In this document: piece after piece, positions 1 through 61,463 of the stretch | Layout: each line of letters opens with the position of its first letter | Position numbering within the stretch: the stretch's first letter is position 1 | Source of the DNA: Candidatus Gaiellasilicea maunaloa | GTDB taxonomy: Bacteria > Actinomycetota > Thermoleophilia > Gaiellales > Gaiellaceae | Direction: 5' to 3' | NCBI GenBank assembly: GCA_024330215.1 | Contig: JANDLU010000011.1 | Coordinates: forward strand, 1-61,463 | DNA length: 61,463 bases | Made by a program: the position numbers and the translations under genes | Notes under the pieces: generated by a model | The model's input: only the letters and a program-made list of their open reading frames with translations | Databases searched by the model: none | What the model was told of the DNA's origin: nothing

Positions 1-21
1 CTTCCGATAACGTCAACCGAG

Positions 22-1704
22 GTGGAGGCGAAGCACGACGTACTCGTGATCGGAGCCGGTTGCGCTGGGATGCGCGCCGCGATCGAGGCTCACGATGCGG
101 GTGCGGACGTCGCGATCGTCTCGAAGCTCCACCCGACCCGAAGTCACTCCGGCGCGGCCGAGGGCGGGATCAACGCCGCACTCGGAAACGCCGGCGACGA
201 CAGTCCCGAGAGCCACGCCTTCGACACCGTCAAGGGCTCGGACTACCTCGGCGACCAGGACTCGATCGAGATCTTCACGCGCGAGGCGCCGCTCGACATC
301 TACCAGCTCGAGCAGTGGGGCGCGGTCTTCTCGCGCGGCGAGGACGGCAAGCTCGCGCAGCGTCCGTTCGGCGCCGCCGGCTCGCCGCGCACGGTCTATG
401 CCGCCGACATCACCGGCCACGTCCTGATCCAGGTGCTCTACGAGCAGCTCGTCAAGCGCGACATCACCGTCTACGAGGAGTTCTTCGCCTGGCAGCTCGT
501 GATCCACGAGGACCGCTGCCAGGGCGTGATCGCGTGGGATCTCCTCCACGGCGGCCTGAAGGCGTTCGGCGGCAAGACCGTCCTCCTCGCGACCGGAGGC
601 GTCGGTCGGCTCTACCGTGCGACCACGAACGCCTACGCCTGCACCGGCGACGGGATGTCGATGGCGCTCCGCGCCGGCCTGCCGCTGAAGGACATCGAGT
701 TCATGCAGTTCCACCCGACGACGATGTACCCGAGCGGGATCCTGATCACCGAGGGCTGCCGCGGCGAGGGCGGGATCCTGCGCAACTCCGAGGGCGAGCG
801 CTTCATGGAGCGCTACGCGCCGACGGCGAAAGACCTCGCGAGCCGCGACGTCGTCTCTCGCTCGGAGCAGAGCGAGATCGACGAGGGCCGCGGGATCAAC
901 GGCTCCGTGCTGCTCGACCTGACTCACCTCGGCGCCGAGCGCATCCTCACCCGTCTGCCGGGCTCGCGGGAGCTCGCAATGGTCTACGCCGGCGTCGACC
1001 CGATCCACGAGCCGATTCCCGTACGGCCGGGCGCCCACTACCACATGGGCGGCGTCGAGACGGACACGGACGGGCTCACCGAGCTGACGGGCCTCTACGC
1101 CGCCGGCGAGGTCGCGTGCGTCTCCGTCCACGGCGCGAACCGCCTCGGCGGCAACTCGCTGATGGAGACGATCACGTTCGGCCGCCGCTCCGGTCGTGCC
1201 GCCGCGGAGTGGGCGCTCGCGAACACGATCGTCGAGGTACCCGCCTCCGCGACGCGCGACGCGGAGCGCGAGCTGAAGGGGCTGCTGGCGCGCAGTGACG
1301 GAGAGCGGCCGTGGAAGATCCGGGACGAGCTCGGGCAGACGATGCTCGAGAACTTCGGCGTCTTCCGCCGTGAGGATCAGATGACGAAGCAGATCGGGAT
1401 CATCGACGGGCTCCGCGAGCGCTATCCGACGGTCGTCGTCGAGGACAAGGGCGACGTCTTCAACACCGACCTGACCCAGGCGCTCGAGCTCGGCTACCTG
1501 CTCGACATCGCCTCCTGCATGCTCCAGGCCGGGATCGCGCGCAGGGAGAGCCGCGGCGCCCACTCGCGCCCGCACGACTTTCCGACGCGCGACGACGAGA
1601 ACTTCATGCGCCACTCGATCACCCGCTGGGTCGACGGCGGGCCCGAGCTCTCGTACAAGGACGTGCGCTTCACCAAGTACCTGCCCGAGGAGAGGAAGTA
1701 CTAG
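22..1704 (+). CDS. sdhA: Succinate dehydrogenase / fumarate reductase flavoprotein subunit
   Basis: Catalytic subunit that oxidises succinate to fumarate on a covalently bound FAD, passing electrons to SdhB. The 560-residue product has the N-terminal dinucleotide motif VIGAGCAG (about residues 9-16), the FAD-linking His in RSHSGAAEGG (His42) and the substrate-site blocks HPTTMYPSG and RPGAHYHMGG, all standard for this family and at normal length. The GTG at 22 is chosen because it places the Rossmann motif close to the N-terminus. The reading frame has no stop between base 1 and the start, so a slightly longer N-terminus outside the window cannot be excluded. It is followed 3 nt later by sdhB, so they form an operon. 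Confidence 0.95.
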   Translation: MEAKHDVLVIGAGCAGMRAAIEAHDAGADVAIVSKLHPTRSHSGAAEGGINAALGNAGDDSPESHAFDTVKGSDYLGDQDSIEIFTREAPLDIYQLEQWGAVFSRGEDGKLAQRPFGAAGSPRTVYAADITGHVLIQVLYEQLVKRDITVYEEFFAWQLVIHEDRCQGVIAWDLLHGGLKAFGGKTVLLATGGVGRLYRATTNAYACTGDGMSMALRAGLPLKDIEFMQFHPTTMYPSGILITEGCRGEGGILRNSEGERFMERYAPTAKDLASRDVVSRSEQSEIDEGRGINGSVLLDLTHLGAERILTRLPGSRELAMVYAGVDPIHEPIPVRPGAHYHMGGVETDTDGLTELTGLYAAGEVACVSVHGANRLGGNSLMETITFGRRSGRAAAEWALANTIVEVPASATRDAERELKGLLARSDGERPWKIRDELGQTMLENFGVFRREDQMTKQIGIIDGLRERYPTVVVEDKGDVFNTDLTQALELGYLLDIASCMLQAGIARRESRGAHSRPHDFPTRDDENFMRHSITRWVDGGPELSYKDVRFTKYLPEERKY

Positions 1705-1707
1705 CCC

Positions 1708-2817
1708 ATGCAAGTAGGCCTCAAGATCTGGCGGTACGACTCGACGACGGGCGATCGCGCGCTGAAGGAGTACGAGGTCGACGCGCCCGAGGAAGCGACG
1801 CTCCTCGACTGCCTGGACATCGTCAAGGACCGGCTCGACGGCTCGCTCGCCTACCGCAAGAGCTGCCGAATGATGATCTGCGGCTCCTGCGGGATGCGAA
1901 TGGACGGCGGCGCCGTGCTCGCCTGCAAGGTGCGGATGTACGACATGGCGAGCGCCGGTCATGCGCCCGTGATCTCGGCGATGGGGAACCTGCCGATCGT
2001 CAAGGATCTCGTCGTCGACATGGAGCCGTTCTGGCAGAAGTTCAAGGCGATGAAGCCGTGGCTCCAGCCCGGCTACGACCAGCCGCCGGCCGACGAGGAG
2101 CACGTGATCTCGCAGGAGCGGATGAACGTGATCCACAAGGAGTCGCTCTGCATCAACTGCGGCTGCTGCGTCTCGGAATGCAACTCGATGGAGTCCGACC
2201 CCGAGTTCCTCGGGCCGCAGGCGCTTGCGAAGGGGATGCGCTTCGTCGGCGACCCGCGCGACGCCGCCAAGACGGAGCGGCTCGACCAGTACAGCGCCGA
2301 GCACGGGATCTGGGACTGCACGCGCTGCTACTTCTGCAACGAGCGCTGTCCGAAGGGCGTCGATCCGCGCGATGCGATCGCGAAGCTCGGCGCCGAGGCG
2401 ATGAAGGCCGGGATCGACGAGGACATGGGCGCGAAGCACGCGAAGTGGTTCGTCCACTCGGCGAAGACGACCGGCTGGCTGCGGGAGACCGAGCTCGTCC
2501 CGAAGACGCAGGGGATCGTCTCCTCGATTAAGGAGATGAAGTTCGCAATGGGCCTCGCGGTGAAAGGGAAGGTGCCGCCGCCGTTCCCGCCGCACGTTGC
2601 CGAGGGCGTGAAGGAGTCGCGCGCGCTCTTCGAGCTCGTCAAGGAGCAGGGAGTCGACGGCGCGCTCGGGATCGTCCAGGGAGAGCGGGCGCTCTCGCGG
2701 CTCGAGCACGAGGTCGGCCATGCGGCCGGCGGCGGCGGCGACACCGGCGTCGGCAGTCGCGACCAAGCCGACGTCTCGCCCGGCGAGGAACCGACGAGGA
2801 AGCGGGGCGGCGAATGA
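1708..2817 (+). CDS. sdhB: Succinate dehydrogenase iron-sulfur subunit with C-terminal extension
   Basis: Electron-transfer subunit carrying three Fe-S centres between SdhA and the quinone-side partner. A plant-ferredoxin-type [2Fe-2S] site is formed by Cys53, Cys58, Cys61 and Cys73. A first cluster motif CINCGCCVSEC (Cys148-Cys158) and a second CTRCYFCNERCPKG (Cys204-Cys214) give the other two centres. Usual SdhB proteins are about 235-260 residues. This one is 369, with roughly 120 extra residues after the clusters ending in a low-complexity Gly/Glu-rich tail. The tail may help dock the soluble HdrB-like partner encoded next; that is inference. The gene overlaps the next gene by 4 nt (ATGA), showing translational coupling. 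Confidence 0.93.
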   Translation: MQVGLKIWRYDSTTGDRALKEYEVDAPEEATLLDCLDIVKDRLDGSLAYRKSCRMMICGSCGMRMDGGAVLACKVRMYDMASAGHAPVISAMGNLPIVKDLVVDMEPFWQKFKAMKPWLQPGYDQPPADEEHVISQERMNVIHKESLCINCGCCVSECNSMESDPEFLGPQALAKGMRFVGDPRDAAKTERLDQYSAEHGIWDCTRCYFCNERCPKGVDPRDAIAKLGAEAMKAGIDEDMGAKHAKWFVHSAKTTGWLRETELVPKTQGIVSSIKEMKFAMGLAVKGKVPPPFPPHVAEGVKESRALFELVKEQGVDGALGIVQGERALSRLEHEVGHAAGGGGDTGVGSRDQADVSPGEEPTRKRGGE

Positions 2818-3698
2818 AGCGGGTCGCATACTACAAGGGCTGCCTCGCGTCGCTCTCGGCGAAGGAGCTCGACATCTCGACGCAGGCGCTCTCCCCGAAA
2901 GTGGGTCTCGAGCTCGTCGAGCTGGAGACAGTCACCTGCTGCGGCGCCGGCGACATTCACGAGGCCGAGCCCGACTACTACCTTCATCTGAACGCGCGCA
3001 TCCTCGCCTATGCGGAAGCGACCGGCTCGGACACGCTGATGACGGTCTGCAACGTCTGCACGCTCAACCTGCGCCAGGCGAACTTCCAGCTCCAGGGCGA
3101 CGAGAGGCTGCTCGAGCGCGTGAACGAGAACCTGGCGAAGGTCGGCGTCCCCGAGTACCGCGGCACCGTCGACGTCCGTCACTTCCTCTGGATGGTCGCC
3201 GAGGGCGAGGGCTACGACCTCCTCAAGGCGGCGGCTCACAAGGGGCTGAAGGGGCTGAAGATCGCTCCGTTCTACGGCTGCCAGATCCTGCGCCCGTCGA
3301 AGCTGCTCGGCTTCGAGGATCCCGACCGGCCGTCGTCGCTCGAGCGGATCATCGAGGCCTGCGGCGGCGAGGCGATCGACTATCCGGCCAAGATCAAGTG
3401 CTGCGGCTTCCCGATCATCCAAGCGCGCGAGGAGACGGCGCTCGGCGAGCTGATCCAGCCAATCGAGCAGGCGAAGGAGGCCGGCGCGGACGCGATCGTG
3501 ACCCCGTGCCCGCTCTGCCACCTCTCGCTCGACGCCTGGCAGTCGAAGCTGAAGAAACAAACGGGCAAGGACTTCCAGATGCCGATTTTGCATCTCTCGC
3601 AGCTGATCGGCGTCGCGGCCGGATTCCACGAGGCGGAGCTCCGGTTCAAGCGCCACGTCGTCTCGGTCGAGCCGATGCTCGACAAGCTTTCCGTCTGA
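2814..3698 (+). CDS. HdrB/SdhE-like CCG-domain subunit of succinate dehydrogenase
   Basis: Protein of the CoB-CoM heterodisulfide reductase subunit B family, 294 residues, with two cysteine-rich CCG domains. Cys10, Cys42-Cys43 and Cys79/Cys82 form the first; Cys156, Cys196-Cys197 and Cys232/Cys235 form the second. In the so-called type E succinate:quinone reductases known from archaea and some bacteria, such a protein (SdhE) replaces the haem-bearing membrane anchor. Its position directly after sdhAB with a 4-nt overlap supports the same role here. No hydrophobic SdhC/D gene follows, so membrane contact would have to rely on this subunit or on a gene elsewhere. No transmembrane helix is visible in the product. 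Confidence 0.88.
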   Translation: MKRVAYYKGCLASLSAKELDISTQALSPKVGLELVELETVTCCGAGDIHEAEPDYYLHLNARILAYAEATGSDTLMTVCNVCTLNLRQANFQLQGDERLLERVNENLAKVGVPEYRGTVDVRHFLWMVAEGEGYDLLKAAAHKGLKGLKIAPFYGCQILRPSKLLGFEDPDRPSSLERIIEACGGEAIDYPAKIKCCGFPIIQAREETALGELIQPIEQAKEAGADAIVTPCPLCHLSLDAWQSKLKKQTGKDFQMPILHLSQLIGVAAGFHEAELRFKRHVVSVEPMLDKLSV

Positions 3699-3715
3699 CG
3701 CTCGCGTCCCTGGCC

Positions 3716-3753
3716 GGCCGACTCCCGCCGGGCGGAGCCCGGCTCCGTCGGCC
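3716..3753 (+). terminator. GC-rich hairpin after the sdh operon
   Basis: Outer arms GGCCGAC/GTCGGCC (3716-3722 and 3747-3753) and inner arms GCCGGGC/GCCCGGC (3727-3733 and 3737-3743) with loop GGA form a two-part stem 17 nt past the last sdh stop codon. There is no T-run, as is common in very GC-rich genomes, so it may act as a rho-assisted terminator or a 3'-end stabiliser. Confidence 0.5.
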
Positions 3754-3861
3754 TCGCGCGCCTGAGAGCACGCGCTTCTCCGGGTCTGTGCTTCCGCACT
3801 ATCCCCTCCGGCCGCGCACTCTCAGCCACGCGCCAGGAACGCGAGCGCCTCGGGGTCGAAC

Positions 3862-4677
3862 GTGATGACGTCGAAGTTCAGGTTCGGCCAGGCCGCGCTC
3901 GTCGCGGGGCTCCTCGCCTACGGCTGGTTCGAGGCCGGCTGGCTGCGCACGCGCGTCCTCGAGGTACCGCTGCCGGGCCTGCCGGCGGAACTCGATGGGC
4001 TGCGGGTCGCGCACCTCTCCGACTTCCACCTCGGCGAGCCCTCCCGCGGCGCGCGCGCGTCGATGCGCGCGGTTGCCTGGGTCGCCTCCCGTGAGCCCGA
4101 CCTCGTCTGCATCACGGGCGACCTGCTCTCCCGCCCGGGCGGCGAGCCGCTCCTCCGCAGGTTGCTCGAGCGCCTCGGTCCGGCCTACGCCGTGCTCGGG
4201 AACCACGACCGGGCCGACTCCCGCGATCCGCTCTCCCAGAAGCTCGAGCTCACGCATCTCGGCGTGACCGACCTTCTCTCCGACGAGTCGCGCGTGCTCG
4301 AGCTGCGAGGACGGCGGGTCCAGATCGTCGGCGTCGACCCGGCCTCCTACTCGCTCGGGGTCGCTCGGCCCGAACGTCACGTCGATGGTACGGCCGAGCT
4401 CCGGATCCTGCTCTGCCACTTCCCGGGGGTCGCGCGAGCCCTCGAGCCGGGCGCGTACGACCTCGTGCTCGCCGGGCACGTGCACGGCGGTCAGATCGTG
4501 CTGCCGTACCCCGGCGGTCGCTTCCTCTTCGCGCATCCGCTCGCCGGGGAGCACCGCGGGATCTACCGTCAGCCCGGAACGACGCTGCACGTCTCGCCGG
4601 GCGTGGGCACGACCTTCGTTCCGTTTCGCTTCTTCTCCCGGCCCGAAGTGACCGAGCTGATTCTCCGCAGCGCCTGA
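3862..4677 (+). CDS. Metallophosphoesterase (calcineurin-like, YkuE/YaeI type)
   Basis: Predicted metal-dependent phosphoesterase of 271 residues. All motifs of the dinuclear calcineurin-like fold are present in order: LSDFHLG (Asp54, His56), ITGDLL (Gly86-Asp87), LGNHD (Asn114-His115), a His in LLCHFPG (His185) and AGHVHGGQ (His205, His207). One hydrophobic N-terminal segment (about residues 9-24) suggests a membrane anchor or uncleaved signal, as in YkuE/YaeI-like enzymes acting on lipid-linked substrates. The substrate cannot be told from sequence. The GTG at 3862 is immediately followed by an in-frame ATG at 3865; either could be used. The gene stands alone between a terminator-like hairpin and the twin inverted repeats. 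Confidence 0.85.
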   Translation: MMTSKFRFGQAALVAGLLAYGWFEAGWLRTRVLEVPLPGLPAELDGLRVAHLSDFHLGEPSRGARASMRAVAWVASREPDLVCITGDLLSRPGGEPLLRRLLERLGPAYAVLGNHDRADSRDPLSQKLELTHLGVTDLLSDESRVLELRGRRVQIVGVDPASYSLGVARPERHVDGTAELRILLCHFPGVARALEPGAYDLVLAGHVHGGQIVLPYPGGRFLFAHPLAGEHRGIYRQPGTTLHVSPGVGTTFVPFRFFSRPEVTELILRSA

Positions 4678-4685
4678 GCCAGGGA

Positions 4686-4712
4686 GAGCTTGTGTTGATC
4701 CAACACAAGCTC
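4686..4712. repeat. Perfect inverted repeat, copy 1
   Basis: Arms GAGCTTGTGTTG and CAACACAAGCTC (12 bp, perfect) are separated by ATC. The dyad starts 9 nt after the metallophosphoesterase stop codon. The same arms recur at 4754-4782. It could terminate the upstream gene or be a protein-binding dyad; the identity of the arms in the two copies favours a recognition site. Confidence 0.7.
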
Positions 4713-4753
4713 CCTCGCGCTCACGCAACCAAGCCGTTCTCGAGTCAGCGAAC

Positions 4754-4782
4754 AGAGCTTGTGTTGTTTCAACACAAGCTCT
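4754..4782. promoter_or_regulatory. Perfect inverted repeat, copy 2, just upstream of the Asp23 gene
   Basis: The same 12-bp arms as copy 1, extended to 13 bp by an A-T pair, with loop TTT. It ends 6 nt before a TAGACT hexamer (4789-4794) that looks like a -10 box 8 nt before the GTG start at 4803. A weak -35 (TTGTTT, 4764-4769) lies inside the dyad. This placement is what an operator would show. Confidence 0.55.
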
Positions 4783-4802
4783 CGCGCGTAGACTGACACC
4801 CC

Positions 4803-5129
4803 GTGGAGGGTCACGCGCTGATCTCGACCGACATCCTCGCGCGCTACGCGGGCGATGCCGCGCGCGAGGTCGCCGGCGTGCGCGAGCTCGTCGGGAGCGG
4901 CCTCCACCGGCACACGCTCCACAGGCATGACGGCACCAAGGTCACGCGCGAGGCTGGCCGCGTGGCGGTCGAGCTGCATCTGTCGCTCGACTGGGACGCG
5001 AGCGCGCCTGCGGTCGGCGCACAGGTTCAGACGCGGGTCGCCGACTACCTCGCGCGAATGGCCGACGTCCGGCCGGACAGCGTGGACATCGTGGTGGACG
5101 AGTTTCGCCCGCCCTCCCAGAGGTCGTAG
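4803..5129 (+). CDS. Asp23/Gls24 family envelope stress protein
   Basis: Small 108-residue protein of the Asp23/Gls24 (DUF322) family. Members are cytoplasmic proteins linked to cell-envelope stress and alkaline shock in Gram-positive bacteria. The family pattern is seen in the phrase ISTDILARYAGDAAREVAGV at the N-terminus, the central VAVELHLSLDW strand and the amphipathic C-terminal half ending VDIVVDEFRPP. Length fits the short actinobacterial members. The start is GTG, with no clear ribosome site but a -10-like TAGACT 8 nt upstream, so the mRNA may be almost leaderless. It overlaps the next gene at TAGTG, so both are probably co-transcribed and controlled by the upstream dyad. Confidence 0.75.
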   Translation: MEGHALISTDILARYAGDAAREVAGVRELVGSGLHRHTLHRHDGTKVTREAGRVAVELHLSLDWDASAPAVGAQVQTRVADYLARMADVRPDSVDIVVDEFRPPSQRS

Positions 5130-5746
5130 TGGCGACGCGGGTGCAAGGCCTGACGGGCGCGACGATCGAGCACGCGCCCACCGTCTGCCACGACTGCGTC
5201 TTCTGGCAGTCCCGCCGGACGCGGCAAGCCGCCAAGGAGCGCTGGATCGAGAAGGTCGAGGAGGACTGGGGTGCCTGGGGGGCGCTCTACCACGACGACG
5301 ACGGACGGCTGCTGGGCTCGATCCAGTACGGCCCGTCCGAGCTCTTCCCGCGCGCTGCGGAGCTCCCCGCCGGGCCTCCGTCCGACGACGCCGTGCTCGT
5401 CACGTGCGTCTACCTCGTCTCGGCGGCAAGCCCATGGGTCGAGCAGTCGTTGTTCCTCGCCGCGATCGGCGAGGCGCGGGACAAGGGCGCCAAGGCGCTC
5501 GAGACGTTCGCCTTCCGCTACCCGGAGGGCGAGTCGACCTACGAGCGATTCCTTGTCCACCGAACGGTCTTTCCCCGTGACTTCCTCGCCGACTTTGGCT
5601 TCAGGACGGTGCGTACCGAGGGTCGCGTCGAGCTGGCCCGCCTCGAGCTCGGTGGCCTGGTCCCGGTCGAGGAGGGGAAGCGCTCGAAGGTGCTGAAGCT
5701 CGTCCAGGAAGCGTTCACGCCGGCCCCGGTTCCGCAGCGGCCCTGA
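5129..5746 (+). CDS. GNAT-like acetyltransferase family protein
   Basis: A 205-residue soluble protein that reads like a GNAT (acetyl-CoA N-acyltransferase) fold. An N-terminal CHDCVFWQ segment is followed by a strand-rich region (WGALYHDDDGRLLGSIQYGP), a central strand VTCVYLVSAASPWVEQSLFLAAI in the position of the acetyl-CoA loop, and a C-terminal GFRTVRTEGRVELARLEL strand typical of GNAT ends. The canonical R/Q-x-x-G-x-G/A motif is not well conserved, so catalytic activity is uncertain. It starts with GTG overlapping the stop of the Asp23-family gene, which links the two genes functionally. The substrate is unknown. Confidence 0.6.
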   Translation: MATRVQGLTGATIEHAPTVCHDCVFWQSRRTRQAAKERWIEKVEEDWGAWGALYHDDDGRLLGSIQYGPSELFPRAAELPAGPPSDDAVLVTCVYLVSAASPWVEQSLFLAAIGEARDKGAKALETFAFRYPEGESTYERFLVHRTVFPRDFLADFGFRTVRTEGRVELARLELGGLVPVEEGKRSKVLKLVQEAFTPAPVPQRP

Positions 5747-5755
5747 GAGCCCCTA

Positions 5756-6766
5756 CTAGCGCTTCATTGCGTTAGGGGCGCTTAGGATTGCATCGCGCGC
5801 CCGCGCCACCACGAGTGTCTCCTGTGCGTCGATCGGCGGCGGCGAGCCGGTCGCGATCGCGTCGTACGTCCTACGCACGAGCTCCCGCAGGCCCGGGTAG
5901 GCGACTTCGCGGGCGACGGCCCGGACGGCGAGATTCCCGCCGGCGCGCCCGAGTGTCGCCCCCGCGAGGGTGAAGGGCCGCGCCAGCTTGCGAATCCTCG
6001 TCGCCCCTCCACGCTCGACGACCGCGAAGCCGTGAAACAGATCGGCGTGGGCGGATGCCCTGCCGCCGAGGAGATCGAGGGTTGCACGGGTGGGACGGGC
6101 ACGCGTCGAGATCGCGATCTCGAAGGTCGTCCCACCGCCGACTGCGAGCGCCCGGAGCTCGCCGGCCGCTGGTCGGATGACTTGCCACTCGAGTTCCGGG
6201 AACACACCGGGAGCGAACCGCGAGAAGAGCGCGAGCGGGTGCGGAAGGATGTCGGCGACGAGGTCGTCCGGGTCGAGGCTCGTCCGCTCCGCGCCGGCGG
6301 TCGTCGCCTCGAAGACGCAGCGGACGAGCGGATCGAAGCGGTGCCGGGAAGCGAGTAGGCGCTGGACGCCGCGCTGGAAGAGGAACTGGTGCACCGGCAC
6401 CACGAGCAGCCTCCGCTCCGCCGCGGCGGCGAGGAGAGCCGCCGTCGTCGCCGCGTCCGGTGCGAGCGGTTTCTCGACCACGAGGTGCGCGCCGAGCGCG
6501 AGCGCCCGCTTCGCGAGGCTGGCGTGCTCCGTCAGCGGGGCGCACACATGAACGACGTCGACCGGATCCCGGTGCCCGCGGAGCTCGTCGAGCGAGCGCA
6601 GCACGTCCGCGCGACCCGCCAGCCTCTGCGCGCGCTCCACGCTCGGATCGACGACGGCGACGAGCGTCCCGCCGGCGCGCGCGATCGCGGCGGCGTGGTG
6701 CCGTCCCATCAGGCCGGCGCCGACGACGACGGCGCGAAGCTCGCGTCTGCTTCGGAGCACGGACAC
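5756..6766 (-). CDS. Gfo/Idh/MocA family oxidoreductase
   Basis: NAD(P)-dependent sugar-type oxidoreductase, 336 residues from GTG 6766 (a second GTG at 6760 is equally possible). The N-terminal Rossmann motif VVVGAGLMGRHHAAA, the VCAPLTEHASLAKRAL block and the conserved VEKPLA Lys motif identify the family. A C-terminal alpha/beta domain follows. Members oxidise or reduce sugars, inositols or nucleotide sugars; the substrate is not evident. It is convergent with the GNAT-like gene (9 nt apart) and divergent from the ABC transporter operon, with about 100 bp between the starts to hold both promoters. It is unrelated in position to the second family member at 14543-15583. Confidence 0.85.
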   Translation of the reverse strand: MSVLRSRRELRAVVVGAGLMGRHHAAAIARAGGTLVAVVDPSVERAQRLAGRADVLRSLDELRGHRDPVDVVHVCAPLTEHASLAKRALALGAHLVVEKPLAPDAATTAALLAAAAERRLLVVPVHQFLFQRGVQRLLASRHRFDPLVRCVFEATTAGAERTSLDPDDLVADILPHPLALFSRFAPGVFPELEWQVIRPAAGELRALAVGGGTTFEIAISTRARPTRATLDLLGGRASAHADLFHGFAVVERGGATRIRKLARPFTLAGATLGRAGGNLAVRAVAREVAYPGLRELVRRTYDAIATGSPPPIDAQETLVVARARDAILSAPNAMKR

Positions 6767-6866
6767 CGCCCGAGTATCGCGCGCCCCGGACTGGCCGAAC
6801 GGCCAGTTGTCGTTCCAGCATGCTGTGGCGATCCTGAGGTCCCAGGCGCCATTGGAAGGCTCGTCC

Positions 6867-7871
6867 GTGCACGCAGCTGAAGCGATCGCCCCACCGGTCA
6901 GCGTCGAGGCCGACCCGCGTGTCTCCGCGCCGACGATCGACGCGCGCAACGTGACGCGCAGCTTCGGCCCGCGCCGTGCCCTCGTCGATGTCTCCCTCGC
7001 GGTCGCGAGCGGCGAGATCCATGCGCTCCTCGGCCCGAACGGCGCCGGCAAGACGACGCTCCTGCGGGTTCTCGGCGGTCTGATGCAGCCGGACGGCGGC
7101 TCGGTGAGGATGCTCGGTGCCGACGCGACGCGGAGCACTCGGGCCCACCGGGCTCTCATCGGCCTCGTGCCGTCGGGAGATCGCAGCTTCTATCTACGGA
7201 TCTCGGGCTTCGAGAACCTCGTCTTCTTCGCGCGCCTCCACGGCCTTCGTCGCAGGGCGGCGAAGCAGCGGGCGACCGAGGTGCTCGAGGCCGTCGGCCT
7301 CGCAGAGGATGCGCGGCGCCCGGCCGGGGAGTACTCCCACGGGATGCAGAAACGGCTGTCGGTTGCCCGCGCGCTCCTCACGGAGCCTCGCGTGCTGCTC
7401 GTCGACGAGGCGACGCACGACCTCGATCCCCACGCCGCGCGCGTGGTCAGGGAGCTTGTCCAGCGGATCGCGGCCGACGGGGCCGCCGTCGTCTGGGCGA
7501 CCCAGCGCATCGACGAGATCCGGGGCCTGGCCCAGGACGTGACGCTCCTCCGGGCGGGGGAGGTCGTCTACACGGGAAGCGTCGTCAAGCTCGCCGCGCG
7601 CGTCCGGGTGACGCGACACGTGCTCCGCCTTCGCTCCCGCTCGACGCTCGCCGCGCCGTCACTCTTCCTGCTCCGACGGCTGCTCGCCCCGATCGCGACG
7701 GTCGTCCCGGCGACCGACGATCCGGAGCTCTTCGTCGTCACGTTGAACGACGACCGCATTCTCGGCGACGCACTTGCAACCCTGAGTGGGGCCGAGCTCG
7801 ACGTCCTGTCCTGCCGAGAGCTTCAGTCGGAGATCGAGGAGGCGTTCGTGCAGTTGACGGGCGCCGGTTGA
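6867..7871 (+). CDS. ABC transporter ATP-binding protein
   Basis: ATPase subunit of an ABC exporter. Walker A GPNGAGKT lies at residues 56-63, the signature is YSHGMQKRLS (about 157-165, a variant of LSGGQ) and Walker B is VLLVDEATHDLD with catalytic Glu181. A further 110 residues follow the ATPase core. The GTG at 6867 is preferred because GGAAGG lies 7 nt upstream; a TTG at 6807 would add 20 residues without a ribosome site. The permease gene follows 4 nt later. Position next to a nucleotidyltransferase and lasso genes makes it a candidate exporter (D function) for the lasso peptides, but multi-drug or glycan export is equally possible from sequence alone. Confidence 0.88.
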   Translation: MHAAEAIAPPVSVEADPRVSAPTIDARNVTRSFGPRRALVDVSLAVASGEIHALLGPNGAGKTTLLRVLGGLMQPDGGSVRMLGADATRSTRAHRALIGLVPSGDRSFYLRISGFENLVFFARLHGLRRRAAKQRATEVLEAVGLAEDARRPAGEYSHGMQKRLSVARALLTEPRVLLVDEATHDLDPHAARVVRELVQRIAADGAAVVWATQRIDEIRGLAQDVTLLRAGEVVYTGSVVKLAARVRVTRHVLRLRSRSTLAAPSLFLLRRLLAPIATVVPATDDPELFVVTLNDDRILGDALATLSGAELDVLSCRELQSEIEEAFVQLTGAG

Positions 7872-7875
7872 TCCG

Positions 7876-8733
7876 ATGAGCACCCTCCAGTACAGCGGCC
7901 CCGGCCGCCTCAGCCTGATCCGCCTCGAGCTCGGGAAGCTCTCGGCCTTCCTCCGCCGTGACCTGCTCATCGCCTGGAGCTACCGGCTCGCGTTCGTCTC
8001 CGAGTGGAGCGGGCTCGCGCTCCAGGCGGTCATGTTCTACTTCGTCGGCCGGCTCGTCGACCCGTCCGTGCTGCCAACGTACGGCGGCTCCGAGACGACG
8101 TACATGGAGTTCGCCGCCGTCGGGATCGCGATGACGGCTTTCGTGCAGCTCGCGCTTTCCCGCGTCGGGACGGGACTGCGCGCCGAGCAGGTGCAGGGGA
8201 CGCTCGAGTCGCTGCTGATGACGCCGACCTCGCCGAGCACGATCCAGATCGGAACCGTCTTCTACGACCTCCTCTACATCCCGCTCCGAACCGCGGTCTT
8301 CCTCGTGCTGACTGCCGTCGCGTTCGGTCTGCACTTCGATACCGACGGCTTCCTGCCGGCGCTCACGGTCCTGCTCGCCTTCATCCCGTTCGTCTGGGGT
8401 CTCGGCGTCGCCAACGCCGGGTTCATCCTCACGTTCCGGCGCGGCGGTGGCATCAGCGGCCTCGTGGTCACCGTGCTGACGCTCTTCTCCGGGGCGTTCT
8501 TCCCGCTCGAGCTCTTGCCCGAGTGGGGCCGGGACTCGGCGAGGCTGAATCCGATTGCGATTGCGATCGACGGGATGCGCCAGCCGCTCCTCGGCGGCAG
8601 CGGCTGGAGCGGTGTCGGCGGCGAGCTGCTCGTCCTGCTGCCGCTGTCGGCCCTGTCGCTCGCAGTCGGCCTGCTCGCCTTTCGAGCGGCACTCCGGCGG
8701 GAGAAGCGGCGTGGGTCGCTCGGCCTCTATTGA
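7876..8733 (+). CDS. ABC-2 type transporter permease
   Basis: Membrane subunit of 285 residues with about six hydrophobic segments (around residues 45-60, 75-95, 135-155, 160-185, 195-215, 255-275) and the C-terminal re-entry pattern SGAFFPLELLPEW that is typical of ABC-2 permeases of the drug, polysaccharide and bacteriocin export class. It belongs with the ATPase encoded 4 nt upstream and overlaps the start of the nucleotidyltransferase gene by 23 nt, so the three genes form one operon. This two-gene half-transporter design differs from the fused ATPase-permease usually named LasD/McjD, which leaves its role in lasso export unproved. Confidence 0.85.
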   Translation: MSTLQYSGPGRLSLIRLELGKLSAFLRRDLLIAWSYRLAFVSEWSGLALQAVMFYFVGRLVDPSVLPTYGGSETTYMEFAAVGIAMTAFVQLALSRVGTGLRAEQVQGTLESLLMTPTSPSTIQIGTVFYDLLYIPLRTAVFLVLTAVAFGLHFDTDGFLPALTVLLAFIPFVWGLGVANAGFILTFRRGGGISGLVVTVLTLFSGAFFPLELLPEWGRDSARLNPIAIAIDGMRQPLLGGSGWSGVGGELLVLLPLSALSLAVGLLAFRAALRREKRRGSLGLY

Positions 8734-9802
8734 GTCGTTGGGGGGAGTCGCTCACATCGCCGAGACCCAACCTCAGCCCGACCTCCAGCGCGATGCCGCT
8801 GAGATCTGGCGCGCCGTGGATCGGCTCGTCGACCGCGCGCCGAGCCTCGCCGACCTGCGCAGCCACAAGCTCGAGCTCTTTGCCGTGCGCCGCTGGCGGG
8901 CGCTCGGACGCTTCATCCCGGCGGAGATGCTCGATCGCGAGCGGCGCGCGGCTCTCGGTGCTCTTGCCGCACCCCGGTTGCTCGAGCGCGTGCGGACGGC
9001 GTACGGCGGCGAGATCATCCCGCTAAAGGGGCTGGAGGTCGCGGCGCGGTACCCCGACCCGGCCCTGCGCTCCTTCGGCGACCTCGACCTGCTCGCCGCG
9101 GACGCAGAGGCCGCGCAGGCCGCGTTGCTCGGCGCCGGATTCGTCGAGGTCGGCAACCCCGCGATCTATCTCGGCATCCACCACCTCCGCCCGCTCTGCT
9201 GGCCCGGCCTTCCGCTCGTCGTCGAGATCCATTCGCGACCGAAATGGCCTGGCGGGATCCAGCCGCCACCCTCGACACGCGAGCTCTTCGACGCAGCGGC
9301 CGGCGACCAGGTGAAGACCCTTCCGGCCGCCCAGCACGCGCTACTCCTGGCAGCCCACTCGTGGGCTCATGAGCCTCTGCGCCGGCTGCGGGACATGGTC
9401 GACGTCGCGGTCATGGCGGAGGCAGCCGGCCGCGCGGAGGTCGCCGCACTCGCCCGGGAGTGGCGCATCGAGCGGCTCTGGCGCTCGACGATCGACGCGG
9501 CCGACGCCGTTCTGCTCGGGAACGATCGGCCGTTGGCGCTGCGGCTCTGGGCGCAGAACCTCGAGAAGGCGCGGGAGCGAACCGTGCTCGAGAATCATCT
9601 TCAGCGCTGGGTCAGCGACTTCTGGATCATGCGGTTCGGCGCAGCCGCCGCCCGGGTGCCGACGACGATTGCCCGGGAGCTTCTTCCAAAGGAATCCGAG
9701 GGATGGGGCTCCAAGCTATCGCGCACGACTCGGGCCGTGCGGAATGCCTCTCGCCGGAGGTCTGAGCACAACAACGAGCTCGACCTCCGGCGGCGTCGCT
9801 AG
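8711..9802 (+). CDS. Nucleotidyltransferase family protein (lasso-cluster type)
   Basis: Protein of 363 residues in the NTP_transf_5-like nucleotidyltransferase family. The motif IIPLKGLEVAARYPDPALRSFGDLDLL (quoted blocks: KGLEVA, then RSFGDLDLL, residues 106-129) holds the Lys-Gly and the Asp124/Asp126 metal pair. This family recurs in lasso peptide clusters that also encode an HPr-kinase-like protein, such as the paeninodin type, where a tailoring or self-immunity role has been suggested. The start GTG 8711 has GGGAG 7 nt upstream and overlaps the permease; TTG 8738 is an alternative. The stop overlaps the convergent cyclase gene's stop within a shared CTAG. It probably modifies the peptide or a carrier; direct evidence is absent. 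Confidence 0.78.
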   Translation: MGRSASIESLGGVAHIAETQPQPDLQRDAAEIWRAVDRLVDRAPSLADLRSHKLELFAVRRWRALGRFIPAEMLDRERRAALGALAAPRLLERVRTAYGGEIIPLKGLEVAARYPDPALRSFGDLDLLAADAEAAQAALLGAGFVEVGNPAIYLGIHHLRPLCWPGLPLVVEIHSRPKWPGGIQPPPSTRELFDAAAGDQVKTLPAAQHALLLAAHSWAHEPLRRLRDMVDVAVMAEAAGRAEVAALAREWRIERLWRSTIDAADAVLLGNDRPLALRLWAQNLEKARERTVLENHLQRWVSDFWIMRFGAAAARVPTTIARELLPKESEGWGSKLSRTTRAVRNASRRRSEHNNELDLRRRR

Positions 9803-11589
9803 AGCGAACGGCTTGGTAGGAGCTCGAACACGGGCTCGGCGAGCTCCCAACGCTCGAGTACCTCGCGCGCGAACTCCGGCGCCGCCTGCATGCGCAACCA
9901 GCACTCTGCCACAGCAAGACGCCAGAGCAGCCAAGTCTCACGTCGGCCACGACGTGCAGGAGCGACGGCCCGAAGCCGATCGAAAAGATCGCTGCGGACG
10001 TAGCGGCGGATCTCCGCGCGGTCATCGAGCAATCGCCCGATTGCCGCGTCGTCCTCGACGTGGACGGCGTCGGCAAGCACGTCGTTGAAGAAGCTCTTCT
10101 CCGCGCGGAGCCGGATAGGGTCGGGAAGCAGACCCGTGAGAGCCTCCCGCAGGAGCGGACGGTCGTACTGGCGGTCGAAAGCGAGTTCCGGCGGCAGCGC
10201 CAGCACGGTCTCGACGAGGTCGACATCCTCGAGCAGCGGATGCGATCCGGCGAGCCCAGCGTCTGCGAAGGCGTGACGGAAGAAATCATGCGCGCCGGCG
10301 CGCTCGCGCCCGCGTGTGACGGCATCAGCCAGGTACGCCCACCAGCGAGGGCCCGCGGTCCCCTTCCATGCCCACGGCGAGCGGCCGCCCGCGTGCAGCT
10401 CTGCCGCCTCGTCAGTGAGCCAGCGTGGGGCATATCGCTCAGGCCGCCGCCTGCGCCGCAGTTCGTGCAGCCAGGCCGGGATCGCTCCTTTCAGCGCCAC
10501 TTCTCGGAGGACATGACGGCGGGCAGCCGACTCCTCAGCGTCCTTCGGATCCAGGAGCAGGCGCAGCAGCCGACGGGTCTCGACGAGCCGTCCGCCGCGC
10601 AGGCGGTCGGCGGCGAGGTACGGCGAGAGACCGAAGAGCTCGTCTCCGCCCTGCCCGTCCAGCATCGTCGCCATGCCCTCGCGGCTCGCGAGCCGGAGCA
10701 GGGGCTCGTGGAAGAACAGGTTCGGCGACGCGGGCGGTAGCTTCCAGGAGTCGAGATAGCGAAAGCTGGCCGCGAGGCTCCCGCCGCGCCGAAAGGAGAC
10801 GCCACCGATCGCGAGGCCGAGGACGCGTGCTCGCTCGGCCACCAGCGCGCTCTCGTCGGTGGCAGGATGCGCCGGGAAGACGGCCGAATAGGCGACGAGA
10901 CTCGCGCCGGCGGAGAGGGCAACGGCTGCGACAGCGCTGGAGTCGAGACCGCCGCTGAGCAGGATCCCGCTCGGGCCGCCCCGGGCGCAGCCGCGCTCGG
11001 TCGCCTGCGTCAGGCCTGCGCGCAACTCCATTGTCGCGTCTGCCCTCTTGCTCGCGCGCGACCGGCCGTAGCGGGGAGCCCAGTACGGCATCGGCTCGTG
11101 CGCAGCGGACCCGAGGCCGAGAACGTGTCCCCCGGCAAGCCGCTCGACGCCCGCGAGCAGCGTCTCGCCGGGCTCGCGGTTTCCGTCGACGAGCCAGCGC
11201 ACCAGCACGCGCTCGTCCGGACTCGGGGCTGTGTCGAGAAGCGGCAGCAGGTCACGAACCTCGGGGGCGAAGGCGAGACCCTTCGACGATTGCCTGTAGA
11301 CGACGCTGCCGGCGCCGAGCTGATCGACGGCGATCAGCCCCTCGCGGCCCCCGCTATCCCAGACGAGGAGCGCGAAGGCACCGCGTAGCCGCGAGAGCAT
11401 CGCTCGTCCCCAGCGTCGGTGTGCGGCGGCGACGAGCGCGTGGGGCGCCGTCGACCGAGGAACGTCGAGTGCGTCTGCGAGCTGAAACCGGTTGTCCAGC
11501 GATCCGGCGAGAACGGCGAGGGCGCCGTCGTAGACACCGCCGTCGCGCGTGTCGTAGCTAACTCTCAGGGATGCATCGCGAAACGACAT
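9799..11589 (-). CDS. Lasso peptide cyclase (asparagine synthetase-like C protein)
   Basis: Predicted lasso cyclase: an ATP-dependent macrolactam synthetase that adenylates the Asp9 side chain of the core peptide and joins it to Gly1. The 596-residue product has an N-terminal glutaminase-like domain without the catalytic Cys (it starts MSFRDASLRV) and a C-terminal synthetase domain with PP-loop SGGLDSS (residues 212-218), DGQGGDELFG and a conserved Arg-Glu-Lys region near RAEKSFFNDV. Loss of the N-terminal Cys and location beside precursor, B1 and B2 genes separate it from true asparagine synthetase. ATG 11589 has no clear ribosome site and follows a hairpin (11591-11621), so its expression may be lower than that of the precursors. 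Confidence 0.88.
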   Translation of the reverse strand: MSFRDASLRVSYDTRDGGVYDGALAVLAGSLDNRFQLADALDVPRSTAPHALVAAAHRRWGRAMLSRLRGAFALLVWDSGGREGLIAVDQLGAGSVVYRQSSKGLAFAPEVRDLLPLLDTAPSPDERVLVRWLVDGNREPGETLLAGVERLAGGHVLGLGSAAHEPMPYWAPRYGRSRASKRADATMELRAGLTQATERGCARGGPSGILLSGGLDSSAVAAVALSAGASLVAYSAVFPAHPATDESALVAERARVLGLAIGGVSFRRGGSLAASFRYLDSWKLPPASPNLFFHEPLLRLASREGMATMLDGQGGDELFGLSPYLAADRLRGGRLVETRRLLRLLLDPKDAEESAARRHVLREVALKGAIPAWLHELRRRRRPERYAPRWLTDEAAELHAGGRSPWAWKGTAGPRWWAYLADAVTRGRERAGAHDFFRHAFADAGLAGSHPLLEDVDLVETVLALPPELAFDRQYDRPLLREALTGLLPDPIRLRAEKSFFNDVLADAVHVEDDAAIGRLLDDRAEIRRYVRSDLFDRLRAVAPARRGRRETWLLWRLAVAECWLRMQAAPEFAREVLERWELAEPVFELLPSRSL

Positions 11590-11590
11590 G

Positions 11591-11621
11591 GTGCGCCCGC
11601 CGGCGTAAGCGGCGAACGCAC
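11591..11621 (-). promoter_or_regulatory. Hairpin between precursor 2 and the cyclase gene
   Basis: On the minus strand two 5-bp stems (GTGCG/CGCAC outer, CGCCG/CGGCG inner) are separated by a 2x2 internal loop and close on a 7-nt loop. The dyad lies between the precursor stop and the cyclase ATG, one nucleotide before it. It could attenuate readthrough from precursor to cyclase or protect the precursor mRNA 3' end. Confidence 0.4.
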
Positions 11622-11659
11622 CCGTCAGATGGAAGATCGATCGTCCGAGATGCGAAGTG

Positions 11660-11818
11660 CTACGGCGTGCTCGAGAACGTCAGGTCACTCTTCGGGGTTC
11701 CCGCCGGGAACGCCGCGTCCAGGAAGTCACCGTTCTGCGTCCCGGCGGTCAACTCGACGAGATCGCCATAGTCGACGACGTCAGGCGTCTCGTACTCGAC
11801 TGTCTGTTCGTGCTCCAT
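11660..11818 (-). CDS. Lasso peptide precursor 2
   Basis: A 52-residue precursor, too short for many gene finders. The leader (residues 1-25) has the YxxP element (Y9-E-T-P12) recognised by B1 proteins and ends VELTA, with Thr24 at position -2 of the cleavage site. The core is 27 residues: Gly1, Asp9 in GTQNGDFLD would close a nine-residue macrolactam, and the tail carries AFPAGTP and LTFSS, ending in Thr-Pro. This matches leader rules of actinobacterial lasso precursors. GTAGGAG lies 9 nt before the ATG. A promoter of its own is seen at 11852-11880. Followed by the cyclase gene 70 nt downstream. Core length is slightly longer than most lasso peptides, so C-terminal trimming is possible. Confidence 0.88.
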   Translation of the reverse strand: MEHEQTVEYETPDVVDYGDLVELTAGTQNGDFLDAAFPAGTPKSDLTFSSTP

Positions 11819-11851
11819 CGCCAAATGCTCCTACTGGTGGGTGAAGCCTAG

Positions 11852-11880
11852 AGCTTAGGGGCCTCGCCGCCTATTGACAA
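11852..11880 (-). promoter_or_regulatory. Promoter of lasso precursor 2
   Basis: TTGTCA (11875-11880) and TAAGCT (11852-11857) are separated by exactly 17 nt on the minus strand, upstream of the precursor 2 ribosome site. A small dyad CCGCCT/AGGCGG overlaps the -35 box. Confidence 0.6.
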
Positions 11881-11937
11881 GGCGGAAAAAGGTCGGAGTG
11901 GCAGTCGTCGGGGTCCGTTCTGATCCGAGCTGTGACG

Positions 11938-12096
11938 TCAGTGGTTCGAGAAGGATGGGTGGTGGTCGACTGGCGTCCCTGTGTGGAACGCGGAATCGAG
12001 ACCGTGACCGTTCGCCTGGCCTGCGGTCAACTCGACGAGGTCGCCGTAGTCGACGATCTCCGGACTCTCGTACTCGACTGCCTGCTCGAGCTCCAT
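11938..12096 (-). CDS. Lasso peptide precursor 1, His-rich core
   Basis: A 52-residue precursor whose leader is nearly the same as that of precursor 2: YxxP as Y9-E-S-P12, then VDYGDLVELTA with Thr24 at -2. The 27-residue core begins GQANGHGLD, giving Gly1 and Asp9 for a nine-residue ring. The tail has AFHTGTP and PSFS and ends Asn-His. Five of 27 core residues are His (positions 6, 13, 20, 21, 27), which is unusual. An AGGGGG ribosome site lies 8 nt upstream of ATG. It has its own promoter at 12127-12154 and lies directly after the B2 gene. Leader conservation with core divergence is what a duplicated RiPP precursor shows. Confidence 0.88.
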   Translation of the reverse strand: MELEQAVEYESPEIVDYGDLVELTAGQANGHGLDSAFHTGTPVDHHPSFSNH

Positions 12097-12126
12097 CTGG
12101 CGATCCCCCTAGCTCGTGTACGAAGG

Positions 12127-12154
12127 AGAATACGCTGCTACACGGAATTGGCAA
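12127..12154 (-). promoter_or_regulatory. Promoter of lasso precursor 1
   Basis: TTGCCA (12149-12154) and TATTCT (12127-12132) lie 16 nt apart on the minus strand, between the B2 stop and the precursor 1 ribosome site. The match to the primary sigma consensus is the best seen in the lasso region and gives a leader of roughly 25 nt. Confidence 0.62.
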
Positions 12155-12172
12155 GGACTCAGACGTAAAGAA

Positions 12173-12577
12173 TTACAGCTCGGCGAGCCGTCCGAACTCC
12201 CGACGGTGGGCCGGCAGCAGCGGGACGCCGTCGCGCTCGACCCAGGCATGCGCGCTGAAGCGACCGGCCGGGGAGACGCCGATCACAAGCGTTGATTCAC
12301 GGCCGCGGCGCGCGAGCAGGCGGGTCAGGACGAGCGATTGCATCAGGCAGCGGGAGTCGGCCGGCAACCGCCGGAGGGTGCGCCGGACCGCGCCGGCGAG
12401 GCGCTCGTCGGTCGGGCGAGGCGGCAGGAGTTCTGCCGGCGCAACCGCACGGATCAGCTCCAGCGTCCGCGGCAGGTCCAGGCGGCGGAGAATCCACCTG
12501 ACCCGTACGTACTCTGCGACGATCTCGCCGGCCAAAGCGACCTTGCGCGACAGCGGGAGCGGGCCGGAGTCGATCAC
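12173..12577 (-). CDS. Lasso peptide leader peptidase, B2 protein (transglutaminase-like)
   Basis: Cysteine protease of 134 residues that would cut the leader after the -1 residue of the precursor. The catalytic triad of the family is visible: Cys77 in ADSRCLMQS, His110 in FSAHAWVE and Asp116 in WVERDGV. Length and order match stand-alone B2 proteins of the transglutaminase-like type (Transglut_core3). The GTG start at 12577 overlaps the HPr-kinase-like stop (GTGA), so the true gene is far shorter than the open frame that continues upstream. It needs the separate B1 protein encoded two genes upstream for substrate recognition. Confidence 0.87.
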   Translation of the reverse strand: MIDSGPLPLSRKVALAGEIVAEYVRVRWILRRLDLPRTLELIRAVAPAELLPPRPTDERLAGAVRRTLRRLPADSRCLMQSLVLTRLLARRGRESTLVIGVSPAGRFSAHAWVERDGVPLLPAHRREFGRLAEL

Positions 12578-13569
12578 GCGCCGAGCACCTTCTTCGCGTG
12601 CTCGAGCACGAAGCTCGCAGCCTCGCGCGCCGAGACGGAGGCGGGGATCTCGAGGTCGTAGAGTCGAGCGGATCCGGTGACTCGCTCGCAGATCGCAAGC
12701 TGGTTCAGCAGGCGCTGCCTCGTGCGCAGGTACGTCAGGAAGCTGCTTCCGAGCACGGTCTTCGGCTCCGGTGGAAGCTGCTCGCGCAGGCTCAGCCGGG
12801 CGAAGCGCGAGCTCCGGCTGAGCCGGAAGAGGATCGCGAGCGGCAGCGCCGAGGAGGCCTGCGAGGGCTCGAAGTGGGGCTTGTCGGTCGAGCCGACTCG
12901 ACGCCCGAGACGATCCCGCCCGACCGCCGTCATCGACCGGAGCTCGTGTGCAGAGACGCCGGCCCGCGCTGGCCCCGGATGCGCGAGAGCTCCATCGGGA
13001 CCCGGCTCGAGCGCGAGCACGTCGTCGGTCAGGAAGGTGGCTCCGGCCGCGACCAGATGAGCCGCGAGCGACGATTTTCCCGTTCCGGATGCAGCGGTGA
13101 AGGCGACCGCACGCCCGCCGATTCCGACCGCGCTCGCATGCAGCACCTCGAGGCCCTGGAGCGCCGCCGCGAGCGGGAGGGTCTGCGCGAAGAACAGCCG
13201 CTGCCAGCCGAGCGCCGACCGCCGCGGCAGCGCCGATCGGATCTCCCGCCCGTCGGGCGACACGACATGGCGTCCATGTCGCGGAGCCCAGATGCGGTAC
13301 CCCCGTTCCGGATGACGGTCGATGCTCATGAACAGCCGGCCGTCCGGAAAGCGCAGATCGACGGGATGCTCGACGCCCGTCCTCGGCCAGTCGCGCTCGA
13401 GGTCGACGGCGTCCTGCTCGTGGCACACGGTCAGCCGCGCGGAGGAGCCGGCGCCGCCGCTCAGGGCCGGGATGTCGAACGTCGACCGCACGTCGAGCCC
13501 GAACGCCCGGCCACGGTGAGAAGCGGCCGCCGCCGTCAGACCGGCCGCAGCCTGCTCAGCGACTGCCAT
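12574..13569 (-). CDS. HPr kinase/phosphorylase-like lasso tailoring kinase
   Basis: 331-residue protein with a C-terminal HPrK-like fold: a His in LHASAVG (about residue 144), the P-loop AASGTGKSSL (159-168) and TDDVLAL (181-187). HPrK homologues in lasso clusters, such as PadeK of the paeninodin cluster, phosphorylate the peptide's C-terminal Ser. Here both cores have Ser near but not at the C-terminus (LTFSSTP, PSFSNH), so the phosphorylation site, if any, may differ. No PTS genes are nearby, which argues against a role in carbon catabolite control. The ATG lies within the B1 gene end (14-nt overlap) and its stop overlaps the B2 start, so B1, kinase and B2 are translated as a unit. Confidence 0.82.
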   Translation of the reverse strand: MAVAEQAAAGLTAAAASHRGRAFGLDVRSTFDIPALSGGAGSSARLTVCHEQDAVDLERDWPRTGVEHPVDLRFPDGRLFMSIDRHPERGYRIWAPRHGRHVVSPDGREIRSALPRRSALGWQRLFFAQTLPLAAALQGLEVLHASAVGIGGRAVAFTAASGTGKSSLAAHLVAAGATFLTDDVLALEPGPDGALAHPGPARAGVSAHELRSMTAVGRDRLGRRVGSTDKPHFEPSQASSALPLAILFRLSRSSRFARLSLREQLPPEPKTVLGSSFLTYLRTRQRLLNQLAICERVTGSARLYDLEIPASVSAREAASFVLEHAKKVLGA

Positions 13570-13870
13570 TGAGCGTGACGTCGATCAGGCCACGCTCGTG
13601 GAGCCGGGTGCAGAAGGCGCGGAGATCCTCCTCGACCTCGACCGGCTCCTTCCCGTATCGGCCCGCGAAGGCAGTGAGCGCCTCGGCCACGCTGTCGCAG
13701 CGGTCGAGGAGCTCCAGCATCCCGCCTCCCGTCGCGTTCAGGCCGTGGTAGCGCCCCGTCTCCAGGTTGAGGATCACGGTCTCGGCGGCGAACTCCCGGT
13801 ACACGACATGCGCAGGGATCGACACGTGTGCAGTCGGGATCGAGAAGTCTGCCGGGAGCTTGCGCGTCAT
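13556..13870 (-). CDS. PqqD-like leader-recognition protein (lasso B1)
   Basis: 104-residue protein of the PqqD/RiPP recognition element family. Strand-rich segments VVYREFAAETVILNLETGRYHGLNATGG (blocks ETVILNLETGRYHGLN, then MLELLDRCDSVAEAL) are followed by a winged-helix-like half with VEVEEDLRAFCTRLHERGLI. B1 proteins bind the YxxP leader motif and present the precursor to B2. The ATG at 13870 is used because it lies 7 nt after the LuxR stop; an upstream in-frame ATG at 13909 would overlap that gene. Absence of other pqq genes rules against a PQQ role. Confidence 0.84.
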   Translation of the reverse strand: MTRKLPADFSIPTAHVSIPAHVVYREFAAETVILNLETGRYHGLNATGGGMLELLDRCDSVAEALTAFAGRYGKEPVEVEEDLRAFCTRLHERGLIDVTLNGSR

Positions 13871-13877
13871 CTGAGCG

Positions 13878-14534
13878 TCACGAGTCGCCGAACACGTCGA
13901 GAGCGACATCGGGGTCGGCGATCGAGAGGATGCCGAGCCCGAGTCCGTCGTGGGGATCGAGGATACGCGCGGAGGCCTCGGCTCGGGATCGGACCCCGAG
14001 CTTGCGGAAGCTCGCGGTCAGATGGCTCTTGACCGTCGCCTCGGTGACGTGCAGCTTCGCCGCGACCTCCTGGTTGGAGAACCCGAGCACGACGAGCCCC
14101 AGTACCTGCTTCTCGCGGACGGACAGCGCCGGGGGTGCGAGGTGGGTGCGCCGCGTGCGCGGGAAGACGAGTTGATCCGACAGGACGGCCGCCAGCGCGG
14201 GCGCGAGCGCGATCTCGAGCGTGGACTCGAGCACGAGCCCGTCGGCGCCGGCGGCGAACGCCTCGCGCACATCCGCGGCGCTCGCCGCCGGAACGACCAG
14301 CACGGTTCGCAGGTCCTGCTGGGCGGAATCGCGGAGGCCCGCGAGGGCTGTCAGTCCGTCACGAACGTCGCGACCCGAGACGACCGCGACGTTGGCAGCG
14401 CCGGAGCTCGAGCCAAGTCCTCCGAGGGCGGCCAGGAGACGCCGTCTCTGGATCGCATCCTCGGCCATGACGAACGCCCGCGGCGCGGGGTCGAGAACCT
14501 CGACGATCGGTGCGCGCTGTGGGTTGCCCGACAA
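13878..14534 (-). CDS. LuxR-family response-regulator-like protein with degenerate receiver
   Basis: 218-residue regulator. The C-terminal half has a typical LuxR HTH: LSVREKQVLGLVVLGFSNQE and ATVKSHLTASFRKLG (about residues 137-180). The N-terminal part resembles a receiver but lacks its phosphorylation site: the VVSGRDVRDGL block has Ser53 where the acceptor Asp is expected, and the late Lys is replaced by Glu103 in LVLESTLE. So it is probably not controlled by a histidine kinase. The TTG at 14534, 8 nt after the previous stop and behind an AGGG, gives a full receiver-like fold; ATG 14468 would cut into it. Its position between EPS priming genes and lasso maturation genes makes it a candidate local regulator. 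Confidence 0.75.
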   Translation of the reverse strand: MSGNPQRAPIVEVLDPAPRAFVMAEDAIQRRRLLAALGGLGSSSGAANVAVVSGRDVRDGLTALAGLRDSAQQDLRTVLVVPAASAADVREAFAAGADGLVLESTLEIALAPALAAVLSDQLVFPRTRRTHLAPPALSVREKQVLGLVVLGFSNQEVAAKLHVTEATVKSHLTASFRKLGVRSRAEASARILDPHDGLGLGILSIADPDVALDVFGDS

Positions 14535-14542
14535 GGCAGGCC

Positions 14543-15583
14543 CTAGGCCGACCGGCTGCCGACGGGTGGAGCGGCGTCCGGGACGGTCACCCGCGCGCCT
14601 TCGGCGAGCGAGCGCTCCGCCGCCTCGACGATGCGCACGACCTCGACCCCGAGCGCCGGGGTCGAGCGCAACGGCGAGCCGGTGCGGATCGCGGTGCAGA
14701 AGTCCTCCAGCTCGAGCTCGAGCGGCTCGGCGACCGCGACCCGCGGCGAGACGATGTCGCCGGTGCGGTAGCTCAGGCGGTACTCGCCAAACGTGGCCGG
14801 GTCGGGCAGATTCACGCCCGAGTCGAACACGCGCACCGGCTCCACCGACGTGTCGTCGTAGACGACCATCTTGTGCGAGCCGACGACGGTCGTTCGGCGC
14901 AACTTGCTCGGCGCGAGCCACGCGAGCTCGACGTTCGCGATCACGCCGGAGGCGTACTCGAGCTGGATGAACGCCACATCCGGCGTTTCCGGCATCACGC
15001 AGCCGCGGCTGAGCGCGCTCACTCGCACGGGCGGCTCCTGGAGCCAGTAGGAGAGGATCGAGAAGTCGTGCGGGCCGAGATCCCAGATCACACTCGCGTC
15101 CGACTGATGGAGCCCCAGGTTGACGCGGCTCGTGGAGACAAAGTAGATCTCGCCCAGCTCGCCCGAGGCGATCAGGTTGCGGATCGCGTGGACCGGGGGG
15201 CTGTAGAGGAACGTGTGTCCGGGCATCAGGACGAGGTCGAGCTTCGTCGCGACGGCGACGAGCTCGCTCGCCTCTTCGAGCGAGCCGGCGAGCGGCTTCT
15301 CGACGAACGTGTGCTTGCCGCTCTCGAGGGCGGCCCGCGCGAGCGGATAGTGGGTGCTGATCGGGGTCGCGACGACGACGGCTTCGATCTCCGGGTCGGC
15401 GAGGATCTCGCCGAGGTCGGTCGCCTGCCGTACACCGGGGTACCGGCGGGCCAGCGGCGCCAGAGCCTCGGGCCGCGCGTCGCAGACCGCTGCCAGCTCG
15501 GCGTGGGGCGACTCGTAGAGATTGCGGACGAGCTGCGGCCCCCAATACCCGAGCCCGACGACGGCCACGCGAACGCGAGTCAT
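14543..15583 (-). CDS. Gfo/Idh/MocA family nucleotide-sugar oxidoreductase
   Basis: 346-residue NAD(P)-dependent oxidoreductase with Rossmann motif VVGLGYWGPQLVRNL, the VVVATPISTHYPLA block and the VEKPLAGS Lys motif. In EPS loci such enzymes oxidise or reduce nucleotide sugars, for example UDP-GlcNAc-3-dehydrogenase types (WlbA/WbpB). FVEKPL and DLGPHDFSIL fit that subgroup. ATG 15583 overlaps the priming-transferase stop by 4 nt (ATGA), and the LuxR gene follows 8 nt downstream. It probably supplies a modified sugar for the surface polysaccharide; the exact product is inference. Confidence 0.85.
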   Translation of the reverse strand: MTRVRVAVVGLGYWGPQLVRNLYESPHAELAAVCDARPEALAPLARRYPGVRQATDLGEILADPEIEAVVVATPISTHYPLARAALESGKHTFVEKPLAGSLEEASELVAVATKLDLVLMPGHTFLYSPPVHAIRNLIASGELGEIYFVSTSRVNLGLHQSDASVIWDLGPHDFSILSYWLQEPPVRVSALSRGCVMPETPDVAFIQLEYASGVIANVELAWLAPSKLRRTTVVGSHKMVVYDDTSVEPVRVFDSGVNLPDPATFGEYRLSYRTGDIVSPRVAVAEPLELELEDFCTAIRTGSPLRSTPALGVEVVRIVEAAERSLAEGARVTVPDAAPPVGSRSA

Positions 15584-17079
15584 CTGGTTCCCCCGCGGTC
15601 GCGGAAGAGCTGGAGCGGCGTCCGGGCGAGCAGACGCAGGTCGAGGCCGAGCGACCAGCCTCGTGCGTAGGCGACGTCGAGATCGAGCGCTTCGCCGAAG
15701 GTCGCCCGCGACCGTGCCGTCACCTGCCAGAGGCCGGTGAGGCCCGCGGGCACGAGGAAGCGCTCGAAGTGATGGGGCCCGAAGAGCTCGGTCTCGTACG
15801 GAATGCACGGCCGCGGCCCGACGAGGGACATGTCCCCGCGCAGTACGTTCACGAGCTGCGGAAGCTCGTCCAGCGACGTCTTGCGGAGCCAACGGCCGGT
15901 CTTCGTGACGGCGTCGGGCCGCTCGAGCTTGTAGAGCCCATTGTCGCCGACCGACGCGGACGAGCTCATGATCGACTGCACGTACTCGAGATGCTCGCCG
16001 TCGTGCCTGGCGTCGGTCATCGTGCGGAACTTGAGTGCAGTGAACTCCTTCATGTCCTGCCCCAGGCGCGTCTGCCGGAAGAACACCGGGCCCGGCGAGT
16101 CGCGCCTGATCCGCCACGCGAACAGCGCGAAGAGCGGAGCGGTGAGGAGCAGGAGCAGGCTCGCTCCCACGACGTCGAGCGAGCGCTTGACGAATCTCGA
16201 GGAGCGCGAGATCCGAAGCGGGCGCAGGCTGAGAAGCGCAAGCCCCTCGACCGAGTGCACGTCGACATTCGGCGGCAGCACCTCGTAGAGCCGGGGAACG
16301 AGGTCGATCTGCACGTTCAGCTCCCGCAGCCCTCGGATCAGCGAGAGCGTGTGCTCGTGCGGTGCCTGGGAGAAGGCGAAGACGACCCGATCGATCTGCC
16401 GCTCCTGCACGAGGTCGAGTAGCCGGTCGGTCGGCCAGATCTCGATTCCCTGCAGCTCGTCCCGTCGCTCGAGCGGATCGTCGTCGACGACGCCGAGCAG
16501 GCGGATCCCGTACTCGGGATGCAAGAGGTACTTTCGCGCCACGAGCTGGCCCACCTGGCCGCCGCCGACGACGACCGCGTTCTGCACGTACGAGGCGCTG
16601 CGCCGGACGAGACTCCGACCGAGCGCTCGGCCGACGGTGATGAAGAGGATCGCAAGCGCCCAGAAGAGCGCCGTCTTCTCCAGATTCGGCGTCGTGACCT
16701 CGGTGAGCCGCGCGCCGACGTAGAGGATCCATGCTCCGACCGTGACGAGATGGAAGACGCCAACGACGTCGTCGCTCGTCGAGTGATCGGTTCGCTCCTC
16801 GTCGCGGTCGTAGAGGCCGTAGAGCTTGGCGGCAACGGCCCAGGCCGGCAGGCTGATCAGGAAGAAGACGAAGAGCTCGGCGACGTCCGGGTTGACCCGG
16901 TCGAAAACATCTCCGAGGAAGAGCTGCGCCACCACGAAGGCGGCCACGAGCCCGATGAGGTCCGCAAGCAGGAGCACTCGCCGGACGAGCCACCCGCGAC
17001 TCCGCCGTCGGCGGGTCGGAACGAGCGTCTCCGCCTGGGCGGTCAGACGCGCGACCGTCGTCTGCTGGACTCGATCCAT
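15580..17079 (-). CDS. Polyprenyl-phosphate sugar-1-phosphate transferase (EPS priming enzyme)
   Basis: 499-residue membrane enzyme that starts EPS repeat-unit synthesis by transferring a sugar-1-phosphate to undecaprenyl phosphate on the inner membrane face. Several N-terminal transmembrane helices (about residues 30-165) lead to a CoA-binding-like Rossmann domain (NAVVVGGGQVGQLVARKY) and the C-terminal bacterial sugar transferase domain, with a membrane hairpin after FVKRSLDVVGASL, then RQTRLGQDMKEF, LRKTSLDELPQL and LVGPRP. Size and layout match the WbaP/CpsE/EpsL-type family. A TATCGT -10-like box is 6 nt before the ATG. It heads a run of six overlapping or near-overlapping minus-strand genes that continues into the lasso maturation genes. 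Confidence 0.9.
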   Translation of the reverse strand: MDRVQQTTVARLTAQAETLVPTRRRRSRGWLVRRVLLLADLIGLVAAFVVAQLFLGDVFDRVNPDVAELFVFFLISLPAWAVAAKLYGLYDRDEERTDHSTSDDVVGVFHLVTVGAWILYVGARLTEVTTPNLEKTALFWALAILFITVGRALGRSLVRRSASYVQNAVVVGGGQVGQLVARKYLLHPEYGIRLLGVVDDDPLERRDELQGIEIWPTDRLLDLVQERQIDRVVFAFSQAPHEHTLSLIRGLRELNVQIDLVPRLYEVLPPNVDVHSVEGLALLSLRPLRISRSSRFVKRSLDVVGASLLLLLTAPLFALFAWRIRRDSPGPVFFRQTRLGQDMKEFTALKFRTMTDARHDGEHLEYVQSIMSSSASVGDNGLYKLERPDAVTKTGRWLRKTSLDELPQLVNVLRGDMSLVGPRPCIPYETELFGPHHFERFLVPAGLTGLWQVTARSRATFGEALDLDVAYARGWSLGLDLRLLARTPLQLFRDRGGTR

Positions 17080-17085
17080 GGGCCC

Positions 17086-17091
17086 ACGATA
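17086..17091 (-). promoter_or_regulatory. -10-like box for the priming transferase operon
   Basis: TATCGT on the minus strand ends 6 nt before the ATG at 17079. No ribosome site lies between, so a leaderless or almost leaderless mRNA is likely. The -35 region (TGGCCA, 17 nt upstream) is weak. Confidence 0.45.
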
Positions 17092-17230
17092 GGCGCAGTG
17101 GCCGCCTGTGGCCAGGCCAGCTTCAAACTGGCGGCCTGCCGGTACCTAGCCGTTCGCATAGGCGCCGAAAACGACAAGACTCCCCGCTCGGGCCGTGGAC
17201 GCTCGGGCGGGGTCCGATGAGACTGCAGCC

Positions 17231-18745
17231 ATGACGCCGACGGGGGCATCGACGAGGAGAACGCCGGCCGCCAGAGTCGGTCAGCGGCCGCCCGCAGAAG
17301 GCCAGGAGTCGATCGGCTACGCCGTTCTCGGAGGAGGCCCGGCGGGCCTGACCGGAGCCTACGCCCTCGGTCTGCGCAACCATCGCGCGGTCGTCTTCGA
17401 GGCCGACGGCACCGTCGGCGGGATCGCCAAGACGGTCGAGTTCAACGGCTACCGCTTCGACCTCGGCGGTCATCGCTTCTTCACGAAGCTGAAACAGGTC
17501 GAGCGGATGTGGGAGCACCTGATGGGCGACGACTTCCTCACGCGGCCTCGCCTCTCGCGGATCTACTTCGCCGGGAAGTACTTCGCCTATCCGCTGACGG
17601 CGAAGGACGTCCTCGGCCGGCTCGGCCTCTTCGAGTCCGCCCGGTGCGCCTTCTCCTACCTGTGGGCGCAGCGCAAGCGCAATCAAGACCAAGACACCTT
17701 CGAGGAGTGGGTGACCGCGCGCTTCGGCCGGCGGCTCTACAACGCGTTCTTCCGCTCGTACACCGAGAAGCTGTGGGGCATCCCGGGGACGGAGATCCGT
17801 TCTCTGTGGGCTGCCCAACGGATCAAGAACTTCTCGCTCTGGAAGGCGGGGTTGACGATCTTGGGTCTCAAGCAAGGCGACGTCACAACGCTGATCGAGG
17901 AGTTCAAGTACCCGCGTCTCGGGCCGGGCCAGATGTGGGAGCGCCTGCAGGGGCGACTGGAGAAGGAGTTCGAGATTCCGGTGGAGCTCAAGCATCGGTG
18001 CACCCAGATCAAGCACGCGGACAACACGGTGACGAGCGTCGTCGTCCAGCGCAACGGCGACGTGATGGAGCATCCGGTCGACGGCGTGCTGTCCACGCTG
18101 CCGCTCAAGGATCTCGTGCACAGCCTCGACCCGGCGCCGCCGCAGGAGGTGCTCGATGCTGCCGACCGGCTCCGCTATCGCGACTTCTGCCTCGTCGCGC
18201 TGATGACGACGGAGGCCGAGCCATTCCCGGACAACTGGATCTACATCCACGATCCCGGCACGCGCGCGGGCCGGGTGCAGAACTTCGGCTCCTGGAGCGA
18301 GGAGATGGTCGTGCCCGGCACCACCTGTCTCGGGGTCGAGTACTTCTGCTTCGAGGGCGACGACATCTGGGAGATGTCGAGCGAGGACGCCGTCGAGATG
18401 GCCAAGAACGAGATGGCCAAGATCGGCCTGATCGATCCCGACCAGGTGATCGACGGCGTCAAGGTGCGCGTGCCGAAGGCCTACCCGACCTACGACCTCG
18501 AGTATGAGCCGGCGGTCGAGACGATCCGGGAGTACCTCTCCGCCTTCACGAATCTGCAGGCCTGCGGTCGCAACGGCCTCCATCGCTACAACAACCAGGA
18601 TCACTCCATGTGGACTGCGATCCTGGCCGCGTTCAACCTCGCAGAGGACATGTCCTACGACGTGTGGTCGGTGAACACGGAGGAGGTCTACCTCGAGGAA
18701 GGCGAGCTCGTGGACGCGCTGCTGGACATCGACCTCGTTCGCTAG
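17231..18745 (+). CDS. FAD-dependent oxidoreductase, UDP-galactopyranose-mutase-like
   Basis: 504-residue flavoprotein with the N-terminal FAD motif VLGGGPAGLTGAYALG, the GHRFFTK block and a C-terminal RYNNQDHSMWTA segment. Proteins of this type sit in polysaccharide loci and are related to protoporphyrinogen oxidase and UDP-galactopyranose mutase folds; they are thought to act on nucleotide sugars. It leads an eight-gene plus-strand operon of glycosyltransferases, which supports such a role. ATG 17231 is used; a GTG at 17195 would add 12 residues. Neither has a clear ribosome site. Confidence 0.8.
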   Translation: MTPTGASTRRTPAARVGQRPPAEGQESIGYAVLGGGPAGLTGAYALGLRNHRAVVFEADGTVGGIAKTVEFNGYRFDLGGHRFFTKLKQVERMWEHLMGDDFLTRPRLSRIYFAGKYFAYPLTAKDVLGRLGLFESARCAFSYLWAQRKRNQDQDTFEEWVTARFGRRLYNAFFRSYTEKLWGIPGTEIRSLWAAQRIKNFSLWKAGLTILGLKQGDVTTLIEEFKYPRLGPGQMWERLQGRLEKEFEIPVELKHRCTQIKHADNTVTSVVVQRNGDVMEHPVDGVLSTLPLKDLVHSLDPAPPQEVLDAADRLRYRDFCLVALMTTEAEPFPDNWIYIHDPGTRAGRVQNFGSWSEEMVVPGTTCLGVEYFCFEGDDIWEMSSEDAVEMAKNEMAKIGLIDPDQVIDGVKVRVPKAYPTYDLEYEPAVETIREYLSAFTNLQACGRNGLHRYNNQDHSMWTAILAAFNLAEDMSYDVWSVNTEEVYLEEGELVDALLDIDLVR

Positions 18746-18759
18746 AGCAAACTGCTGCC

Positions 18760-19629
18760 ATGAGTGCTGGGAGCCAGCCGACGGTCACCGTCGTGATCGG
18801 GTCGAACGCGCCCCCGGAGCGGCTGGCGGCGTGCCTCGAGGCGCTCGAGCCGCAGCGAGACGGCGTCCAGGTGCTCGTGCACGAGGGACAGGCGAGCCCG
18901 ACGGAGCTCCGGGAGCGGTTCCCGTGGGCGCAGTTCGACCTCGCCCCTGGCCGGCTCGTTCCCGAGCACTGGCGCGATGGGATCGACGTGGCGACCGGAG
19001 AGATCGTGGCGCTGACGATCGCGCAGATGATCCCGGCGCCGGACTGGATCGCGACGATCCGGAGGCTGCATGCGACCCACGACGTCGTCGGCGGCGCGAT
19101 CGAGCCCGGCCGCGGCCTGCGCCTCGTCGACTGGGGCGAATACTTCTGCCGGTATGCGCGGGACATGCCGCCGTTCGAGGCGAGCAGGAACGTCGACCTG
19201 GCAGGGGACAACGCCGCCTATAAGCGTGCGTTGCTGGAGGGCATTGCCGAGACCTACCGCGAGGGATTCTGGGAGCCTGTCTCGCACAGGCGGCTCGCCG
19301 CGGACGGGGTCGTCCTCTGGCACGACCCGTCGCTCGTCGTCCGGCAGGGTCGCTCCGCGGGTTTCGCGGCCTTCGCCCAGCAGCGGCTGGAGCACGGGCG
19401 TCTCTACGGACATCAGCGCGGCGTTCACTTCTCGAAGGCACGGAATCTCGTCGGGGTGGTTGCTGCTCCCGCGGTACCAGCGCTGATGACGGCTCGTGTG
19501 CTGCGTCAGGTCTTCGTCAAGGGGCGCTACCGCGTCCAGGCCCTGCTCGCGTTGCCCGTGATCGTGGTCTACAACACGGTTTGGGCCTATGCCGAGGCGC
19601 GTGGGCATCTGGACCTGCTGAGACGATGA
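18760..19629 (+). CDS. Glycosyltransferase family 2-like protein
   Basis: 289-residue protein with a GT-A-like N-terminus (VTVVIGSNAPPERLAACLEAL), a central block DWIATIRRLHATHDVVGGAIEP and DNAAYKRALLEG, which match acceptor-side motifs of family 2 enzymes. A hydrophobic C-terminal region (QALLALPVIVVYNTVWAYAE) suggests membrane association. A classical DxD is replaced by a less clear IAQMIPAPDW region, so activity is likely but not certain. It starts 14 nt after the flavoprotein stop and overlaps the next gene by 4 nt. The next gene encodes a paralogue, so the pair probably arose by duplication. Confidence 0.72.
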   Translation: MSAGSQPTVTVVIGSNAPPERLAACLEALEPQRDGVQVLVHEGQASPTELRERFPWAQFDLAPGRLVPEHWRDGIDVATGEIVALTIAQMIPAPDWIATIRRLHATHDVVGGAIEPGRGLRLVDWGEYFCRYARDMPPFEASRNVDLAGDNAAYKRALLEGIAETYREGFWEPVSHRRLAADGVVLWHDPSLVVRQGRSAGFAAFAQQRLEHGRLYGHQRGVHFSKARNLVGVVAAPAVPALMTARVLRQVFVKGRYRVQALLALPVIVVYNTVWAYAEARGHLDLLRR

Positions 19630-20513
19630 GCTCACCGAAGCTCGCAGTCGTGGTGGCCTCGGTCAACGGCCTCCCGTACCTCGCCGACTGCCTGGAGGCA
19701 CTGGAGGCGCGCGCGCCGGAGGCCGAGGTGGTGGTGGCCGACTGGACCGACGAGGCGACGCGGCAGCTCGTGCGCGAGCGGTTCCCGAAGGTGAAGCTCC
19801 TCTCCTTCGACGAGCCGATGGCCGTGCCGGAGCTGCGGGCGGCCGGCATCTTCGCCTCCGGAGCTCCGTACGTGGCCCTGATCGAGGACCATTGCAACGT
19901 GCGCGAAGGCTGGGCCGAGCGACTCGTCTCGGCGCACGAGGTCGGGCACTCGGTCGTCGGCGGCTCGATCCGGAACTCGCCCTACCTGCGGATTCGCGAC
20001 TGGGCGGCGTTCTTCTGCGAGTACAGCCGCTACATGGAGCCGGCACCGGCGGGCGAGGTCGACGACCTGCCGGGGATGAACGTCTCGTACGACCGCCGCG
20101 CGCTCGACGCGATCGACGATCTGCTGCACGAGGGCCGCTGGGAGTCGTGGCTGCACGGGCGCCTGCTCGAGCGCGGCTTCGTGCTCTGGTGCGAGCCCGC
20201 GGCCGTCCTCGACCACGCGAAGGACTTCGGCTTCGTCGAGTTCCTCTCGCAGCGCTACCACTACTCCCGCTCGTACGCGGGGATGCGGAACGCCGAGCTC
20301 GGCGGCAAGCGCCTGCTCTTCGCGCTCGGCTCGCCGCTGATCATGCCGCTCATGTACTGGCGGATCGCCCGGAACGTGCTCGCGCGTCGTCGCCACAGGC
20401 GGGAGCTGGCGCTCGCGACGCCGCTGATCCTGCTCTACATGGGAGTGTGGGCGGGCGGCGAGGCGATCGGATACACGCTCGGCGGCGGGCGCAGCCTGCT
20501 GCAGGTCCGGTGA
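19626..20513 (+). CDS. Glycosyltransferase family 2-like protein (paralogue of the upstream gene)
   Basis: 295-residue protein with the same plan as its upstream neighbour: LAVVVASVNGLPYLADCLEAL at the N-terminus, VALIEDHCNVREGWAERL in the position of the metal or substrate loop, VGGSIRNSPYLRIRDWAAFF, NVSYDRRALDAI and a hydrophobic C-terminal end. ATG 19626 overlaps the previous stop (ATGA). It would add one sugar of the EPS repeat unit at the membrane. The sugar and linkage cannot be predicted. Confidence 0.75.
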   Translation: MSSPKLAVVVASVNGLPYLADCLEALEARAPEAEVVVADWTDEATRQLVRERFPKVKLLSFDEPMAVPELRAAGIFASGAPYVALIEDHCNVREGWAERLVSAHEVGHSVVGGSIRNSPYLRIRDWAAFFCEYSRYMEPAPAGEVDDLPGMNVSYDRRALDAIDDLLHEGRWESWLHGRLLERGFVLWCEPAAVLDHAKDFGFVEFLSQRYHYSRSYAGMRNAELGGKRLLFALGSPLIMPLMYWRIARNVLARRRHRRELALATPLILLYMGVWAGGEAIGYTLGGGRSLLQVR

Positions 20514-20518
20514 CGACG

Positions 20519-21694
20519 ATGAGAGTGGGAGTGGACGCGACGAGCTGGGTGAACCGCCGCGGGTTCGGGCGCTTCGCCCGCAACGCCGTCGGGCGCCTCG
20601 TCGAGTCGGATCCGGCGACCGAGTACCTCTTCTACATCGACCGACAGAGCGCGGACGGCGCCGACCTGCCCCCGCACGCCGAGGAGCGGCGCGTCGAGCT
20701 CGGGGAGGCACCGTCGGAGGCCGCCGCGGCCGGCTCGAGCCGGAGCCTTCGCGACCTGCTCCGCCTGACGCGGGCCGTCCGGCGCGAACGCCTCGACGCC
20801 TTTCTCTTCCCGTCCGTCTACACCTACTTCCCCGTTCTCGGGACGCCCACGGTCGTCGGGCTGCACGACACGATCGTCGAGGAGCTTCCCGATCTGACCG
20901 TGCCCTCGCGGCGCGAGCGCGCGGCCGTGGGGCTCAAGCACCGGGTCGCGGTGCGGCGTGCGAGTCGGCTCTTCACCGTCTCGGAAGCCTCCCGGGCGGC
21001 GATCGTCGCGCATTTCGGAATCGCGCCCGAGCGGCTGCGGCTCGTGCCGGAGGCCCCGGATCCGGTGTTCACGCCGCGCGAGGGGGAGAGACTCGCGGCC
21101 GGGTTGGCCGAGGCCGGGCTCGAGCCGGACGAGGCGTTCTTCCTCTTCGCGGGCGGGATCAGCCCGCACAAGAACGTGGAGACGTTGATCGAGGCTTACG
21201 CGCTCTCGAGCCGGCGCCGCGGCGAAGGGATGCCGCTGCTCGTCCTCGCCGGCGACCTGGAGCGCGAGGCCTACCTCTCCTCGGCCGCCTCGGTGCGCGA
21301 GCGCATCGCTCGTCACGGCCTCGAGGAAGCGGTGCGGCTGCCGGGCTTCGTCTCGGACGAGGCGCTCGCCTGCCTCTACAGCGGGGCGACGGCCGTCGTC
21401 ATCCCCTCGCTCGCCGAGGGCTTCGGGCTGCCGGCGGTCGAGGCGGCTGCCTGCGGCACGCCCGTCGCGCTCAGCGACCTGCCACCGCATCGGGAGACGC
21501 TTGGAGACGCCGCTCTCTTCTTCCCCCCGACCGACGTCGAAGCGCTGGGCGCGATTCTCGACCGGCTGATCGACGACGAGGCGCTGCGGAGAGACGTCGG
21601 CAACCGTGCGCGCCGAGCCGTCTCCGGGCTCACCTGGGACGCCGCGGCGGCCGAGCTCGGCACGTTGATCCGCGAGGCGGCGCGACTACGATGA
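20519..21694 (+). CDS. Glycosyltransferase family 4 protein
   Basis: 391-residue GT-B enzyme. The N-terminal VGVDATSWVNRRGFGRFARN block is typical of GT4 enzymes that act early in actinobacterial EPS loci. The C-terminal nucleotide-sugar domain has FFLFAGGISPHKNVETLIEA and the E-x7-E motif in AEGFGLPAVEAAACG. ATG 20519 lies 6 nt after the previous stop; an upstream GTG at 20510 overlapping that stop would add three residues. The stop overlaps the next gene's ATG. Confidence 0.88.
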   Translation: MRVGVDATSWVNRRGFGRFARNAVGRLVESDPATEYLFYIDRQSADGADLPPHAEERRVELGEAPSEAAAAGSSRSLRDLLRLTRAVRRERLDAFLFPSVYTYFPVLGTPTVVGLHDTIVEELPDLTVPSRRERAAVGLKHRVAVRRASRLFTVSEASRAAIVAHFGIAPERLRLVPEAPDPVFTPREGERLAAGLAEAGLEPDEAFFLFAGGISPHKNVETLIEAYALSSRRRGEGMPLLVLAGDLEREAYLSSAASVRERIARHGLEEAVRLPGFVSDEALACLYSGATAVVIPSLAEGFGLPAVEAAACGTPVALSDLPPHRETLGDAALFFPPTDVEALGAILDRLIDDEALRRDVGNRARRAVSGLTWDAAAAELGTLIREAARLR

Positions 21695-22971
21695 GCGAGC
21701 GTGCGATGGCCGACAACTCTCTCTCCTTCTGCATGGTCACGACGTTCTACCCGCCGTACCACTTCGGCGGCGAGGCGATGTACATCTACCGCGTCTCGAA
21801 CGAGCTGGCCGAGCGGGGGCACCGCGTCACCGTCGTCCACTGCGTCGATGCGTTCCGCACGCTGACCAAGGCGCCCCCACGGGGCGAGTTCCCCCAGCAC
21901 GAGAACGTCACCGTCCACCGGCTGAAGAGCCGGCTCGGCGCCCTCTCGCCGCTCGTCACCTACCTCTCCGGCCGGCCGGGGCTGAAGTCGCCCGCGCTCC
22001 GGCGGATCTTCGAGGGCGAGCGCTTCGACGTCGTCCACTTCCACCTCGTCACCCTGTTCGGGCCCGGCGTGCTCGAGCTCGGAGGCGATGCCCTCAAGCT
22101 CTACACGACGCACGATCACTGGCTCGTCTGCCCGATGTACGACCTCTGGAAGCAGAACCGCGAGCTCTGCGAGAAGCCGGAGTGCCTGCGCTGCACACTC
22201 TCGTTTCACCGGCCGCCGCAGCTCTGGCGCTACAGCGGCCTGCTCGAACGCGCGCTCGGCGAGGTCGACCTCTTTCTCGCGCCCAGCCGGTCGACGATCG
22301 ACCAGCACCGCCGCCGCGGCTTCGACCACCCGATGCGGCACCTGCCGTACTTCCTCCCGCTGGAGGAGGCGACCGCACCGTCGGCGCCCGGGCCGGTCGA
22401 GGGGCCGCGGCCCGGCCGTCCGTACTTCCTCTTCGTCGGCCGGCTCGTCAAGCTCAAGGGCGCGCAGACCCTGATCGACGCCTTTCGCCGCTACGACGCC
22501 GCGGATCTGCTCATCGCCGGCGACGGGATCTACGGCGACGAGCTCGAGCGGCAGGCTGCAGGGCTCGACCATGTCCGCTTTCTCGGTCGCGTGCATCCGG
22601 AGGCGCTGCGCGCGCTCTACGCGGGCGCGACCGCCGTGCTCGTCCCCTCGCTCGTCTACGAGACGTTCGGCTTCATCACGCTGGAGGCGCTCGCGCAGCG
22701 GACACCGGTGATCGCGACCGAGCTCGGAGCCGTCGGGGAGCTGGCGCGCGAGAGCGGCGGCGGGCTCACCTACCGCGGCGAGGACGAGCTCCTGGCGGCG
22801 ATGGAGCGCCTGCGCACCGAGCCGGGGCTGCGCGAGGAGCTCGGCGAGCGCGGTCATGCCGCCTACGTCGAGCGCTGGTCGGAGGAGCCGCATCTCGAGC
22901 AATACCTCGACGCGGTCGCCGAGGCGCGCGAGCGCAAGCGCGGCATCGTCAGGGAGCCGGTACCCGCATGA
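21691..22971 (+). CDS. Glycosyltransferase family 4 protein
   Basis: 426-residue GT-B enzyme with N-terminal VTTFYPPYHFGGEAMYIYRVS, the acceptor-domain motif YTTHDHWLVCPMYDLW, a small Cys cluster (CEKPECLRCT) and the C-terminal donor-binding region FLFVGRLVKLKGAQTLIDAF and YETFGFITLEALAQ (E-x7-E). The Cys pattern is seen in some GT4 members and may bind a metal. The start overlaps the previous stop and the stop overlaps the deacetylase start, both as ATGA. Confidence 0.88.
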   Translation: MSERAMADNSLSFCMVTTFYPPYHFGGEAMYIYRVSNELAERGHRVTVVHCVDAFRTLTKAPPRGEFPQHENVTVHRLKSRLGALSPLVTYLSGRPGLKSPALRRIFEGERFDVVHFHLVTLFGPGVLELGGDALKLYTTHDHWLVCPMYDLWKQNRELCEKPECLRCTLSFHRPPQLWRYSGLLERALGEVDLFLAPSRSTIDQHRRRGFDHPMRHLPYFLPLEEATAPSAPGPVEGPRPGRPYFLFVGRLVKLKGAQTLIDAFRRYDAADLLIAGDGIYGDELERQAAGLDHVRFLGRVHPEALRALYAGATAVLVPSLVYETFGFITLEALAQRTPVIATELGAVGELARESGGGLTYRGEDELLAAMERLRTEPGLREELGERGHAAYVERWSEEPHLEQYLDAVAEARERKRGIVREPVPA

Positions 22972-23756
22972 GTAGCGCACTCGTTCTCACCTACCACGCG
23001 ATCGAGCCGGGCGACGGCCCGCTCGTCGTCGATCCTGCGACCTTTGCCGCCCACCTCGACTGCATCGTCGAGTCGGGCGCGCAGGCCGTGACAGTGTCGG
23101 GGCTCGCCGAGCTGCTGCGCGCGGGAGCGCTTTCACGGCCGACCGTCGCGGTGACCTTCGACGACGGGATCGCGAGCGTCGCGCGTGTGGCTGCACCCCT
23201 GCTGGCCGAGCGCGGAATCCCCGCAACCGTCTTCTGTGTAGCCGGGCACCTGGGCGGCGCGAACGACTGGCCGAGCGCGCTCCCGGGCGGGCCGAGGTTC
23301 GAGCTTGCTGCGGCAGACGAGCTGGCCGCGCTAGCCGCCCAGGGCTTCGAGATCGGCTGTCACGGGATGACGCATGCGCCGCTCGTCTCTGGCTCAGACG
23401 CCGAGCTCATCGACGAGCTCGTCGCGTCGAAGGAGCTGCTCGAGCAGGTCGTCGAGTCGCCGGTGGAGGCGTACGCGTATCCGTACGGAGCCATCCCGAC
23501 CTCGGCAGCCCGGCGTCTTGTCGAGGCTACCTTTGGCTCGGCATGGACTACGGCCACCGGCTATGCTGAGCTGGGCTCCGACCTCCATGCGGCGCCGCGC
23601 GTCGATGCGCACTACCTTCGCCGTACTGCCGCCTTCGATCGCGCACTGAAAGGCGGGTCAGGTTCCCGTCTTCTGGCGCGCCGACTGGGTGCCCGCGCGA
23701 GGCGGGTGGCTCGGAAGGACTACCGGGTCCCTCTTCTCCGCGATTGGCCGTTGTGA
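22968..23756 (+). CDS. Polysaccharide deacetylase (NodB fold)
   Basis: 262-residue carbohydrate esterase family 4 enzyme. Motif 1 is VTFDDG with its catalytic and metal-binding Asp pair, motif 2 is HGMTH in GCHGMTHAPL and motif 3 is AYPYG. It would remove N-acetyl groups from a GlcNAc-like residue in the EPS or its lipid-linked precursor. No signal peptide is seen, so action may be cytoplasmic on the lipid-linked intermediate. ATG 22968 overlaps the previous stop and the stop overlaps the next gene, so it is fully embedded in the glycosyltransferase operon. Confidence 0.86.
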   Translation: MSSALVLTYHAIEPGDGPLVVDPATFAAHLDCIVESGAQAVTVSGLAELLRAGALSRPTVAVTFDDGIASVARVAAPLLAERGIPATVFCVAGHLGGANDWPSALPGGPRFELAAADELAALAAQGFEIGCHGMTHAPLVSGSDAELIDELVASKELLEQVVESPVEAYAYPYGAIPTSAARRLVEATFGSAWTTATGYAELGSDLHAAPRVDAHYLRRTAAFDRALKGGSGSRLLARRLGARARRVARKDYRVPLLRDWPL

Positions 23757-24904
23757 GGACACTTGCTGTCGATGCGCTTCGGATGGTCGGTAATCGGACC
23801 GGCCAGGGACGCCATATCGAGTACCTGGCGTTCGAGTGGAGCCGGATGGACATTCCGTTCGATCGCGTTCTCTTGCTGGCGCCGCGTCCGTTCGAGCTGC
23901 CGGAACTCGGCTCGACGACCGAAATCGTGGCCGACTGCTTCGGCGCGCGTCTTCCACTGGTCGTGTGGGAGCAGCTCGCGCTCCCCTGGCGGGCGCGGAA
24001 CGCTTCAGTCCTCTTCTGCCCGACCTACATCGGCCCGATGTCGAGTCTGGCACCCGTCGTCGTGGCGAACCATGGAATCTACGAACGGATCCCGGACGAG
24101 TTCTCGCGCGCCCAGCGACTCAGAAGCACGACGTTGCACCACCTCAGCGCCCGACGCGCCCGCCGTGTGATCGCGAACTCCAGGAACACGCGCACCGACG
24201 TCACCGAGTTCTTCGGCGTACCACTGGACAAGATCGACGTCGTCAATCCAGCTGCCAACAACGTGTTCTTCGAGGAGCAGGCGGTCGAGCGGGTTCACAC
24301 CGAGATCAGGCGTGTCCTGGGTGCAGTCGACCCCTACTTCATCTTCGTGGGCAAGCTGTCGCGCCGACGTCACTTGCCCGAGCTGATCGAGGCGTTCTCA
24401 ATCGTCCGGAAGAACGGTCATCCGACCCAAAGACTTCTGATCGTCGGGCCGAATGCCATGCAGCTCGATGTCGCCGGCGTCGCTCGCGAACACGGGGTGG
24501 CGGACGCAGTCACATACCTGCCGCACCTCGATCAGGACGCGCTCGCACTCTTGTACGCAGGCGCCGACGCGTTCGTTCTGCCAACGACGTACGAGGGCAT
24601 CTCGCAGACGATGTTCGAGGCTATGGCGAGCGGAACAGCAGTCCTCACGGTCGAGCACCCGACGCTTGAGGAAGGTGCGGGAGACACCGTGCTCGCGTTG
24701 CGGACACCGTCCGTTGTCGAGCTCGTCGACGGGATGCGCCGCCTGCTCGGGGACGACCACCTGCGCGAATCGCTCGCGAATCAAGGGAGGCGCCGCGCCC
24801 GTAAATTCTCATGGACGGCAACGGCACGTTCGACTGTCGAGATTCTCGACTGCGTCGCTCGTCCGGCGGATCGCCGGAAGCGCGCTCGGCGAGACGACGT
24901 GTGA
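23753..24904 (+). CDS. Glycosyltransferase family 4 protein
   Basis: 383-residue GT-B enzyme. The N-terminal part (LAVDALRMVGNRTGQGRHIE) and the central FIFVGKLSRRRHLPELIEAF, LPHLDQDALALLYAGADAFV and TYEGISQTMFEAMASGTAV blocks identify the family, with the E-x7-E motif in the last. GTG 23753 overlaps the deacetylase stop (GTGA) and is preferred to the TTG 9 nt upstream. GC content and codon use look a little lower than in its neighbours (more A/T at third positions), which hints at a different origin for this gene within the operon. Confidence 0.85.
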   Translation: MRTLAVDALRMVGNRTGQGRHIEYLAFEWSRMDIPFDRVLLLAPRPFELPELGSTTEIVADCFGARLPLVVWEQLALPWRARNASVLFCPTYIGPMSSLAPVVVANHGIYERIPDEFSRAQRLRSTTLHHLSARRARRVIANSRNTRTDVTEFFGVPLDKIDVVNPAANNVFFEEQAVERVHTEIRRVLGAVDPYFIFVGKLSRRRHLPELIEAFSIVRKNGHPTQRLLIVGPNAMQLDVAGVAREHGVADAVTYLPHLDQDALALLYAGADAFVLPTTYEGISQTMFEAMASGTAVLTVEHPTLEEGAGDTVLALRTPSVVELVDGMRRLLGDDHLRESLANQGRRRARKFSWTATARSTVEILDCVARPADRRKRARRDDV

Positions 24905-25665
24905 GCGGCGAACGCGGCGTCGTCGCCGACTATTGGGAAGAGCACGCGGGGCGTTACGACGACGACTTCGGCGATCCCGGCTCCGACGGCCACGCGCTGC
25001 GAGCTCGTCTGGCGGCAACGCTGCGTCTGCTCGGTGCCGGGCCGGGGGACCTGCTCGACGCCGGGATGGGTCCGGGCCGACTATGTGAGGCGCTCGACCA
25101 GCAGGGTTGGACCGTGTCGGGGGTCGACGTCTCGGGCTCGATGGTCGAGCTCGCCCAGCGGCGGGTGCCGAGCGCAGCTGCACGCCTTGTCGTGGGTGAG
25201 ATCGAGCGCCTGCCATTCGACGACGAGCTTTTCGACGCGGTCGTCGCGACCGGCGTGCTGGAGTACGCCGATGTCACCCGCGCGCTGGGCGAGCTCAACC
25301 GGGTCGCGCGCCCCGGTGGGCTCGTCGTCGTGAGCTATCCGAATCCGCACGCCCTCTACGGCATCTGGAAGACCCAGGTCTTCTATCGCTCGGTTCGCGT
25401 GCTGAAGCGGCTCGGCCGGCGACCGCATCATTGGATGCCGCGCGGCGGGCCGACCGTCTCTCCGAATCGCTTCGCCGGGCTGCTCAGGTCGGCGGGGCTC
25501 GTGGTCGAGTCTGTCGAGCACACGAGCTACCTGGTCGTGCCGACGCCGCTCGACGCGATGCTTCCGAGGGTCACCGCCCGACTTGGCGCACGGCTCGAAG
25601 GGAGCTCTCGCCCGGCGCGGCTCCTCGCGACGCAGGTCGTCTATGCGGCGCGGAAGCCCTCCTAG
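24901..25665 (+). CDS. SAM-dependent methyltransferase (class I)
   Basis: 254-residue methyltransferase. Motif I LLDAGMGPGRLCEAL, VSGVDVSGSMVELAQ, PFDDELFDAVVATGVLEY and ELNRVARPGGLVVVSYPNP follow the order of UbiE-like class I enzymes. Probable role: O-methylation of a sugar in the EPS. GTG 24901 overlaps the upstream stop and is the last gene of the plus-strand operon. Its stop shares CTAG with the convergent GH30 gene. Confidence 0.84.
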   Translation: MSGERGVVADYWEEHAGRYDDDFGDPGSDGHALRARLAATLRLLGAGPGDLLDAGMGPGRLCEALDQQGWTVSGVDVSGSMVELAQRRVPSAAARLVVGEIERLPFDDELFDAVVATGVLEYADVTRALGELNRVARPGGLVVVSYPNPHALYGIWKTQVFYRSVRVLKRLGRRPHHWMPRGGPTVSPNRFAGLLRSAGLVVESVEHTSYLVVPTPLDAMLPRVTARLGARLEGSSRPARLLATQVVYAARKPS

Positions 25666-26996
25666 CGCGTTGCAACGAACGTGGTGATGCTCTGCGGCGG
25701 CAGTTCCGCGGTGAAGGAGCCGTTGCTCGGCGAGATCGGCGTCAGGCTCTTCCACTGCTCGGACGCGCTCGAGCGGACCGGCCGGACGACGCCCTTCAGC
25801 TTGCCGCCCGTCACGGTGACGCGAATCGTCTGGGTTGCGTCGCTCCGGTTCGTCGCGACGACGATCGCCCGCCTCGGCCCCTTGTAGGCGCTCGTGAGCA
25901 CGGAGCCGGCCGACGACGGCGTCGCGGCGACGCGGGCGAACCCGGGACGGACGTAGCGCGAGTACTGCCCTGTCAGCCAGTAGAGCGGCGTCGCCGAATG
26001 GCCACGGTAGACTCCGTTGTCGAAGTCGATCGAGATCATGGTGTCCGTCCGCACCCAGTCGCCGAAGTAGCCCCAGAGATAGTCGATCGCGTTGACGCCG
26101 CCGTCGGTGAGCAGGCTGTGCATCCGCTCGGCCCACTCGAAGGCGGAGCGCCAGTCCGTGTACGTCCGAGTGCTGTACTCGGTCATCCACACCGGCAATC
26201 CGTACTGGCTGGCGAGACTGCGCATGCGCGCGATCTCGTCCGCTCTGCTCGGGCCCCAGCGGTAGACGTGGTAGGCGAGCGCCCCGACGTACTGCCGGGC
26301 AGCCGGGTCCTGGAGCACGGCGACTGCGCGCGTGTAAGCGTCCCGGGGGTTCTCGTCGTCGGGGATGACGAGCTTCGTCTTGAAGCCGGCCGCGCGTAGG
26401 CGCGCACCGAGCTGGACGACCACGTCGCGCAGCCACTGTGGCGGGAAGTCGTTCGCGACCTCCGGCTCGTTCAGCGGGGCATAGAGCGCCGGCTCCAGTC
26501 CGAGTGCGCGCCACCGTTGCAGCATCGCCATCGCCCAGCTCACGTACGCCGCCGGGTCGTTCGGCTTCATCCACGGCTCCAGGTAGACGGGGCCGGGGAA
26601 GAACGTCTTCAGGCCGAAGCGCTTGGCCTGCTTGACGAACGCGACGTGGTCGTCGGCGAGCTTGCCGCCGAACTCGAACCGCCCTCCCGGCGCCTTTTGA
26701 ACGCCCTGATCGAGGACGTTGCGCACCCGCGTCAGCCCGAGGCGGCCGTAGAGCGCGGTCAGGATCTGGGCACGAGCCGCGGGCGGGACGAACGTCTTGC
26801 CGGAGTTGCCGAGATGGGGATCGCTCCAGACGCGGTTGGAGCTGCCGAAGCCCTGGATCACTTGCCTGGTTGCGGCAAGATCGACGGTCACGGCGGAGAC
26901 GTCGCCTGCGGCCCCGGCCTTCCCGGCCGTCGCGCTCCCGCCGGCGACGACGAGCAGGCCGAAGGCGAACGCGACGATGGCGATCGCGGGTCGCAT
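25662..26996 (-). CDS. Secreted GH30-like glycoside hydrolase
   Basis: 444-residue exported glycosidase. Residues 1 to about 28 are a signal peptide (IAIVAFAFGLLVVAGG). The family pattern GFGSSNRVWSD, YAPLNEPEVANDFP (Glu177 as acid/base) and LPVWMTEYSTR (Glu273 as nucleophile) fits clan GH-A enzymes of family 30. A C-terminal beta-domain follows (RAIVVATNRSDATQTIRVTV). GH30 members cut beta-linked glucans, xylans or galactans; a role in trimming the EPS made by this locus is a reasonable inference. An 18-bp palindrome overlaps its probable -10 box. Confidence 0.83.
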   Translation of the reverse strand: MRPAIAIVAFAFGLLVVAGGSATAGKAGAAGDVSAVTVDLAATRQVIQGFGSSNRVWSDPHLGNSGKTFVPPAARAQILTALYGRLGLTRVRNVLDQGVQKAPGGRFEFGGKLADDHVAFVKQAKRFGLKTFFPGPVYLEPWMKPNDPAAYVSWAMAMLQRWRALGLEPALYAPLNEPEVANDFPPQWLRDVVVQLGARLRAAGFKTKLVIPDDENPRDAYTRAVAVLQDPAARQYVGALAYHVYRWGPSRADEIARMRSLASQYGLPVWMTEYSTRTYTDWRSAFEWAERMHSLLTDGGVNAIDYLWGYFGDWVRTDTMISIDFDNGVYRGHSATPLYWLTGQYSRYVRPGFARVAATPSSAGSVLTSAYKGPRRAIVVATNRSDATQTIRVTVTGGKLKGVVRPVRSSASEQWKSLTPISPSNGSFTAELPPQSITTFVATR

Positions 26997-27005
26997 CGGG
27001 GTCAG

Positions 27006-27025
27006 AGTCTAGCCGCGCGGCTAGA
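27006..27025 (-). promoter_or_regulatory. Palindrome overlapping the GH30 promoter
   Basis: A perfect 18-bp palindrome, TCTAGCCGC/GCGGCTAGA (27008-27025), overlaps a TAGACT -10-like hexamer (27006-27011, minus strand) that ends 9 nt before the GH30 ATG. The placement suggests a repressor site. Confidence 0.45.
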
Positions 27026-27531
27026 TAGTCGGGGAGCGGCGGGCTTTAGGACGCGCAGCCAGCGTACGGATCACCCGGACTTTACGCGTCGGGACCGGGA
27101 CGAAGATCGTCCTCAGAGTCGGCAAACTGACTTGGCGATCTGGTACTGCCCCAGGTGCTTCGTCGCGAGCGTCTTCGCACTTGTGCTCACAGCCAAAAGT
27201 CATTCACGCGATCGAGAGATCCGGTGCTTAAGGCTCTGGTGCGCGGCGAGCCCGCTGCCGTCGGTCACCACACGTCCTGAATCCCTGCGCGGCGCTATCC
27301 CGCCCTGTTGTTCGCGTCAGTGGTCATCGAACCGGTCCACGTCGATCGTAGCGATGACAATCCAATGACCACTCCTATAGCCGCGCCACCTCCTCCGGCG
27401 GCCGCCCGCTGAGGAAGGCCGCGTGTTCCCCGAGGCCGAGAGCGACTTTCGGGGTTCACCGGGACCGAGAAGATGCTCGCCTACGTGATTCGAAGTTCGG
27501 GCGCCGGTGCCGTTGCCTTCCTTGGAGCCCG
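27026..27531. other. Gene-free region with no recognised feature
   Basis: About 500 bp without a convincing coding frame, tRNA or known riboswitch. It contains a spaced inverted repeat AGTGGTCAT (27319-27327) / ATGACCACT (27365-27373) and a promoter-like pair ATGACA (27354-27359) and TATAGC (27376-27381) 16 nt apart on the plus strand. A non-coding RNA or long regulatory region is possible but not shown. Confidence 0.4.
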
Positions 27532-27559
27532 TTGAATGTGGGGGCAGGGCCGCGATAAT
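27532..27559 (+). promoter_or_regulatory. Leaderless-type promoter of the GT2/GINT1-like operon
   Basis: TTGAAT (27532-27537), 16-nt spacer and GATAAT (27554-27559), with the ATG only 6 nt further. This is the best complete promoter of the leaderless type in the window. Confidence 0.6.
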
Positions 27560-27565
27560 AGGGAC

Positions 27566-28630
27566 ATGGGCCCAGCGCATGGGGGAACGAAGCACGGATC
27601 GACTGCGGAGCGGCCGCTTGTCTCGATCGTCGTTCCCGTCTGGAACGGGGAACGGCACCTGCGCGAGAGCCTCGATTCGATCCTCGGGCAGACCTACGCG
27701 AACCTCGAGGTGATCGCCGTCGACGACGCCTCGACCGACTCGACATCGGCGATCCTCGCGTCGTACGGGGACCGCGTCCGCGTCGTGCGCCAGCCGGTTA
27801 CTCGCGGCATCTACGGCAACGCGAACGATGGGATCGCGCTGGCCCGCGGTGAGTTCGTGGGCGTCTTCCACGCGGACGACGTGTACCTGTCCGAGATGAT
27901 CGAGCGCGAGGTCTACTGGCTGCTCGCTCATCCGGACGCGGGCGCCGTGTTCACCTCGGCCGCCTTCATCGACACGAGCGGGCGCGAGGTCGGTCGGAAG
28001 AACATCCCTCCCGAGGTGCGCGGAGGGCGTGCCCTCGACTACCCGACTGTCTTGAACGCGTTGCTCTCCTACAAAAATGCCTTCCTCGGCTGCCCCACCG
28101 CGCTCGTCCGCGCAGAGGTCTACCGGCGCGTCGGTGTCTACCGCGACTCCGAGTTCAAGAACACGTCGGATCTCGAGATGTGGCTGCGGATCGCGAGGAA
28201 CCATCCGCTCGGCGTCCTCCAAGAGGAGCTGATCCGCTACCGACGCGGCCAGGGGAGCTCGTCGGAGCGCTACCACCGACTGCGCACCGACCAGGAGCGG
28301 TTCTTCACCATCATGGACATCGAGCTAGGCGCGAACGGTGGCCGGGCGGTCGCGACACCCGAAGGGCTGGCCGCGTTCGAGGCGCACCGGGCGCAGGACA
28401 CGCTCGCGCGCGCCGTCAGCCATTACATCCTCGGCGAGCGTCACGAAGCCGAGTCCGTCCTGCGCCGGGCACGCCTGCGGACGCTCGCGGCCAGCCCGCG
28501 GATCCGGCGCGGCCGGATGCTCGCGCTCGCGCTCGGCCTCAACGTGCTCGTGCGGCTACCGCGGATCCCGGCGGTTGCGCAGATGTTCGAGCGCCGATGG
28601 CACCGTCGGCCTGCCGTTCCCGCGCGGTAG
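27566..28630 (+). CDS. Glycosyltransferase family 2 protein
   Basis: 354-residue GT-A enzyme. LVSIVVPVWNGERHLRESLD, VIAVDDASTDST, GVFHADDVYL (an ADD form of the DxD metal motif) and TSDLEMWLRIARNH are the classical GT2 blocks. A basic C-terminal region follows. ATG 27566 sits 6 nt behind GATAAT with AGGGA in between, and a GTG at 27536 would place ten extra residues over the promoter, so it is rejected. The next gene follows after 12 nt. Confidence 0.9.
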   Translation: MGPAHGGTKHGSTAERPLVSIVVPVWNGERHLRESLDSILGQTYANLEVIAVDDASTDSTSAILASYGDRVRVVRQPVTRGIYGNANDGIALARGEFVGVFHADDVYLSEMIEREVYWLLAHPDAGAVFTSAAFIDTSGREVGRKNIPPEVRGGRALDYPTVLNALLSYKNAFLGCPTALVRAEVYRRVGVYRDSEFKNTSDLEMWLRIARNHPLGVLQEELIRYRRGQGSSSERYHRLRTDQERFFTIMDIELGANGGRAVATPEGLAAFEAHRAQDTLARAVSHYILGERHEAESVLRRARLRTLAASPRIRRGRMLALALGLNVLVRLPRIPAVAQMFERRWHRRPAVPAR

Positions 28631-28642
28631 TTCGTCGAAGCA

Positions 28643-30229
28643 ATGGAGCAGCTCCGCTTCGCGCTGCTCTACGACGGCGCCCGGCTCGAACGGTGGCACC
28701 TCGGCTGCCTCGAGGAGCTCGAGCGCGTTGCCGAGCTGGTCGGGATCGTGGTCGCCCAGGAGAGCGCGTTACACGCGCCACCGCGCCCCCGTTCGCGCCT
28801 TCTCCGGTGGTACGGGCAACGGCTCGCGCAGGCGGCCGCCGTCTCCGTCGCGGATCGGTTCGCGCACCTGCCGGCGTCGAGCCTCGAGCGGGGCGCCGTC
28901 GACTTCGTCCTCAGGCTCGGTCGTGTCGCGGTTCCAGCCGGGGTCGCGGAACGCGCCCGACTCGGGCTCTGGTCATTCGAGCACGAGGCGGAGGGAACGG
29001 AGCTGCCCTTCTTCGCCGAGGTCTACGCCGGCGCCGACGTCACCCGCGCGGCGCTCGTTGCGATTCGCTCCGGACGCGACGTCTCGGTTCTCGTCGAAGG
29101 AGCCTTCCGGACGGACAAGCGCTCCTACACTGCGAGCCGCAACCGAATCCAGGATGCGATCACGAGCTGGCCCGCGCGGGTCTGCCGGCGGGTGGGCTCG
29201 GGCGGAGCCGTCGACGCCTTGAACGAAGCAGTGACGCCCGCTGGGGAGTCGCCCGCGGAAGGCGCAAGCCTCGCGCTCTTCGCGGCGAGGATCGCGTCGA
29301 GGCGTGCCGGGCTCGCATGGACGCGGCTGTTCCGGCATCCGCAGTGGAACGTCGGCGTGCTCCGACGTCCGGTCCAGACGCTTCTGACGACGGGGACGTA
29401 CACCGACGAGGAGGTGGAGTGGTTCCCGCTCGAGGGTAGAGCCGGCTTCCTCGCCGATCCGTTCGCCATCGCGCGCGAAGGGAGGCTCCACATTCTCTGC
29501 GAATACTTCGACTACCGTGAGAGCTCGGGTCGGATCTGCGCGCTCGAGTACTCCGTCGACGGCTTCTCGTCTCAGCCCGTCGACGCTCTGTCGCTCGCAC
29601 TGCATGTGTCGTATCCGTACGTGCTCGACGTGCCGGAAGGGGTCTTCTGCGTCCCCGAGACGGCTGCCGGTAAAGAGGTCGCGATGTACCGGGCGAGCGA
29701 GCTGCCGGGCAGCTGGTCGAAGGCCGGCGTGATCCTGCCCGACTTCGCGGGAGTAGACCCTACGATGTTCCGACACGAGGAGCGCTGGTGGCTCGTGTGC
29801 ACGCGGCAGGGGCCGCAGGAGGACGCGGAGCTGTGGGTCTGGCACGCACCCGAGATCGCTGGACCGTGGACTCCGCACGACTTGAACCCCGTCAAGACAG
29901 ACGTCCGCGGCGCCCGTCCCGGCGGGGCGCCATTCGTCCACGACGGCACGCTCTATCGGCCGGCGCAGGACTGCTCGAAGGCGTATGGGGGTCGGATCAC
30001 GCTGCAACGGGTGATCCGGCTCACTCCGACGGAGTTCGTGGAGGAGCTGGCGGCCGTGGTCGAAGCGTCGAGCTCCAGCCGGTTCCCACTCGGGCCCCAC
30101 ACGCTCACTCCGATCGGCAACGTGGTACTCGTCGACGGCCGCCGGACGATCTTCGTCCCGGTCGCGTTCCGGGCGTTCCTCGGTATCTGGGGGAGGGCGA
30201 TCGTGCGCCGCGCGCGGCGGGCTGGCTAG
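28643..30229 (+). CDS. Formyltransferase-like / GINT1-type glycosyltransferase domain protein
   Basis: 528-residue two-domain protein. The N-terminal part (1 to about 170) resembles a formyltransferase N-terminal fold, with LGLWSFEHEAEGTELPFFAE resembling the substrate loop of that family. The C-terminal part (about 240-520) is a beta-propeller-like region (EGRAGFLADPFAIAREGRLH, GVDPTMFRHEERWWLVCT, GARPGGAPFVHDGTLYRPAQ), as in the N-terminal domain of plant glucosamine inositolphosphorylceramide transferase (GINT1) and GH43-like proteins. Similar bacterial proteins occur in EPS loci, where they may formylate or transfer an amino sugar. The exact reaction is unknown. It is co-transcribed with the GT2 gene, and its stop shares CTAG with a convergent gene. 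Confidence 0.68.
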   Translation: MEQLRFALLYDGARLERWHLGCLEELERVAELVGIVVAQESALHAPPRPRSRLLRWYGQRLAQAAAVSVADRFAHLPASSLERGAVDFVLRLGRVAVPAGVAERARLGLWSFEHEAEGTELPFFAEVYAGADVTRAALVAIRSGRDVSVLVEGAFRTDKRSYTASRNRIQDAITSWPARVCRRVGSGGAVDALNEAVTPAGESPAEGASLALFAARIASRRAGLAWTRLFRHPQWNVGVLRRPVQTLLTTGTYTDEEVEWFPLEGRAGFLADPFAIAREGRLHILCEYFDYRESSGRICALEYSVDGFSSQPVDALSLALHVSYPYVLDVPEGVFCVPETAAGKEVAMYRASELPGSWSKAGVILPDFAGVDPTMFRHEERWWLVCTRQGPQEDAELWVWHAPEIAGPWTPHDLNPVKTDVRGARPGGAPFVHDGTLYRPAQDCSKAYGGRITLQRVIRLTPTEFVEELAAVVEASSSSRFPLGPHTLTPIGNVVLVDGRRTIFVPVAFRAFLGIWGRAIVRRARRAG

Positions 30230-31209
30230 AAGGTGTCGATATCGCCGAACGTGAACCGGAGCGCGTCGCGCGGGATCTTCGAGCTGAGATCGAAGCACGA
30301 GATGTGGCGCGTCCTCGCTTGCGGGAACCGCGTGCCGAGGTAGCGCGAGAGACGGATATCCGGCGAGGCCTGGAAGAGGATGCGGTGAACGCCGAGACGA
30401 CGACCGAGCCGCTCGAGTGCGTCGAGCCCACGACCGAGCTCCTCGTCGGAGTCCGCGTCCATGTCGCCGACGAGCACCCCATGGCGCACCCTGAGCCACA
30501 CCCGGGCGCCCTCGAGCCTCAGCACGCGGCTCCCTTCGAACTCCGCCTTGTAGTCGAAGAACGCCTGGTCGCGATCCACTCCCGCATACCCTTCGGTGAG
30601 CGCCGAGCTGGCGAATGGGGGACCGTGGTCGACGTGCCGCTCCGTGAGGCGCTCGAAGCGACGGTCGTAGGCAGCTCCGAGAGCTGCCCTCCTTGCGACC
30701 CGCTCCGCCCACGCCGTGCGGACGGGCCGGTCGTACTCGACGAGGTCCTCGAGCGGTGTGTAGCCGAGCTTCGACGTCGTGATCGCGAACGAGAGGTCGT
30801 TCGAGAACCTGAACACGAACGTCATCGCGGCGGACGCAGAGACTTCGTGGACGAGCTGCACGAGGCGGACGTGCAGCCCGCGGCCCTGGTGGGCCGGCGA
30901 CGTAGCGCAGTCGGCGAGCTGCGTCGCCAGCTCCGTCCGCTCCCCGTACCGCATCGGCCACGGCAGCGCACCCACGGTGGCGACCGGGTGGCCGTCGGCT
31001 GCGAACGCCACGCAGGCGAATGCGCGCCTGCCGTCCCGCTCGCAGGCGTACTTCCGCCGGACCCACTCGGGAGTGAAGCCCCTCGGCCCGAAGACCTCGA
31101 GCAGCAGCGGCGAGATCACCTCGATCTCTCGTCCGTGGAGAACCGCGATGCGGTACGTCTCGCCCCGCGAGGTGAGCGACGTCGCCGTGAGGGGTGTAGC
31201 CTCGGTCAT
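30226..31209 (-). CDS. GNAT family acetyltransferase
   Basis: 327-residue protein with a GNAT domain: the acetyl-CoA loop lies in ATSPAHQGRGLHVRLVQLVH, preceded by strands ATVGALPWPMRYGE. The extended C-terminal half has a second GNAT-like region (VWLRVRHGVLVGDMDADSDE and LGVHRILFQASPD). Such proteins in EPS loci acylate amino sugars or the peptide-like part of polymers. It is the last gene of a seven-gene minus-strand operon; ATG 31209 overlaps the flippase stop by 4 nt. Confidence 0.78.
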   Translation of the reverse strand: MTEATPLTATSLTSRGETYRIAVLHGREIEVISPLLLEVFGPRGFTPEWVRRKYACERDGRRAFACVAFAADGHPVATVGALPWPMRYGERTELATQLADCATSPAHQGRGLHVRLVQLVHEVSASAAMTFVFRFSNDLSFAITTSKLGYTPLEDLVEYDRPVRTAWAERVARRAALGAAYDRRFERLTERHVDHGPPFASSALTEGYAGVDRDQAFFDYKAEFEGSRVLRLEGARVWLRVRHGVLVGDMDADSDEELGRGLDALERLGRRLGVHRILFQASPDIRLSRYLGTRFPQARTRHISCFDLSSKIPRDALRFTFGDIDTF

Positions 31210-32594
31210 CGCTCCGCAGATCCTAGGCCGCGCGGGAGGGGCAGCGCGGGCGCGTAGATTCCGCGGCGGCGGTAGAGGATCACGCTCATGATCGCGTTCG
31301 AGGCGACGAGGCCCGCCGCGGTCGCGATCGCGCCCCCGCTGGCGCCGTACCCGGGCACGAGCGCCACCGCGAGCGCGAGCGTCACCACCGTCGTCGCCAA
31401 AAACGTCATCGTCATCGCGTTCGCATCGCCGGTCATCATCAGCACCATGCCGGGCAGACCGCACGCGATGCTCGCGATGTGGCCGATCGCAAGGACGCGC
31501 AGGGCCGTCTCGCCGCCTTCGAATTCGGAGCCGAAGATCTGCAGCAGGGGCGTCGCGAACGCGATCGCGACGAGGCCGATCAGCGCCGTGAAGAGCAGGA
31601 TGATCCTCGCGGACCTTGTCAGCAGCCGTTGCAGCTCGTCGTGGCGCTCGAGGGTGCGGAGCTCGACGACCGCGGGCATCAGCGCAGGCGTCATCGCGAT
31701 CAACAGGAAGGGCAACACCCCGGCGATCCGGAAGGCGACGTTGTAGATCCCCACCTCGCTCGGATCGCTGAACGCTCCCAGCAGGAGCGTCGGAAGCTGG
31801 CCACCGGCGGTGGAGACGAGGCTCAGGACGATTAGCGGCCTGACGGCCTGTGCCCAGCGCCTGGTCTCGAAGTCGGGCGTCGACGACCGTGCTTCCGCGG
31901 GCAGGACGCGACGAAGGAAGACGATCCCGACGACCACCGCGACGACGCCCGAGACATCGGCGGCGACGACGGCCCAGGAGGCGGAGAAGCGGTTGCCGAG
32001 GCCCAAGCTGAGCACGCCGGCGACGACCAGGAGCACGGCCGGCATGATCGCCGTCTCCGGCGCGCGGCCGAGGACGACGCGGCCGAATCCCTGCATCACG
32101 CCCTGCCGGACACTCGTGACTGCGATCAGCGGAACAAGCGGAAGCGCCAGGAGCGACGGGCGATGAAGGTCGCCCTCGGGCCAGCCAATCAGGGAGAAGT
32201 AGGCGGCGGCGACGGCGCAGACGACGACGGAGGCGATCAGGACGCTCTGATTGGCGCGACGCAGAATCCCCCGAACGGAGCCCCACGACTCGCTGAGCCT
32301 GTACTCCGTGATCTCGCGGACGAGCATCGTCGTGAATCCGAGGCGCGCGGGCACGGACAGGAGCAGGGCCAGCGAGAACGCGAACGCATAGGCGCCGAAG
32401 CCGTCGGGGCCGAGGAGGCGCGAGAGGAGCAGCGTCGTGGCGAAGTTGACGACGAACGCAGTCCCGTTCAGGAGCGCATTTCCCGCGCCCTGGCCGAAGA
32501 CCGACGCGCGGTCTCCGATCTGCCCGCCGAGGCTGAGACCGCGTACGACTGAGGTAAGCCCGTTAATCACGAGCGCGGCCAAGAACCTCGTCAT
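31206..32594 (-). CDS. Polysaccharide flippase (Wzx/MOP family)
   Basis: 462-residue membrane protein with 12-14 predicted transmembrane helices. The N-terminal segment GQGAGNALLNGTAFVVNFATT, the LLGPDGFGAYAFA block and MTRFLAA start are typical of Wzx-type oligosaccharide translocases, which flip the lipid-linked repeat unit across the membrane. ATG 32594 starts inside the upstream GT4 gene (32-nt overlap). A second flippase of the same superfamily is encoded at 54925-56412. Confidence 0.88.
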   Translation of the reverse strand: MTRFLAALVINGLTSVVRGLSLGGQIGDRASVFGQGAGNALLNGTAFVVNFATTLLLSRLLGPDGFGAYAFAFSLALLLSVPARLGFTTMLVREITEYRLSESWGSVRGILRRANQSVLIASVVVCAVAAAYFSLIGWPEGDLHRPSLLALPLVPLIAVTSVRQGVMQGFGRVVLGRAPETAIMPAVLLVVAGVLSLGLGNRFSASWAVVAADVSGVVAVVVGIVFLRRVLPAEARSSTPDFETRRWAQAVRPLIVLSLVSTAGGQLPTLLLGAFSDPSEVGIYNVAFRIAGVLPFLLIAMTPALMPAVVELRTLERHDELQRLLTRSARIILLFTALIGLVAIAFATPLLQIFGSEFEGGETALRVLAIGHIASIACGLPGMVLMMTGDANAMTMTFLATTVVTLALAVALVPGYGASGGAIATAAGLVASNAIMSVILYRRRGIYAPALPLPRGLGSAER

Positions 32595-33768
32595 AGAGCG
32601 TTGCGATCCTTCCAGAGACGACGTCGGCCCCGAACCGCGCCAGCGCCCGCTCACGGAGCGTGACCGGGTCGTAGCTGTCGTGCGCCGCGAGAACCTGCGC
32701 GATGCCGTCTGCGAGCGCGACCGGATCGCCCGGCGGCACGAGCACGCCGTCCTCTTTGTCGACGATGTCCTCGGGACCGCCGCAGCGCGTTGCCACGACC
32801 GGGGTCCCGCACGCGAGCGCCTCGACGAGCACCGCGCCGAAGCTCTCGGCTCTGCTCGGCAGCACGAGCACGGCGCTCTCAGCCATCAGGCGCGAGACCT
32901 CCTCGGGCGGCTGCCGGCCCGCGAATGCGACCCGCTCCTCGAGCCCGAGCTCCGTCACGAGGGCTCTGAGCTCGCGCTCCTGCTGCAGCGTGTTGCGGTA
33001 GTGAGCACCGCCGGCGAGGACGAGGCGCACGTTCGAACCCCGCTCGTGGAGGAGCTGCATCGCCCGGAGGAGCACGTCGATCCCCTTCATGTAGTTCACG
33101 AACCCGACGAAGAGGATCCGGTCGCGGTCGCGCGCCCCGTTCGTCGGTCGAAACCGCTCGCCGTCCACCCCCACGGGCACGACCTGCGTGCGAACTGCCT
33201 CACCCGCGTAGTGGTGGATCGTCCGCTCGACCGACGTGCTGACGGGCATCATCACGGCGGCTGCTCGCGCAGCCGGAAGCGCCTGCCGAGCGACGCCGGG
33301 CCGGTCGAGCCAGCCGGTCCATGGAGCGTGCTCGGTGATTACGAAAGGCACCCCGAGCCGGCGTGCCAGCTTGTGTGCGACGACGCCCTCGGGGTAGACG
33401 AAATGGGCATGGATGAGGTCGATCGGCCGTTCCGCGTGGAGGCGCGCGACGGTTGCTCGGACGCCTCGATGCATCGAGTAGCCCTCCAGCATGTAGGTCG
33501 AGGAACCCGGCCCGACTACGAACCGCGGACGCTCGACTTCGACCCCCGCCCGCAGTTCGCGGCGCGCGACGCGCCGAAAGCGGGTGAATGCGGCCAGGCC
33601 GCTCCGGTCCGGAAGCGGTGGGCACCACGGCACGGGTGAGACGACGCGTACGTCGTAGCGCTGGGCGAGTCTGACCGTCGGCCGCTCCACCCACAAGCCC
33701 AGCGTTGGGAAGACGTCGTTGGGGTATGCGCGCGAGATGACCAGCACACGGGGACGCGGCTGGGTCAT
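32563..33768 (-). CDS. Glycosyltransferase family 4 protein
   Basis: 401-residue GT-B enzyme. VISRAYPNDVFPTLGLWVE, IHAHFVYPEGVVAHKLARRL, ILFVGFVNYMKGIDVLLRAM and RAESFGAVLVEALACGTPVVAT (E-x7-E) are the family blocks. The N-terminal signature is typical of GT4 enzymes in EPS and teichuronic-acid-like loci. It overlaps its neighbours on both sides (ATGA with GT10; 32 nt with the flippase). Confidence 0.89.
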   Translation of the reverse strand: MTQPRPRVLVISRAYPNDVFPTLGLWVERPTVRLAQRYDVRVVSPVPWCPPLPDRSGLAAFTRFRRVARRELRAGVEVERPRFVVGPGSSTYMLEGYSMHRGVRATVARLHAERPIDLIHAHFVYPEGVVAHKLARRLGVPFVITEHAPWTGWLDRPGVARQALPAARAAAVMMPVSTSVERTIHHYAGEAVRTQVVPVGVDGERFRPTNGARDRDRILFVGFVNYMKGIDVLLRAMQLLHERGSNVRLVLAGGAHYRNTLQQERELRALVTELGLEERVAFAGRQPPEEVSRLMAESAVLVLPSRAESFGAVLVEALACGTPVVATRCGGPEDIVDKEDGVLVPPGDPVALADGIAQVLAAHDSYDPVTLRERALARFGADVVSGRIATLYDEVLGRARD

Positions 33769-34895
33769 GCTGCGATGCCCGCGTCCTCGGCAAGGATCCG
33801 CGTGAAGATGTGCGCGAAGGCATCCCTGGAGAACGGCCTGAAGCGCTCCGTGCGGAAGTACTCTCGCCCCGCTTCGCGGTACGCGGCGATCTCGGCCGGC
33901 GAGAGGTCGAGCAGGTACCGCCGCAGCTCGTCATAGCCGGAGAACCGGCGCATGTCGATGAAGCACTCTGGGTCGACCCAGTCGTCGACGTCCGGAGCGC
34001 CGAGATAGACGGGGATCGTGCCCGCGACGAGGCAATCGAAGATCTTTTCGGTCACCCAACCCTGCATGACCATGTTCTCGAAGCAGATCGCAAAGGTGTA
34101 CTGGGACAGCGTCGCGCTCTTCGAAGCAACCCTGCCGCGCCATGCTCGGCGTGCGGTGGCGACGAGCGGGTTACGCTCGGGGCGGAGCCGGTCCCAGCGC
34201 CTCTCCGCGAGGTACGCGATCCGTCGCAGCGTCGCCGGGACGCGCGTCTGGCCGATCCGGAGTGGCGGCCCGTCCCAGCCAACCCCGTACACGTCGATCT
34301 CCCGGCGCGCTTCGAAGAACGCGACCGCGCGGAGCCGCTCGGAGTAGAGCTCGTTCGTCTCGAGCCGAGGCACTTTGTTGCCGTTGATGATCGCGAGGAA
34401 GCCGCGGTCGCTGCGACTCCAGGCAGCTTCGTCTACCGACGAGAACGGAAACGGGTAGCGGAACGGCTCGAAATGGACCGGCGCCCGCAGGAACGGCCGC
34501 ATCGCGTCGTCGCCCGCGAACGAGTACAGCCGACGAAACACCGCGCTCGCCCGATCGAGCTCCTGGAAGAGACGGGGCTCCACGATCGGGCATTCGTTGA
34601 CGAAGAACGCGCTCAGGATGGTGTCGGAGCGCCGTGCGAGCTGCCGGTAGCGCCTCCAGGCGCCCATCGTCACGTAGAGGTTGAGCGACGCTGCCGGTGC
34701 GTCTCCAGTGACGAGCATGTCACCGGTGTGGACGGGCACCCCGAGCTCGGAGAGCCGTGCGCGCAGGTGGACGTACGGCCCCAGTATCCCCTCACCGACA
34801 CCGGCTGAGCTCGAAATACTCCACAGGCGATCCCGCTCGAGGTGGTACGACAGCGGATCGACCCACAGCGCGACCGGCGCGCGCGACGTTTTCAT
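33765..34895 (-). CDS. Glycosyltransferase family 10 (alpha-1,3-fucosyltransferase-like)
   Basis: 376-residue protein. The C-terminal half has the hallmark GT10 sequence: YTFAICFENMVMQGWVTEKI, then FDCLVAGTIPVYLGAPDV, then DWVDPECFIDMRRF, which binds the GDP-sugar. Known GT10 enzymes move L-fucose from GDP-fucose to a GlcNAc- or glucose-type acceptor. No GDP-fucose synthesis genes are in the window apart from a general epimerase, so the donor could be another 6-deoxy-sugar nucleotide. It lies between a GT4 and a methyltransferase in the same operon. Confidence 0.86.
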   Translation of the reverse strand: MKTSRAPVALWVDPLSYHLERDRLWSISSSAGVGEGILGPYVHLRARLSELGVPVHTGDMLVTGDAPAASLNLYVTMGAWRRYRQLARRSDTILSAFFVNECPIVEPRLFQELDRASAVFRRLYSFAGDDAMRPFLRAPVHFEPFRYPFPFSSVDEAAWSRSDRGFLAIINGNKVPRLETNELYSERLRAVAFFEARREIDVYGVGWDGPPLRIGQTRVPATLRRIAYLAERRWDRLRPERNPLVATARRAWRGRVASKSATLSQYTFAICFENMVMQGWVTEKIFDCLVAGTIPVYLGAPDVDDWVDPECFIDMRRFSGYDELRRYLLDLSPAEIAAYREAGREYFRTERFRPFSRDAFAHIFTRILAEDAGIAA

Positions 34896-34929
34896 GGCTG
34901 GAGCGAATGGTCCTCGTCGTAGTCGGGTG

Positions 34930-35661
34930 TCACGAAGTCGTGAAGCTTCGGTTCGTGCCCGACTCACCCTCTGCCGAACGAGGAAAGTAGCCGCCGCCCG
35001 CTGCCGCGTCGAAGAAGGCGGCGCCCAGCTCACCACGTCCGAGCGCGGAGACGAGCCAGTCCCGGCCCGTGCGTCTGAGGACGCTCGAGTAGCCCCTGAG
35101 CCGGGTTCGCCTGAACGTGTCCTCGACTCGCTCCTGAAAGAGGCGCTTGCGGGCCTCGAACTCGGCTGAGGCCGTCTTCGCGGCGACCGCGAAGACGAAC
35201 GCCGGTCTCCTGCGCGGGCCGAGGGCGAAGATGACCTTGTCGGGAAACGGCGCCAGCAGCCGGTCCATGCCGCTCGCGGTGAAGCGCCAGTAGTCGTCGG
35301 GGAATGCATGCAAGCCGTGGTTGAACGGCGTGCTGAGCGCGAACAGGCCGTCTTCGCGGAGGACGCGGTTCGCCTCCGAGATCGCCCGGTCAGGGTCGGG
35401 CACGTGCTCGAGGATCTCGAACTCCAGCATCGTGCCGACGCTCGAGTCGTCGAAGCTCAGCTCTTGCACATCCTCGATCCGGTCGACGCCGTTGCCGGCC
35501 CGAAGGTCGCAGCCGACGTACTCGCGTCCGGGGAAGTACGGACGGAGATCGGAGAGCCAGTCGTACCCAGGCGGGTAGTACGAGCCCAGCTCGACGACAG
35601 GTCCGGGTGGATCGAAGACCTCGCCGAAGAGCCGCACGCTCGTGTTGATCGCCCGCATCAT
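34930..35661 (-). CDS. SAM-dependent methyltransferase
   Basis: 243-residue class I methyltransferase. Motif I is replaced by PVVELGSYYPPGYDWLSDLR, followed by YVGCDLRAGNGVDRI (acidic residue that binds SAM ribose), FEILEHVPDPDRAISEANRV and LREDGLFALSTPF. The product has a long positively charged region (RRRPAFVFAVAAKTASAEFE). Two adjacent ATG codons at 35661 and 35658 lie 4 nt after the AsnB stop. Probable role: methylation of a sugar in the EPS repeat. Confidence 0.8.
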   Translation of the reverse strand: MMRAINTSVRLFGEVFDPPGPVVELGSYYPPGYDWLSDLRPYFPGREYVGCDLRAGNGVDRIEDVQELSFDDSSVGTMLEFEILEHVPDPDRAISEANRVLREDGLFALSTPFNHGLHAFPDDYWRFTASGMDRLLAPFPDKVIFALGPRRRPAFVFAVAAKTASAEFEARKRLFQERVEDTFRRTRLRGYSSVLRRTGRDWLVSALGRGELGAAFFDAAAGGGYFPRSAEGESGTNRSFTTS

Positions 35662-35665
35662 CCGG

Positions 35666-37537
35666 TCAGCCCCAGGTTTCGAGCCAGTGCTCCAGGAACA
35701 AGATGCTGTGCAAGACGGACGGGAACTTGCCGCCGTTAGAGCGGTGGAGCGAGATCCGCTCGGCGACGAACGTCGGGTCGAGCAGCTCGAGAACGCGGGC
35801 ATCCGGCGACTCGACCGCGTGCGAGAGCTGTCGTAGGTCGTCGTTGAGCCAGCGGCCGAGCGGCATCGCGAAGCCCATCTTCTCCCGGTAGAGAATCTCG
35901 TCGGGCAGCCAGGGCCGCAGGGCGGACTTGAGCGCCTTCTTCGCCTCGCGTCGGTCGGCGAGCAGCGCCGGCGGGATGCGCCCAGCGAGCGAGAGCACGT
36001 CCCGGTGCAGGTAGACGGGCCGCACCTCGAGCGAGACGGCCATGCTCGCCCGGTCGACCTTGGTCAGGATCCCGGCCCCGAGTGTGAGCTTGAGGTCGAG
36101 ATAGCGCATCGCGTTCACGAGCCCGACCTCGGCGGAGGGCGCCCGGCGCAGATGGTCGCGAACGACGTCGGTCGGCTCGTAGTGTGCGAGCGCAGCCGCG
36201 AGCGGGCCCCGCGCGACCTCGCGGAGGTGAGGCACGATGGTCGTCATCATGTCGATGACCAGGGCGTCGGCGCTCTTGCCGTAGGTCGCCAGGCGGTCGT
36301 GCCACGGGCTCGCCTCTGGCACCAGCGCTCCCGTCCCGACCAGCATCCGTCGCGCTGGCTGGGGGAGCGCCCAGTCGAGGCTCTGCCTGACTGCGAGCCG
36401 CCGGTACTTCCCGTAGCCGCCGAAGACCTCGTCGCCACCATCGCCCGAGAGCGCGACGGTGATCCGTTCCCGCGCCTCGCGGCAGACGTAGTATGTCGGG
36501 AGGTACGAGGAGTCGTTGAACGGCTCGTCGTAGTGCCAGAGGATCGTATCGTGGAAGACGGCGCCGACGTCTGAGGCGTCGACAACCCGCTCCGTATGGT
36601 CGGTGCCGTACCGCTCCGCTACCTCGCGCGCGTACGGGCGCTCGTCGAAGCCGTCCTCGGCGAAGCCGATCGTGTAGGTGCCCACGTCTCGGCCGGCGCG
36701 CGCGAGCGCCGCCGTGACCGACGACGAGTCGACGCCGCCGCTCAGGAAGCTTCCGACGGGGACGTCGGCGATCGACATCTCCGCGGCGGCGCGCTCGAGC
36801 GTGGCGCGGATTTCCTCGCCCCAGTCGGCATCGTTCGCCGCCGGCTCGAACGCCAGGTCCCAGTAGGGCCGGGGCTCGCGGACGCGCGGCGCGTTGCCGT
36901 CGAGCTCGACGACGAGCGTGTGCGCCGGTGGAAGCTTCAGCGTCCCCTCCCAGATCGACTTCGGGTCGCATACGAAGCCGAAGGTGAAGAAATCCGCGAG
37001 CGCCGTGTAGTCGGGCTCGCGCCGGAAACCGGGCCAGAGCAGCAGCGACTTGAGCTCGGAGGCGAAGACGAAGCTCCCGCCGGCGACCGTGTAGTAGAAC
37101 GGCTTCTCGCCGGCACGGTCGCGGGCACAGAAGAGGCGACGCCGATCGGCGTCCCAGAGCGCGAACGCGAACATCCCGGACAGCCGCTCGACGCAGGCGT
37201 CGCCCCAACGGCGGTACGCCTCGACCAGAACCTCCGTGTCCGAACGTGTGCGGAAGCGGACGCCCTCTTCCTCGAGCTCGCCGCGGAGGGCCCGCCAGTT
37301 GTAGATCTGGCCGTTGAACGTCAGCGCAAGGCGGCCGTCGGCGGACAGGAACGGCTGGTTCGCCTCGGGCGAGAGGTCGAGGATCGCGAGGCGCCGGTGG
37401 CCGAGGCAGACGCGGCCGTCGGGGGTGGCCCACAGGCCGGCGGCGTCGGGTCCACGGTGCGCGAGCCGATCACGCATGCGCAGGACGACCTCCGTGTCGA
37501 CCGGGGAGGGAGCGACGGCGCCGACGATCCCGCACAT
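35666..37537 (-). CDS. asnB: Asparagine synthase (glutamine-hydrolysing), EPS-linked
   Basis: 623-residue class II amidotransferase with an intact N-terminal glutaminase (MCGIVGAV: Cys2 nucleophile; HRGPDAAG; FNGQIYN) and a synthetase domain with SGGVDSS, LSGDGGDEVFGGYGKY and the Arg/Lys-rich C-terminal half. Unlike the lasso cyclase at 9799-11589, it keeps Cys2 and is a full-length glutamine-dependent enzyme. Within EPS loci such proteins amidate uronic acids or other acidic sugars, or make asparagine for envelope use. ATG 37537 lies 11 nt from the epimerase stop, in one operon. Confidence 0.9.
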   Translation of the reverse strand: MCGIVGAVAPSPVDTEVVLRMRDRLAHRGPDAAGLWATPDGRVCLGHRRLAILDLSPEANQPFLSADGRLALTFNGQIYNWRALRGELEEEGVRFRTRSDTEVLVEAYRRWGDACVERLSGMFAFALWDADRRRLFCARDRAGEKPFYYTVAGGSFVFASELKSLLLWPGFRREPDYTALADFFTFGFVCDPKSIWEGTLKLPPAHTLVVELDGNAPRVREPRPYWDLAFEPAANDADWGEEIRATLERAAAEMSIADVPVGSFLSGGVDSSSVTAALARAGRDVGTYTIGFAEDGFDERPYAREVAERYGTDHTERVVDASDVGAVFHDTILWHYDEPFNDSSYLPTYYVCREARERITVALSGDGGDEVFGGYGKYRRLAVRQSLDWALPQPARRMLVGTGALVPEASPWHDRLATYGKSADALVIDMMTTIVPHLREVARGPLAAALAHYEPTDVVRDHLRRAPSAEVGLVNAMRYLDLKLTLGAGILTKVDRASMAVSLEVRPVYLHRDVLSLAGRIPPALLADRREAKKALKSALRPWLPDEILYREKMGFAMPLGRWLNDDLRQLSHAVESPDARVLELLDPTFVAERISLHRSNGGKFPSVLHSILFLEHWLETWG

Positions 37538-37548
37538 CAGGCCGCGAC

Positions 37549-38577
37549 CTACCGCGCCGTCTCGGTGTGCGCGAGCACCTGGAGCTCCATCCACTCGTAG
37601 AGTCGGCCGAGGCCGTCCGCGAGCGAGACTCGGGGGCTCCAGCCGAGGGTAGAGCGAGCCTTGCCGTAGTCGGCGCAGCGCCCTCTGTCGCCTTCGGGCG
37701 CAGTCAGGTCGTAGTGAATCTCGATGTTCTTCCCGGAGATGGCGACGACGTGCTCGGCGACTTCCCGGATCGACGTGCAGACATCGGGGCCGATCTGGAT
37801 CGCACCCTGACCGAGGCCGCGCTCCGCCGCTCTCACGAGCGCATCGACGACGTCGTCGACGTGAACGAATGCCCGGCCCTGGGAGCCGCTGCCCCAGACG
37901 ACGAACGGCTCGTCCGGGTAACCAATCGCCTTCCGCACCAGGGACGGGATCACCTGCCCCGTCTCGGCGGTGTAGTCGGTCGGTGTGCCGTAGACGTTGT
38001 GGAGGACGAGCACCGAGACGGGAATGCCCGTCTCCTGCTCGAGCAGCTCGGCCTCGTACTGCCCCATGAGCTTGCTCCAGCCGTAGGCCGACTCGGGGCT
38101 GGCGGGATAGAGGTCGACCTCCCTGAGTGGAGCTGCGTCGACCCCGCTCTGGAGGTGCGCCGGGAAACTGCACGCCGTCCCCACGTAGAGGAAGCCTCGA
38201 ACCGGGTGTGCTCGCACGGAGGTGATGACGTTCGAGTTGATCAGGAGGTTCTGGCGGAAGATGCTGCCCTGGTTCGAGAACACGTAGCCGATTCCGGCGA
38301 CAACGTCCGCGAGGTGGTAGACGAAGTCGACGCGCGGAAGGATTGGATCCAGCACTGCGGGCACGGCCAGGTCGAGCTCGTGGAAGTCCTCCTCGAGATC
38401 GATGACCGGTGTGCCGTCGTCGCCGCGAAGGTTGTCGAGCGTCCCCCGGCACAGGTTGTCCACGACCGTCACGTGCGAACCGAGGTCGCGGAGCCGGCGG
38501 ACGAGGTTCGAGCCGATCATGCCGGCTCCGCCGGTGACGAGAACCCGCGCACCGTCCAGGGAGGGAAGAGTCTCCAC
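37549..38577 (-). CDS. NAD-dependent epimerase/dehydratase (nucleotide sugar)
   Basis: 342-residue SDR-type enzyme. LVTGGAGMIGSNLVRRL (GxxGxxG), VVDNLCRGTLDNL, the GTACSFPAH block and YGWSKLMGQYEAE (Tyr-x3-Lys) are the catalytic and NAD elements. The GTACSFP and GRAFVHVDDV blocks resemble GDP-mannose 3,5-epimerase and GDP-fucose-synthase types. Supplies a nucleotide sugar for the adjacent transferases; a link to the GT10 gene in the same operon is plausible. The GTG start has CATAAT 6 nt upstream and no ribosome site. Confidence 0.85.
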   Translation of the reverse strand: METLPSLDGARVLVTGGAGMIGSNLVRRLRDLGSHVTVVDNLCRGTLDNLRGDDGTPVIDLEEDFHELDLAVPAVLDPILPRVDFVYHLADVVAGIGYVFSNQGSIFRQNLLINSNVITSVRAHPVRGFLYVGTACSFPAHLQSGVDAAPLREVDLYPASPESAYGWSKLMGQYEAELLEQETGIPVSVLVLHNVYGTPTDYTAETGQVIPSLVRKAIGYPDEPFVVWGSGSQGRAFVHVDDVVDALVRAAERGLGQGAIQIGPDVCTSIREVAEHVVAISGKNIEIHYDLTAPEGDRGRCADYGKARSTLGWSPRVSLADGLGRLYEWMELQVLAHTETAR

Positions 38578-38583
38578 ACCCGC

Positions 38584-38589
38584 ATTATG
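38584..38589 (-). promoter_or_regulatory. -10-like box of the epimerase operon
   Basis: CATAAT on the minus strand ends 6 nt before the GTG start at 38577. Leaderless-type spacing as at 17086 and 27554. Confidence 0.45.
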
Positions 38590-38663
38590 TGGAAAGGAGC
38601 ATGAGGCAGCCAGGCCAGATAGACCTACTCGATCGCATAGGGGCTGTCTGACCTTCACCGCCC

Positions 38664-38669
38664 TACGAT
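38664..38669 (+). promoter_or_regulatory. -10-like box of the methyltransferase gene
   Basis: TACGAT ends 7 nt before ATG 38677. The same hexamer and spacing precede the small LuxR gene at 53930. The divergent epimerase promoter is 75 nt away. Confidence 0.45.
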
Positions 38670-38676
38670 GTGAACG

Positions 38677-39447
38677 ATGACGACGGCGCCTGCGACCGCC
38701 CCGGGCATCCCGGCCGACTACTACCGCCAGATCTTCGAGGTGGAGGAGCGGCACTGGTGGTACCGCGGGATGCGGACGATCTCGGCGGCGCTCCTCGGCG
38801 AGCGGCTGACCCGGCCCGGCCAGCGGCTGTTCGATGCAGGCTGCGGCACCGGCGGGTTCCTCCGCTGGGCGCTGGACCGCGGCTCGTTCGCTGCCTCGGC
38901 AGGAGTCGACATCGGCTCGGCCGCGATCGAGCTCGCGCGCACGAGGCTCCCGGATGCCGACCTGCGGACGGCGCCGCTGCACGCGCTTCCGTTCGGCGAC
39001 GCCGCATTCGAGCTCGTCGTCTCGAACGACGTTCTTCAGCATGTCCCCGAGGACGAGGTCGACGAGAGCCTCGCCGAGCTCCGTCGCGTCCTCGCGCCCG
39101 GCGGCACGCTCCTGCTGCGGACGAACGGCGCTCGGCGCCTGCGCCGCGAGCGCGCGGACTGGCGGGCCTACGACCGTGCGACCCTTGTCGGGGCGCTCGA
39201 GCGGGCAGGCTTTGCGGTCGAGCGCGCGACGTACGTGAACGCGCTCCTCTCGCTCTACGGCGCGGCGCGTGGCCATTCTCCGCGCGCGCCTTCGGAGAGC
39301 CAAGACGGAATCCCGCGGCGGGAGCCCTCGCGCCTCGTCGGTGCGGTCGGAGGAGGCGTGCTCGCGGCCGAGGCGCGGTGGCTGGCCCGGCCAGGCCGAG
39401 CGCTTCCGTACGGGCACACGCTCTTCGCGGTCGCTTCGCCTGCGTGA
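38677..39447 (+). CDS. SAM-dependent methyltransferase
   Basis: 256-residue class I methyltransferase. An N-terminal EERHWWYRGMRTISAAL segment, found in many EPS-type methyltransferases, is followed by RLFDAGCGTGGFLRWAL (motif I), GVDIGSAAIELART, PFGDAAFELVVSNDVLQHV and ELRRVLAPGGTLLLRTNG. It lies divergent from the epimerase operon, and its stop overlaps the next gene by 4 nt (GTGA). Confidence 0.85.
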   Translation: MTTAPATAPGIPADYYRQIFEVEERHWWYRGMRTISAALLGERLTRPGQRLFDAGCGTGGFLRWALDRGSFAASAGVDIGSAAIELARTRLPDADLRTAPLHALPFGDAAFELVVSNDVLQHVPEDEVDESLAELRRVLAPGGTLLLRTNGARRLRRERADWRAYDRATLVGALERAGFAVERATYVNALLSLYGAARGHSPRAPSESQDGIPRREPSRLVGAVGGGVLAAEARWLARPGRALPYGHTLFAVASPA

Positions 39448-40064
39448 GGCGGCCCCAGACATACGCGGTCGTCACGGCTGGGGTGCTCCTCGCGCTGCTG
39501 GGCCTGGCGGTCGCGCTCCGCGGCGGCGACGACGACGGTCCGACCGCGACGACGGACGCTACGACCACTTCGGAGACGAGCGGAACGACTGAGCCCGGCG
39601 AAACGGGAGCCACTACCGCGACACGGACCGAGACACAGGGTGAGGCAGGTACGGGTACAGGCACCGGATCCGACACGGGTACAGGAACCGGCACGGGCAT
39701 CGGAACCGGAACCGGCACCGGCACAGCTGCGACCGGGACGACGACGGATCCCGAGCCCGAGCGTCCGTATGCGCTTGAGCCGACGCGGAGCTGCCTGAAC
39801 GCGGCCGGCGCGGCGGTCTCGCCGGTTCGTTCGACGGATCCGCGGCTCCGCGCGCTCGGCGACCTCGCGCAGCGAACCTCGCTCGAGGTGCGGCTCGACG
39901 GTCGCACGCTCGGGCTCGCCTTTGGCGACGCACGCCTGCTCGAGAGCCTGCTGGTCGTGCCCGACGATCCCTACCGACTCGAGGTGCGCCGGAATGCGCT
40001 CCTGATGTACCGGCCCGACGCACGTGACGCGGCCGCGGTTCTCCGCGGCTGCCTGCGCTCCTAG
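39444..40064 (+). CDS. Membrane-anchored low-complexity hypothetical protein
   Basis: 206-residue protein not recognised by function. It has one N-terminal transmembrane segment (about residues 6-25, TYAVVTAGVLLALLGLAVAL), then about 90 residues of Thr/Gly/Glu-rich linker, including a Gly-Thr dipeptide run, then a folded C-terminal domain (about 105-206) with ALEPTRSCLNAAGAAVSPVR, SLEVRLDGRTLGLAFGDARL and two Cys that could form a disulfide. This is the layout of a cell-surface protein that holds a small domain away from the membrane. GTG start overlaps the methyltransferase stop. Confidence 0.7.
   Translation: MRRPQTYAVVTAGVLLALLGLAVALRGGDDDGPTATTDATTTSETSGTTEPGETGATTATRTETQGEAGTGTGTGSDTGTGTGTGIGTGTGTGTAATGTTTDPEPERPYALEPTRSCLNAAGAAVSPVRSTDPRLRALGDLAQRTSLEVRLDGRTLGLAFGDARLLESLLVVPDDPYRLEVRRNALLMYRPDARDAAAVLRGCLRS
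39649..39735 (+). repeat. Short-period coding repeat (Gly-Thr run)
   Basis: Imperfect tandem 6- and 12-bp units of the type GGNACN encode alternating Gly and Thr, broken by Ser-Asp and Ile. This is a likely hot-spot for slippage in the surface protein gene. Confidence 0.65.
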
Positions 40065-40066
40065 CT

Positions 40067-43000
40067 CTACGGCGTGGTGTAGGTGATGAGGAGTTGGGGT
40101 TCGGGTTTGCTGGGGTGTTCGAGGGCGGCGAGCTGGACGAGGTTGTCGCCGGTGGGCTGGTCGCCGCTGATTCCGAGCCGGAGGCCGGTGGTGCCGGTGA
40201 GGGAGACGCTCCCCGGGGTGCTCAGGATCAGGTCTGCGGTGGTGTTCTTGGTCAGGCCGGTCAGGTCGGTGCCGGGGAGGGCGCTGGTGCCGACGGTGAG
40301 GGCCCAGTCGGCGGGGTCGATCGGCCAGGCGGCCGGGTCGTACCACTCGCCGACGAGGCTGCGGTCGTTCGCGTCGGCCTTGGCGGTGACGTGGATCCGG
40401 AGCTTGGCCGAGGTGATGGTGGCGTTGTCGGGGAGGGCGGAGGTGTCGAAGCGGAGGAGCGCGGTCAGGATCTCGTACTCGCCGAAGGCGAGCCGCCGGC
40501 CGGCGGTGACGAACGAGCCGGTCGAGTTCGCGATCGGGGAGCCGGAGGGTGGGTAGCCGCCGGCCTGTGCTCCCGCGACGGTGACGTCGCCGTCGTCGCC
40601 GCCGGCGCCGATGCTGACGGTGAGGGTGCCGCCGCCGCCGGCCGCGATCACGGTCGCGGTCTGGGCGGAGAAGGCCTCGCTGGAGCCGACCGAGTTCGTG
40701 CCGGTCACCCCGACCCGGAGGCTGGCGCCGACGTCGGCGGCGACGACCGGATAGCTGCTCGCGGTCGCACCGGCCACGTCCACACAATCGGGGTTGCAGC
40801 GCTGCCAGCGGTAGGTGAAGGAGATCGGTGCCGTCCCCGACCAGATCCCCGTCGTCGCGGTCAACGTCTGGCCCTGCTGCGCCGTGCCCGACACCACCGG
40901 CGGCGAGCTATTCACGGGTGCGGACGGCGCGCCCGCGGTCGCGCTGAGCGCGAGAATGAAGTTGGCGCTCGACTCGCCGCCGTTCCAGGTGACGTCGAGG
41001 GAGATCGGTGCGGCCGTGGTCTGGAGATGATCCTGCGCGTAGACGTAGCCCAACGTGCCGTTGCCGACGTCGATTCGCTCCGTTGCGGCCGGGTTCGTGT
41101 CGGGGGTGCCGCTGCGAGATCCTGTGCCTGGATCGGCGCCGTAGAGCGTGACGAGCAGGCGCCCGTTCCCGCCCGGAGCGATCGTTGCGGTGGTGCTCGT
41201 GCTGGAGTAGCCGGCGCTGCGCTGGCCGATCAGCTCGATGGGTGTCGTCGGGTCGGCACCGCGATAGCCGACGACGCCGACGATCCCGGCCTCCACACTC
41301 GGGAAGGAGCCGGTCCAGCTCGAAGGATCGCCGGCTTGCAGCAGGCGCGAGAACACCGAGAGGCTCGAATCGGTGCCGTCGGCCTGGGTGGAGCCGACCT
41401 GTGTCCAGCCGGTCGGCGCGGCGGCGATCGTGTGCGCGGTGTCGGTCACCACCCAGGCCAGCAGGAGATCGCCGGCTCCGGAACCCGAGGGGGCCGGAAT
41501 CGAGAAGATGGTCGAGCTCGAGAACGGCTGCCAAGCAGAAGCGACGTAGGTCACCGAGCTAGGTGCCGAGGTCACGACCGCGGTCGCGGCCGATTCGGCG
41601 GTTGCCTGGCCGGCCGAGTTGGATGCGGTGACCGCAACGCGAAGCGTCGAGGCGAGATCGTCGGCGACGACCGCATACGTCGGACCGGTCGCGCCGGAAA
41701 GGTCGGAGCAGGCCGCGCCCGACCCGTCGCAGCGTCGCCACTGGTAGGCGTAGGAGATCGGCGCCGTACCCGACCAGTTCCCGGCTGTCGCGCTCAAGGT
41801 CTGCCCGACCTGCGCAGCCCCGGACACGACCGGCGGCGACGTATTCACCGGCGCGGAACCGGTCACGAGGGCCGTCGCCGCCGACGTCGCCAGGCTGCCG
41901 GTGATGCTCGCGTTGTAATGCGCCTGCACCTGCGACGGAGTCAGCACGGCCGGATAGAAGCTCGCCTCGTCGAGCGTCCCCGGCCAGTACTGGCCGGGGC
42001 CGGTGGAGAAAGCACCGAAGCGCATCACGTTCGCGCCTCCGTTCGGGCTCATCGTCGTCGTCGGACCGGTCGAGGCAAGCGCACCGTTGAGGTAGAGGCG
42101 GGCGTTCGCGCCGTCGTAGGTGACGACGAGGTGGTGGCTGCCGCCCGCAGCGAGGACGGGGCCGGTGCCCGTGAAGCGCCACGCCGACCCGTCGCCGACG
42201 AAGATGCGGGCCTCCCCGCTCGGGCCGGTGTTGAGCCACCACCCGGTGAAGGAGCCTTGCGTCGCCCAGATCGTCTTGTTGACCGGGAGCACGGAGGGTC
42301 GCACGACGATCTCGATGGAGAACGCCGCCGGCGTCCAGGCCGCCGCGCCCGGCGCCTCCGCGTACTGGCTCGTGCCGTTGAAGCTCACGGCCGTGTCCGG
42401 ATCGCCCGTCAGCAGGCCGGGGACGCCGTACTGCGGGCTGCCGACGTAGATGCCGTTCGCGACGCCCTGCTGGTCGACTAGTGGTCCGCTCGCCTCGCCG
42501 AAGCGCCAGTACGACCTGGGTGCGCCGGCGCTGACCGCGGTGGCGTAGACCGAGCCGCCGTTGGAGGCGGTGACGGCGACACGCAGTGTCGAGCCGACGT
42601 CCGCGCTCGGCACGACGTACGTCTTCGCGCTCGCCCCGGCGATCGCGGCGCAGGCTCCGCCCGACGCGTCGCAGCGCAGCCACTGGTACGCATAGGCGAG
42701 CGGTGTCGTTCCCGCCCACGTCCCGTCGTTTGCGGTCAGCGTCTGCCCCTCCTGCGGCGTGCCCGAGATCGCGGGCGGCGAAGTGTTCGTGGGAGGAACG
42801 AGCGGGGCGGTGACCACCGAGGTCTCGGACGAGTAGGCAGTGGGGGAGCCCTCCGGATTGGAGCCCGTGACACCGACGCGCAGGGTCCGGCCGACGTCGG
42901 CTGCGACCGGGACATAGGCCCTCGCCGAGGCGCCCGGGATATCGGCGCAGGCGGGCTCGCAGCGCTGCCACTGATACGAGATCAAGGGCCCGGTGCCGCT

Positions 43001-44197
43001 CCAACCCCCAGCGGCCGCCGACAGCGTCTGTCCTTCCCGAGCCGTCCCGGCGACGATCGGGGGCGCCGTGTTGACCGGAGCGACGACCGAGCCGACGAAC
43101 CGGATCCGATTGTTCTGCTCGTCGGCGATGAGAACGTCGCCGGAGGGCGACACCCCTACCGCCTTCGGCACGCTGATGCGGGCGGCTGCGGCGGGACCGC
43201 CGTCACCCGAATAGCCGCGAATCCCGTCGCCGATCAAAGTCGAGATCGTCCCGTCGGCGGCTACCAGACGTATGCGCTCGTTCGACGCATCCGCTATCAG
43301 GAAGCCGCCGTCGGCAAGCGCGGCGAGGTTGTGCGGGTTGTACAGTTGGGCGGAAGTGGCCGGCCCGCTGTCGCCGCTGTAGCCCGTGCTGCCGGTACCG
43401 GCGACAGTGTCGATGATGCCGTCAACGCCGACCTTGCGAATTCGCTGGCTACCTGCATCGATAAGCAGGAATCCCCCGTCGGCAGTCGGGGCGACGCCGA
43501 ATGCAATCGAGAGCTTCGCGACTGTCGCCGGTCCGCCGTCACCGCTGAACCCCTGTACGCCGGTGCCGGCTACCGTGGTGATCACGCCTGCCGCCGAAAC
43601 CTTGCGGACGCGATGATTGTTGGTGTCCGGGATCAGGAAGCCGCCGTCTGGAAGCGCTGCGACGCCACGGGGATTGTTGATCTTCGCCGATGTGGCGGCG
43701 CCGTTGTCGCCCGAGTAGCCGGCAGAGCCCGTGCCCGCGACGGTCGTTATGATCCCGGCCGCCGAGATCTTGCGAATCCGGTTGTTCTGTGTGTCTGCGA
43801 GCAGGTAACCGCCGTCAGAAGTCGGCGCGGCGCTGTGGACGAAGTTGAGCTTGGCCGCGGCGGCCTGGCCACCGTCACCGCCGAATCCGGAAGCGCCGGT
43901 GCCGGCGAGCGTCGCGATCACACCGTCGGGCCCGGTGATGCGGACCCGGTTCGACCAGGGTTCCGCCCACACGTAGCCGCCGGCGGCCGTCGTGAAAATG
44001 CTTCGTGGACGGTTGATGTCGGCCTCGCGTGCCTGACCGCCGTCGCCCGAGTCCGCCGCCACGCCTGTCCCCGCCAGCGTCCAGGTCGTGTCGCCGGCTG
44101 CGCCTAGCGCGGGAAACGCGCCCAGCAGGAAGACGGCTAGCGCAGCGCCTGCCGCGAACATGCGGGCACGTGTCGTCTGTCGAGTCACGTCTCGCAT
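40067..44197 (-). CDS. Large secreted NHL-repeat / Ig-like / LamG / DNRLRE-type protein
   Basis: 1376-residue exported protein. A signal peptide (MFAAGAALAVFLLGAFPALGA) is followed by about six NHL-type repeats (unit: TVAGTG-GYSGDGGPAT...DGGFLIADTQNNRIRKV, residues about 40-370), two Ig-like modules starting NTAPPIVAGTAREGQTL and NTSPPAISGTPQEGQTL, a LamG-like lectin domain (about 570-790; RSYWRFGEASGPLVDQQG and AEAPGAAAWTPAAFSIEIVV), two more Ig-like modules, a beta-rich domain between them, and a C-terminal DNRLRE-like domain (LLRFDTSALPDNATITSAKL). Such proteins bind glycans or surfaces. ATG 44197 is used; GTG 44188 has GAGG at better spacing and is an equally good start. It is convergent with the Thr/Gly protein, 2 nt away. 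Confidence 0.82.
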   Translation of the reverse strand: MRDVTRQTTRARMFAAGAALAVFLLGAFPALGAAGDTTWTLAGTGVAADSGDGGQAREADINRPRSIFTTAAGGYVWAEPWSNRVRITGPDGVIATLAGTGASGFGGDGGQAAAAKLNFVHSAAPTSDGGYLLADTQNNRIRKISAAGIITTVAGTGSAGYSGDNGAATSAKINNPRGVAALPDGGFLIPDTNNHRVRKVSAAGVITTVAGTGVQGFSGDGGPATVAKLSIAFGVAPTADGGFLLIDAGSQRIRKVGVDGIIDTVAGTGSTGYSGDSGPATSAQLYNPHNLAALADGGFLIADASNERIRLVAADGTISTLIGDGIRGYSGDGGPAAAARISVPKAVGVSPSGDVLIADEQNNRIRFVGSVVAPVNTAPPIVAGTAREGQTLSAAAGGWSGTGPLISYQWQRCEPACADIPGASARAYVPVAADVGRTLRVGVTGSNPEGSPTAYSSETSVVTAPLVPPTNTSPPAISGTPQEGQTLTANDGTWAGTTPLAYAYQWLRCDASGGACAAIAGASAKTYVVPSADVGSTLRVAVTASNGGSVYATAVSAGAPRSYWRFGEASGPLVDQQGVANGIYVGSPQYGVPGLLTGDPDTAVSFNGTSQYAEAPGAAAWTPAAFSIEIVVRPSVLPVNKTIWATQGSFTGWWLNTGPSGEARIFVGDGSAWRFTGTGPVLAAGGSHHLVVTYDGANARLYLNGALASTGPTTTMSPNGGANVMRFGAFSTGPGQYWPGTLDEASFYPAVLTPSQVQAHYNASITGSLATSAATALVTGSAPVNTSPPVVSGAAQVGQTLSATAGNWSGTAPISYAYQWRRCDGSGAACSDLSGATGPTYAVVADDLASTLRVAVTASNSAGQATAESAATAVVTSAPSSVTYVASAWQPFSSSTIFSIPAPSGSGAGDLLLAWVVTDTAHTIAAAPTGWTQVGSTQADGTDSSLSVFSRLLQAGDPSSWTGSFPSVEAGIVGVVGYRGADPTTPIELIGQRSAGYSSTSTTATIAPGGNGRLLVTLYGADPGTGSRSGTPDTNPAATERIDVGNGTLGYVYAQDHLQTTAAPISLDVTWNGGESSANFILALSATAGAPSAPVNSSPPVVSGTAQQGQTLTATTGIWSGTAPISFTYRWQRCNPDCVDVAGATASSYPVVAADVGASLRVGVTGTNSVGSSEAFSAQTATVIAAGGGGTLTVSIGAGGDDGDVTVAGAQAGGYPPSGSPIANSTGSFVTAGRRLAFGEYEILTALLRFDTSALPDNATITSAKLRIHVTAKADANDRSLVGEWYDPAAWPIDPADWALTVGTSALPGTDLTGLTKNTTADLILSTPGSVSLTGTTGLRLGISGDQPTGDNLVQLAALEHPSKPEPQLLITYTTP

Positions 44198-44315
44198 CCT
44201 CGAAAAGGTAGACCTGCGGTCAAGATCGCGCAACAGGACGGACGTCTAGCCTTGCCTTCCGGGGCTCGCGACGCTGGTGATTGCAGGCCCCGGCTGGCCC
44301 ACGTACGTTGCACTC

Positions 44316-45914
44316 ATGGGTGTCCTTGATCGTTTCGGCCGCTTCGTCGACTGCGTCGCGCGATGGGTTGTCCTGCATTCGTCCCGAATCCTGTGGGCCG
44401 TCGTCGCAGTCGGGGCGCTTCTCCGGCTCGCGCGCTACCTCGACAACCGCTCGCTCTGGCTCGACGAGGCGTTCCTGGCCATCAATCTCAAGGAGAAGTC
44501 GTTCTCGGAACTCCTGGGGCAGCTCGAGTTCCTCCAGAGTGCGCCTGCCGGCTTCCTCCTCGCCGAGAAGGCCGCTGTCACCCTGTTCGGCGACAGCGAA
44601 TATGCGCTCCGTCTGCTGCCCCTCGCGGCTTCGCTCGTCGCGCTCGCGCTGTTCGCGTACGTCGCGCGGCGCCTCCTGTCGCCACCGGTGGCGCTGCTTG
44701 CGGTTGCTCTGTTCGCGGTGAACCCGCGTCTGCTCTACTTCTCGTCCGAGGTCAAGCCGTACGGTACGGACGTTGCGGTGGCGCTGCTGCTGCTCGCGCT
44801 CGCGGTACGCGCGCACGAGACCGACGGCCGTTCGTATCGGCGTCTCGTCCCGCTCGCGCTTGTCGCGCCGGCCGCGGTCTGGTTCTCCTTTCCCGCGATC
44901 CTCGTCCTGGGTGCGATTGCGGTCTCGCTCGCAATCGAGCCGCTCAGGAGCCGCGAGCGGCGGCAGGTCGGGCTGGTCGCGGCGCTCGCCGCGACGTGGC
45001 TCGCCAGCTTCGGCGCGCTCTACGCCGTGGCCTCGACGAACGTCTCGCGTACGGCCGGTGCGCTGCTCGAGAACGGCGGCTCGCAAGGCGCGAATCGCGC
45101 GGCCGATGTGGTTCAGGAAGCATGGTCGATCTTCGTCGATCCCGGCGGCTTCGAGGACGGCACGAATGGGCTGGCCGCACTGGTTCTCATCGTGGCCTTG
45201 CTTGCTCTCGTACAGCAGCGCCAGCTCGAGCGCCTCGCATTGCTCGGCCTGCCATTGGGCATCGCCGCCCTGGCGGCGCTCCTCGACCGCTATCCGCTCG
45301 GCGGACGCTTCTCCTTGTTCCTCGTACCGGTCATCGTCCTGCTGGTCGGCAGGGGCGTCGCCGCCGTCGTCGCCACGTCTCGGCGCCCGCTTCTCGTCGG
45401 CGCGCTCTTGGCGCTCTTCCTGACGGGGCCTGTGGTCGGCCGAGCGACCGCCGATCTCATCTCGCCGCCGCGGAGCGAGCACATCAGACCGTTGCTCGCA
45501 CACGTCAGCCGCAACTGGCAGCGCGGCGACACGCTGTATGTGTATCGCAACACCCAGTACGCAGCTCGGTATTACGGTCTCTGTGACGACTGCGATCCAT
45601 CGGGACGCAGCTTCCCTTGGTCGACAAGAGCGCCCCCGCCCTCGCTGACGGCCGAGCAGTTTGCTCCGGCCCTCGAGCCGGTACCGCCGGAGCTCGTGGT
45701 GGGGGAGCACGGGTTGACGCCGTCCGAGACCCTCAACGATGTCGACGGACTACCGGCAGGGCGGGTGTGGCTGCTCTTCTCGCACGTCTCGGAGCATCGC
45801 GGGCTCGACGAGGAGAGTCTGATCCTCGTCGGGCTCGAAGAGCGCGGCACCCAGCTCGAGTCGCGAGTCGAGCTGGGTGCCGCGCTGTACCTCTACGAGC
45901 TGAGCGAGGGTTAG
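44316..45914 (+). CDS. Glycosyltransferase family 39-like membrane protein
   Basis: 532-residue membrane protein with about ten hydrophobic helices. The first loop has YLDNRSLWLDEAFLAINLKE, with the acidic Asp-Glu pair of GT-C enzymes (ArnT/PMT type) that use polyprenyl-phosphate sugars outside the membrane. PLAASLVALALFAYVARRLL and YFSSEVKPYGTDVAVALL fit the family. The long C-terminal end is extracytoplasmic with two Cys (GLCDDCDPSG). It would add a sugar from a polyprenyl-phosphate donor to a protein or glycan. ATG 44316 is preferred to GTG 44277, which lies closer to the divergent start. Confidence 0.8.
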   Translation: MGVLDRFGRFVDCVARWVVLHSSRILWAVVAVGALLRLARYLDNRSLWLDEAFLAINLKEKSFSELLGQLEFLQSAPAGFLLAEKAAVTLFGDSEYALRLLPLAASLVALALFAYVARRLLSPPVALLAVALFAVNPRLLYFSSEVKPYGTDVAVALLLLALAVRAHETDGRSYRRLVPLALVAPAAVWFSFPAILVLGAIAVSLAIEPLRSRERRQVGLVAALAATWLASFGALYAVASTNVSRTAGALLENGGSQGANRAADVVQEAWSIFVDPGGFEDGTNGLAALVLIVALLALVQQRQLERLALLGLPLGIAALAALLDRYPLGGRFSLFLVPVIVLLVGRGVAAVVATSRRPLLVGALLALFLTGPVVGRATADLISPPRSEHIRPLLAHVSRNWQRGDTLYVYRNTQYAARYYGLCDDCDPSGRSFPWSTRAPPPSLTAEQFAPALEPVPPELVVGEHGLTPSETLNDVDGLPAGRVWLLFSHVSEHRGLDEESLILVGLEERGTQLESRVELGAALYLYELSEG

Positions 45915-45918
45915 GCCC

Positions 45919-48093
45919 TTACGCCCGTTCGTCCGCTCCGGCGTCGGGCGCGCCGCCCTGCGGCCGGCTGGTCCCCTTGCGGTCCGTTGAGGGGTAGCTA
46001 GCAGGATCGCCTGCCCCGATGGCGGCAGAACCGGCACTGAGGCTGAGATCGAACGACGAGCTCGTCGATCCGACGAACAGTGTCGAGAACGCCGCCGTCC
46101 GGTCTGTCGAGGAGCACTTGGCGCCGCTCCAGACGTTGTAGGAGAAGCTGATGTTGCTCTGGCAGGAGTAGTTGGTGTCCTTGCGGGCGATGTTGCCCTT
46201 GATGACGGCGTTCGAGACTGCTGCGTCGATTCGGATCCCCCCGAGCGAGCTGTTGTAGCGGACCTGGGCGCCGCTCCAGTTCTCGCCGTTCCCCTGGGTG
46301 ATCCCGATCGCATTGCCGCCGCGGTTGCAGAGGCAGTCGTCGCCGATGATCGGCTCGTCGAAGAAGTTGTTCTCGAGCGTGATGTCGCCGGGCAACCCCA
46401 CGAGTCCGGTGTTGTACGGCTTGACGAGGATGTCGAAGTCCGTGCAATTGCGGAAGACGGAGTTACGAATCGTCACCCGCCGGCCGGGCCAGATCATGAT
46501 GCACTCCGAATGCTTTTCCGGCTCGGTGATCGTGTAGTCGTGGAAGAGCGCCCCGTCGATCAGGATGTCCTCGGCGGGGTAGCAGCCCGAGACGCCGCAG
46601 GCGTTGATGTGGCTGACGCCGTCGACCATCGGCCCGTAGTCGCCGCCGAGCACCTTGACGCGGCTGGCGGAGGTCAGGTTGAGGCCGCCCGCGTCGATGT
46701 TGCGCAGGGTCACGTCCTCGCTGCCCCACCGGACGCGTACGTACGAGGAGATCTTGAAGTCACGCAGCTCGAAGCGCTTCGCTCCGACCTTCTCCTTCGT
46801 GTCGCCGCTGATGAACTCCTGGAGAGTCACCGAGGCGCCCGCGGCAGGGCGGAACACCACATCCGAGCCGCCGCTCTTGCCGGAATCGACCATCAGCGTC
46901 TGCACCGGGTAACTTCCTTCGGCGACCTCGACCATCGCACCGGGTGCGGCCAAGTCATAGGCACGGGCGAACGTCGCGCACGGCGCCGTCTTCGTGCAGG
47001 TGCCGGAGTCCGAGCCGCTTGTGGAAACGAAGAGCGTCCCTGACGTCGTTCCGCCACCCGCCGGGCACGCAGTCGTGGGGGTCGTCACGGCGGGGAGCGT
47101 CGCGCGCGACGAACGGTTGCCCGCCGCGTCGAACGCCTCGACACCGAGCGAGTAGCTCGTGCCACACGCGAGCCCAGAAAAGTCGCGGCTGGTCGCGATG
47201 GTGGTGCCGACCGTCCCATTGCCTGCGTAGACGTCATAGCCGGTGACCGCCACGTTGTCCTTCGACGCCTTCCAGCTCAGTGTCAGGGAGGTTGCCGTGA
47301 GGTTCGAGACGGCGAGGCCAGACGGAATCGACGGCGGCTGGGCATCGGCGACGCTCGAGCCGCCCGGCGCGGTGCCGCCGTGCGGGTTGCCGCCGCCGAC
47401 GGAGCAGGAGCTCGTGGACATGACGCCGGAGCTGCGCGACGAACGGTTGCCGGCGGCATCGGATGCCTCGACGCCGATCGTGTAGCTCTTACCGCACTCG
47501 AGGCCGTCCGCCACGTATGCCGAATCGGCGGTCGTCCCGTCGGGCTTGTCGTTCACATAGATCACGTAGCCGGCCACAGCCGTGTTATCGGGGGCTTGCC
47601 GCCACTTCACGGCGATGCTCGACGCCGTCTTTCCGGCTTGCGAGAGCTCAGAGGGAGCCGAGGGACGTTCGGTGTCGGCGCACGCGCTTGTTGCGACGAC
47701 CGCGGATGTTGGCGCAGACCGATTCCCGGCTCGGTCGAATGCGAGGACGGCGACCGTGTAAGCCGTGCCGCACTCGAGCCCCTGGGCCGTGTACTTCGTC
47801 TCGCCCGAGTGGGTGAGGAAGGAGCCGTTCCAGTAGACGTCGTACCCCGTCACCTTCCGGTCCGACGAGGCGCCCCAGGTAATGCTGATGCTCGTCGGCT
47901 CCGACGAGGCGACGACGATCGGTCCTGGGGACGCGATGGGGTCGCTGCCGCCCGCCGACCCGATCACCGGGGTCGTCAGCACGAGGAAGATCGAGAGGGC
48001 GACCACGAGGTTCCAGCGGCCGCCCACACGGGGCGTTTGCCTCATGGAGAGTCTGCTTCGACCTGGACGGGCTGAGACCTTCTTGAAGGACAT
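45919..48093 (-). CDS. Secreted FnIII-repeat / parallel beta-helix protein
   Basis: 724-residue protein with an N-terminal hydrophobic segment (about 28-47, NLVVALSIFLVLTTPVIGSA), three fibronectin type III domains (about 50-137, 142-233 and 255-345, each with a closing GNRSS/GNRSA pattern and a Cys pair) and a C-terminal right-handed beta-helix (about 355-700, e.g. SRVKVLGGDYGPM, RRVTIRNSVFRNC). The beta-helix region is closely similar to that of the protein at 57801-59468, including KISSYVRVRWGSEDVTLRNI. Beta-helix proteins of this kind bind or cut polysaccharides; no catalytic residues are obvious. A secreted surface or matrix protein for the EPS is the likely role. Confidence 0.82.
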   Translation of the reverse strand: MSFKKVSARPGRSRLSMRQTPRVGGRWNLVVALSIFLVLTTPVIGSAGGSDPIASPGPIVVASSEPTSISITWGASSDRKVTGYDVYWNGSFLTHSGETKYTAQGLECGTAYTVAVLAFDRAGNRSAPTSAVVATSACADTERPSAPSELSQAGKTASSIAVKWRQAPDNTAVAGYVIYVNDKPDGTTADSAYVADGLECGKSYTIGVEASDAAGNRSSRSSGVMSTSSCSVGGGNPHGGTAPGGSSVADAQPPSIPSGLAVSNLTATSLTLSWKASKDNVAVTGYDVYAGNGTVGTTIATSRDFSGLACGTSYSLGVEAFDAAGNRSSRATLPAVTTPTTACPAGGGTTSGTLFVSTSGSDSGTCTKTAPCATFARAYDLAAPGAMVEVAEGSYPVQTLMVDSGKSGGSDVVFRPAAGASVTLQEFISGDTKEKVGAKRFELRDFKISSYVRVRWGSEDVTLRNIDAGGLNLTSASRVKVLGGDYGPMVDGVSHINACGVSGCYPAEDILIDGALFHDYTITEPEKHSECIMIWPGRRVTIRNSVFRNCTDFDILVKPYNTGLVGLPGDITLENNFFDEPIIGDDCLCNRGGNAIGITQGNGENWSGAQVRYNSSLGGIRIDAAVSNAVIKGNIARKDTNYSCQSNISFSYNVWSGAKCSSTDRTAAFSTLFVGSTSSSFDLSLSAGSAAIGAGDPASYPSTDRKGTSRPQGGAPDAGADERA

Positions 48094-48283
48094 CTGGCGG
48101 CTCCTGAGTGGCGGGGGGCGGCGGGTCGGGCGTAGTTCCCGTTCCTCATCGGTCGACGGCCGTCTTTCCCCACCCCCTCATCCGGGGGAAAGGTTCCACT
48201 TTCCGGAGGAAACCGCACCCCCTTTCGGGTGATGGAGCCCACCCGTCCGGAGCGCCGCACCATCGTGCCCCGTTGGCACACCG

Positions 48284-48289
48284 CATAAT
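48284..48289 (+). promoter_or_regulatory. -10-like box before the broken dehydrogenase gene
   Basis: CATAAT ends 7 nt before ATG 48297. This is the same leaderless-type arrangement as elsewhere in the window, suggesting the promoter outlived the gene. Confidence 0.4.
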
Positions 48290-48296
48290 AGGGCGC

Positions 48297-49635
48297 ATGA
48301 GCGGCGGCACGAGCGCACGTCCGGGTCGGCATGGACCCGGGACGATCGCCCGGGTTCTCGCGTTTTCGGTCGTGCTCCTGATCTTGGGGGTCTGGCAGGA
48401 AACGCCCGGGCCGCCGGCGACTTCCGGGACGACTGGGCCCTCCCGGAGGGGTTCACGCTGACGATGGACACCACCGGCTACGAGCTCTCGGGAAAGATCG
48501 TCCGGATGACGGTCGACGGTGCGCCGCATCCGGACAATCCGTTCTTCGACGCACCGCAGGCGGCGCCCAGGCGCTACGTCTGGGCCTACGGGCTGCGGAA
48601 TCCGTTCGGGCTGACGTTCGTCGGCGACGAGCTCTATGCGACCCAGAACGGGATCTCGATCGACAGCTTCCTCCGGATCGAGCGCGGCCGGAACTATGGT
48701 TGGGACGGCTCGGACGAGAGCATCGCGACGAACGCCGAGGCGGTGATGATCCCTGCGACCGCGCCGGTGCACCTGGCCTACGCACCGGAGGGCACCGACC
48801 TCTTTCCGCCCGAGTATCAGGGGAGCTTCTTCTTGGGTCCGCCCAGAGCGCCGGCGAGCGGGGAGCCGGGTTGCTCGGGCTCCGGTACGACGTCGAGACC
48901 CATCGCGTCGTCACCGCGCCCAAGAGCTTCGTCCGCTTTCGGCGGGCCTCGGGGGGTGAGGTCAGCGGCGTCGCGCTCGGGCCGGACGGGCTCTACTTCG
49001 CAGCGATCCTTCCCAATCCGCAGGCGGAAACGACTCCCGTGTACCGCGTAGCGTTCGATGCGGGAGCGGACTACCCGCACCGGCTCGAGCTGAAGGCCTC
49101 GGGGAGCTCGCTCTTCCAGCAGTACGGCTGCCGGGCCTGCCACGCGCTCGACGACGCGGGAGGCACGAGCGGACCTGACCTCGATCGTCCGGCGCTCGAG
49201 CGGCGCATCCAGGACCGCCTCGCCTCACCCGAGTACGCGCAGAGGGTCGAGGAGATCGCGCGGCTCGAGCAGGAGCCCTTCGTCTCCTATGCGGACGAGC
49301 GCCAGCGTGTGCTGGCAGCGGAAGGCCGCGAGCAGGTGAAGCTGTGGCTCGAGTACCGGCTGCTGGAACCGCGATTCGACGATCCTGGAGCGACGATTCC
49401 GAAGGTCGGAGTCACGCCGGGTCAGGCTGGAGCGATCGCGGACTACCTCCTCACCGGCGAGTTCGAAGGGGCACCGCCGCCAAAGGTCGCGTTCTCGGAC
49501 CGGGTGCGCAACACGCTCGAGAGCAAGCGGTTCGCGGCCGGCATCGTCGCCGGCGTCGGCTTCGCCGCCGCGACATTCGCGCTCCTCTGGCTCGTCCGGC
49601 GGCGAACCAATCAGCGACCTCGCACATCGCCCTAG
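48297..49635 (+). pseudogene. Broken glucose/sorbosone dehydrogenase-cytochrome c protein
   Basis: Remnant of a secreted PQQ-dependent sugar dehydrogenase with a C-terminal cytochrome c domain. Three lesions are seen. The signal-peptide frame (LAFSVVLLILGVW) ends in a stop at 48459-48461, while AAGDFRDDWALPEGFTLTMD continues in another frame, so there is a frameshift near the GGGGG run at about 48387. The text jumps from the N-terminal TTGYEL to a late propeller block SGKIVRMTVDG, so several blades are missing. A second frameshift near 48850 separates FPPEYQGSFFLG from LLGLRYDVETHRVV. The rest keeps a haem motif CRACH, a long helix region and a C-terminal transmembrane segment (AGIVAGVGFAAATFALLWLV). 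Confidence 0.8.
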
Positions 49636-49639
49636 AGCC

Positions 49640-50539
49640 GTGGCGCTCGTCGATGTCGTGGTCGTCTCGTACAACAGCACCGACCATCTGCGCGCGTGCA
49701 TCGCACCGCTCGCCGGACTCGAGGACGCGGCCGTGATCGTGGTCGACAACGCCTCGGCAGACGACAGTCTCGACACGATCGCCGACCTGCCGGTGAAGAC
49801 GATCCGACGCCTCACGAACGGCGGCTTCGCAACCGGTTGCAACGCCGGCTGGCGAGCCGGCTCCGCGCCCTTCGTCCTCTTCCTCAATCCCGACGCGACG
49901 ATCGATGAGAGCTCGTTGCACCGCCTCGTCGCAGTGCTCGAGGAGGACGAGCGCATCGGGGCCGTCGCACCGAGAATCGAGCATCCAGATGGCTCGCTCG
50001 TCCACTCGCTGCGGCGATTTCCGCGACTTCGCTCCACGTTCTCGCGTGCGCTCTACCTGCACCGGCTCTGGCCTCGGTCGACGTGGACCGACGAGCTCGT
50101 CCGCGACGAGAGCAGCTACCGTGTTCCTTCCGAGCCGGAGTGGGTCTCCGGCGCCTGCCTCATGGCGCGACGCTCCGCTCTCGAGCAGATCGGCGGCTGG
50201 GACGAGGGCTTCTTCTTCTACAGCGAGGACATCGATCTCTGCCGGCGGCTCTGGGCAGCGGGCCTGCGGATCCGGTTCGAGCCCGCCGCGATCGCGCTCC
50301 ACGCGGGCGGCGCGTCCGCGCCCCGCTCGGCGATGCTGCCGCTCCTGACGGAGAGCCGACTTCGCTACGCGGACAAGCACGGCTCACGAGCATCTGCGAC
50401 GCTTGCTCGAGTCGGCCTCGCTCTCGGCTCGTTGACTCGCGTCGTGCTCTCGCGCGGCGGCGTCGCAACGCGCCGAGGGCATGCCCGGGCGCTCGCCCGG
50501 GCTCTGTCGCGTGCGCCCGCCGAGCGCCGGTCGAGCTGA
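49640..50539 (+). CDS. Glycosyltransferase family 2 (rhamnosyltransferase-like)
   Basis: 299-residue GT-A enzyme. VDVVVVSYNSTDHLRACIAPL, VIVVDNASADDS, PFVLFLNPDATIDES (NPDA metal motif), APRIEHPDGS and GFFFYSEDIDLCRRLW match the WbbL-like family that transfers rhamnose or similar sugars. The GTG start lies 4 nt after the pseudogene stop and the stop overlaps the next gene (ATG 50539), so the two GT2 genes are translated together. The promoter for this pair may be the one upstream of the pseudogene. Confidence 0.9.
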   Translation: MALVDVVVVSYNSTDHLRACIAPLAGLEDAAVIVVDNASADDSLDTIADLPVKTIRRLTNGGFATGCNAGWRAGSAPFVLFLNPDATIDESSLHRLVAVLEEDERIGAVAPRIEHPDGSLVHSLRRFPRLRSTFSRALYLHRLWPRSTWTDELVRDESSYRVPSEPEWVSGACLMARRSALEQIGGWDEGFFFYSEDIDLCRRLWAAGLRIRFEPAAIALHAGGASAPRSAMLPLLTESRLRYADKHGSRASATLARVGLALGSLTRVVLSRGGVATRRGHARALARALSRAPAERRSS

Positions 50540-51417
50540 TGGAGTACGCGGCCATTACGCCCGTCCGGAACGAGGCCGACAACCTTCCTCGGCTTGCAGC
50601 GTCGATGGTCGCGCAATCTGCACGGCCGCTGACCTGGTTGGTCGTCGACAACGGCTCGACCGACGAGACGCCGGCGTTCGCCGCCGAGCTCGAGGCTGCC
50701 AACGACTGGATTCGGGTGCTCCGGGTGCCGGGCGAGGCGGCGGCCGTTCGCGGCGCGCCGATCGTGCGCGCCTTCAACGCAGGTCTCGAGGCGATCGGCG
50801 GCGAGCTGCCGGACATCGTGGTCAAGCTCGATGCGGACGTCTCGTTCGAACCCGACCACTTCGAGCGGCTCCTCGCAGCATTCGCCGAGGATCCTTCGCT
50901 CGGCCTGGCAGGCAGCATGTGCTGGGAAGAGCAGCGCGGCAAGTGGCGCCCGCAATTCACGACCCGCTCGCACGTTCGCGGCGCAGTCCGCTGCTATCGC
51001 AGGGCCTGCCTCGAAGATGTGCTTCCGCTCGAGGAGGGGATGGGCTGGGACGGCATCGACGAGCTCAAAGCTGCCGTCAGGGGCTGGCGCACGGCGACCA
51101 TCTCGGACGTGCCCTTCTTGCACCATCGCAGCTTGGGGGAGCGAGAACGGCGCCTCTCGAAATGGACACGCCAGGGTGAGATGGCGCACTACATGGGCTA
51201 CCGCCCGTCCTACCTCGTCCTCCGGGCCCTGTTCCGCGCGCGTCGAGATCCCGCGGCGGTTGCGATGGTATGGGGCTATGCGGGCTCGGCGCTCGCGCGC
51301 CGACCACAGTATTCCGATCCTGTCGTCCGCGAGCATCTCCGGCTCGAGCAGTCGCTGAGCCGTCTGCGAGTGCGCGTGCGTGAGGCGATCGGCCGCGCCT
51401 CGACTGTGGACGATTAG
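50539..51417 (+). CDS. Glycosyltransferase family 2 protein
   Basis: 292-residue GT-A enzyme. YAAITPVRNEADNLPRLAAS, LVVDNGSTDETPAF, VVKLDADVSFEPDHF (LDAD metal motif) and WDGIDELKAAVRGWRTA are family blocks. It lacks transmembrane helices. It shares its stop region with the convergent Wzy gene (TTAG overlap). Probable role: one step in building the repeat unit. Confidence 0.88.
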   Translation: MEYAAITPVRNEADNLPRLAASMVAQSARPLTWLVVDNGSTDETPAFAAELEAANDWIRVLRVPGEAAAVRGAPIVRAFNAGLEAIGGELPDIVVKLDADVSFEPDHFERLLAAFAEDPSLGLAGSMCWEEQRGKWRPQFTTRSHVRGAVRCYRRACLEDVLPLEEGMGWDGIDELKAAVRGWRTATISDVPFLHHRSLGERERRLSKWTRQGEMAHYMGYRPSYLVLRALFRARRDPAAVAMVWGYAGSALARRPQYSDPVVREHLRLEQSLSRLRVRVREAIGRASTVDD

Positions 51418-52937
51418 CGTTCCAGCGGAACGAGCGGTTGCGGCGTGTCTACACGACCCTCGCCCCACTGCTGTCCGCGTGCAGCCGGCCACGGGCCGCG
51501 GTACGCCAGCGTGCTCGCCCCGAGCGCGACCAGCAGGAACAGAACGAAGGTGGCCTGGATAAAGGAGAACATGTCGTACGTGAACATCCCGACGGCCGCA
51601 GCCGCGATCGAGGAGGCGAACGCCGTCAGCAGCCAGCCACGGGGCGAATCGTCGGACCTGGCCTCTCTGCCTGCGCGCCTGAGGAAGCGCCCGTAGAGCC
51701 AGACCCAGGCGAAGAGTCCCATCAGACCGGTCTCGACGGTGGTGCCAAGCCACTGGTTGTCGAGGATACGAGCGTTCGTGCGCGGACCCGTGGGGCTCTG
51801 CGCCACGATCCGCGTCCCATAACCGAGGCCGAACGCCGGCTGGTCGCCGATTGCGTCGAATTGCGGCCCCAGCCGCCTCCCCGAGATCCGACCGCCGTAC
51901 TCCGTCTGGTCGGCGATGAGACCCTGGGGCGGAAAGAATGCCTGCCGGATCCCTCCGATCACCCCGGGGAGTCCGAGATGGACGGCGACCGCGAGGGGCA
52001 GCAGCAACGGTAGCACCCGCTTGACCGTCCGAGGTCTGAGCCAGACGAAGACGACGACGACCGTGGCCAGCATCGTGATGCTGGTTCGCGAGACGGTGGC
52101 AAGGGCGCCGAGTCCGATCAGGACAGCCGCAACGGCCCAGATCCACCGCCGCGTGTAATGGGCGAGGTAGAGCGCAAGCGGAACCATCATCACGAACATC
52201 CCCGCCAAGGCGATCGGGTGCTGCGCCGATGCATAGGTCCGCAGGCGACCGGCGCGTGCGATCCCCTCGTCGCCGAGGGCGCCTTTGAACTCCAGCAGGG
52301 GCACGACGCCCTGGAGCTGATTGAAGATGTTGTAGTTCGTCCTGCGCTCCACGATCGCGAACAGCGCGACGACCGCCGTTCCCAGCACGAGCGTCCTCAC
52401 GACGTTGTGGACGGCATCCGGATCCCGGATCACGCTGACGACGAAATAGAGCACGAGATAGAAGCTGGCCAGGAACAGCAGCTCTTTCGTGACATTGGTC
52501 GCCAGGTCGAGCGTTGTGATCCGATCGAAATTGGTGAGGATCGAGCCGAGCACCGCCAGCCCGAACAGAAGAAGCGGCCCTTCGAACCCGCTCCGGCGGA
52601 TCGTTACCCGCGGATCGATCAGAAGCGAGGAGAGCCACACCGCGACGACTCCTGCGACCGCGATCCGGTATGGCTCGAGATCGAACGGAAGCGAGACATC
52701 CGCGAACTCGTACCGTTTGATCGGGATGAAGAGAATTACGAGCCCGATCGCACCGATGAGCGCATGCCAGCGTGTGAGTGCGCGGTGCCCGACCGCGAGG
52801 AGCGACACGACGATGAGGAGAGCGGCCAGAGGCCTGGCTGCTGTGCCGAGCACGACGGCAGCAGCGAGGAAGCACACACTCGCCGCGATCGAGACGAGCG
52901 GGGCTCTGCTCGGACTTGGCTCGTACGCGCTCGACAA
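51414..52937 (-). CDS. O-antigen ligase / Wzy-type polymerase
   Basis: 507-residue membrane protein with about 12 transmembrane helices and one large extracytoplasmic loop (about 310-400, RRLGPQFDAIGDQPAFGLGY, TNARILDNQWLGTTVETG) whose pattern G-G-x-x-NQ-L is typical of the O-antigen ligase/Wzy superfamily. It would polymerise lipid-linked repeat units on the outer face of the membrane or ligate the polymer to an acceptor. It follows the Wzz-like gene by 7 nt, giving the usual Wzz/Wzy pair. Confidence 0.86.
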   Translation of the reverse strand: MSSAYEPSPSRAPLVSIAASVCFLAAAVVLGTAARPLAALLIVVSLLAVGHRALTRWHALIGAIGLVILFIPIKRYEFADVSLPFDLEPYRIAVAGVVAVWLSSLLIDPRVTIRRSGFEGPLLLFGLAVLGSILTNFDRITTLDLATNVTKELLFLASFYLVLYFVVSVIRDPDAVHNVVRTLVLGTAVVALFAIVERRTNYNIFNQLQGVVPLLEFKGALGDEGIARAGRLRTYASAQHPIALAGMFVMMVPLALYLAHYTRRWIWAVAAVLIGLGALATVSRTSITMLATVVVVFVWLRPRTVKRVLPLLLPLAVAVHLGLPGVIGGIRQAFFPPQGLIADQTEYGGRISGRRLGPQFDAIGDQPAFGLGYGTRIVAQSPTGPRTNARILDNQWLGTTVETGLMGLFAWVWLYGRFLRRAGREARSDDSPRGWLLTAFASSIAAAAVGMFTYDMFSFIQATFVLFLLVALGASTLAYRGPWPAARGQQWGEGRVDTPQPLVPLER

Positions 52938-52944
52938 GACGTGG

Positions 52945-53703
52945 TCAGGCAGAGCGTCGCACGTCGGCCAGCGGCGTGCGTTCGTTCGCGACGGCGCGTC
53001 CGGTCGGTCGCATGTTCTCGAGCACGAAGACCAGCGCGATGGCTGCGAAGACGACGGCCAGGAAGACCACGAACGGGAGGGTCTTCTTGCGCGGGACGAT
53101 GAGCAGCGCGGGCTGAGGCTCGTTGATCGTCTCGGCCAGCACGCGTTCGTTCTGGCGGATTCCGGCCTGCACCTGCTCGGACCTGAGGTACCGCAGGAAC
53201 GCGTCCTTCCCTCGATCGGCGGTCTCCTCGGCGGCCTTGGGCGTGGAGCCTTTGCCGAACAGAGCCAGCATCGGCAGCGGCGCTTCCCGGCGGTAGGTCG
53301 TATCGGCCGCCGGAATGACGCTGAAGTCTCCCGTGAGGGCGCCGCGGCCGTCGTTGCGCATCAGCTCTCCGACCTCGTCGCTCTGAGCGAGCTTGGCGTA
53401 GAGGCTCGCCAGGGCCGTATAGGCGTCGGGGCGATTCTGAGCGTTCTGGAGAACGACCTCGCCCCCGATCACCACCGGTACGACATCGAGGTTCCTGCGC
53501 CCGGCGGGGAACCCGGGCTCGGTGAGAAAGAGGGTCGCCTGGCTCTGCCAGACCTCCTCTGCGCGCGGCGTCAGCTTGGGCGAGCTTCCGGTGAAGCTCA
53601 CGTTGTAATACGACAGCAGCGCGAGCGCGAAGGCGACGACGATCCCGAGGAACAGAAGGAACCAGAAGCGGAGGATGACCCGGCTGTAGAGACGGAGGTC
53701 CAT
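52945..53703 (-). CDS. Wzz-like chain-length determinant protein
   Basis: 252-residue membrane protein with one transmembrane helix at each end (about residues 11-31, FWFLLFLGIVVAFALALLSY, and 208-228, TLPFVVFLAVVFAAIALVFV) and an extracytoplasmic coiled region between. This is the layout of Wzz/CapA-type polymer length regulators. The charged tail after the second helix is short and has no kinase motifs. ATG 53703 lies 2 nt after the LuxR stop and it is followed by the Wzy gene. Confidence 0.82.
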   Translation of the reverse strand: MDLRLYSRVILRFWFLLFLGIVVAFALALLSYYNVSFTGSSPKLTPRAEEVWQSQATLFLTEPGFPAGRRNLDVVPVVIGGEVVLQNAQNRPDAYTALASLYAKLAQSDEVGELMRNDGRGALTGDFSVIPAADTTYRREAPLPMLALFGKGSTPKAAEETADRGKDAFLRYLRSEQVQAGIRQNERVLAETINEPQPALLIVPRKKTLPFVVFLAVVFAAIALVFVLENMRPTGRAVANERTPLADVRRSA

Positions 53704-53705
53704 GT

Positions 53706-53930
53706 TCAGCGCATGGCTTTCACATAGCGAGTGGCGGCGTCGGTGCGGTTCGCGGCGCCCAGCTTGCGGTAGATGTGGGCCAGATGGAACTTGACGGCGT
53801 GGGTGCTGACTGACAGCTCGACCGCGACCTCGGCGTTCGTCAGACCACGAGCGGCGCGCTCGAGGATCTGTTGCTCACGGGGAGAGAGCATCGCAAGAAG
53901 GTCGGCTTCCTCGTCGTCGCGGGCGATCAT
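53706..53930 (-). CDS. Small LuxR-type HTH regulator
   Basis: 74-residue protein made almost only of a LuxR DNA-binding domain: MLSPREQQILERAARGLTNA, then EVAVELSVSTHAVKFHLAHI, then YRKLGAANRTDAATRYV. No sensor domain is present. ATG 53930 is chosen because TACGAT lies 7 nt upstream; a longer reading to 54062 would run over the promoter and antisense to the next gene. It leads the Wzz-Wzy operon, so it is a likely local regulator of EPS polymerisation. Confidence 0.78.
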   Translation of the reverse strand: MIARDDEEADLLAMLSPREQQILERAARGLTNAEVAVELSVSTHAVKFHLAHIYRKLGAANRTDAATRYVKAMR

Positions 53931-53937
53931 GTGTCGG

Positions 53938-53943
53938 ATCGTA
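53938..53943 (-). promoter_or_regulatory. -10-like box of the small LuxR / Wzz / Wzy operon
   Basis: TACGAT on the minus strand, 7 nt before ATG 53930; same hexamer and spacing as at 38664. No ribosome site between. Confidence 0.45.
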
Positions 53944-54061
53944 TGGGGACTTTCCGGAAATACCAACCGCCATCCGGCGGGCGTTTCGCTCCGCCAGGCC
54001 CTAGCCGATCGGCTAGGTGAGCCCACGGACCGAGAGACGAGGAATACCATGGCCGAACACA

Positions 54062-54930
54062 ATGGCTGGGTCGACTGAGAGACTTGGCACGGCAGGAACG
54101 GCGTCGGCGGTGCGGTGTCCGCTGTGCTCGAGCGACTCCACTCGATGTGCGTATCCCGAGCTCGAGCTGCTCGCGCGTTGCGATGCTTGTGGTCTCGTCT
54201 GGCGTCGAGAGCCGCCTGGTGCGGAGCGCTACGAGGGCGCCTTCTTCGGCGACGGCGGGTACTACGCGTCGTACCTTGCCCGCGCGGGGCAGTGGCGGCA
54301 CGAGGCGCGCTTGCGCTCCGCTGGCTCCTCGAGTCGGGCCTGCCGCCGCGTCTCCTGGAGATCGGTTGCGCCGGTGGCTTCTTCCTCGATGCCGCGCGCG
54401 AGGCCGGGATCGACGTTCAGGGAGTCGAGCCGTCCCGCGACGGCTCGAGCTTCGCGCGCGACGAGCTGGGTCTGCCGGTGTTGACCGGCTCATTCGAAGA
54501 CGCCGGCGTCTCGGGCCCGTTCGACGCCGTGTGCGCGTTCCACGTGCTGGAGCATGTACCGGACGTCCGTGGTTTCCTGGCGCAAGCGCGAGCACTCCTG
54601 GTACCGGGTGGCATTCTGGCGCTCGAGGTGCCGAACATCGGCTCCGCGCGGGCACGCAGGGACGGCGATCGCTGGTTCAACCTCGTTCCGGAGTTCCACT
54701 GCTGGCACTTCTCGCCGACCACGTTGCGGCGATTCGTGGAGGAAGCTGGGTTCGAGGTCGACCGCGTCGATACAGCCTTGCCGCGCCACTACCTCCGAGC
54801 ACGGCGTCTCCTGACGCCCCCGGGTGCTCGTGCGCTCCTTGCCGATCTCCGCGCCTGGCCGGCACCGCGGCGGACCCACGGCGAAGCCGGGGACTACCTA
54901 CGCCTCGTCGCACACGCCGGTGGCTCATAG
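54062..54930 (+). pseudogene. Frameshifted zinc-ribbon SAM-dependent methyltransferase
   Basis: Class I methyltransferase of the zinc-ribbon-led type. The first frame encodes a four-Cys ribbon (VRCPLCSSDSTR, ARCDACGLVWRRE) and YYASYLARAGQWRHEARLR. The frame then changes at about 54300-54320, and the methyltransferase core continues as LRWLLESGLPPRLLEIGCAG, PFDAVCAFHVLEHV and RALLVPGGILALEVPNIG. A single indel explains this; it may be a real mutation or an assembly error, since both halves remain well conserved. The start is ATG 54062 (GTG 54110 is an alternative). If intact it would methylate a sugar in the EPS. It is convergent with the second flippase gene. Confidence 0.7.
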
Positions 54931-56412
54931 GTCAAGCGGCGGCTCAGCGACTGGATCGCTGCGCCGAACGATCGCGGCAACGTCCTCCCACTCCGGTCGG
55001 AACAGCAGCCTCAGGACTGCACCACCGACGCCGAGTGCTGTGAGGCAGAGCAGGACGATCATCACCGGGTCGGGCAGCTCCAGCTCGTCGAGGGCTCCGC
55101 GGAGCAGCGTCAGCGCAACGAGCACGGCGGCCCCCGTTGCGATTCCCGCGCTGACGTCGAGCCAGACGTGGCGAAACGAGAGTCCGAGGTAGCGACGCAG
55201 CAGGAATCCCTGCACGCCGGCCGCGTTCGCGAGGCCGAAGGTCGCCACGCCGATCGCCAAGACTGTGATCCCGTGAGGGGCGAGGATCAGCACGAGCAGC
55301 GCGTAGAGCACTAGCTGAACGAGGTTCCAGGCCATCAGGACACCTGGACGCCCGATCGCAACCATGAGTGGGCCGCTCCCGGTCATTACTGCGTCCGCCA
55401 TCCCGGCGACGGCGAGGATCTGAGCGGGGAGCACCGTCGGCTCCCAGGTCGCGCCGAAGAGCCAAGGCACGAGCACGGGTGCCACGCCTATGAACAACGC
55501 GAGCAACGGGATGAGCACGGTTGCGTGCGTGCGGACGATCCGCATGCGCATCCGGCGCAGTTCTTCCGGCCCGTCCGCACGCGAGTACAGCGGCAGTGAG
55601 ATCCGCAGCATCACTCGGCTGATCTTGCTCTGGTAACCGACCCCGAGCTGGAACGCCCGCCAGTAGAAGCCCACTTGTGCGGGGTTTGCCTGCGCCCCCA
55701 GGATCGCGTAGTCCACGTTTCGATAGCCGAGGTAGGCGAGCGACGATCCTGCCACCGGAGCAGCGAACCGGCAGATGTCCCAGACCTCCCGCCGAGCCGG
55801 AATCGGCAACCCCGGCGGTGCCGACAGGAGCGACAGGATGCCCGTACACCCCAGCGTTGTCAGCGCACCGGCCACGAGCGCGGCGCCGTCCAGGCCGGCG
55901 AGCGCTGACCCGAGCGACACTCCGACGCCGGCGATGACTGCGACCCCTTCGATCAGCGCTTGACGGCGAAACCGGAGTTCGCGCTGCAAGAGCGCCTGTG
56001 AGGCGGCCCCGACCCCTACCAGTAGCCAGGCGAGGCTCGCGAGCACGATCAGCTCTCCGGTCTCGTCGCCGAAGATCGCAGGCGCAGCGAAGTTGCCGAA
56101 CCCGGCCGTCAGTCCGACCATGATCGTGCTGCCTACAAGCGCAAGGAAGGCGGCGCTCGCAATGTGCCGCTGGTGCAACTCTCGGCGTTGGACGAGTGGG
56201 GCGACGAGTCCAGCGGTTCCGAGGACGGCAGCGAGCGCGACTACGATCAGCGCGATTGCCGCGCGACCGAAGTCTGCCGGAGGGATCAGGCGCGCCAGCA
56301 CGACGGCCGCCGCCAGGGTCGACGCCTCCGCAACGAGTCGGGCGAGCGCCGTCCAGCGGGCACCGGAGAGTGCGACCTGGCGCAGGCTGGGCGTTGGCGG
56401 CACGAGCTTCAA
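54925..56412 (-). CDS. Second oligosaccharide flippase (Wzx/MOP family)
   Basis: 495-residue membrane protein with 12-14 helices. RQVALSGARWTALARLVAEA at the N-terminus, RLIPPADFGRAAIALIVVAL and the central RFAAPVAGSSLAYLGYRNVD block fit Wzx-type translocases of the WzxC/AmsL type. Start TTG 56412 overlaps the GT4 stop; GTG 56403 is an alternative. Its presence beside a separate GT4 suggests that a second oligosaccharide is flipped, or that this part of the locus came from another EPS cluster. Confidence 0.85.
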   Translation of the reverse strand: MKLVPPTPSLRQVALSGARWTALARLVAEASTLAAAVVLARLIPPADFGRAAIALIVVALAAVLGTAGLVAPLVQRRELHQRHIASAAFLALVGSTIMVGLTAGFGNFAAPAIFGDETGELIVLASLAWLLVGVGAASQALLQRELRFRRQALIEGVAVIAGVGVSLGSALAGLDGAALVAGALTTLGCTGILSLLSAPPGLPIPARREVWDICRFAAPVAGSSLAYLGYRNVDYAILGAQANPAQVGFYWRAFQLGVGYQSKISRVMLRISLPLYSRADGPEELRRMRMRIVRTHATVLIPLLALFIGVAPVLVPWLFGATWEPTVLPAQILAVAGMADAVMTGSGPLMVAIGRPGVLMAWNLVQLVLYALLVLILAPHGITVLAIGVATFGLANAAGVQGFLLRRYLGLSFRHVWLDVSAGIATGAAVLVALTLLRGALDELELPDPVMIVLLCLTALGVGGAVLRLLFRPEWEDVAAIVRRSDPVAEPPLDL

Positions 56413-57746
56413 CGCGAGCTGCTCGGCACCACACGCCGCTGCGAGCCGATGTGATCGGCCATCACGGTATCGAAGAGCCGAGCGAGGTCAACCGCGAGGG
56501 CGCCTCGCTCGAGGCGCTCGAGCAGTGCCTCCGTCGCGGTTGCGCCCTCCGGCGGCGAAAGCATCACATCGCGAACAGCCGCGGCCATGCAGTCGATCGC
56601 CGCCGGTCTGCAGAGCCAGACGTTCGGAAGGGCGGCGAGGAGATCACGAGCATCTCCGTCCGGAAGCGCACCGAGGATCGGTCGTCCTGAGGCGAGATAC
56701 TCGTATGTCTTGCCCATCACCGTTCGTGCGCGGACACCTTCCGGGAGATCGTGCATCGGCAGGAAGATCAGATCGGCTGACCGCATGAGGTCGACGGCTT
56801 CCGGATGGGGCAGATAGCCGCGATGAACGACGTGCGCCGAGGCGGCGTCGTTCTCGCCCGCAGGCGCCGCCCCGGCGACGTGCAGCTCGACGCGCCCCGC
56901 CAGCTCGGGCTCGCTCTCGTCAAGCCGAGTTAGAGCCTCGGCGAGCAACGCATGAGAGCGTGCGAGGCGGCCGATCCCCGGCGAGGCGCCGCCGAGCGAC
57001 CTGCGCACGAGTTGCAGACGCCGGTGACGCAGCCCGGCTCGGACGTGCGAGTAGCCGGCATAGACGATCCGGAAAGCATCGTCGTCTCGACGAGGGGCCG
57101 GCCGAGCAAAATCGTCTCGATCCCAGCCGTTCGGGATCACGGCCAGGTGGCGGCCTGCAAGCTCGGGGAACGCGGCCAGCAGTGCGCTGCCGGCTTCCTT
57201 CGTGTTCATAACGATCGCGTGCGCGCTGCTCAGGGCCGACCTCATGCGCCTTCGCTCGAGCCGTCGATGGAGCGCGCTGGGATAGGTAGCCCATTCGTCC
57301 AGAGCCCAGGGATCGCGCAGATCGGCCACCCAGGGGAGTCCGGATTCTTCCGCGAGTCGGGCCGCAACCGGGGCTGAGCCAAACGGCGAAAGCGAGGCAT
57401 AGATGAGATCGACGTCGCCGATCGCGCTGCGCGCAGCCTCGAGCGCTTCACGCCGCCACCACGCGTCCAGGCGGCTCGGTCGCCCGAGCAGTCGGCGAAG
57501 ACGTGCGTTCGGATCGCGGCCGGCCGGGGGAGAGGCGTCGATGCGGATCACGGTCGTCGAGGGCGGTACGTCCGCGAAAAGCGTCGTATCGGGAGGAGAC
57601 CAGTCCACTGACGCTCTCTCAGGGCCTGTCACGACGACGGCCTCGTAGCCACGGTCGGGGAGGTGCTTGAGGAATTTGACGGTACGCTGGACCCCGGCAC
57701 CCCCGAGGGGCGGGAAGTAGTACGCGAGCACCAGGACCCGCTTCAC
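56409..57746 (-). CDS. Glycosyltransferase family 4-like protein
   Basis: 445-residue GT-B enzyme. VLVLAYYFPPLGGAGVQRTV is the typical N-terminus of the GT4 group found with EPS flippases; PWVADLRDPWALDEWATYPS, HAIVMNTKEAG, VIPNGWDRDDF and KTYEYLASGRPILGALP follow in order. GTG 57746 is 54 nt from the divergent beta-helix gene start, so the promoters of both share this short gap. Confidence 0.87.
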   Translation of the reverse strand: MKRVLVLAYYFPPLGGAGVQRTVKFLKHLPDRGYEAVVVTGPERASVDWSPPDTTLFADVPPSTTVIRIDASPPAGRDPNARLRRLLGRPSRLDAWWRREALEAARSAIGDVDLIYASLSPFGSAPVAARLAEESGLPWVADLRDPWALDEWATYPSALHRRLERRRMRSALSSAHAIVMNTKEAGSALLAAFPELAGRHLAVIPNGWDRDDFARPAPRRDDDAFRIVYAGYSHVRAGLRHRRLQLVRRSLGGASPGIGRLARSHALLAEALTRLDESEPELAGRVELHVAGAAPAGENDAASAHVVHRGYLPHPEAVDLMRSADLIFLPMHDLPEGVRARTVMGKTYEYLASGRPILGALPDGDARDLLAALPNVWLCRPAAIDCMAAAVRDVMLSPPEGATATEALLERLERGALAVDLARLFDTVMADHIGSQRRVVPSSSR

Positions 57747-57800
57747 GACAGCTCGCCCTGCGAGGAGGCCACGGTTGTACCCTACGGAAGGAACCTGCCG

Positions 57801-59468
57801 ATGACGAGTCTTGCGCGCGACGTCTTGAGCCGGCCGAAGGCGCTGTTTGGTGCATGCCTCGTCTGGGTCGCGGTGACCGGGATCGCTCTGCTGACGTCGC
57901 TCGGAGCGAGCGTGGCTGCGGCCGACGCCCAGGCTTCCAGCGTCCTCTACGTCGCTACGGGCGGCTCGGATGCAGCGTCCTGCACGAAGTCGGCTCCGTG
58001 CGCGAGCTTCGCTCGCGCCTACAGGCTCGCCGCGCCGGGCACCGCGGTCGAGGTCGCCGGGGGAAGCTATCCCCGCCAGACCCTGACGGTCGATGCGGCG
58101 AAGAGCGGCGGGGCGGACGTGGTGTTCCGGCCGACGGCGGGCACCTCGGTGACGCTGGCCGAGTTCGTTTCCGGCGACACCTCCAAGCGGATCGGGGCGA
58201 AGCGGTTCGAGTTGCGTGACTTCAAGATCAGCTCATACGTCCGTGTCCGGTGGGGGAGCGAGGACGTGACGCTCCGTAACATCGACGCCGCCGGGCTGAA
58301 CATCACCTCCGCGAGCCGGGTCAAGGTCCTCGGCGGCGACTACGGGCCGGTGGCGGACGGAGTCAGTCATATCAACGCCTGCGGCGTCGAGGGCTGCTTC
58401 CCGGCCGAGGACGTCCTGATCGACGGGGCGCTCTTCCACGACTACACCGTCACCGACCCGGCCAAGCACTCGGAGTGCCTGCTGATCTGGCCGGGCCGGC
58501 GGGTCACGATTCGCAACTCGACCTTCCGCAACTGCACCGACTTCGACGTGCTGGTCAAGCCCTACAAGACGGGCTTGGTCGGACTTCCCGGGGAGATCAC
58601 CTTTGAGAACAACTTCTTCGACGAGCCGATCGTCGGTGACGGCCGCGGCAACCGGGGCGGGAACGCGATCGCGCTCACCCAGGGCAGCGGCGAGGCCTGG
58701 AGCGGCGTCAGGATCCTCTACAACAGCTCCCTCGGGGGATTTCGGATCGATCCGGCGATCCAGAACGCGGTCGTGAAGGGCAACGTCGCCCGGAAGGACA
58801 GCAACTTCTCCTGCCAGCGGAACGCCGCCTTCTCCTTCAACGTCTGGAACGGCACCAAGTGCTCCGCCACGGATCGGCGGGCTGCCCTCCCGGACGTCTT
58901 CGTCGACGCGAGCTCGACCGGCTTCGACCTCGACCTCAGGCGGGGGTCGGCGGCGATCGGAGCGGGGGATCCGCTCAGCGCGCCACGGACAGATCGCGAA
59001 GGCCGCGTTCGGCCCCGGACGCTCGCGGCCGACGCCGGTGCGTCGCAGCGGGAGCCGGCGCTTGCGCAGGCGGGCCGTGGGATCGGAACGGTGACTTTGA
59101 GGATGCCGCGGGCCGCGGTGACCGAGTGGTACGGCGAGCCGCTGCGCCGGACGTTCGTCGACGGATCGAAGCCCGGGCAGAGGATCGAGCTGGAGACGCG
59201 CTCCGTCCGTGGCGGCCTGCTCCGCGTCCACTACCTCGACGGTCGCGTGGTGGCGGTCTCGACGACGAGCCGCTTCTACCGGACGCCGAAGAACCTCGGT
59301 CCCGGCGTGCCGCTGGTGCCCCGGCCGAACGACAAGCGCATCTGCCGGCCCGTCGGAACGGGCGGTCTGTACGTGACGCCGACGCGCCGTGGAAAGACCG
59401 TCGTCGCGGAGCTGACCGTTGCGGTGCGTCATTACGCGCCGCCCTGCGCCCAGAAGCCGAAGTCCTAG
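57801..59468 (+). CDS. Secreted parallel beta-helix protein with C-terminal SH3-like domain
   Basis: 555-residue protein. A signal region (about residues 12-42, ALFGACLVWVAVTGIALLTS) precedes a right-handed beta-helix (about 48-410) that is closely similar to the C-terminal domain of the protein at 45919-48093, for example SRVKVLGGDYGP, RRVTIRNSTFRNCTDFD and PGEITFENNFFDEPIVGD. Unlike that protein it has no FnIII repeats and adds a C-terminal domain (about 430-550; GTVTLRMPRAAVTEWYGEPL). Ribosome site GGAAGGA about 8 nt before ATG 57801. Probable surface or matrix polysaccharide-binding protein; catalytic residues are not evident. Confidence 0.82.
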   Translation: MTSLARDVLSRPKALFGACLVWVAVTGIALLTSLGASVAAADAQASSVLYVATGGSDAASCTKSAPCASFARAYRLAAPGTAVEVAGGSYPRQTLTVDAAKSGGADVVFRPTAGTSVTLAEFVSGDTSKRIGAKRFELRDFKISSYVRVRWGSEDVTLRNIDAAGLNITSASRVKVLGGDYGPVADGVSHINACGVEGCFPAEDVLIDGALFHDYTVTDPAKHSECLLIWPGRRVTIRNSTFRNCTDFDVLVKPYKTGLVGLPGEITFENNFFDEPIVGDGRGNRGGNAIALTQGSGEAWSGVRILYNSSLGGFRIDPAIQNAVVKGNVARKDSNFSCQRNAAFSFNVWNGTKCSATDRRAALPDVFVDASSTGFDLDLRRGSAAIGAGDPLSAPRTDREGRVRPRTLAADAGASQREPALAQAGRGIGTVTLRMPRAAVTEWYGEPLRRTFVDGSKPGQRIELETRSVRGGLLRVHYLDGRVVAVSTTSRFYRTPKNLGPGVPLVPRPNDKRICRPVGTGGLYVTPTRRGKTVVAELTVAVRHYAPPCAQKPKS

Positions 59469-60407
59469 TCAGCCGCGGGGAGCCTGGGGCAACGGCCCAG
59501 GCTCCCCGCGCAGTGCCCGCACGAGCTCACCGAGGGGAAGCGTCCCGGGCCGCCGAAGCAGTCGGAGGGCGGCCTTCTGGGCGAAGACGAACGCCCGGAA
59601 CGCGGCGACACGACTGCGCGGCTGGGTCAGCTGGAGGTAGCACACGAGCGAGGCGAGATGCTGCCGGCGCAGGTTCGCCCCGAGCTGGCGCGTCGAGGCG
59701 CCGTGGACGTGGAAGACCTCGGAGGCCGGCGTCATCCACAACTCGTGCCCTGCTCGCGTCAGCCGGTAGGCGAGCTCGACGTCGTTGAAGTAGATCGGAA
59801 AGCGCTCGTCGAGCAGGTGGTCGGGCGGCAAAACCTCCCGGCGAAGCAGGAGCACGCTCGCCGACGGCTGCTCGACGGGACGCGGCTGCGAGAAGTCCTC
59901 GCCGAGCATCCGGTAGCGCCGCTCGCTCGTCGAGAGACCGGGCAGCGAGCGCAGAGGCGAGCTCGACGAGGCGAGGAACATGCCGAAGGTGGGCAGGCGG
60001 AAGTGGTGCTGCTGCGGCGAGCCGTCGGGGTTGAGGTAGAGCGGTCCGACCCCGGCGACGTCGGGGTGCTCGGCCAGAAAGACGACGAGCGCTTCGAGCG
60101 CTCCTGGCTTGAACTCGATATCGGAGTTGAGCAGCAGGACGAGCCTTCCCGTGCTTCGCGCGTACGCCTGATTCACGGCAGCGGCGAAGCCGACGTTCGC
60201 GCCGTTCTCGATCAACTGGATGTCGTCTCGACCACGGAGCAGGTCGAGCGAGCCGTCGGTCGAGCCGTTGTCGACGACGATCGTCTCGTACTCGGTGCTC
60301 GGAGCGACGCTTGCCGGAAGCGTCGCGAGGCAGGCCTCGGTGAGCTCGCGCGTGTTCCAGCTGACGAGCAGGATCGAGACGTGGGGATGTCGGTCTGACG
60401 GCCGCAT
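59469..60407 (-). CDS. Glycosyltransferase family 2 (rhamnosyltransferase-like)
   Basis: 312-residue GT-A enzyme of the WbbL-like type: VSILLVSWNTRELTEACLAT, IVVDNGSTDGSLDLL, GANVGFAAAVNQAYARSTGR, VLLLNSDIEFKPGALEAL (NSD metal motif), and FPIYFNDVELAYRLTRAG. The tail has a Pro/Gly-rich end encoded inside a perfect 15-bp dyad (59474-59510). Its stop is directly adjacent to the convergent beta-helix stop. Confidence 0.9.
   Translation of the reverse strand: MRPSDRHPHVSILLVSWNTRELTEACLATLPASVAPSTEYETIVVDNGSTDGSLDLLRGRDDIQLIENGANVGFAAAVNQAYARSTGRLVLLLNSDIEFKPGALEALVVFLAEHPDVAGVGPLYLNPDGSPQQHHFRLPTFGMFLASSSSPLRSLPGLSTSERRYRMLGEDFSQPRPVEQPSASVLLLRREVLPPDHLLDERFPIYFNDVELAYRLTRAGHELWMTPASEVFHVHGASTRQLGANLRRQHLASLVCYLQLTQPRSRVAAFRAFVFAQKAALRLLRRPGTLPLGELVRALRGEPGPLPQAPRG
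59474..59510. terminator. 15-bp perfect dyad in the 3' end of the GT2 gene
   Basis: Arms 59474-59488 and 59496-59510 (CGCGGGGAGCCTGGG and its complement) with a 7-nt loop. It starts 6 nt after the beta-helix stop and lies in the last codons of the minus-strand gene, so it could end transcription of both genes. No T-run. Confidence 0.55.
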
Positions 60408-60483
60408 ATCGAGGAGAGACGGTTACACTCGGTCGCCCGCCTTCGGCGCCACTGTAGGCCCGCGGCCGGCTCAGGGCAATCTC

Positions 60484-61463
60484 ATGACAGATCGCACGAT
60501 CCCTGCCCGCGTCCTCGTCGTGGTCGAGAACCTGTCGGTGCCGACGGACCGGCGCGTCTGGAAGGAGGCGCAGGCGCTGACGCGGCAGGGCTATTCGGTC
60601 ACGATCGTGTGTCCGGCGGGCACGACGCGCGACCGGGCCGCGCACGAGCGTTTGGAAGGCGTCGAGATCCACCGCTACCCGGCGCGGGAGGCGGGTGGAG
60701 AGCCGTGGGGCTACCTCCGCGAGTTCGGGTGGGCGCTGTGGCAGATCCGCCGGCTCGCGCGCCGGCTCGCGGGCGAGCAGCCGTTCGACGTCGTCCAGCT
60801 CTGCAATCCACCGGACGTCCTCTACCTGGCCGTTCTCTCACTACGGCGACGAGGCGCGCGCATCGTCTTCGACCACCACGATCTCGTGCCCGAGCTCTAC
60901 GAGGCGCGGTTCGGCGGTCGCAGCGGCGTGCTCTACCGCCTTGCGCGGCGTGCGGAGCGTCGGACCATGCGGCGCGCGGACGTGGTGCTCTCGCCGAACG
61001 AGACATACAAGTCGGTGGCGATCGAGCGGGGAGGCAAGGATCCGCGCGACGTCTTCGTCGTCCGCATGGCCCCGGATCTCGATCGCTTCCGTGCCGTCGC
61101 CGCCGACGCGAGCCTCAGGCGGGGAAAGCCGTACCTGATCGGCTACGCCGGCACGATCGGCCCCCAGGACGGCGTCGACCACGCGCTGCGAGCGCTGAAG
61201 CTGCTCGCCGACCGACGCGGCGACTGGCACGCGATCTTCGCCGGCACCGGCGACGCGGCGGACGATGCGCGCTCGCTGGCGACCGAGCTCGGCCTCGCCG
61301 ACCGCGTCGAGTTCGTCGGCTTCGTCGAGGACGCGGAGCTGATCCGCCTCCTCAGCTCGGCCGACGTCTGTCTGGCGCCGGAGCCCAGAAACGCGCTGAA
61401 CGAAGCCTCGACGATGATCAAGGTCGTCGAGTACATGGGCCTCGGGCGCCCGATCGTCGCGTA
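60484..61463 (+). CDS. Glycosyltransferase family 4 protein (cut by the window end)
   Basis: At least 326 residues of a GT-B enzyme that continues past the last base. VLVVVENLSVPTDRRVWKEA is the typical N-terminus; QLCNPPDVLYLAVLSL, VFDHHDLVPELYEARFG, YAGTIGPQDGVDHALRAL and KVVEYMGLGRPIV follow in the right order. Very similar to WcaL/PelF-like EPS transferases. ATG 60484 with a weak CAGGG upstream. Confidence 0.88.
   Translation, partial: MTDRTIPARVLVVVENLSVPTDRRVWKEAQALTRQGYSVTIVCPAGTTRDRAAHERLEGVEIHRYPAREAGGEPWGYLREFGWALWQIRRLARRLAGEQPFDVVQLCNPPDVLYLAVLSLRRRGARIVFDHHDLVPELYEARFGGRSGVLYRLARRAERRTMRRADVVLSPNETYKSVAIERGGKDPRDVFVVRMAPDLDRFRAVAADASLRRGKPYLIGYAGTIGPQDGVDHALRALKLLADRRGDWHAIFAGTGDAADDARSLATELGLADRVEFVGFVEDAELIRLLSSADVCLAPEPRNALNEASTMIKVVEYMGLGRPIVA

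What the first reader, a model, noticed from the sequence alone, without database searches (positions are those of the whole stretch)
11660..12096. Two unreported-looking lasso peptide precursors in tandem
Two 52-codon genes encode leaders with YxxP and Thr at -2, and 27-residue cores with Gly1 and Asp9. They sit inside a locus with B1, B2 and C genes. Genes this short are often missed, and the core family (G-x3-G-x2-LD-x2-F-x2-GTP-x5-F-S) is not one of the characterised lasso peptides known to me. It is the best candidate for a new system in this window.
Basis: partly seen in the sequence, partly recalled or inferred. Interest (0 to 1): 0.88.

Follow-up and report, generated by a model that had tools for sequence, protein, structure and literature searches.

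The report
Lasso peptide cluster with two precursors
An actinobacterium carries a complete gene cluster that should make two knotted ('lasso') peptides, probably decorated with phosphate and perhaps sugar near their tail; the peptides look new, but the kind of system is well known and their core type recurs in other bacteria.

Summary
Two tandem 52-codon minus-strand genes (11660-11818, 11938-12096) encode lasso precursors with near-identical leaders (YxxP...VDYGDLVELTA, Thr at -2) and 27-residue cores with Gly1 and Asp9. Both pass the cut-off of NCBI's lasso-leader model, so annotation can see them. They sit in a complete cluster: B1, B2, C, an HPr-kinase-like kinase (K), a nucleotidyltransferase (N), an ABC exporter and a LuxR regulator. 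It is the genome's only lasso cluster; dN/dS between the two genes is about 0.2.

The core is not private. LDxxFPxGTPxxxLTFS-type cores occur in other families of the class, in a kinase-bearing Sulfitobacter cluster and in an orphan Nostoc plasmid gene. B1-B2-C-K, often with N, is the class's usual lasso cluster.

Two points are less ordinary. The precursors end in -SSTP and -SNH, although known lasso kinases modify a C-terminal Ser; in the class only 8 of 25 kinase-linked precursors end in Ser, yet 21 of 25 have Ser/Thr in the last three residues. These clusters also lie near glycan genes more often than control stretches (11/24 against 1/20).

Verdict: new member of a known kind, with a testable tailoring question.

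The parts
11660..11818 (-). lasso precursor A1 (52 aa); core GTQNGDFLDAAFPAGTPKSDLTFSSTP
   Evidence: NF033521 23.7 bits, cut-off 19; ORF and sequence; homologues
11938..12096 (-). lasso precursor A2 (52 aa); core GQANGHGLDSAFHTGTPVDHHPSFSNH
   Evidence: NF033521 25 bits, cut-off 19
9799..11589 (-). C: asparagine-synthase-type lasso cyclase (596 aa), no N-terminal Cys; LSGGLDSS and DGQGGDELF motifs present
   Evidence: PF00733 112.5 bits; NF033535 125 bits (below its cut-off of 525); sequence; PDB matches 7ylz and 1ct9
12173..12592 (-). B2: leader peptidase (transglutaminase-like), Cys...HAW...Asp triad present
   Evidence: NF033537 78.8 bits, cut-off 33; PF13471
12574..13569 (-). K: HPr-kinase-like lasso tailoring kinase; His (LHASAV), Lys (GTGKSS) and Asp-Asp (TDD) present
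   Evidence: TIGR04352 31.8 bits and PF07475 20.7 bits, both below cut-off; aligns weakly with the HPrK active-site region 1jb1, E 0.27; motif conserved in nearly all homologues
13556..13909 (-). B1: PqqD-like leader-binding protein (RRE)
   Evidence: PF05402 59.8 bits; best PDB match is lasso TbiB1 5v1u, E 6e-7
13878..14528 (-). LuxR/NarL-type regulator (GerE domain) adjoining B1
   Evidence: PF00196 58.7 bits; homologue next to several related clusters
8708..9802 (+). N: NTP_transf_5 nucleotidyltransferase, convergent with C; GDLDLL motif
   Evidence: PF14907 74.3 bits, cut-off 31.2; homologues in related clusters
7876..8733 (+). ABC-2 type exporter permease
   Evidence: PF01061 72.3 bits; homologues in related clusters
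6930..7871 (+). ABC exporter ATPase (DrrA-like)
   Evidence: TIGR01188 212.6 bits (below its cut-off) and PF00005 109.1 bits
11590..11622 (-). 13-pair GC-rich hairpin between A1 and C; possible attenuator giving more precursor than cyclase
   Evidence: consensus match and folding only

Best explanation
This is a complete lasso-peptide cluster of the split-B, kinase-bearing type. Shown: two precursor genes, B1, B2, C, K, N, an exporter and a regulator in one contiguous block, with the expected motifs intact. Inferred from the named families: B1 binds the YxxP leader and presents it to B2, which cuts after Ala25 (Thr at -2). C activates Asp9 and closes a nine-residue Gly1-Asp9 ring around the tail, giving two lasso peptides of 2723.27 and 2805.24 Da (monoisotopic, unmodified). 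K probably phosphorylates a hydroxyl residue near the C-terminus of the precursor, most likely the Ser of the conserved LTFS / SFS block or one beside it. N may add a sugar to that phosphate, as reported for pseudomycoidin. The ABC pair exports the product. The bioactivity is not predictable from sequence. The confidence given is for the lasso pathway; I put the phosphorylation step at about 0.6 and the sugar step at about 0.4.
For: Leader model above cut-off for both genes. B2, B1, C, K, N and exporter domains. B1 closest to a solved lasso leader-binding protein. B2 triad and cyclase motifs. Kinase His-Lys-Asp-Asp motif, named as essential in the review PMC9266682, present here. dN/dS about 0.2 between the pair. 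B1-B2-C-K, often with N, conserved around homologous precursors across the class. Ser/Thr in the last three core residues in 21 of 25 kinase-linked precursors against 13.8 expected, permutation p 0.002.
Against: No product has been seen. Cyclase and kinase score below the curated cut-offs of their named NCBI equivalogs, so their exact subfamily is not assigned. Neither precursor ends in Ser, whereas characterised lasso kinases act on a C-terminal Ser (PMC8498205, PMC9266682). That N transfers a sugar is by analogy with one studied cluster, and I did not compare N with PsmN directly. The 25 precursors are related to one another, so the permutation p is too small.
Confidence: 0.88

Rival explanations
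1. The precursors are lasso peptides but are never phosphorylated: K and N serve another substrate or are relics, which is why the C-terminal Ser was lost.
For: Neither core ends in Ser; 17 of 25 kinase-linked precursors in the class do not; characterised kinases are reported to be specific for a C-terminal Ser (PMC8498205).
Against: K keeps His, Lys, Asp, Asp and its reading frame overlaps those of B1 and B2 on either side. Hydroxyl residues near the C-terminus are enriched.
Confidence: 0.25
2. The short tails after the LTFS/SFS block (-STP, -NH) are trimmed by a carboxypeptidase, so that a C-terminal Ser is exposed and the known kinase rule holds.
For: Homologues with the same core end exactly at LTFS (L094, Nostoc) or one residue later (LTFSN, L096); tails of 0-3 residues vary while the Ser block stays.
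Against: No peptidase other than B2 was identified in the cluster; the studied kinases act on the precursor before maturation (PMC9266682).
Confidence: 0.15
3. The system is a different PqqD/transglutaminase/kinase peptide pathway (HprK-related 'A' system or SynChlorMet cassette), not a lasso pathway.
For: K and B1 give weak hits to TIGR04352, TIGR04353, TIGR04248 and TIGR04249.
Against: Those hits are all below cut-off, while the lasso B2 equivalog and the lasso leader model pass theirs; an asparagine-synthase cyclase is present and the precursors have Thr -2, Gly1 and Asp9.
Confidence: 0.04

Closest known systems
Paeninodin-type kinase-bearing lasso clusters (A, B1, B2, C, K, D)
   Same: Split B1/B2, asparagine-synthase cyclase, HPr-kinase-like tailoring enzyme with His-Lys-Asp-Asp motif, ABC exporter
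   Different: Described in Firmicutes and Proteobacteria, with precursors ending in Ser (PMC8498205, PMC9266682). Here an actinobacterium, two precursors ending in -STP and -NH, and a different core sequence
Pseudomycoidin cluster (K plus nucleotidyltransferase N; phosphoglycosylated lasso)
   Same: K and N both present next to the lasso genes
   Different: N here is convergent with C and follows the exporter genes; homology of this N to PsmN was not tested; the C-terminal residue is not Ser
Uncharacterised lasso precursors with LDxxFPxGTPxxxLTFS cores (L094, L096, L037 in the class; Sulfitobacter indolifex plasmid; Nostoc sp. UHCC 0302 plasmid)
   Same: Same core pattern: Gly5, Asp9, Phe12, Thr16-Pro17 and mostly a near-terminal LTFS-like block
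   Different: Those mostly end at or within one residue of the Ser/Thr; leaders differ outside the class; the Nostoc gene has no lasso genes nearby
NCBIfam NF033521 lasso_leader_L3
   Same: Both leaders pass its curated cut-off
   Different: The model covers only 20 leader positions, not the core

Membership tests
Lasso peptide biosynthetic cluster | Precursor with Thr at -2 and an acidic residue at core position 7-9 | tested here: met
   Thr -2, Gly1, Asp9 in both
Lasso peptide biosynthetic cluster | B2 leader peptidase with Cys-His-Asp | tested here: met
   NF033537 78.8 bits over 33; motif seen
Lasso peptide biosynthetic cluster | B1 / RRE leader-binding protein | tested here: met
   PF05402; TbiB1 5v1u E 6e-7
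Lasso peptide biosynthetic cluster | Asparagine-synthase-type macrolactam cyclase | tested here: met
   PF00733 112.5 bits; ATP-binding and DGQGGDE motifs. NF033535 cut-off not reached
Lasso peptide biosynthetic cluster | Threaded Gly1-Asp9 macrolactam product | not testable with these tools
   needs expression and mass spectrometry or NMR
Phosphorylated (paeninodin-type) lasso peptides | HPr-kinase-like K with His-Lys-Asp-Asp | tested here: met
   LHASAV...GTGKSS...TDD; motif from PMC9266682
Phosphorylated (paeninodin-type) lasso peptides | Precursor ends in Ser | tested here: not met
   A1 ends -SSTP, A2 ends -SFSNH; so not filed as paeninodin-type, only as probably working like it
Phosphoglycosylated (pseudomycoidin-type) lasso peptides | Nucleotidyltransferase gene N in the cluster | tested here: met
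   PF14907 74.3 bits over 31.2
Phosphoglycosylated (pseudomycoidin-type) lasso peptides | Sugar on the phosphate of the C-terminal Ser | not testable with these tools
   needs MS/MS
HprK-related kinase A system (TIGR04352/TIGR04353) | Scores above curated cut-offs | tested here: not met
   31.8 against 200 bits; 24.1 against 35 bits

The most novel reading that the evidence does not exclude
In this actinobacterial class the lasso kinase phosphorylates a Ser or Thr one to three residues before the C-terminus, not only the terminal one, and N joins a sugar to it, so that the lasso peptide is linked to, or made alongside, a cell-surface glycan assembled by the neighbouring polysaccharide genes.
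Probability: 0.12. Interest if true: 0.65.

Novelty: new member of a known kind. Interest (0 to 1): 0.32.

Why it matters
It extends kinase- and nucleotidyltransferase-bearing lasso clusters, described in the reviews for Firmicutes and Proteobacteria, to a whole class of little-cultured Actinomycetota where they look like the standard form. It also gives a direct test of whether the C-terminal-Ser rule for lasso kinases is general. The two exact products are probably undescribed, and no activity is known.

Tried and rejected
A second partial match to the precursor DNA in the same genome (contig 113) proved to be a chance 28-base match inside an rfbD-like reading frame. Searches for leaders and B2 elsewhere in the genome found no other lasso locus. 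A phylum-wide search with the precursor profile found little beyond the class; its sample left out known carriers, so it is no evidence of absence. Searching papers for the core motif gave nothing. The glycan-neighbour test used one query translated in a wrong frame (GT4a), which can only lower the counts. Structure prediction was not used: it would not settle threading or the kinase target.

Full report
Observation. Their products are 52 residues each and 60% identical, with leaders that differ at only a few positions and cores of 27 residues that start with Gly and carry Asp at position 9. Both pass the curated cut-off of NCBI's lasso-leader family NF033521, at 23.7 and 25 bits against 19. 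Over the 42 codons that align without gaps, dN is 0.19 and dS 0.90, as expected of translated paralogues; the counts are small. A simple precursor pattern alone would arise by chance about 0.7 times per window, so the family models and the context matter more than the motif.

Surroundings. Reading down the minus strand there are a LuxR-type regulator (14528-13878), B1 (13909-13556), an HPr-kinase-like kinase K (13569-12574), B2 (12592-12173), A2, A1 and C (11589-9799). On the plus strand, converging on C, lie an ABC ATPase (6930-7871), its permease (7876-8733) and a nucleotidyltransferase N (8708-9802). B1, K and B2 overlap one another, as do the permease and N. B1's best solved relative is TbiB1, a lasso leader-binding protein. 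B2 keeps its Cys, His and Asp. C has the ATP-binding and DGQGGDE motifs of asparagine synthases and no N-terminal Cys. K keeps the His, Lys, Asp, Asp that the review PMC9266682 names as essential in lasso kinases. A 13-pair hairpin lies between A1 and C and could favour precursor over cyclase; this is inference.

Distribution. The genome has no other lasso locus. In 399 genomes of the class, 48 have lasso B2, 33 have lasso-type leaders and 17 have a close relative of this K. I fetched 40 stretches around such hits. Almost all that have C and B2 also have B1 and an HPr-kinase-like gene, nearly always with the LHxSAV / GK[ST] / DD pattern where I checked it, and most have an N homologue. The layout of the window is therefore the ordinary one for the class. 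One of the class genomes (G169) shares its contig with record JAFAQQ010000056, an Actinomycetota MAG, and a related cluster lies in a Solirubrobacterales MAG. That the window's class is Thermoleophilia is my inference.

Core family. The same core pattern appears in L094 (GQSSGSRLDATFPNGTPIPNLTFS), L096 (LQKDGGALDAAFPPGTPKGDLTFSN) and, more loosely, L037 (GSATGNSTDKLFNPLTPRSQLTFT). Outside the phylum it appears on plasmids of Sulfitobacter indolifex and Nostoc sp. UHCC 0302. The Sulfitobacter cluster has B1, B2, C and a kinase, with sulfotransferase and polysaccharide genes around it. The Nostoc gene has no lasso gene within 7 kb and lies near what looks like a transposase. I found no paper describing these products in the open-access library; most subscription papers are not held.

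Mechanism. Leader binding, cleavage after Ala25, Gly1-Asp9 closure and export follow from the families present. For tailoring, the reviews PMC8498205 and PMC9266682 report that lasso kinases phosphorylate a C-terminal Ser, and that the nucleotidyltransferase of pseudomycoidin adds hexoses to the phosphate. Here neither precursor ends in Ser. Across 25 precursors of kinase-bearing clusters in the class, 8 end in Ser (2.7 expected when tail residues are shuffled) and 21 have Ser or Thr within the last three residues (13.8 expected, p 0.002). Relatedness inflates this, and some of the 25 precursor calls are less certain than A1 and A2. The likeliest reading is that the kinase accepts a hydroxyl residue close to, not only at, the C-terminus; trimming of the tail and loss of the modification remain open.

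Glycan genes nearby. The cluster lies beside sugar-phosphate transferase, glycosyltransferase and sugar-modifying genes. With those as queries, 11 of 24 lasso loci but 1 of 20 arbitrary stretches from class genomes have a homologue (Fisher p 0.003). This may reflect co-location in variable biosynthetic islands rather than a functional link.

Verdict. A real, complete lasso cluster and probably two undescribed peptides, but of a known kind. The open point is the kinase's target.

Noticed in passing
L024, L030, L031, L032, L034, L036 (about base 1500 in each locus): In family f9 of the class many small genes match the lasso leader model but end in a uniform ECxxWQCSVTVPPPP tail; one locus I read (L036) holds redox genes (multihaem cytochrome-like, molybdopterin oxidoreductase-like), and lasso B2 in these genomes is on other contigs. 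They look like a different peptide family with a lasso-like leader.
   Followed up: partly
window 14543-22971: A block of polysaccharide genes (Gfo/Idh oxidoreductase, sugar-phosphate transferase, mutase-like and glycosyltransferase genes) flanks the lasso cluster; such genes are enriched near lasso clusters of the class.
   Followed up: partly
L091, L093, L095, L098: Four lasso clusters carry two kinase homologues each; the second may act on another site or on the first phosphate.
   Followed up: no
L113:6980-7126: Orphan lasso-type precursor on a conjugative Nostoc plasmid, with a transposase-like reading frame nearby and no B or C gene within 7 kb.
   Followed up: no
L089, L091, L095, L100 and window A1: Many precursors of the class end in Pro (7 of 25 in kinase-bearing clusters), which is unexplained.
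   Followed up: no
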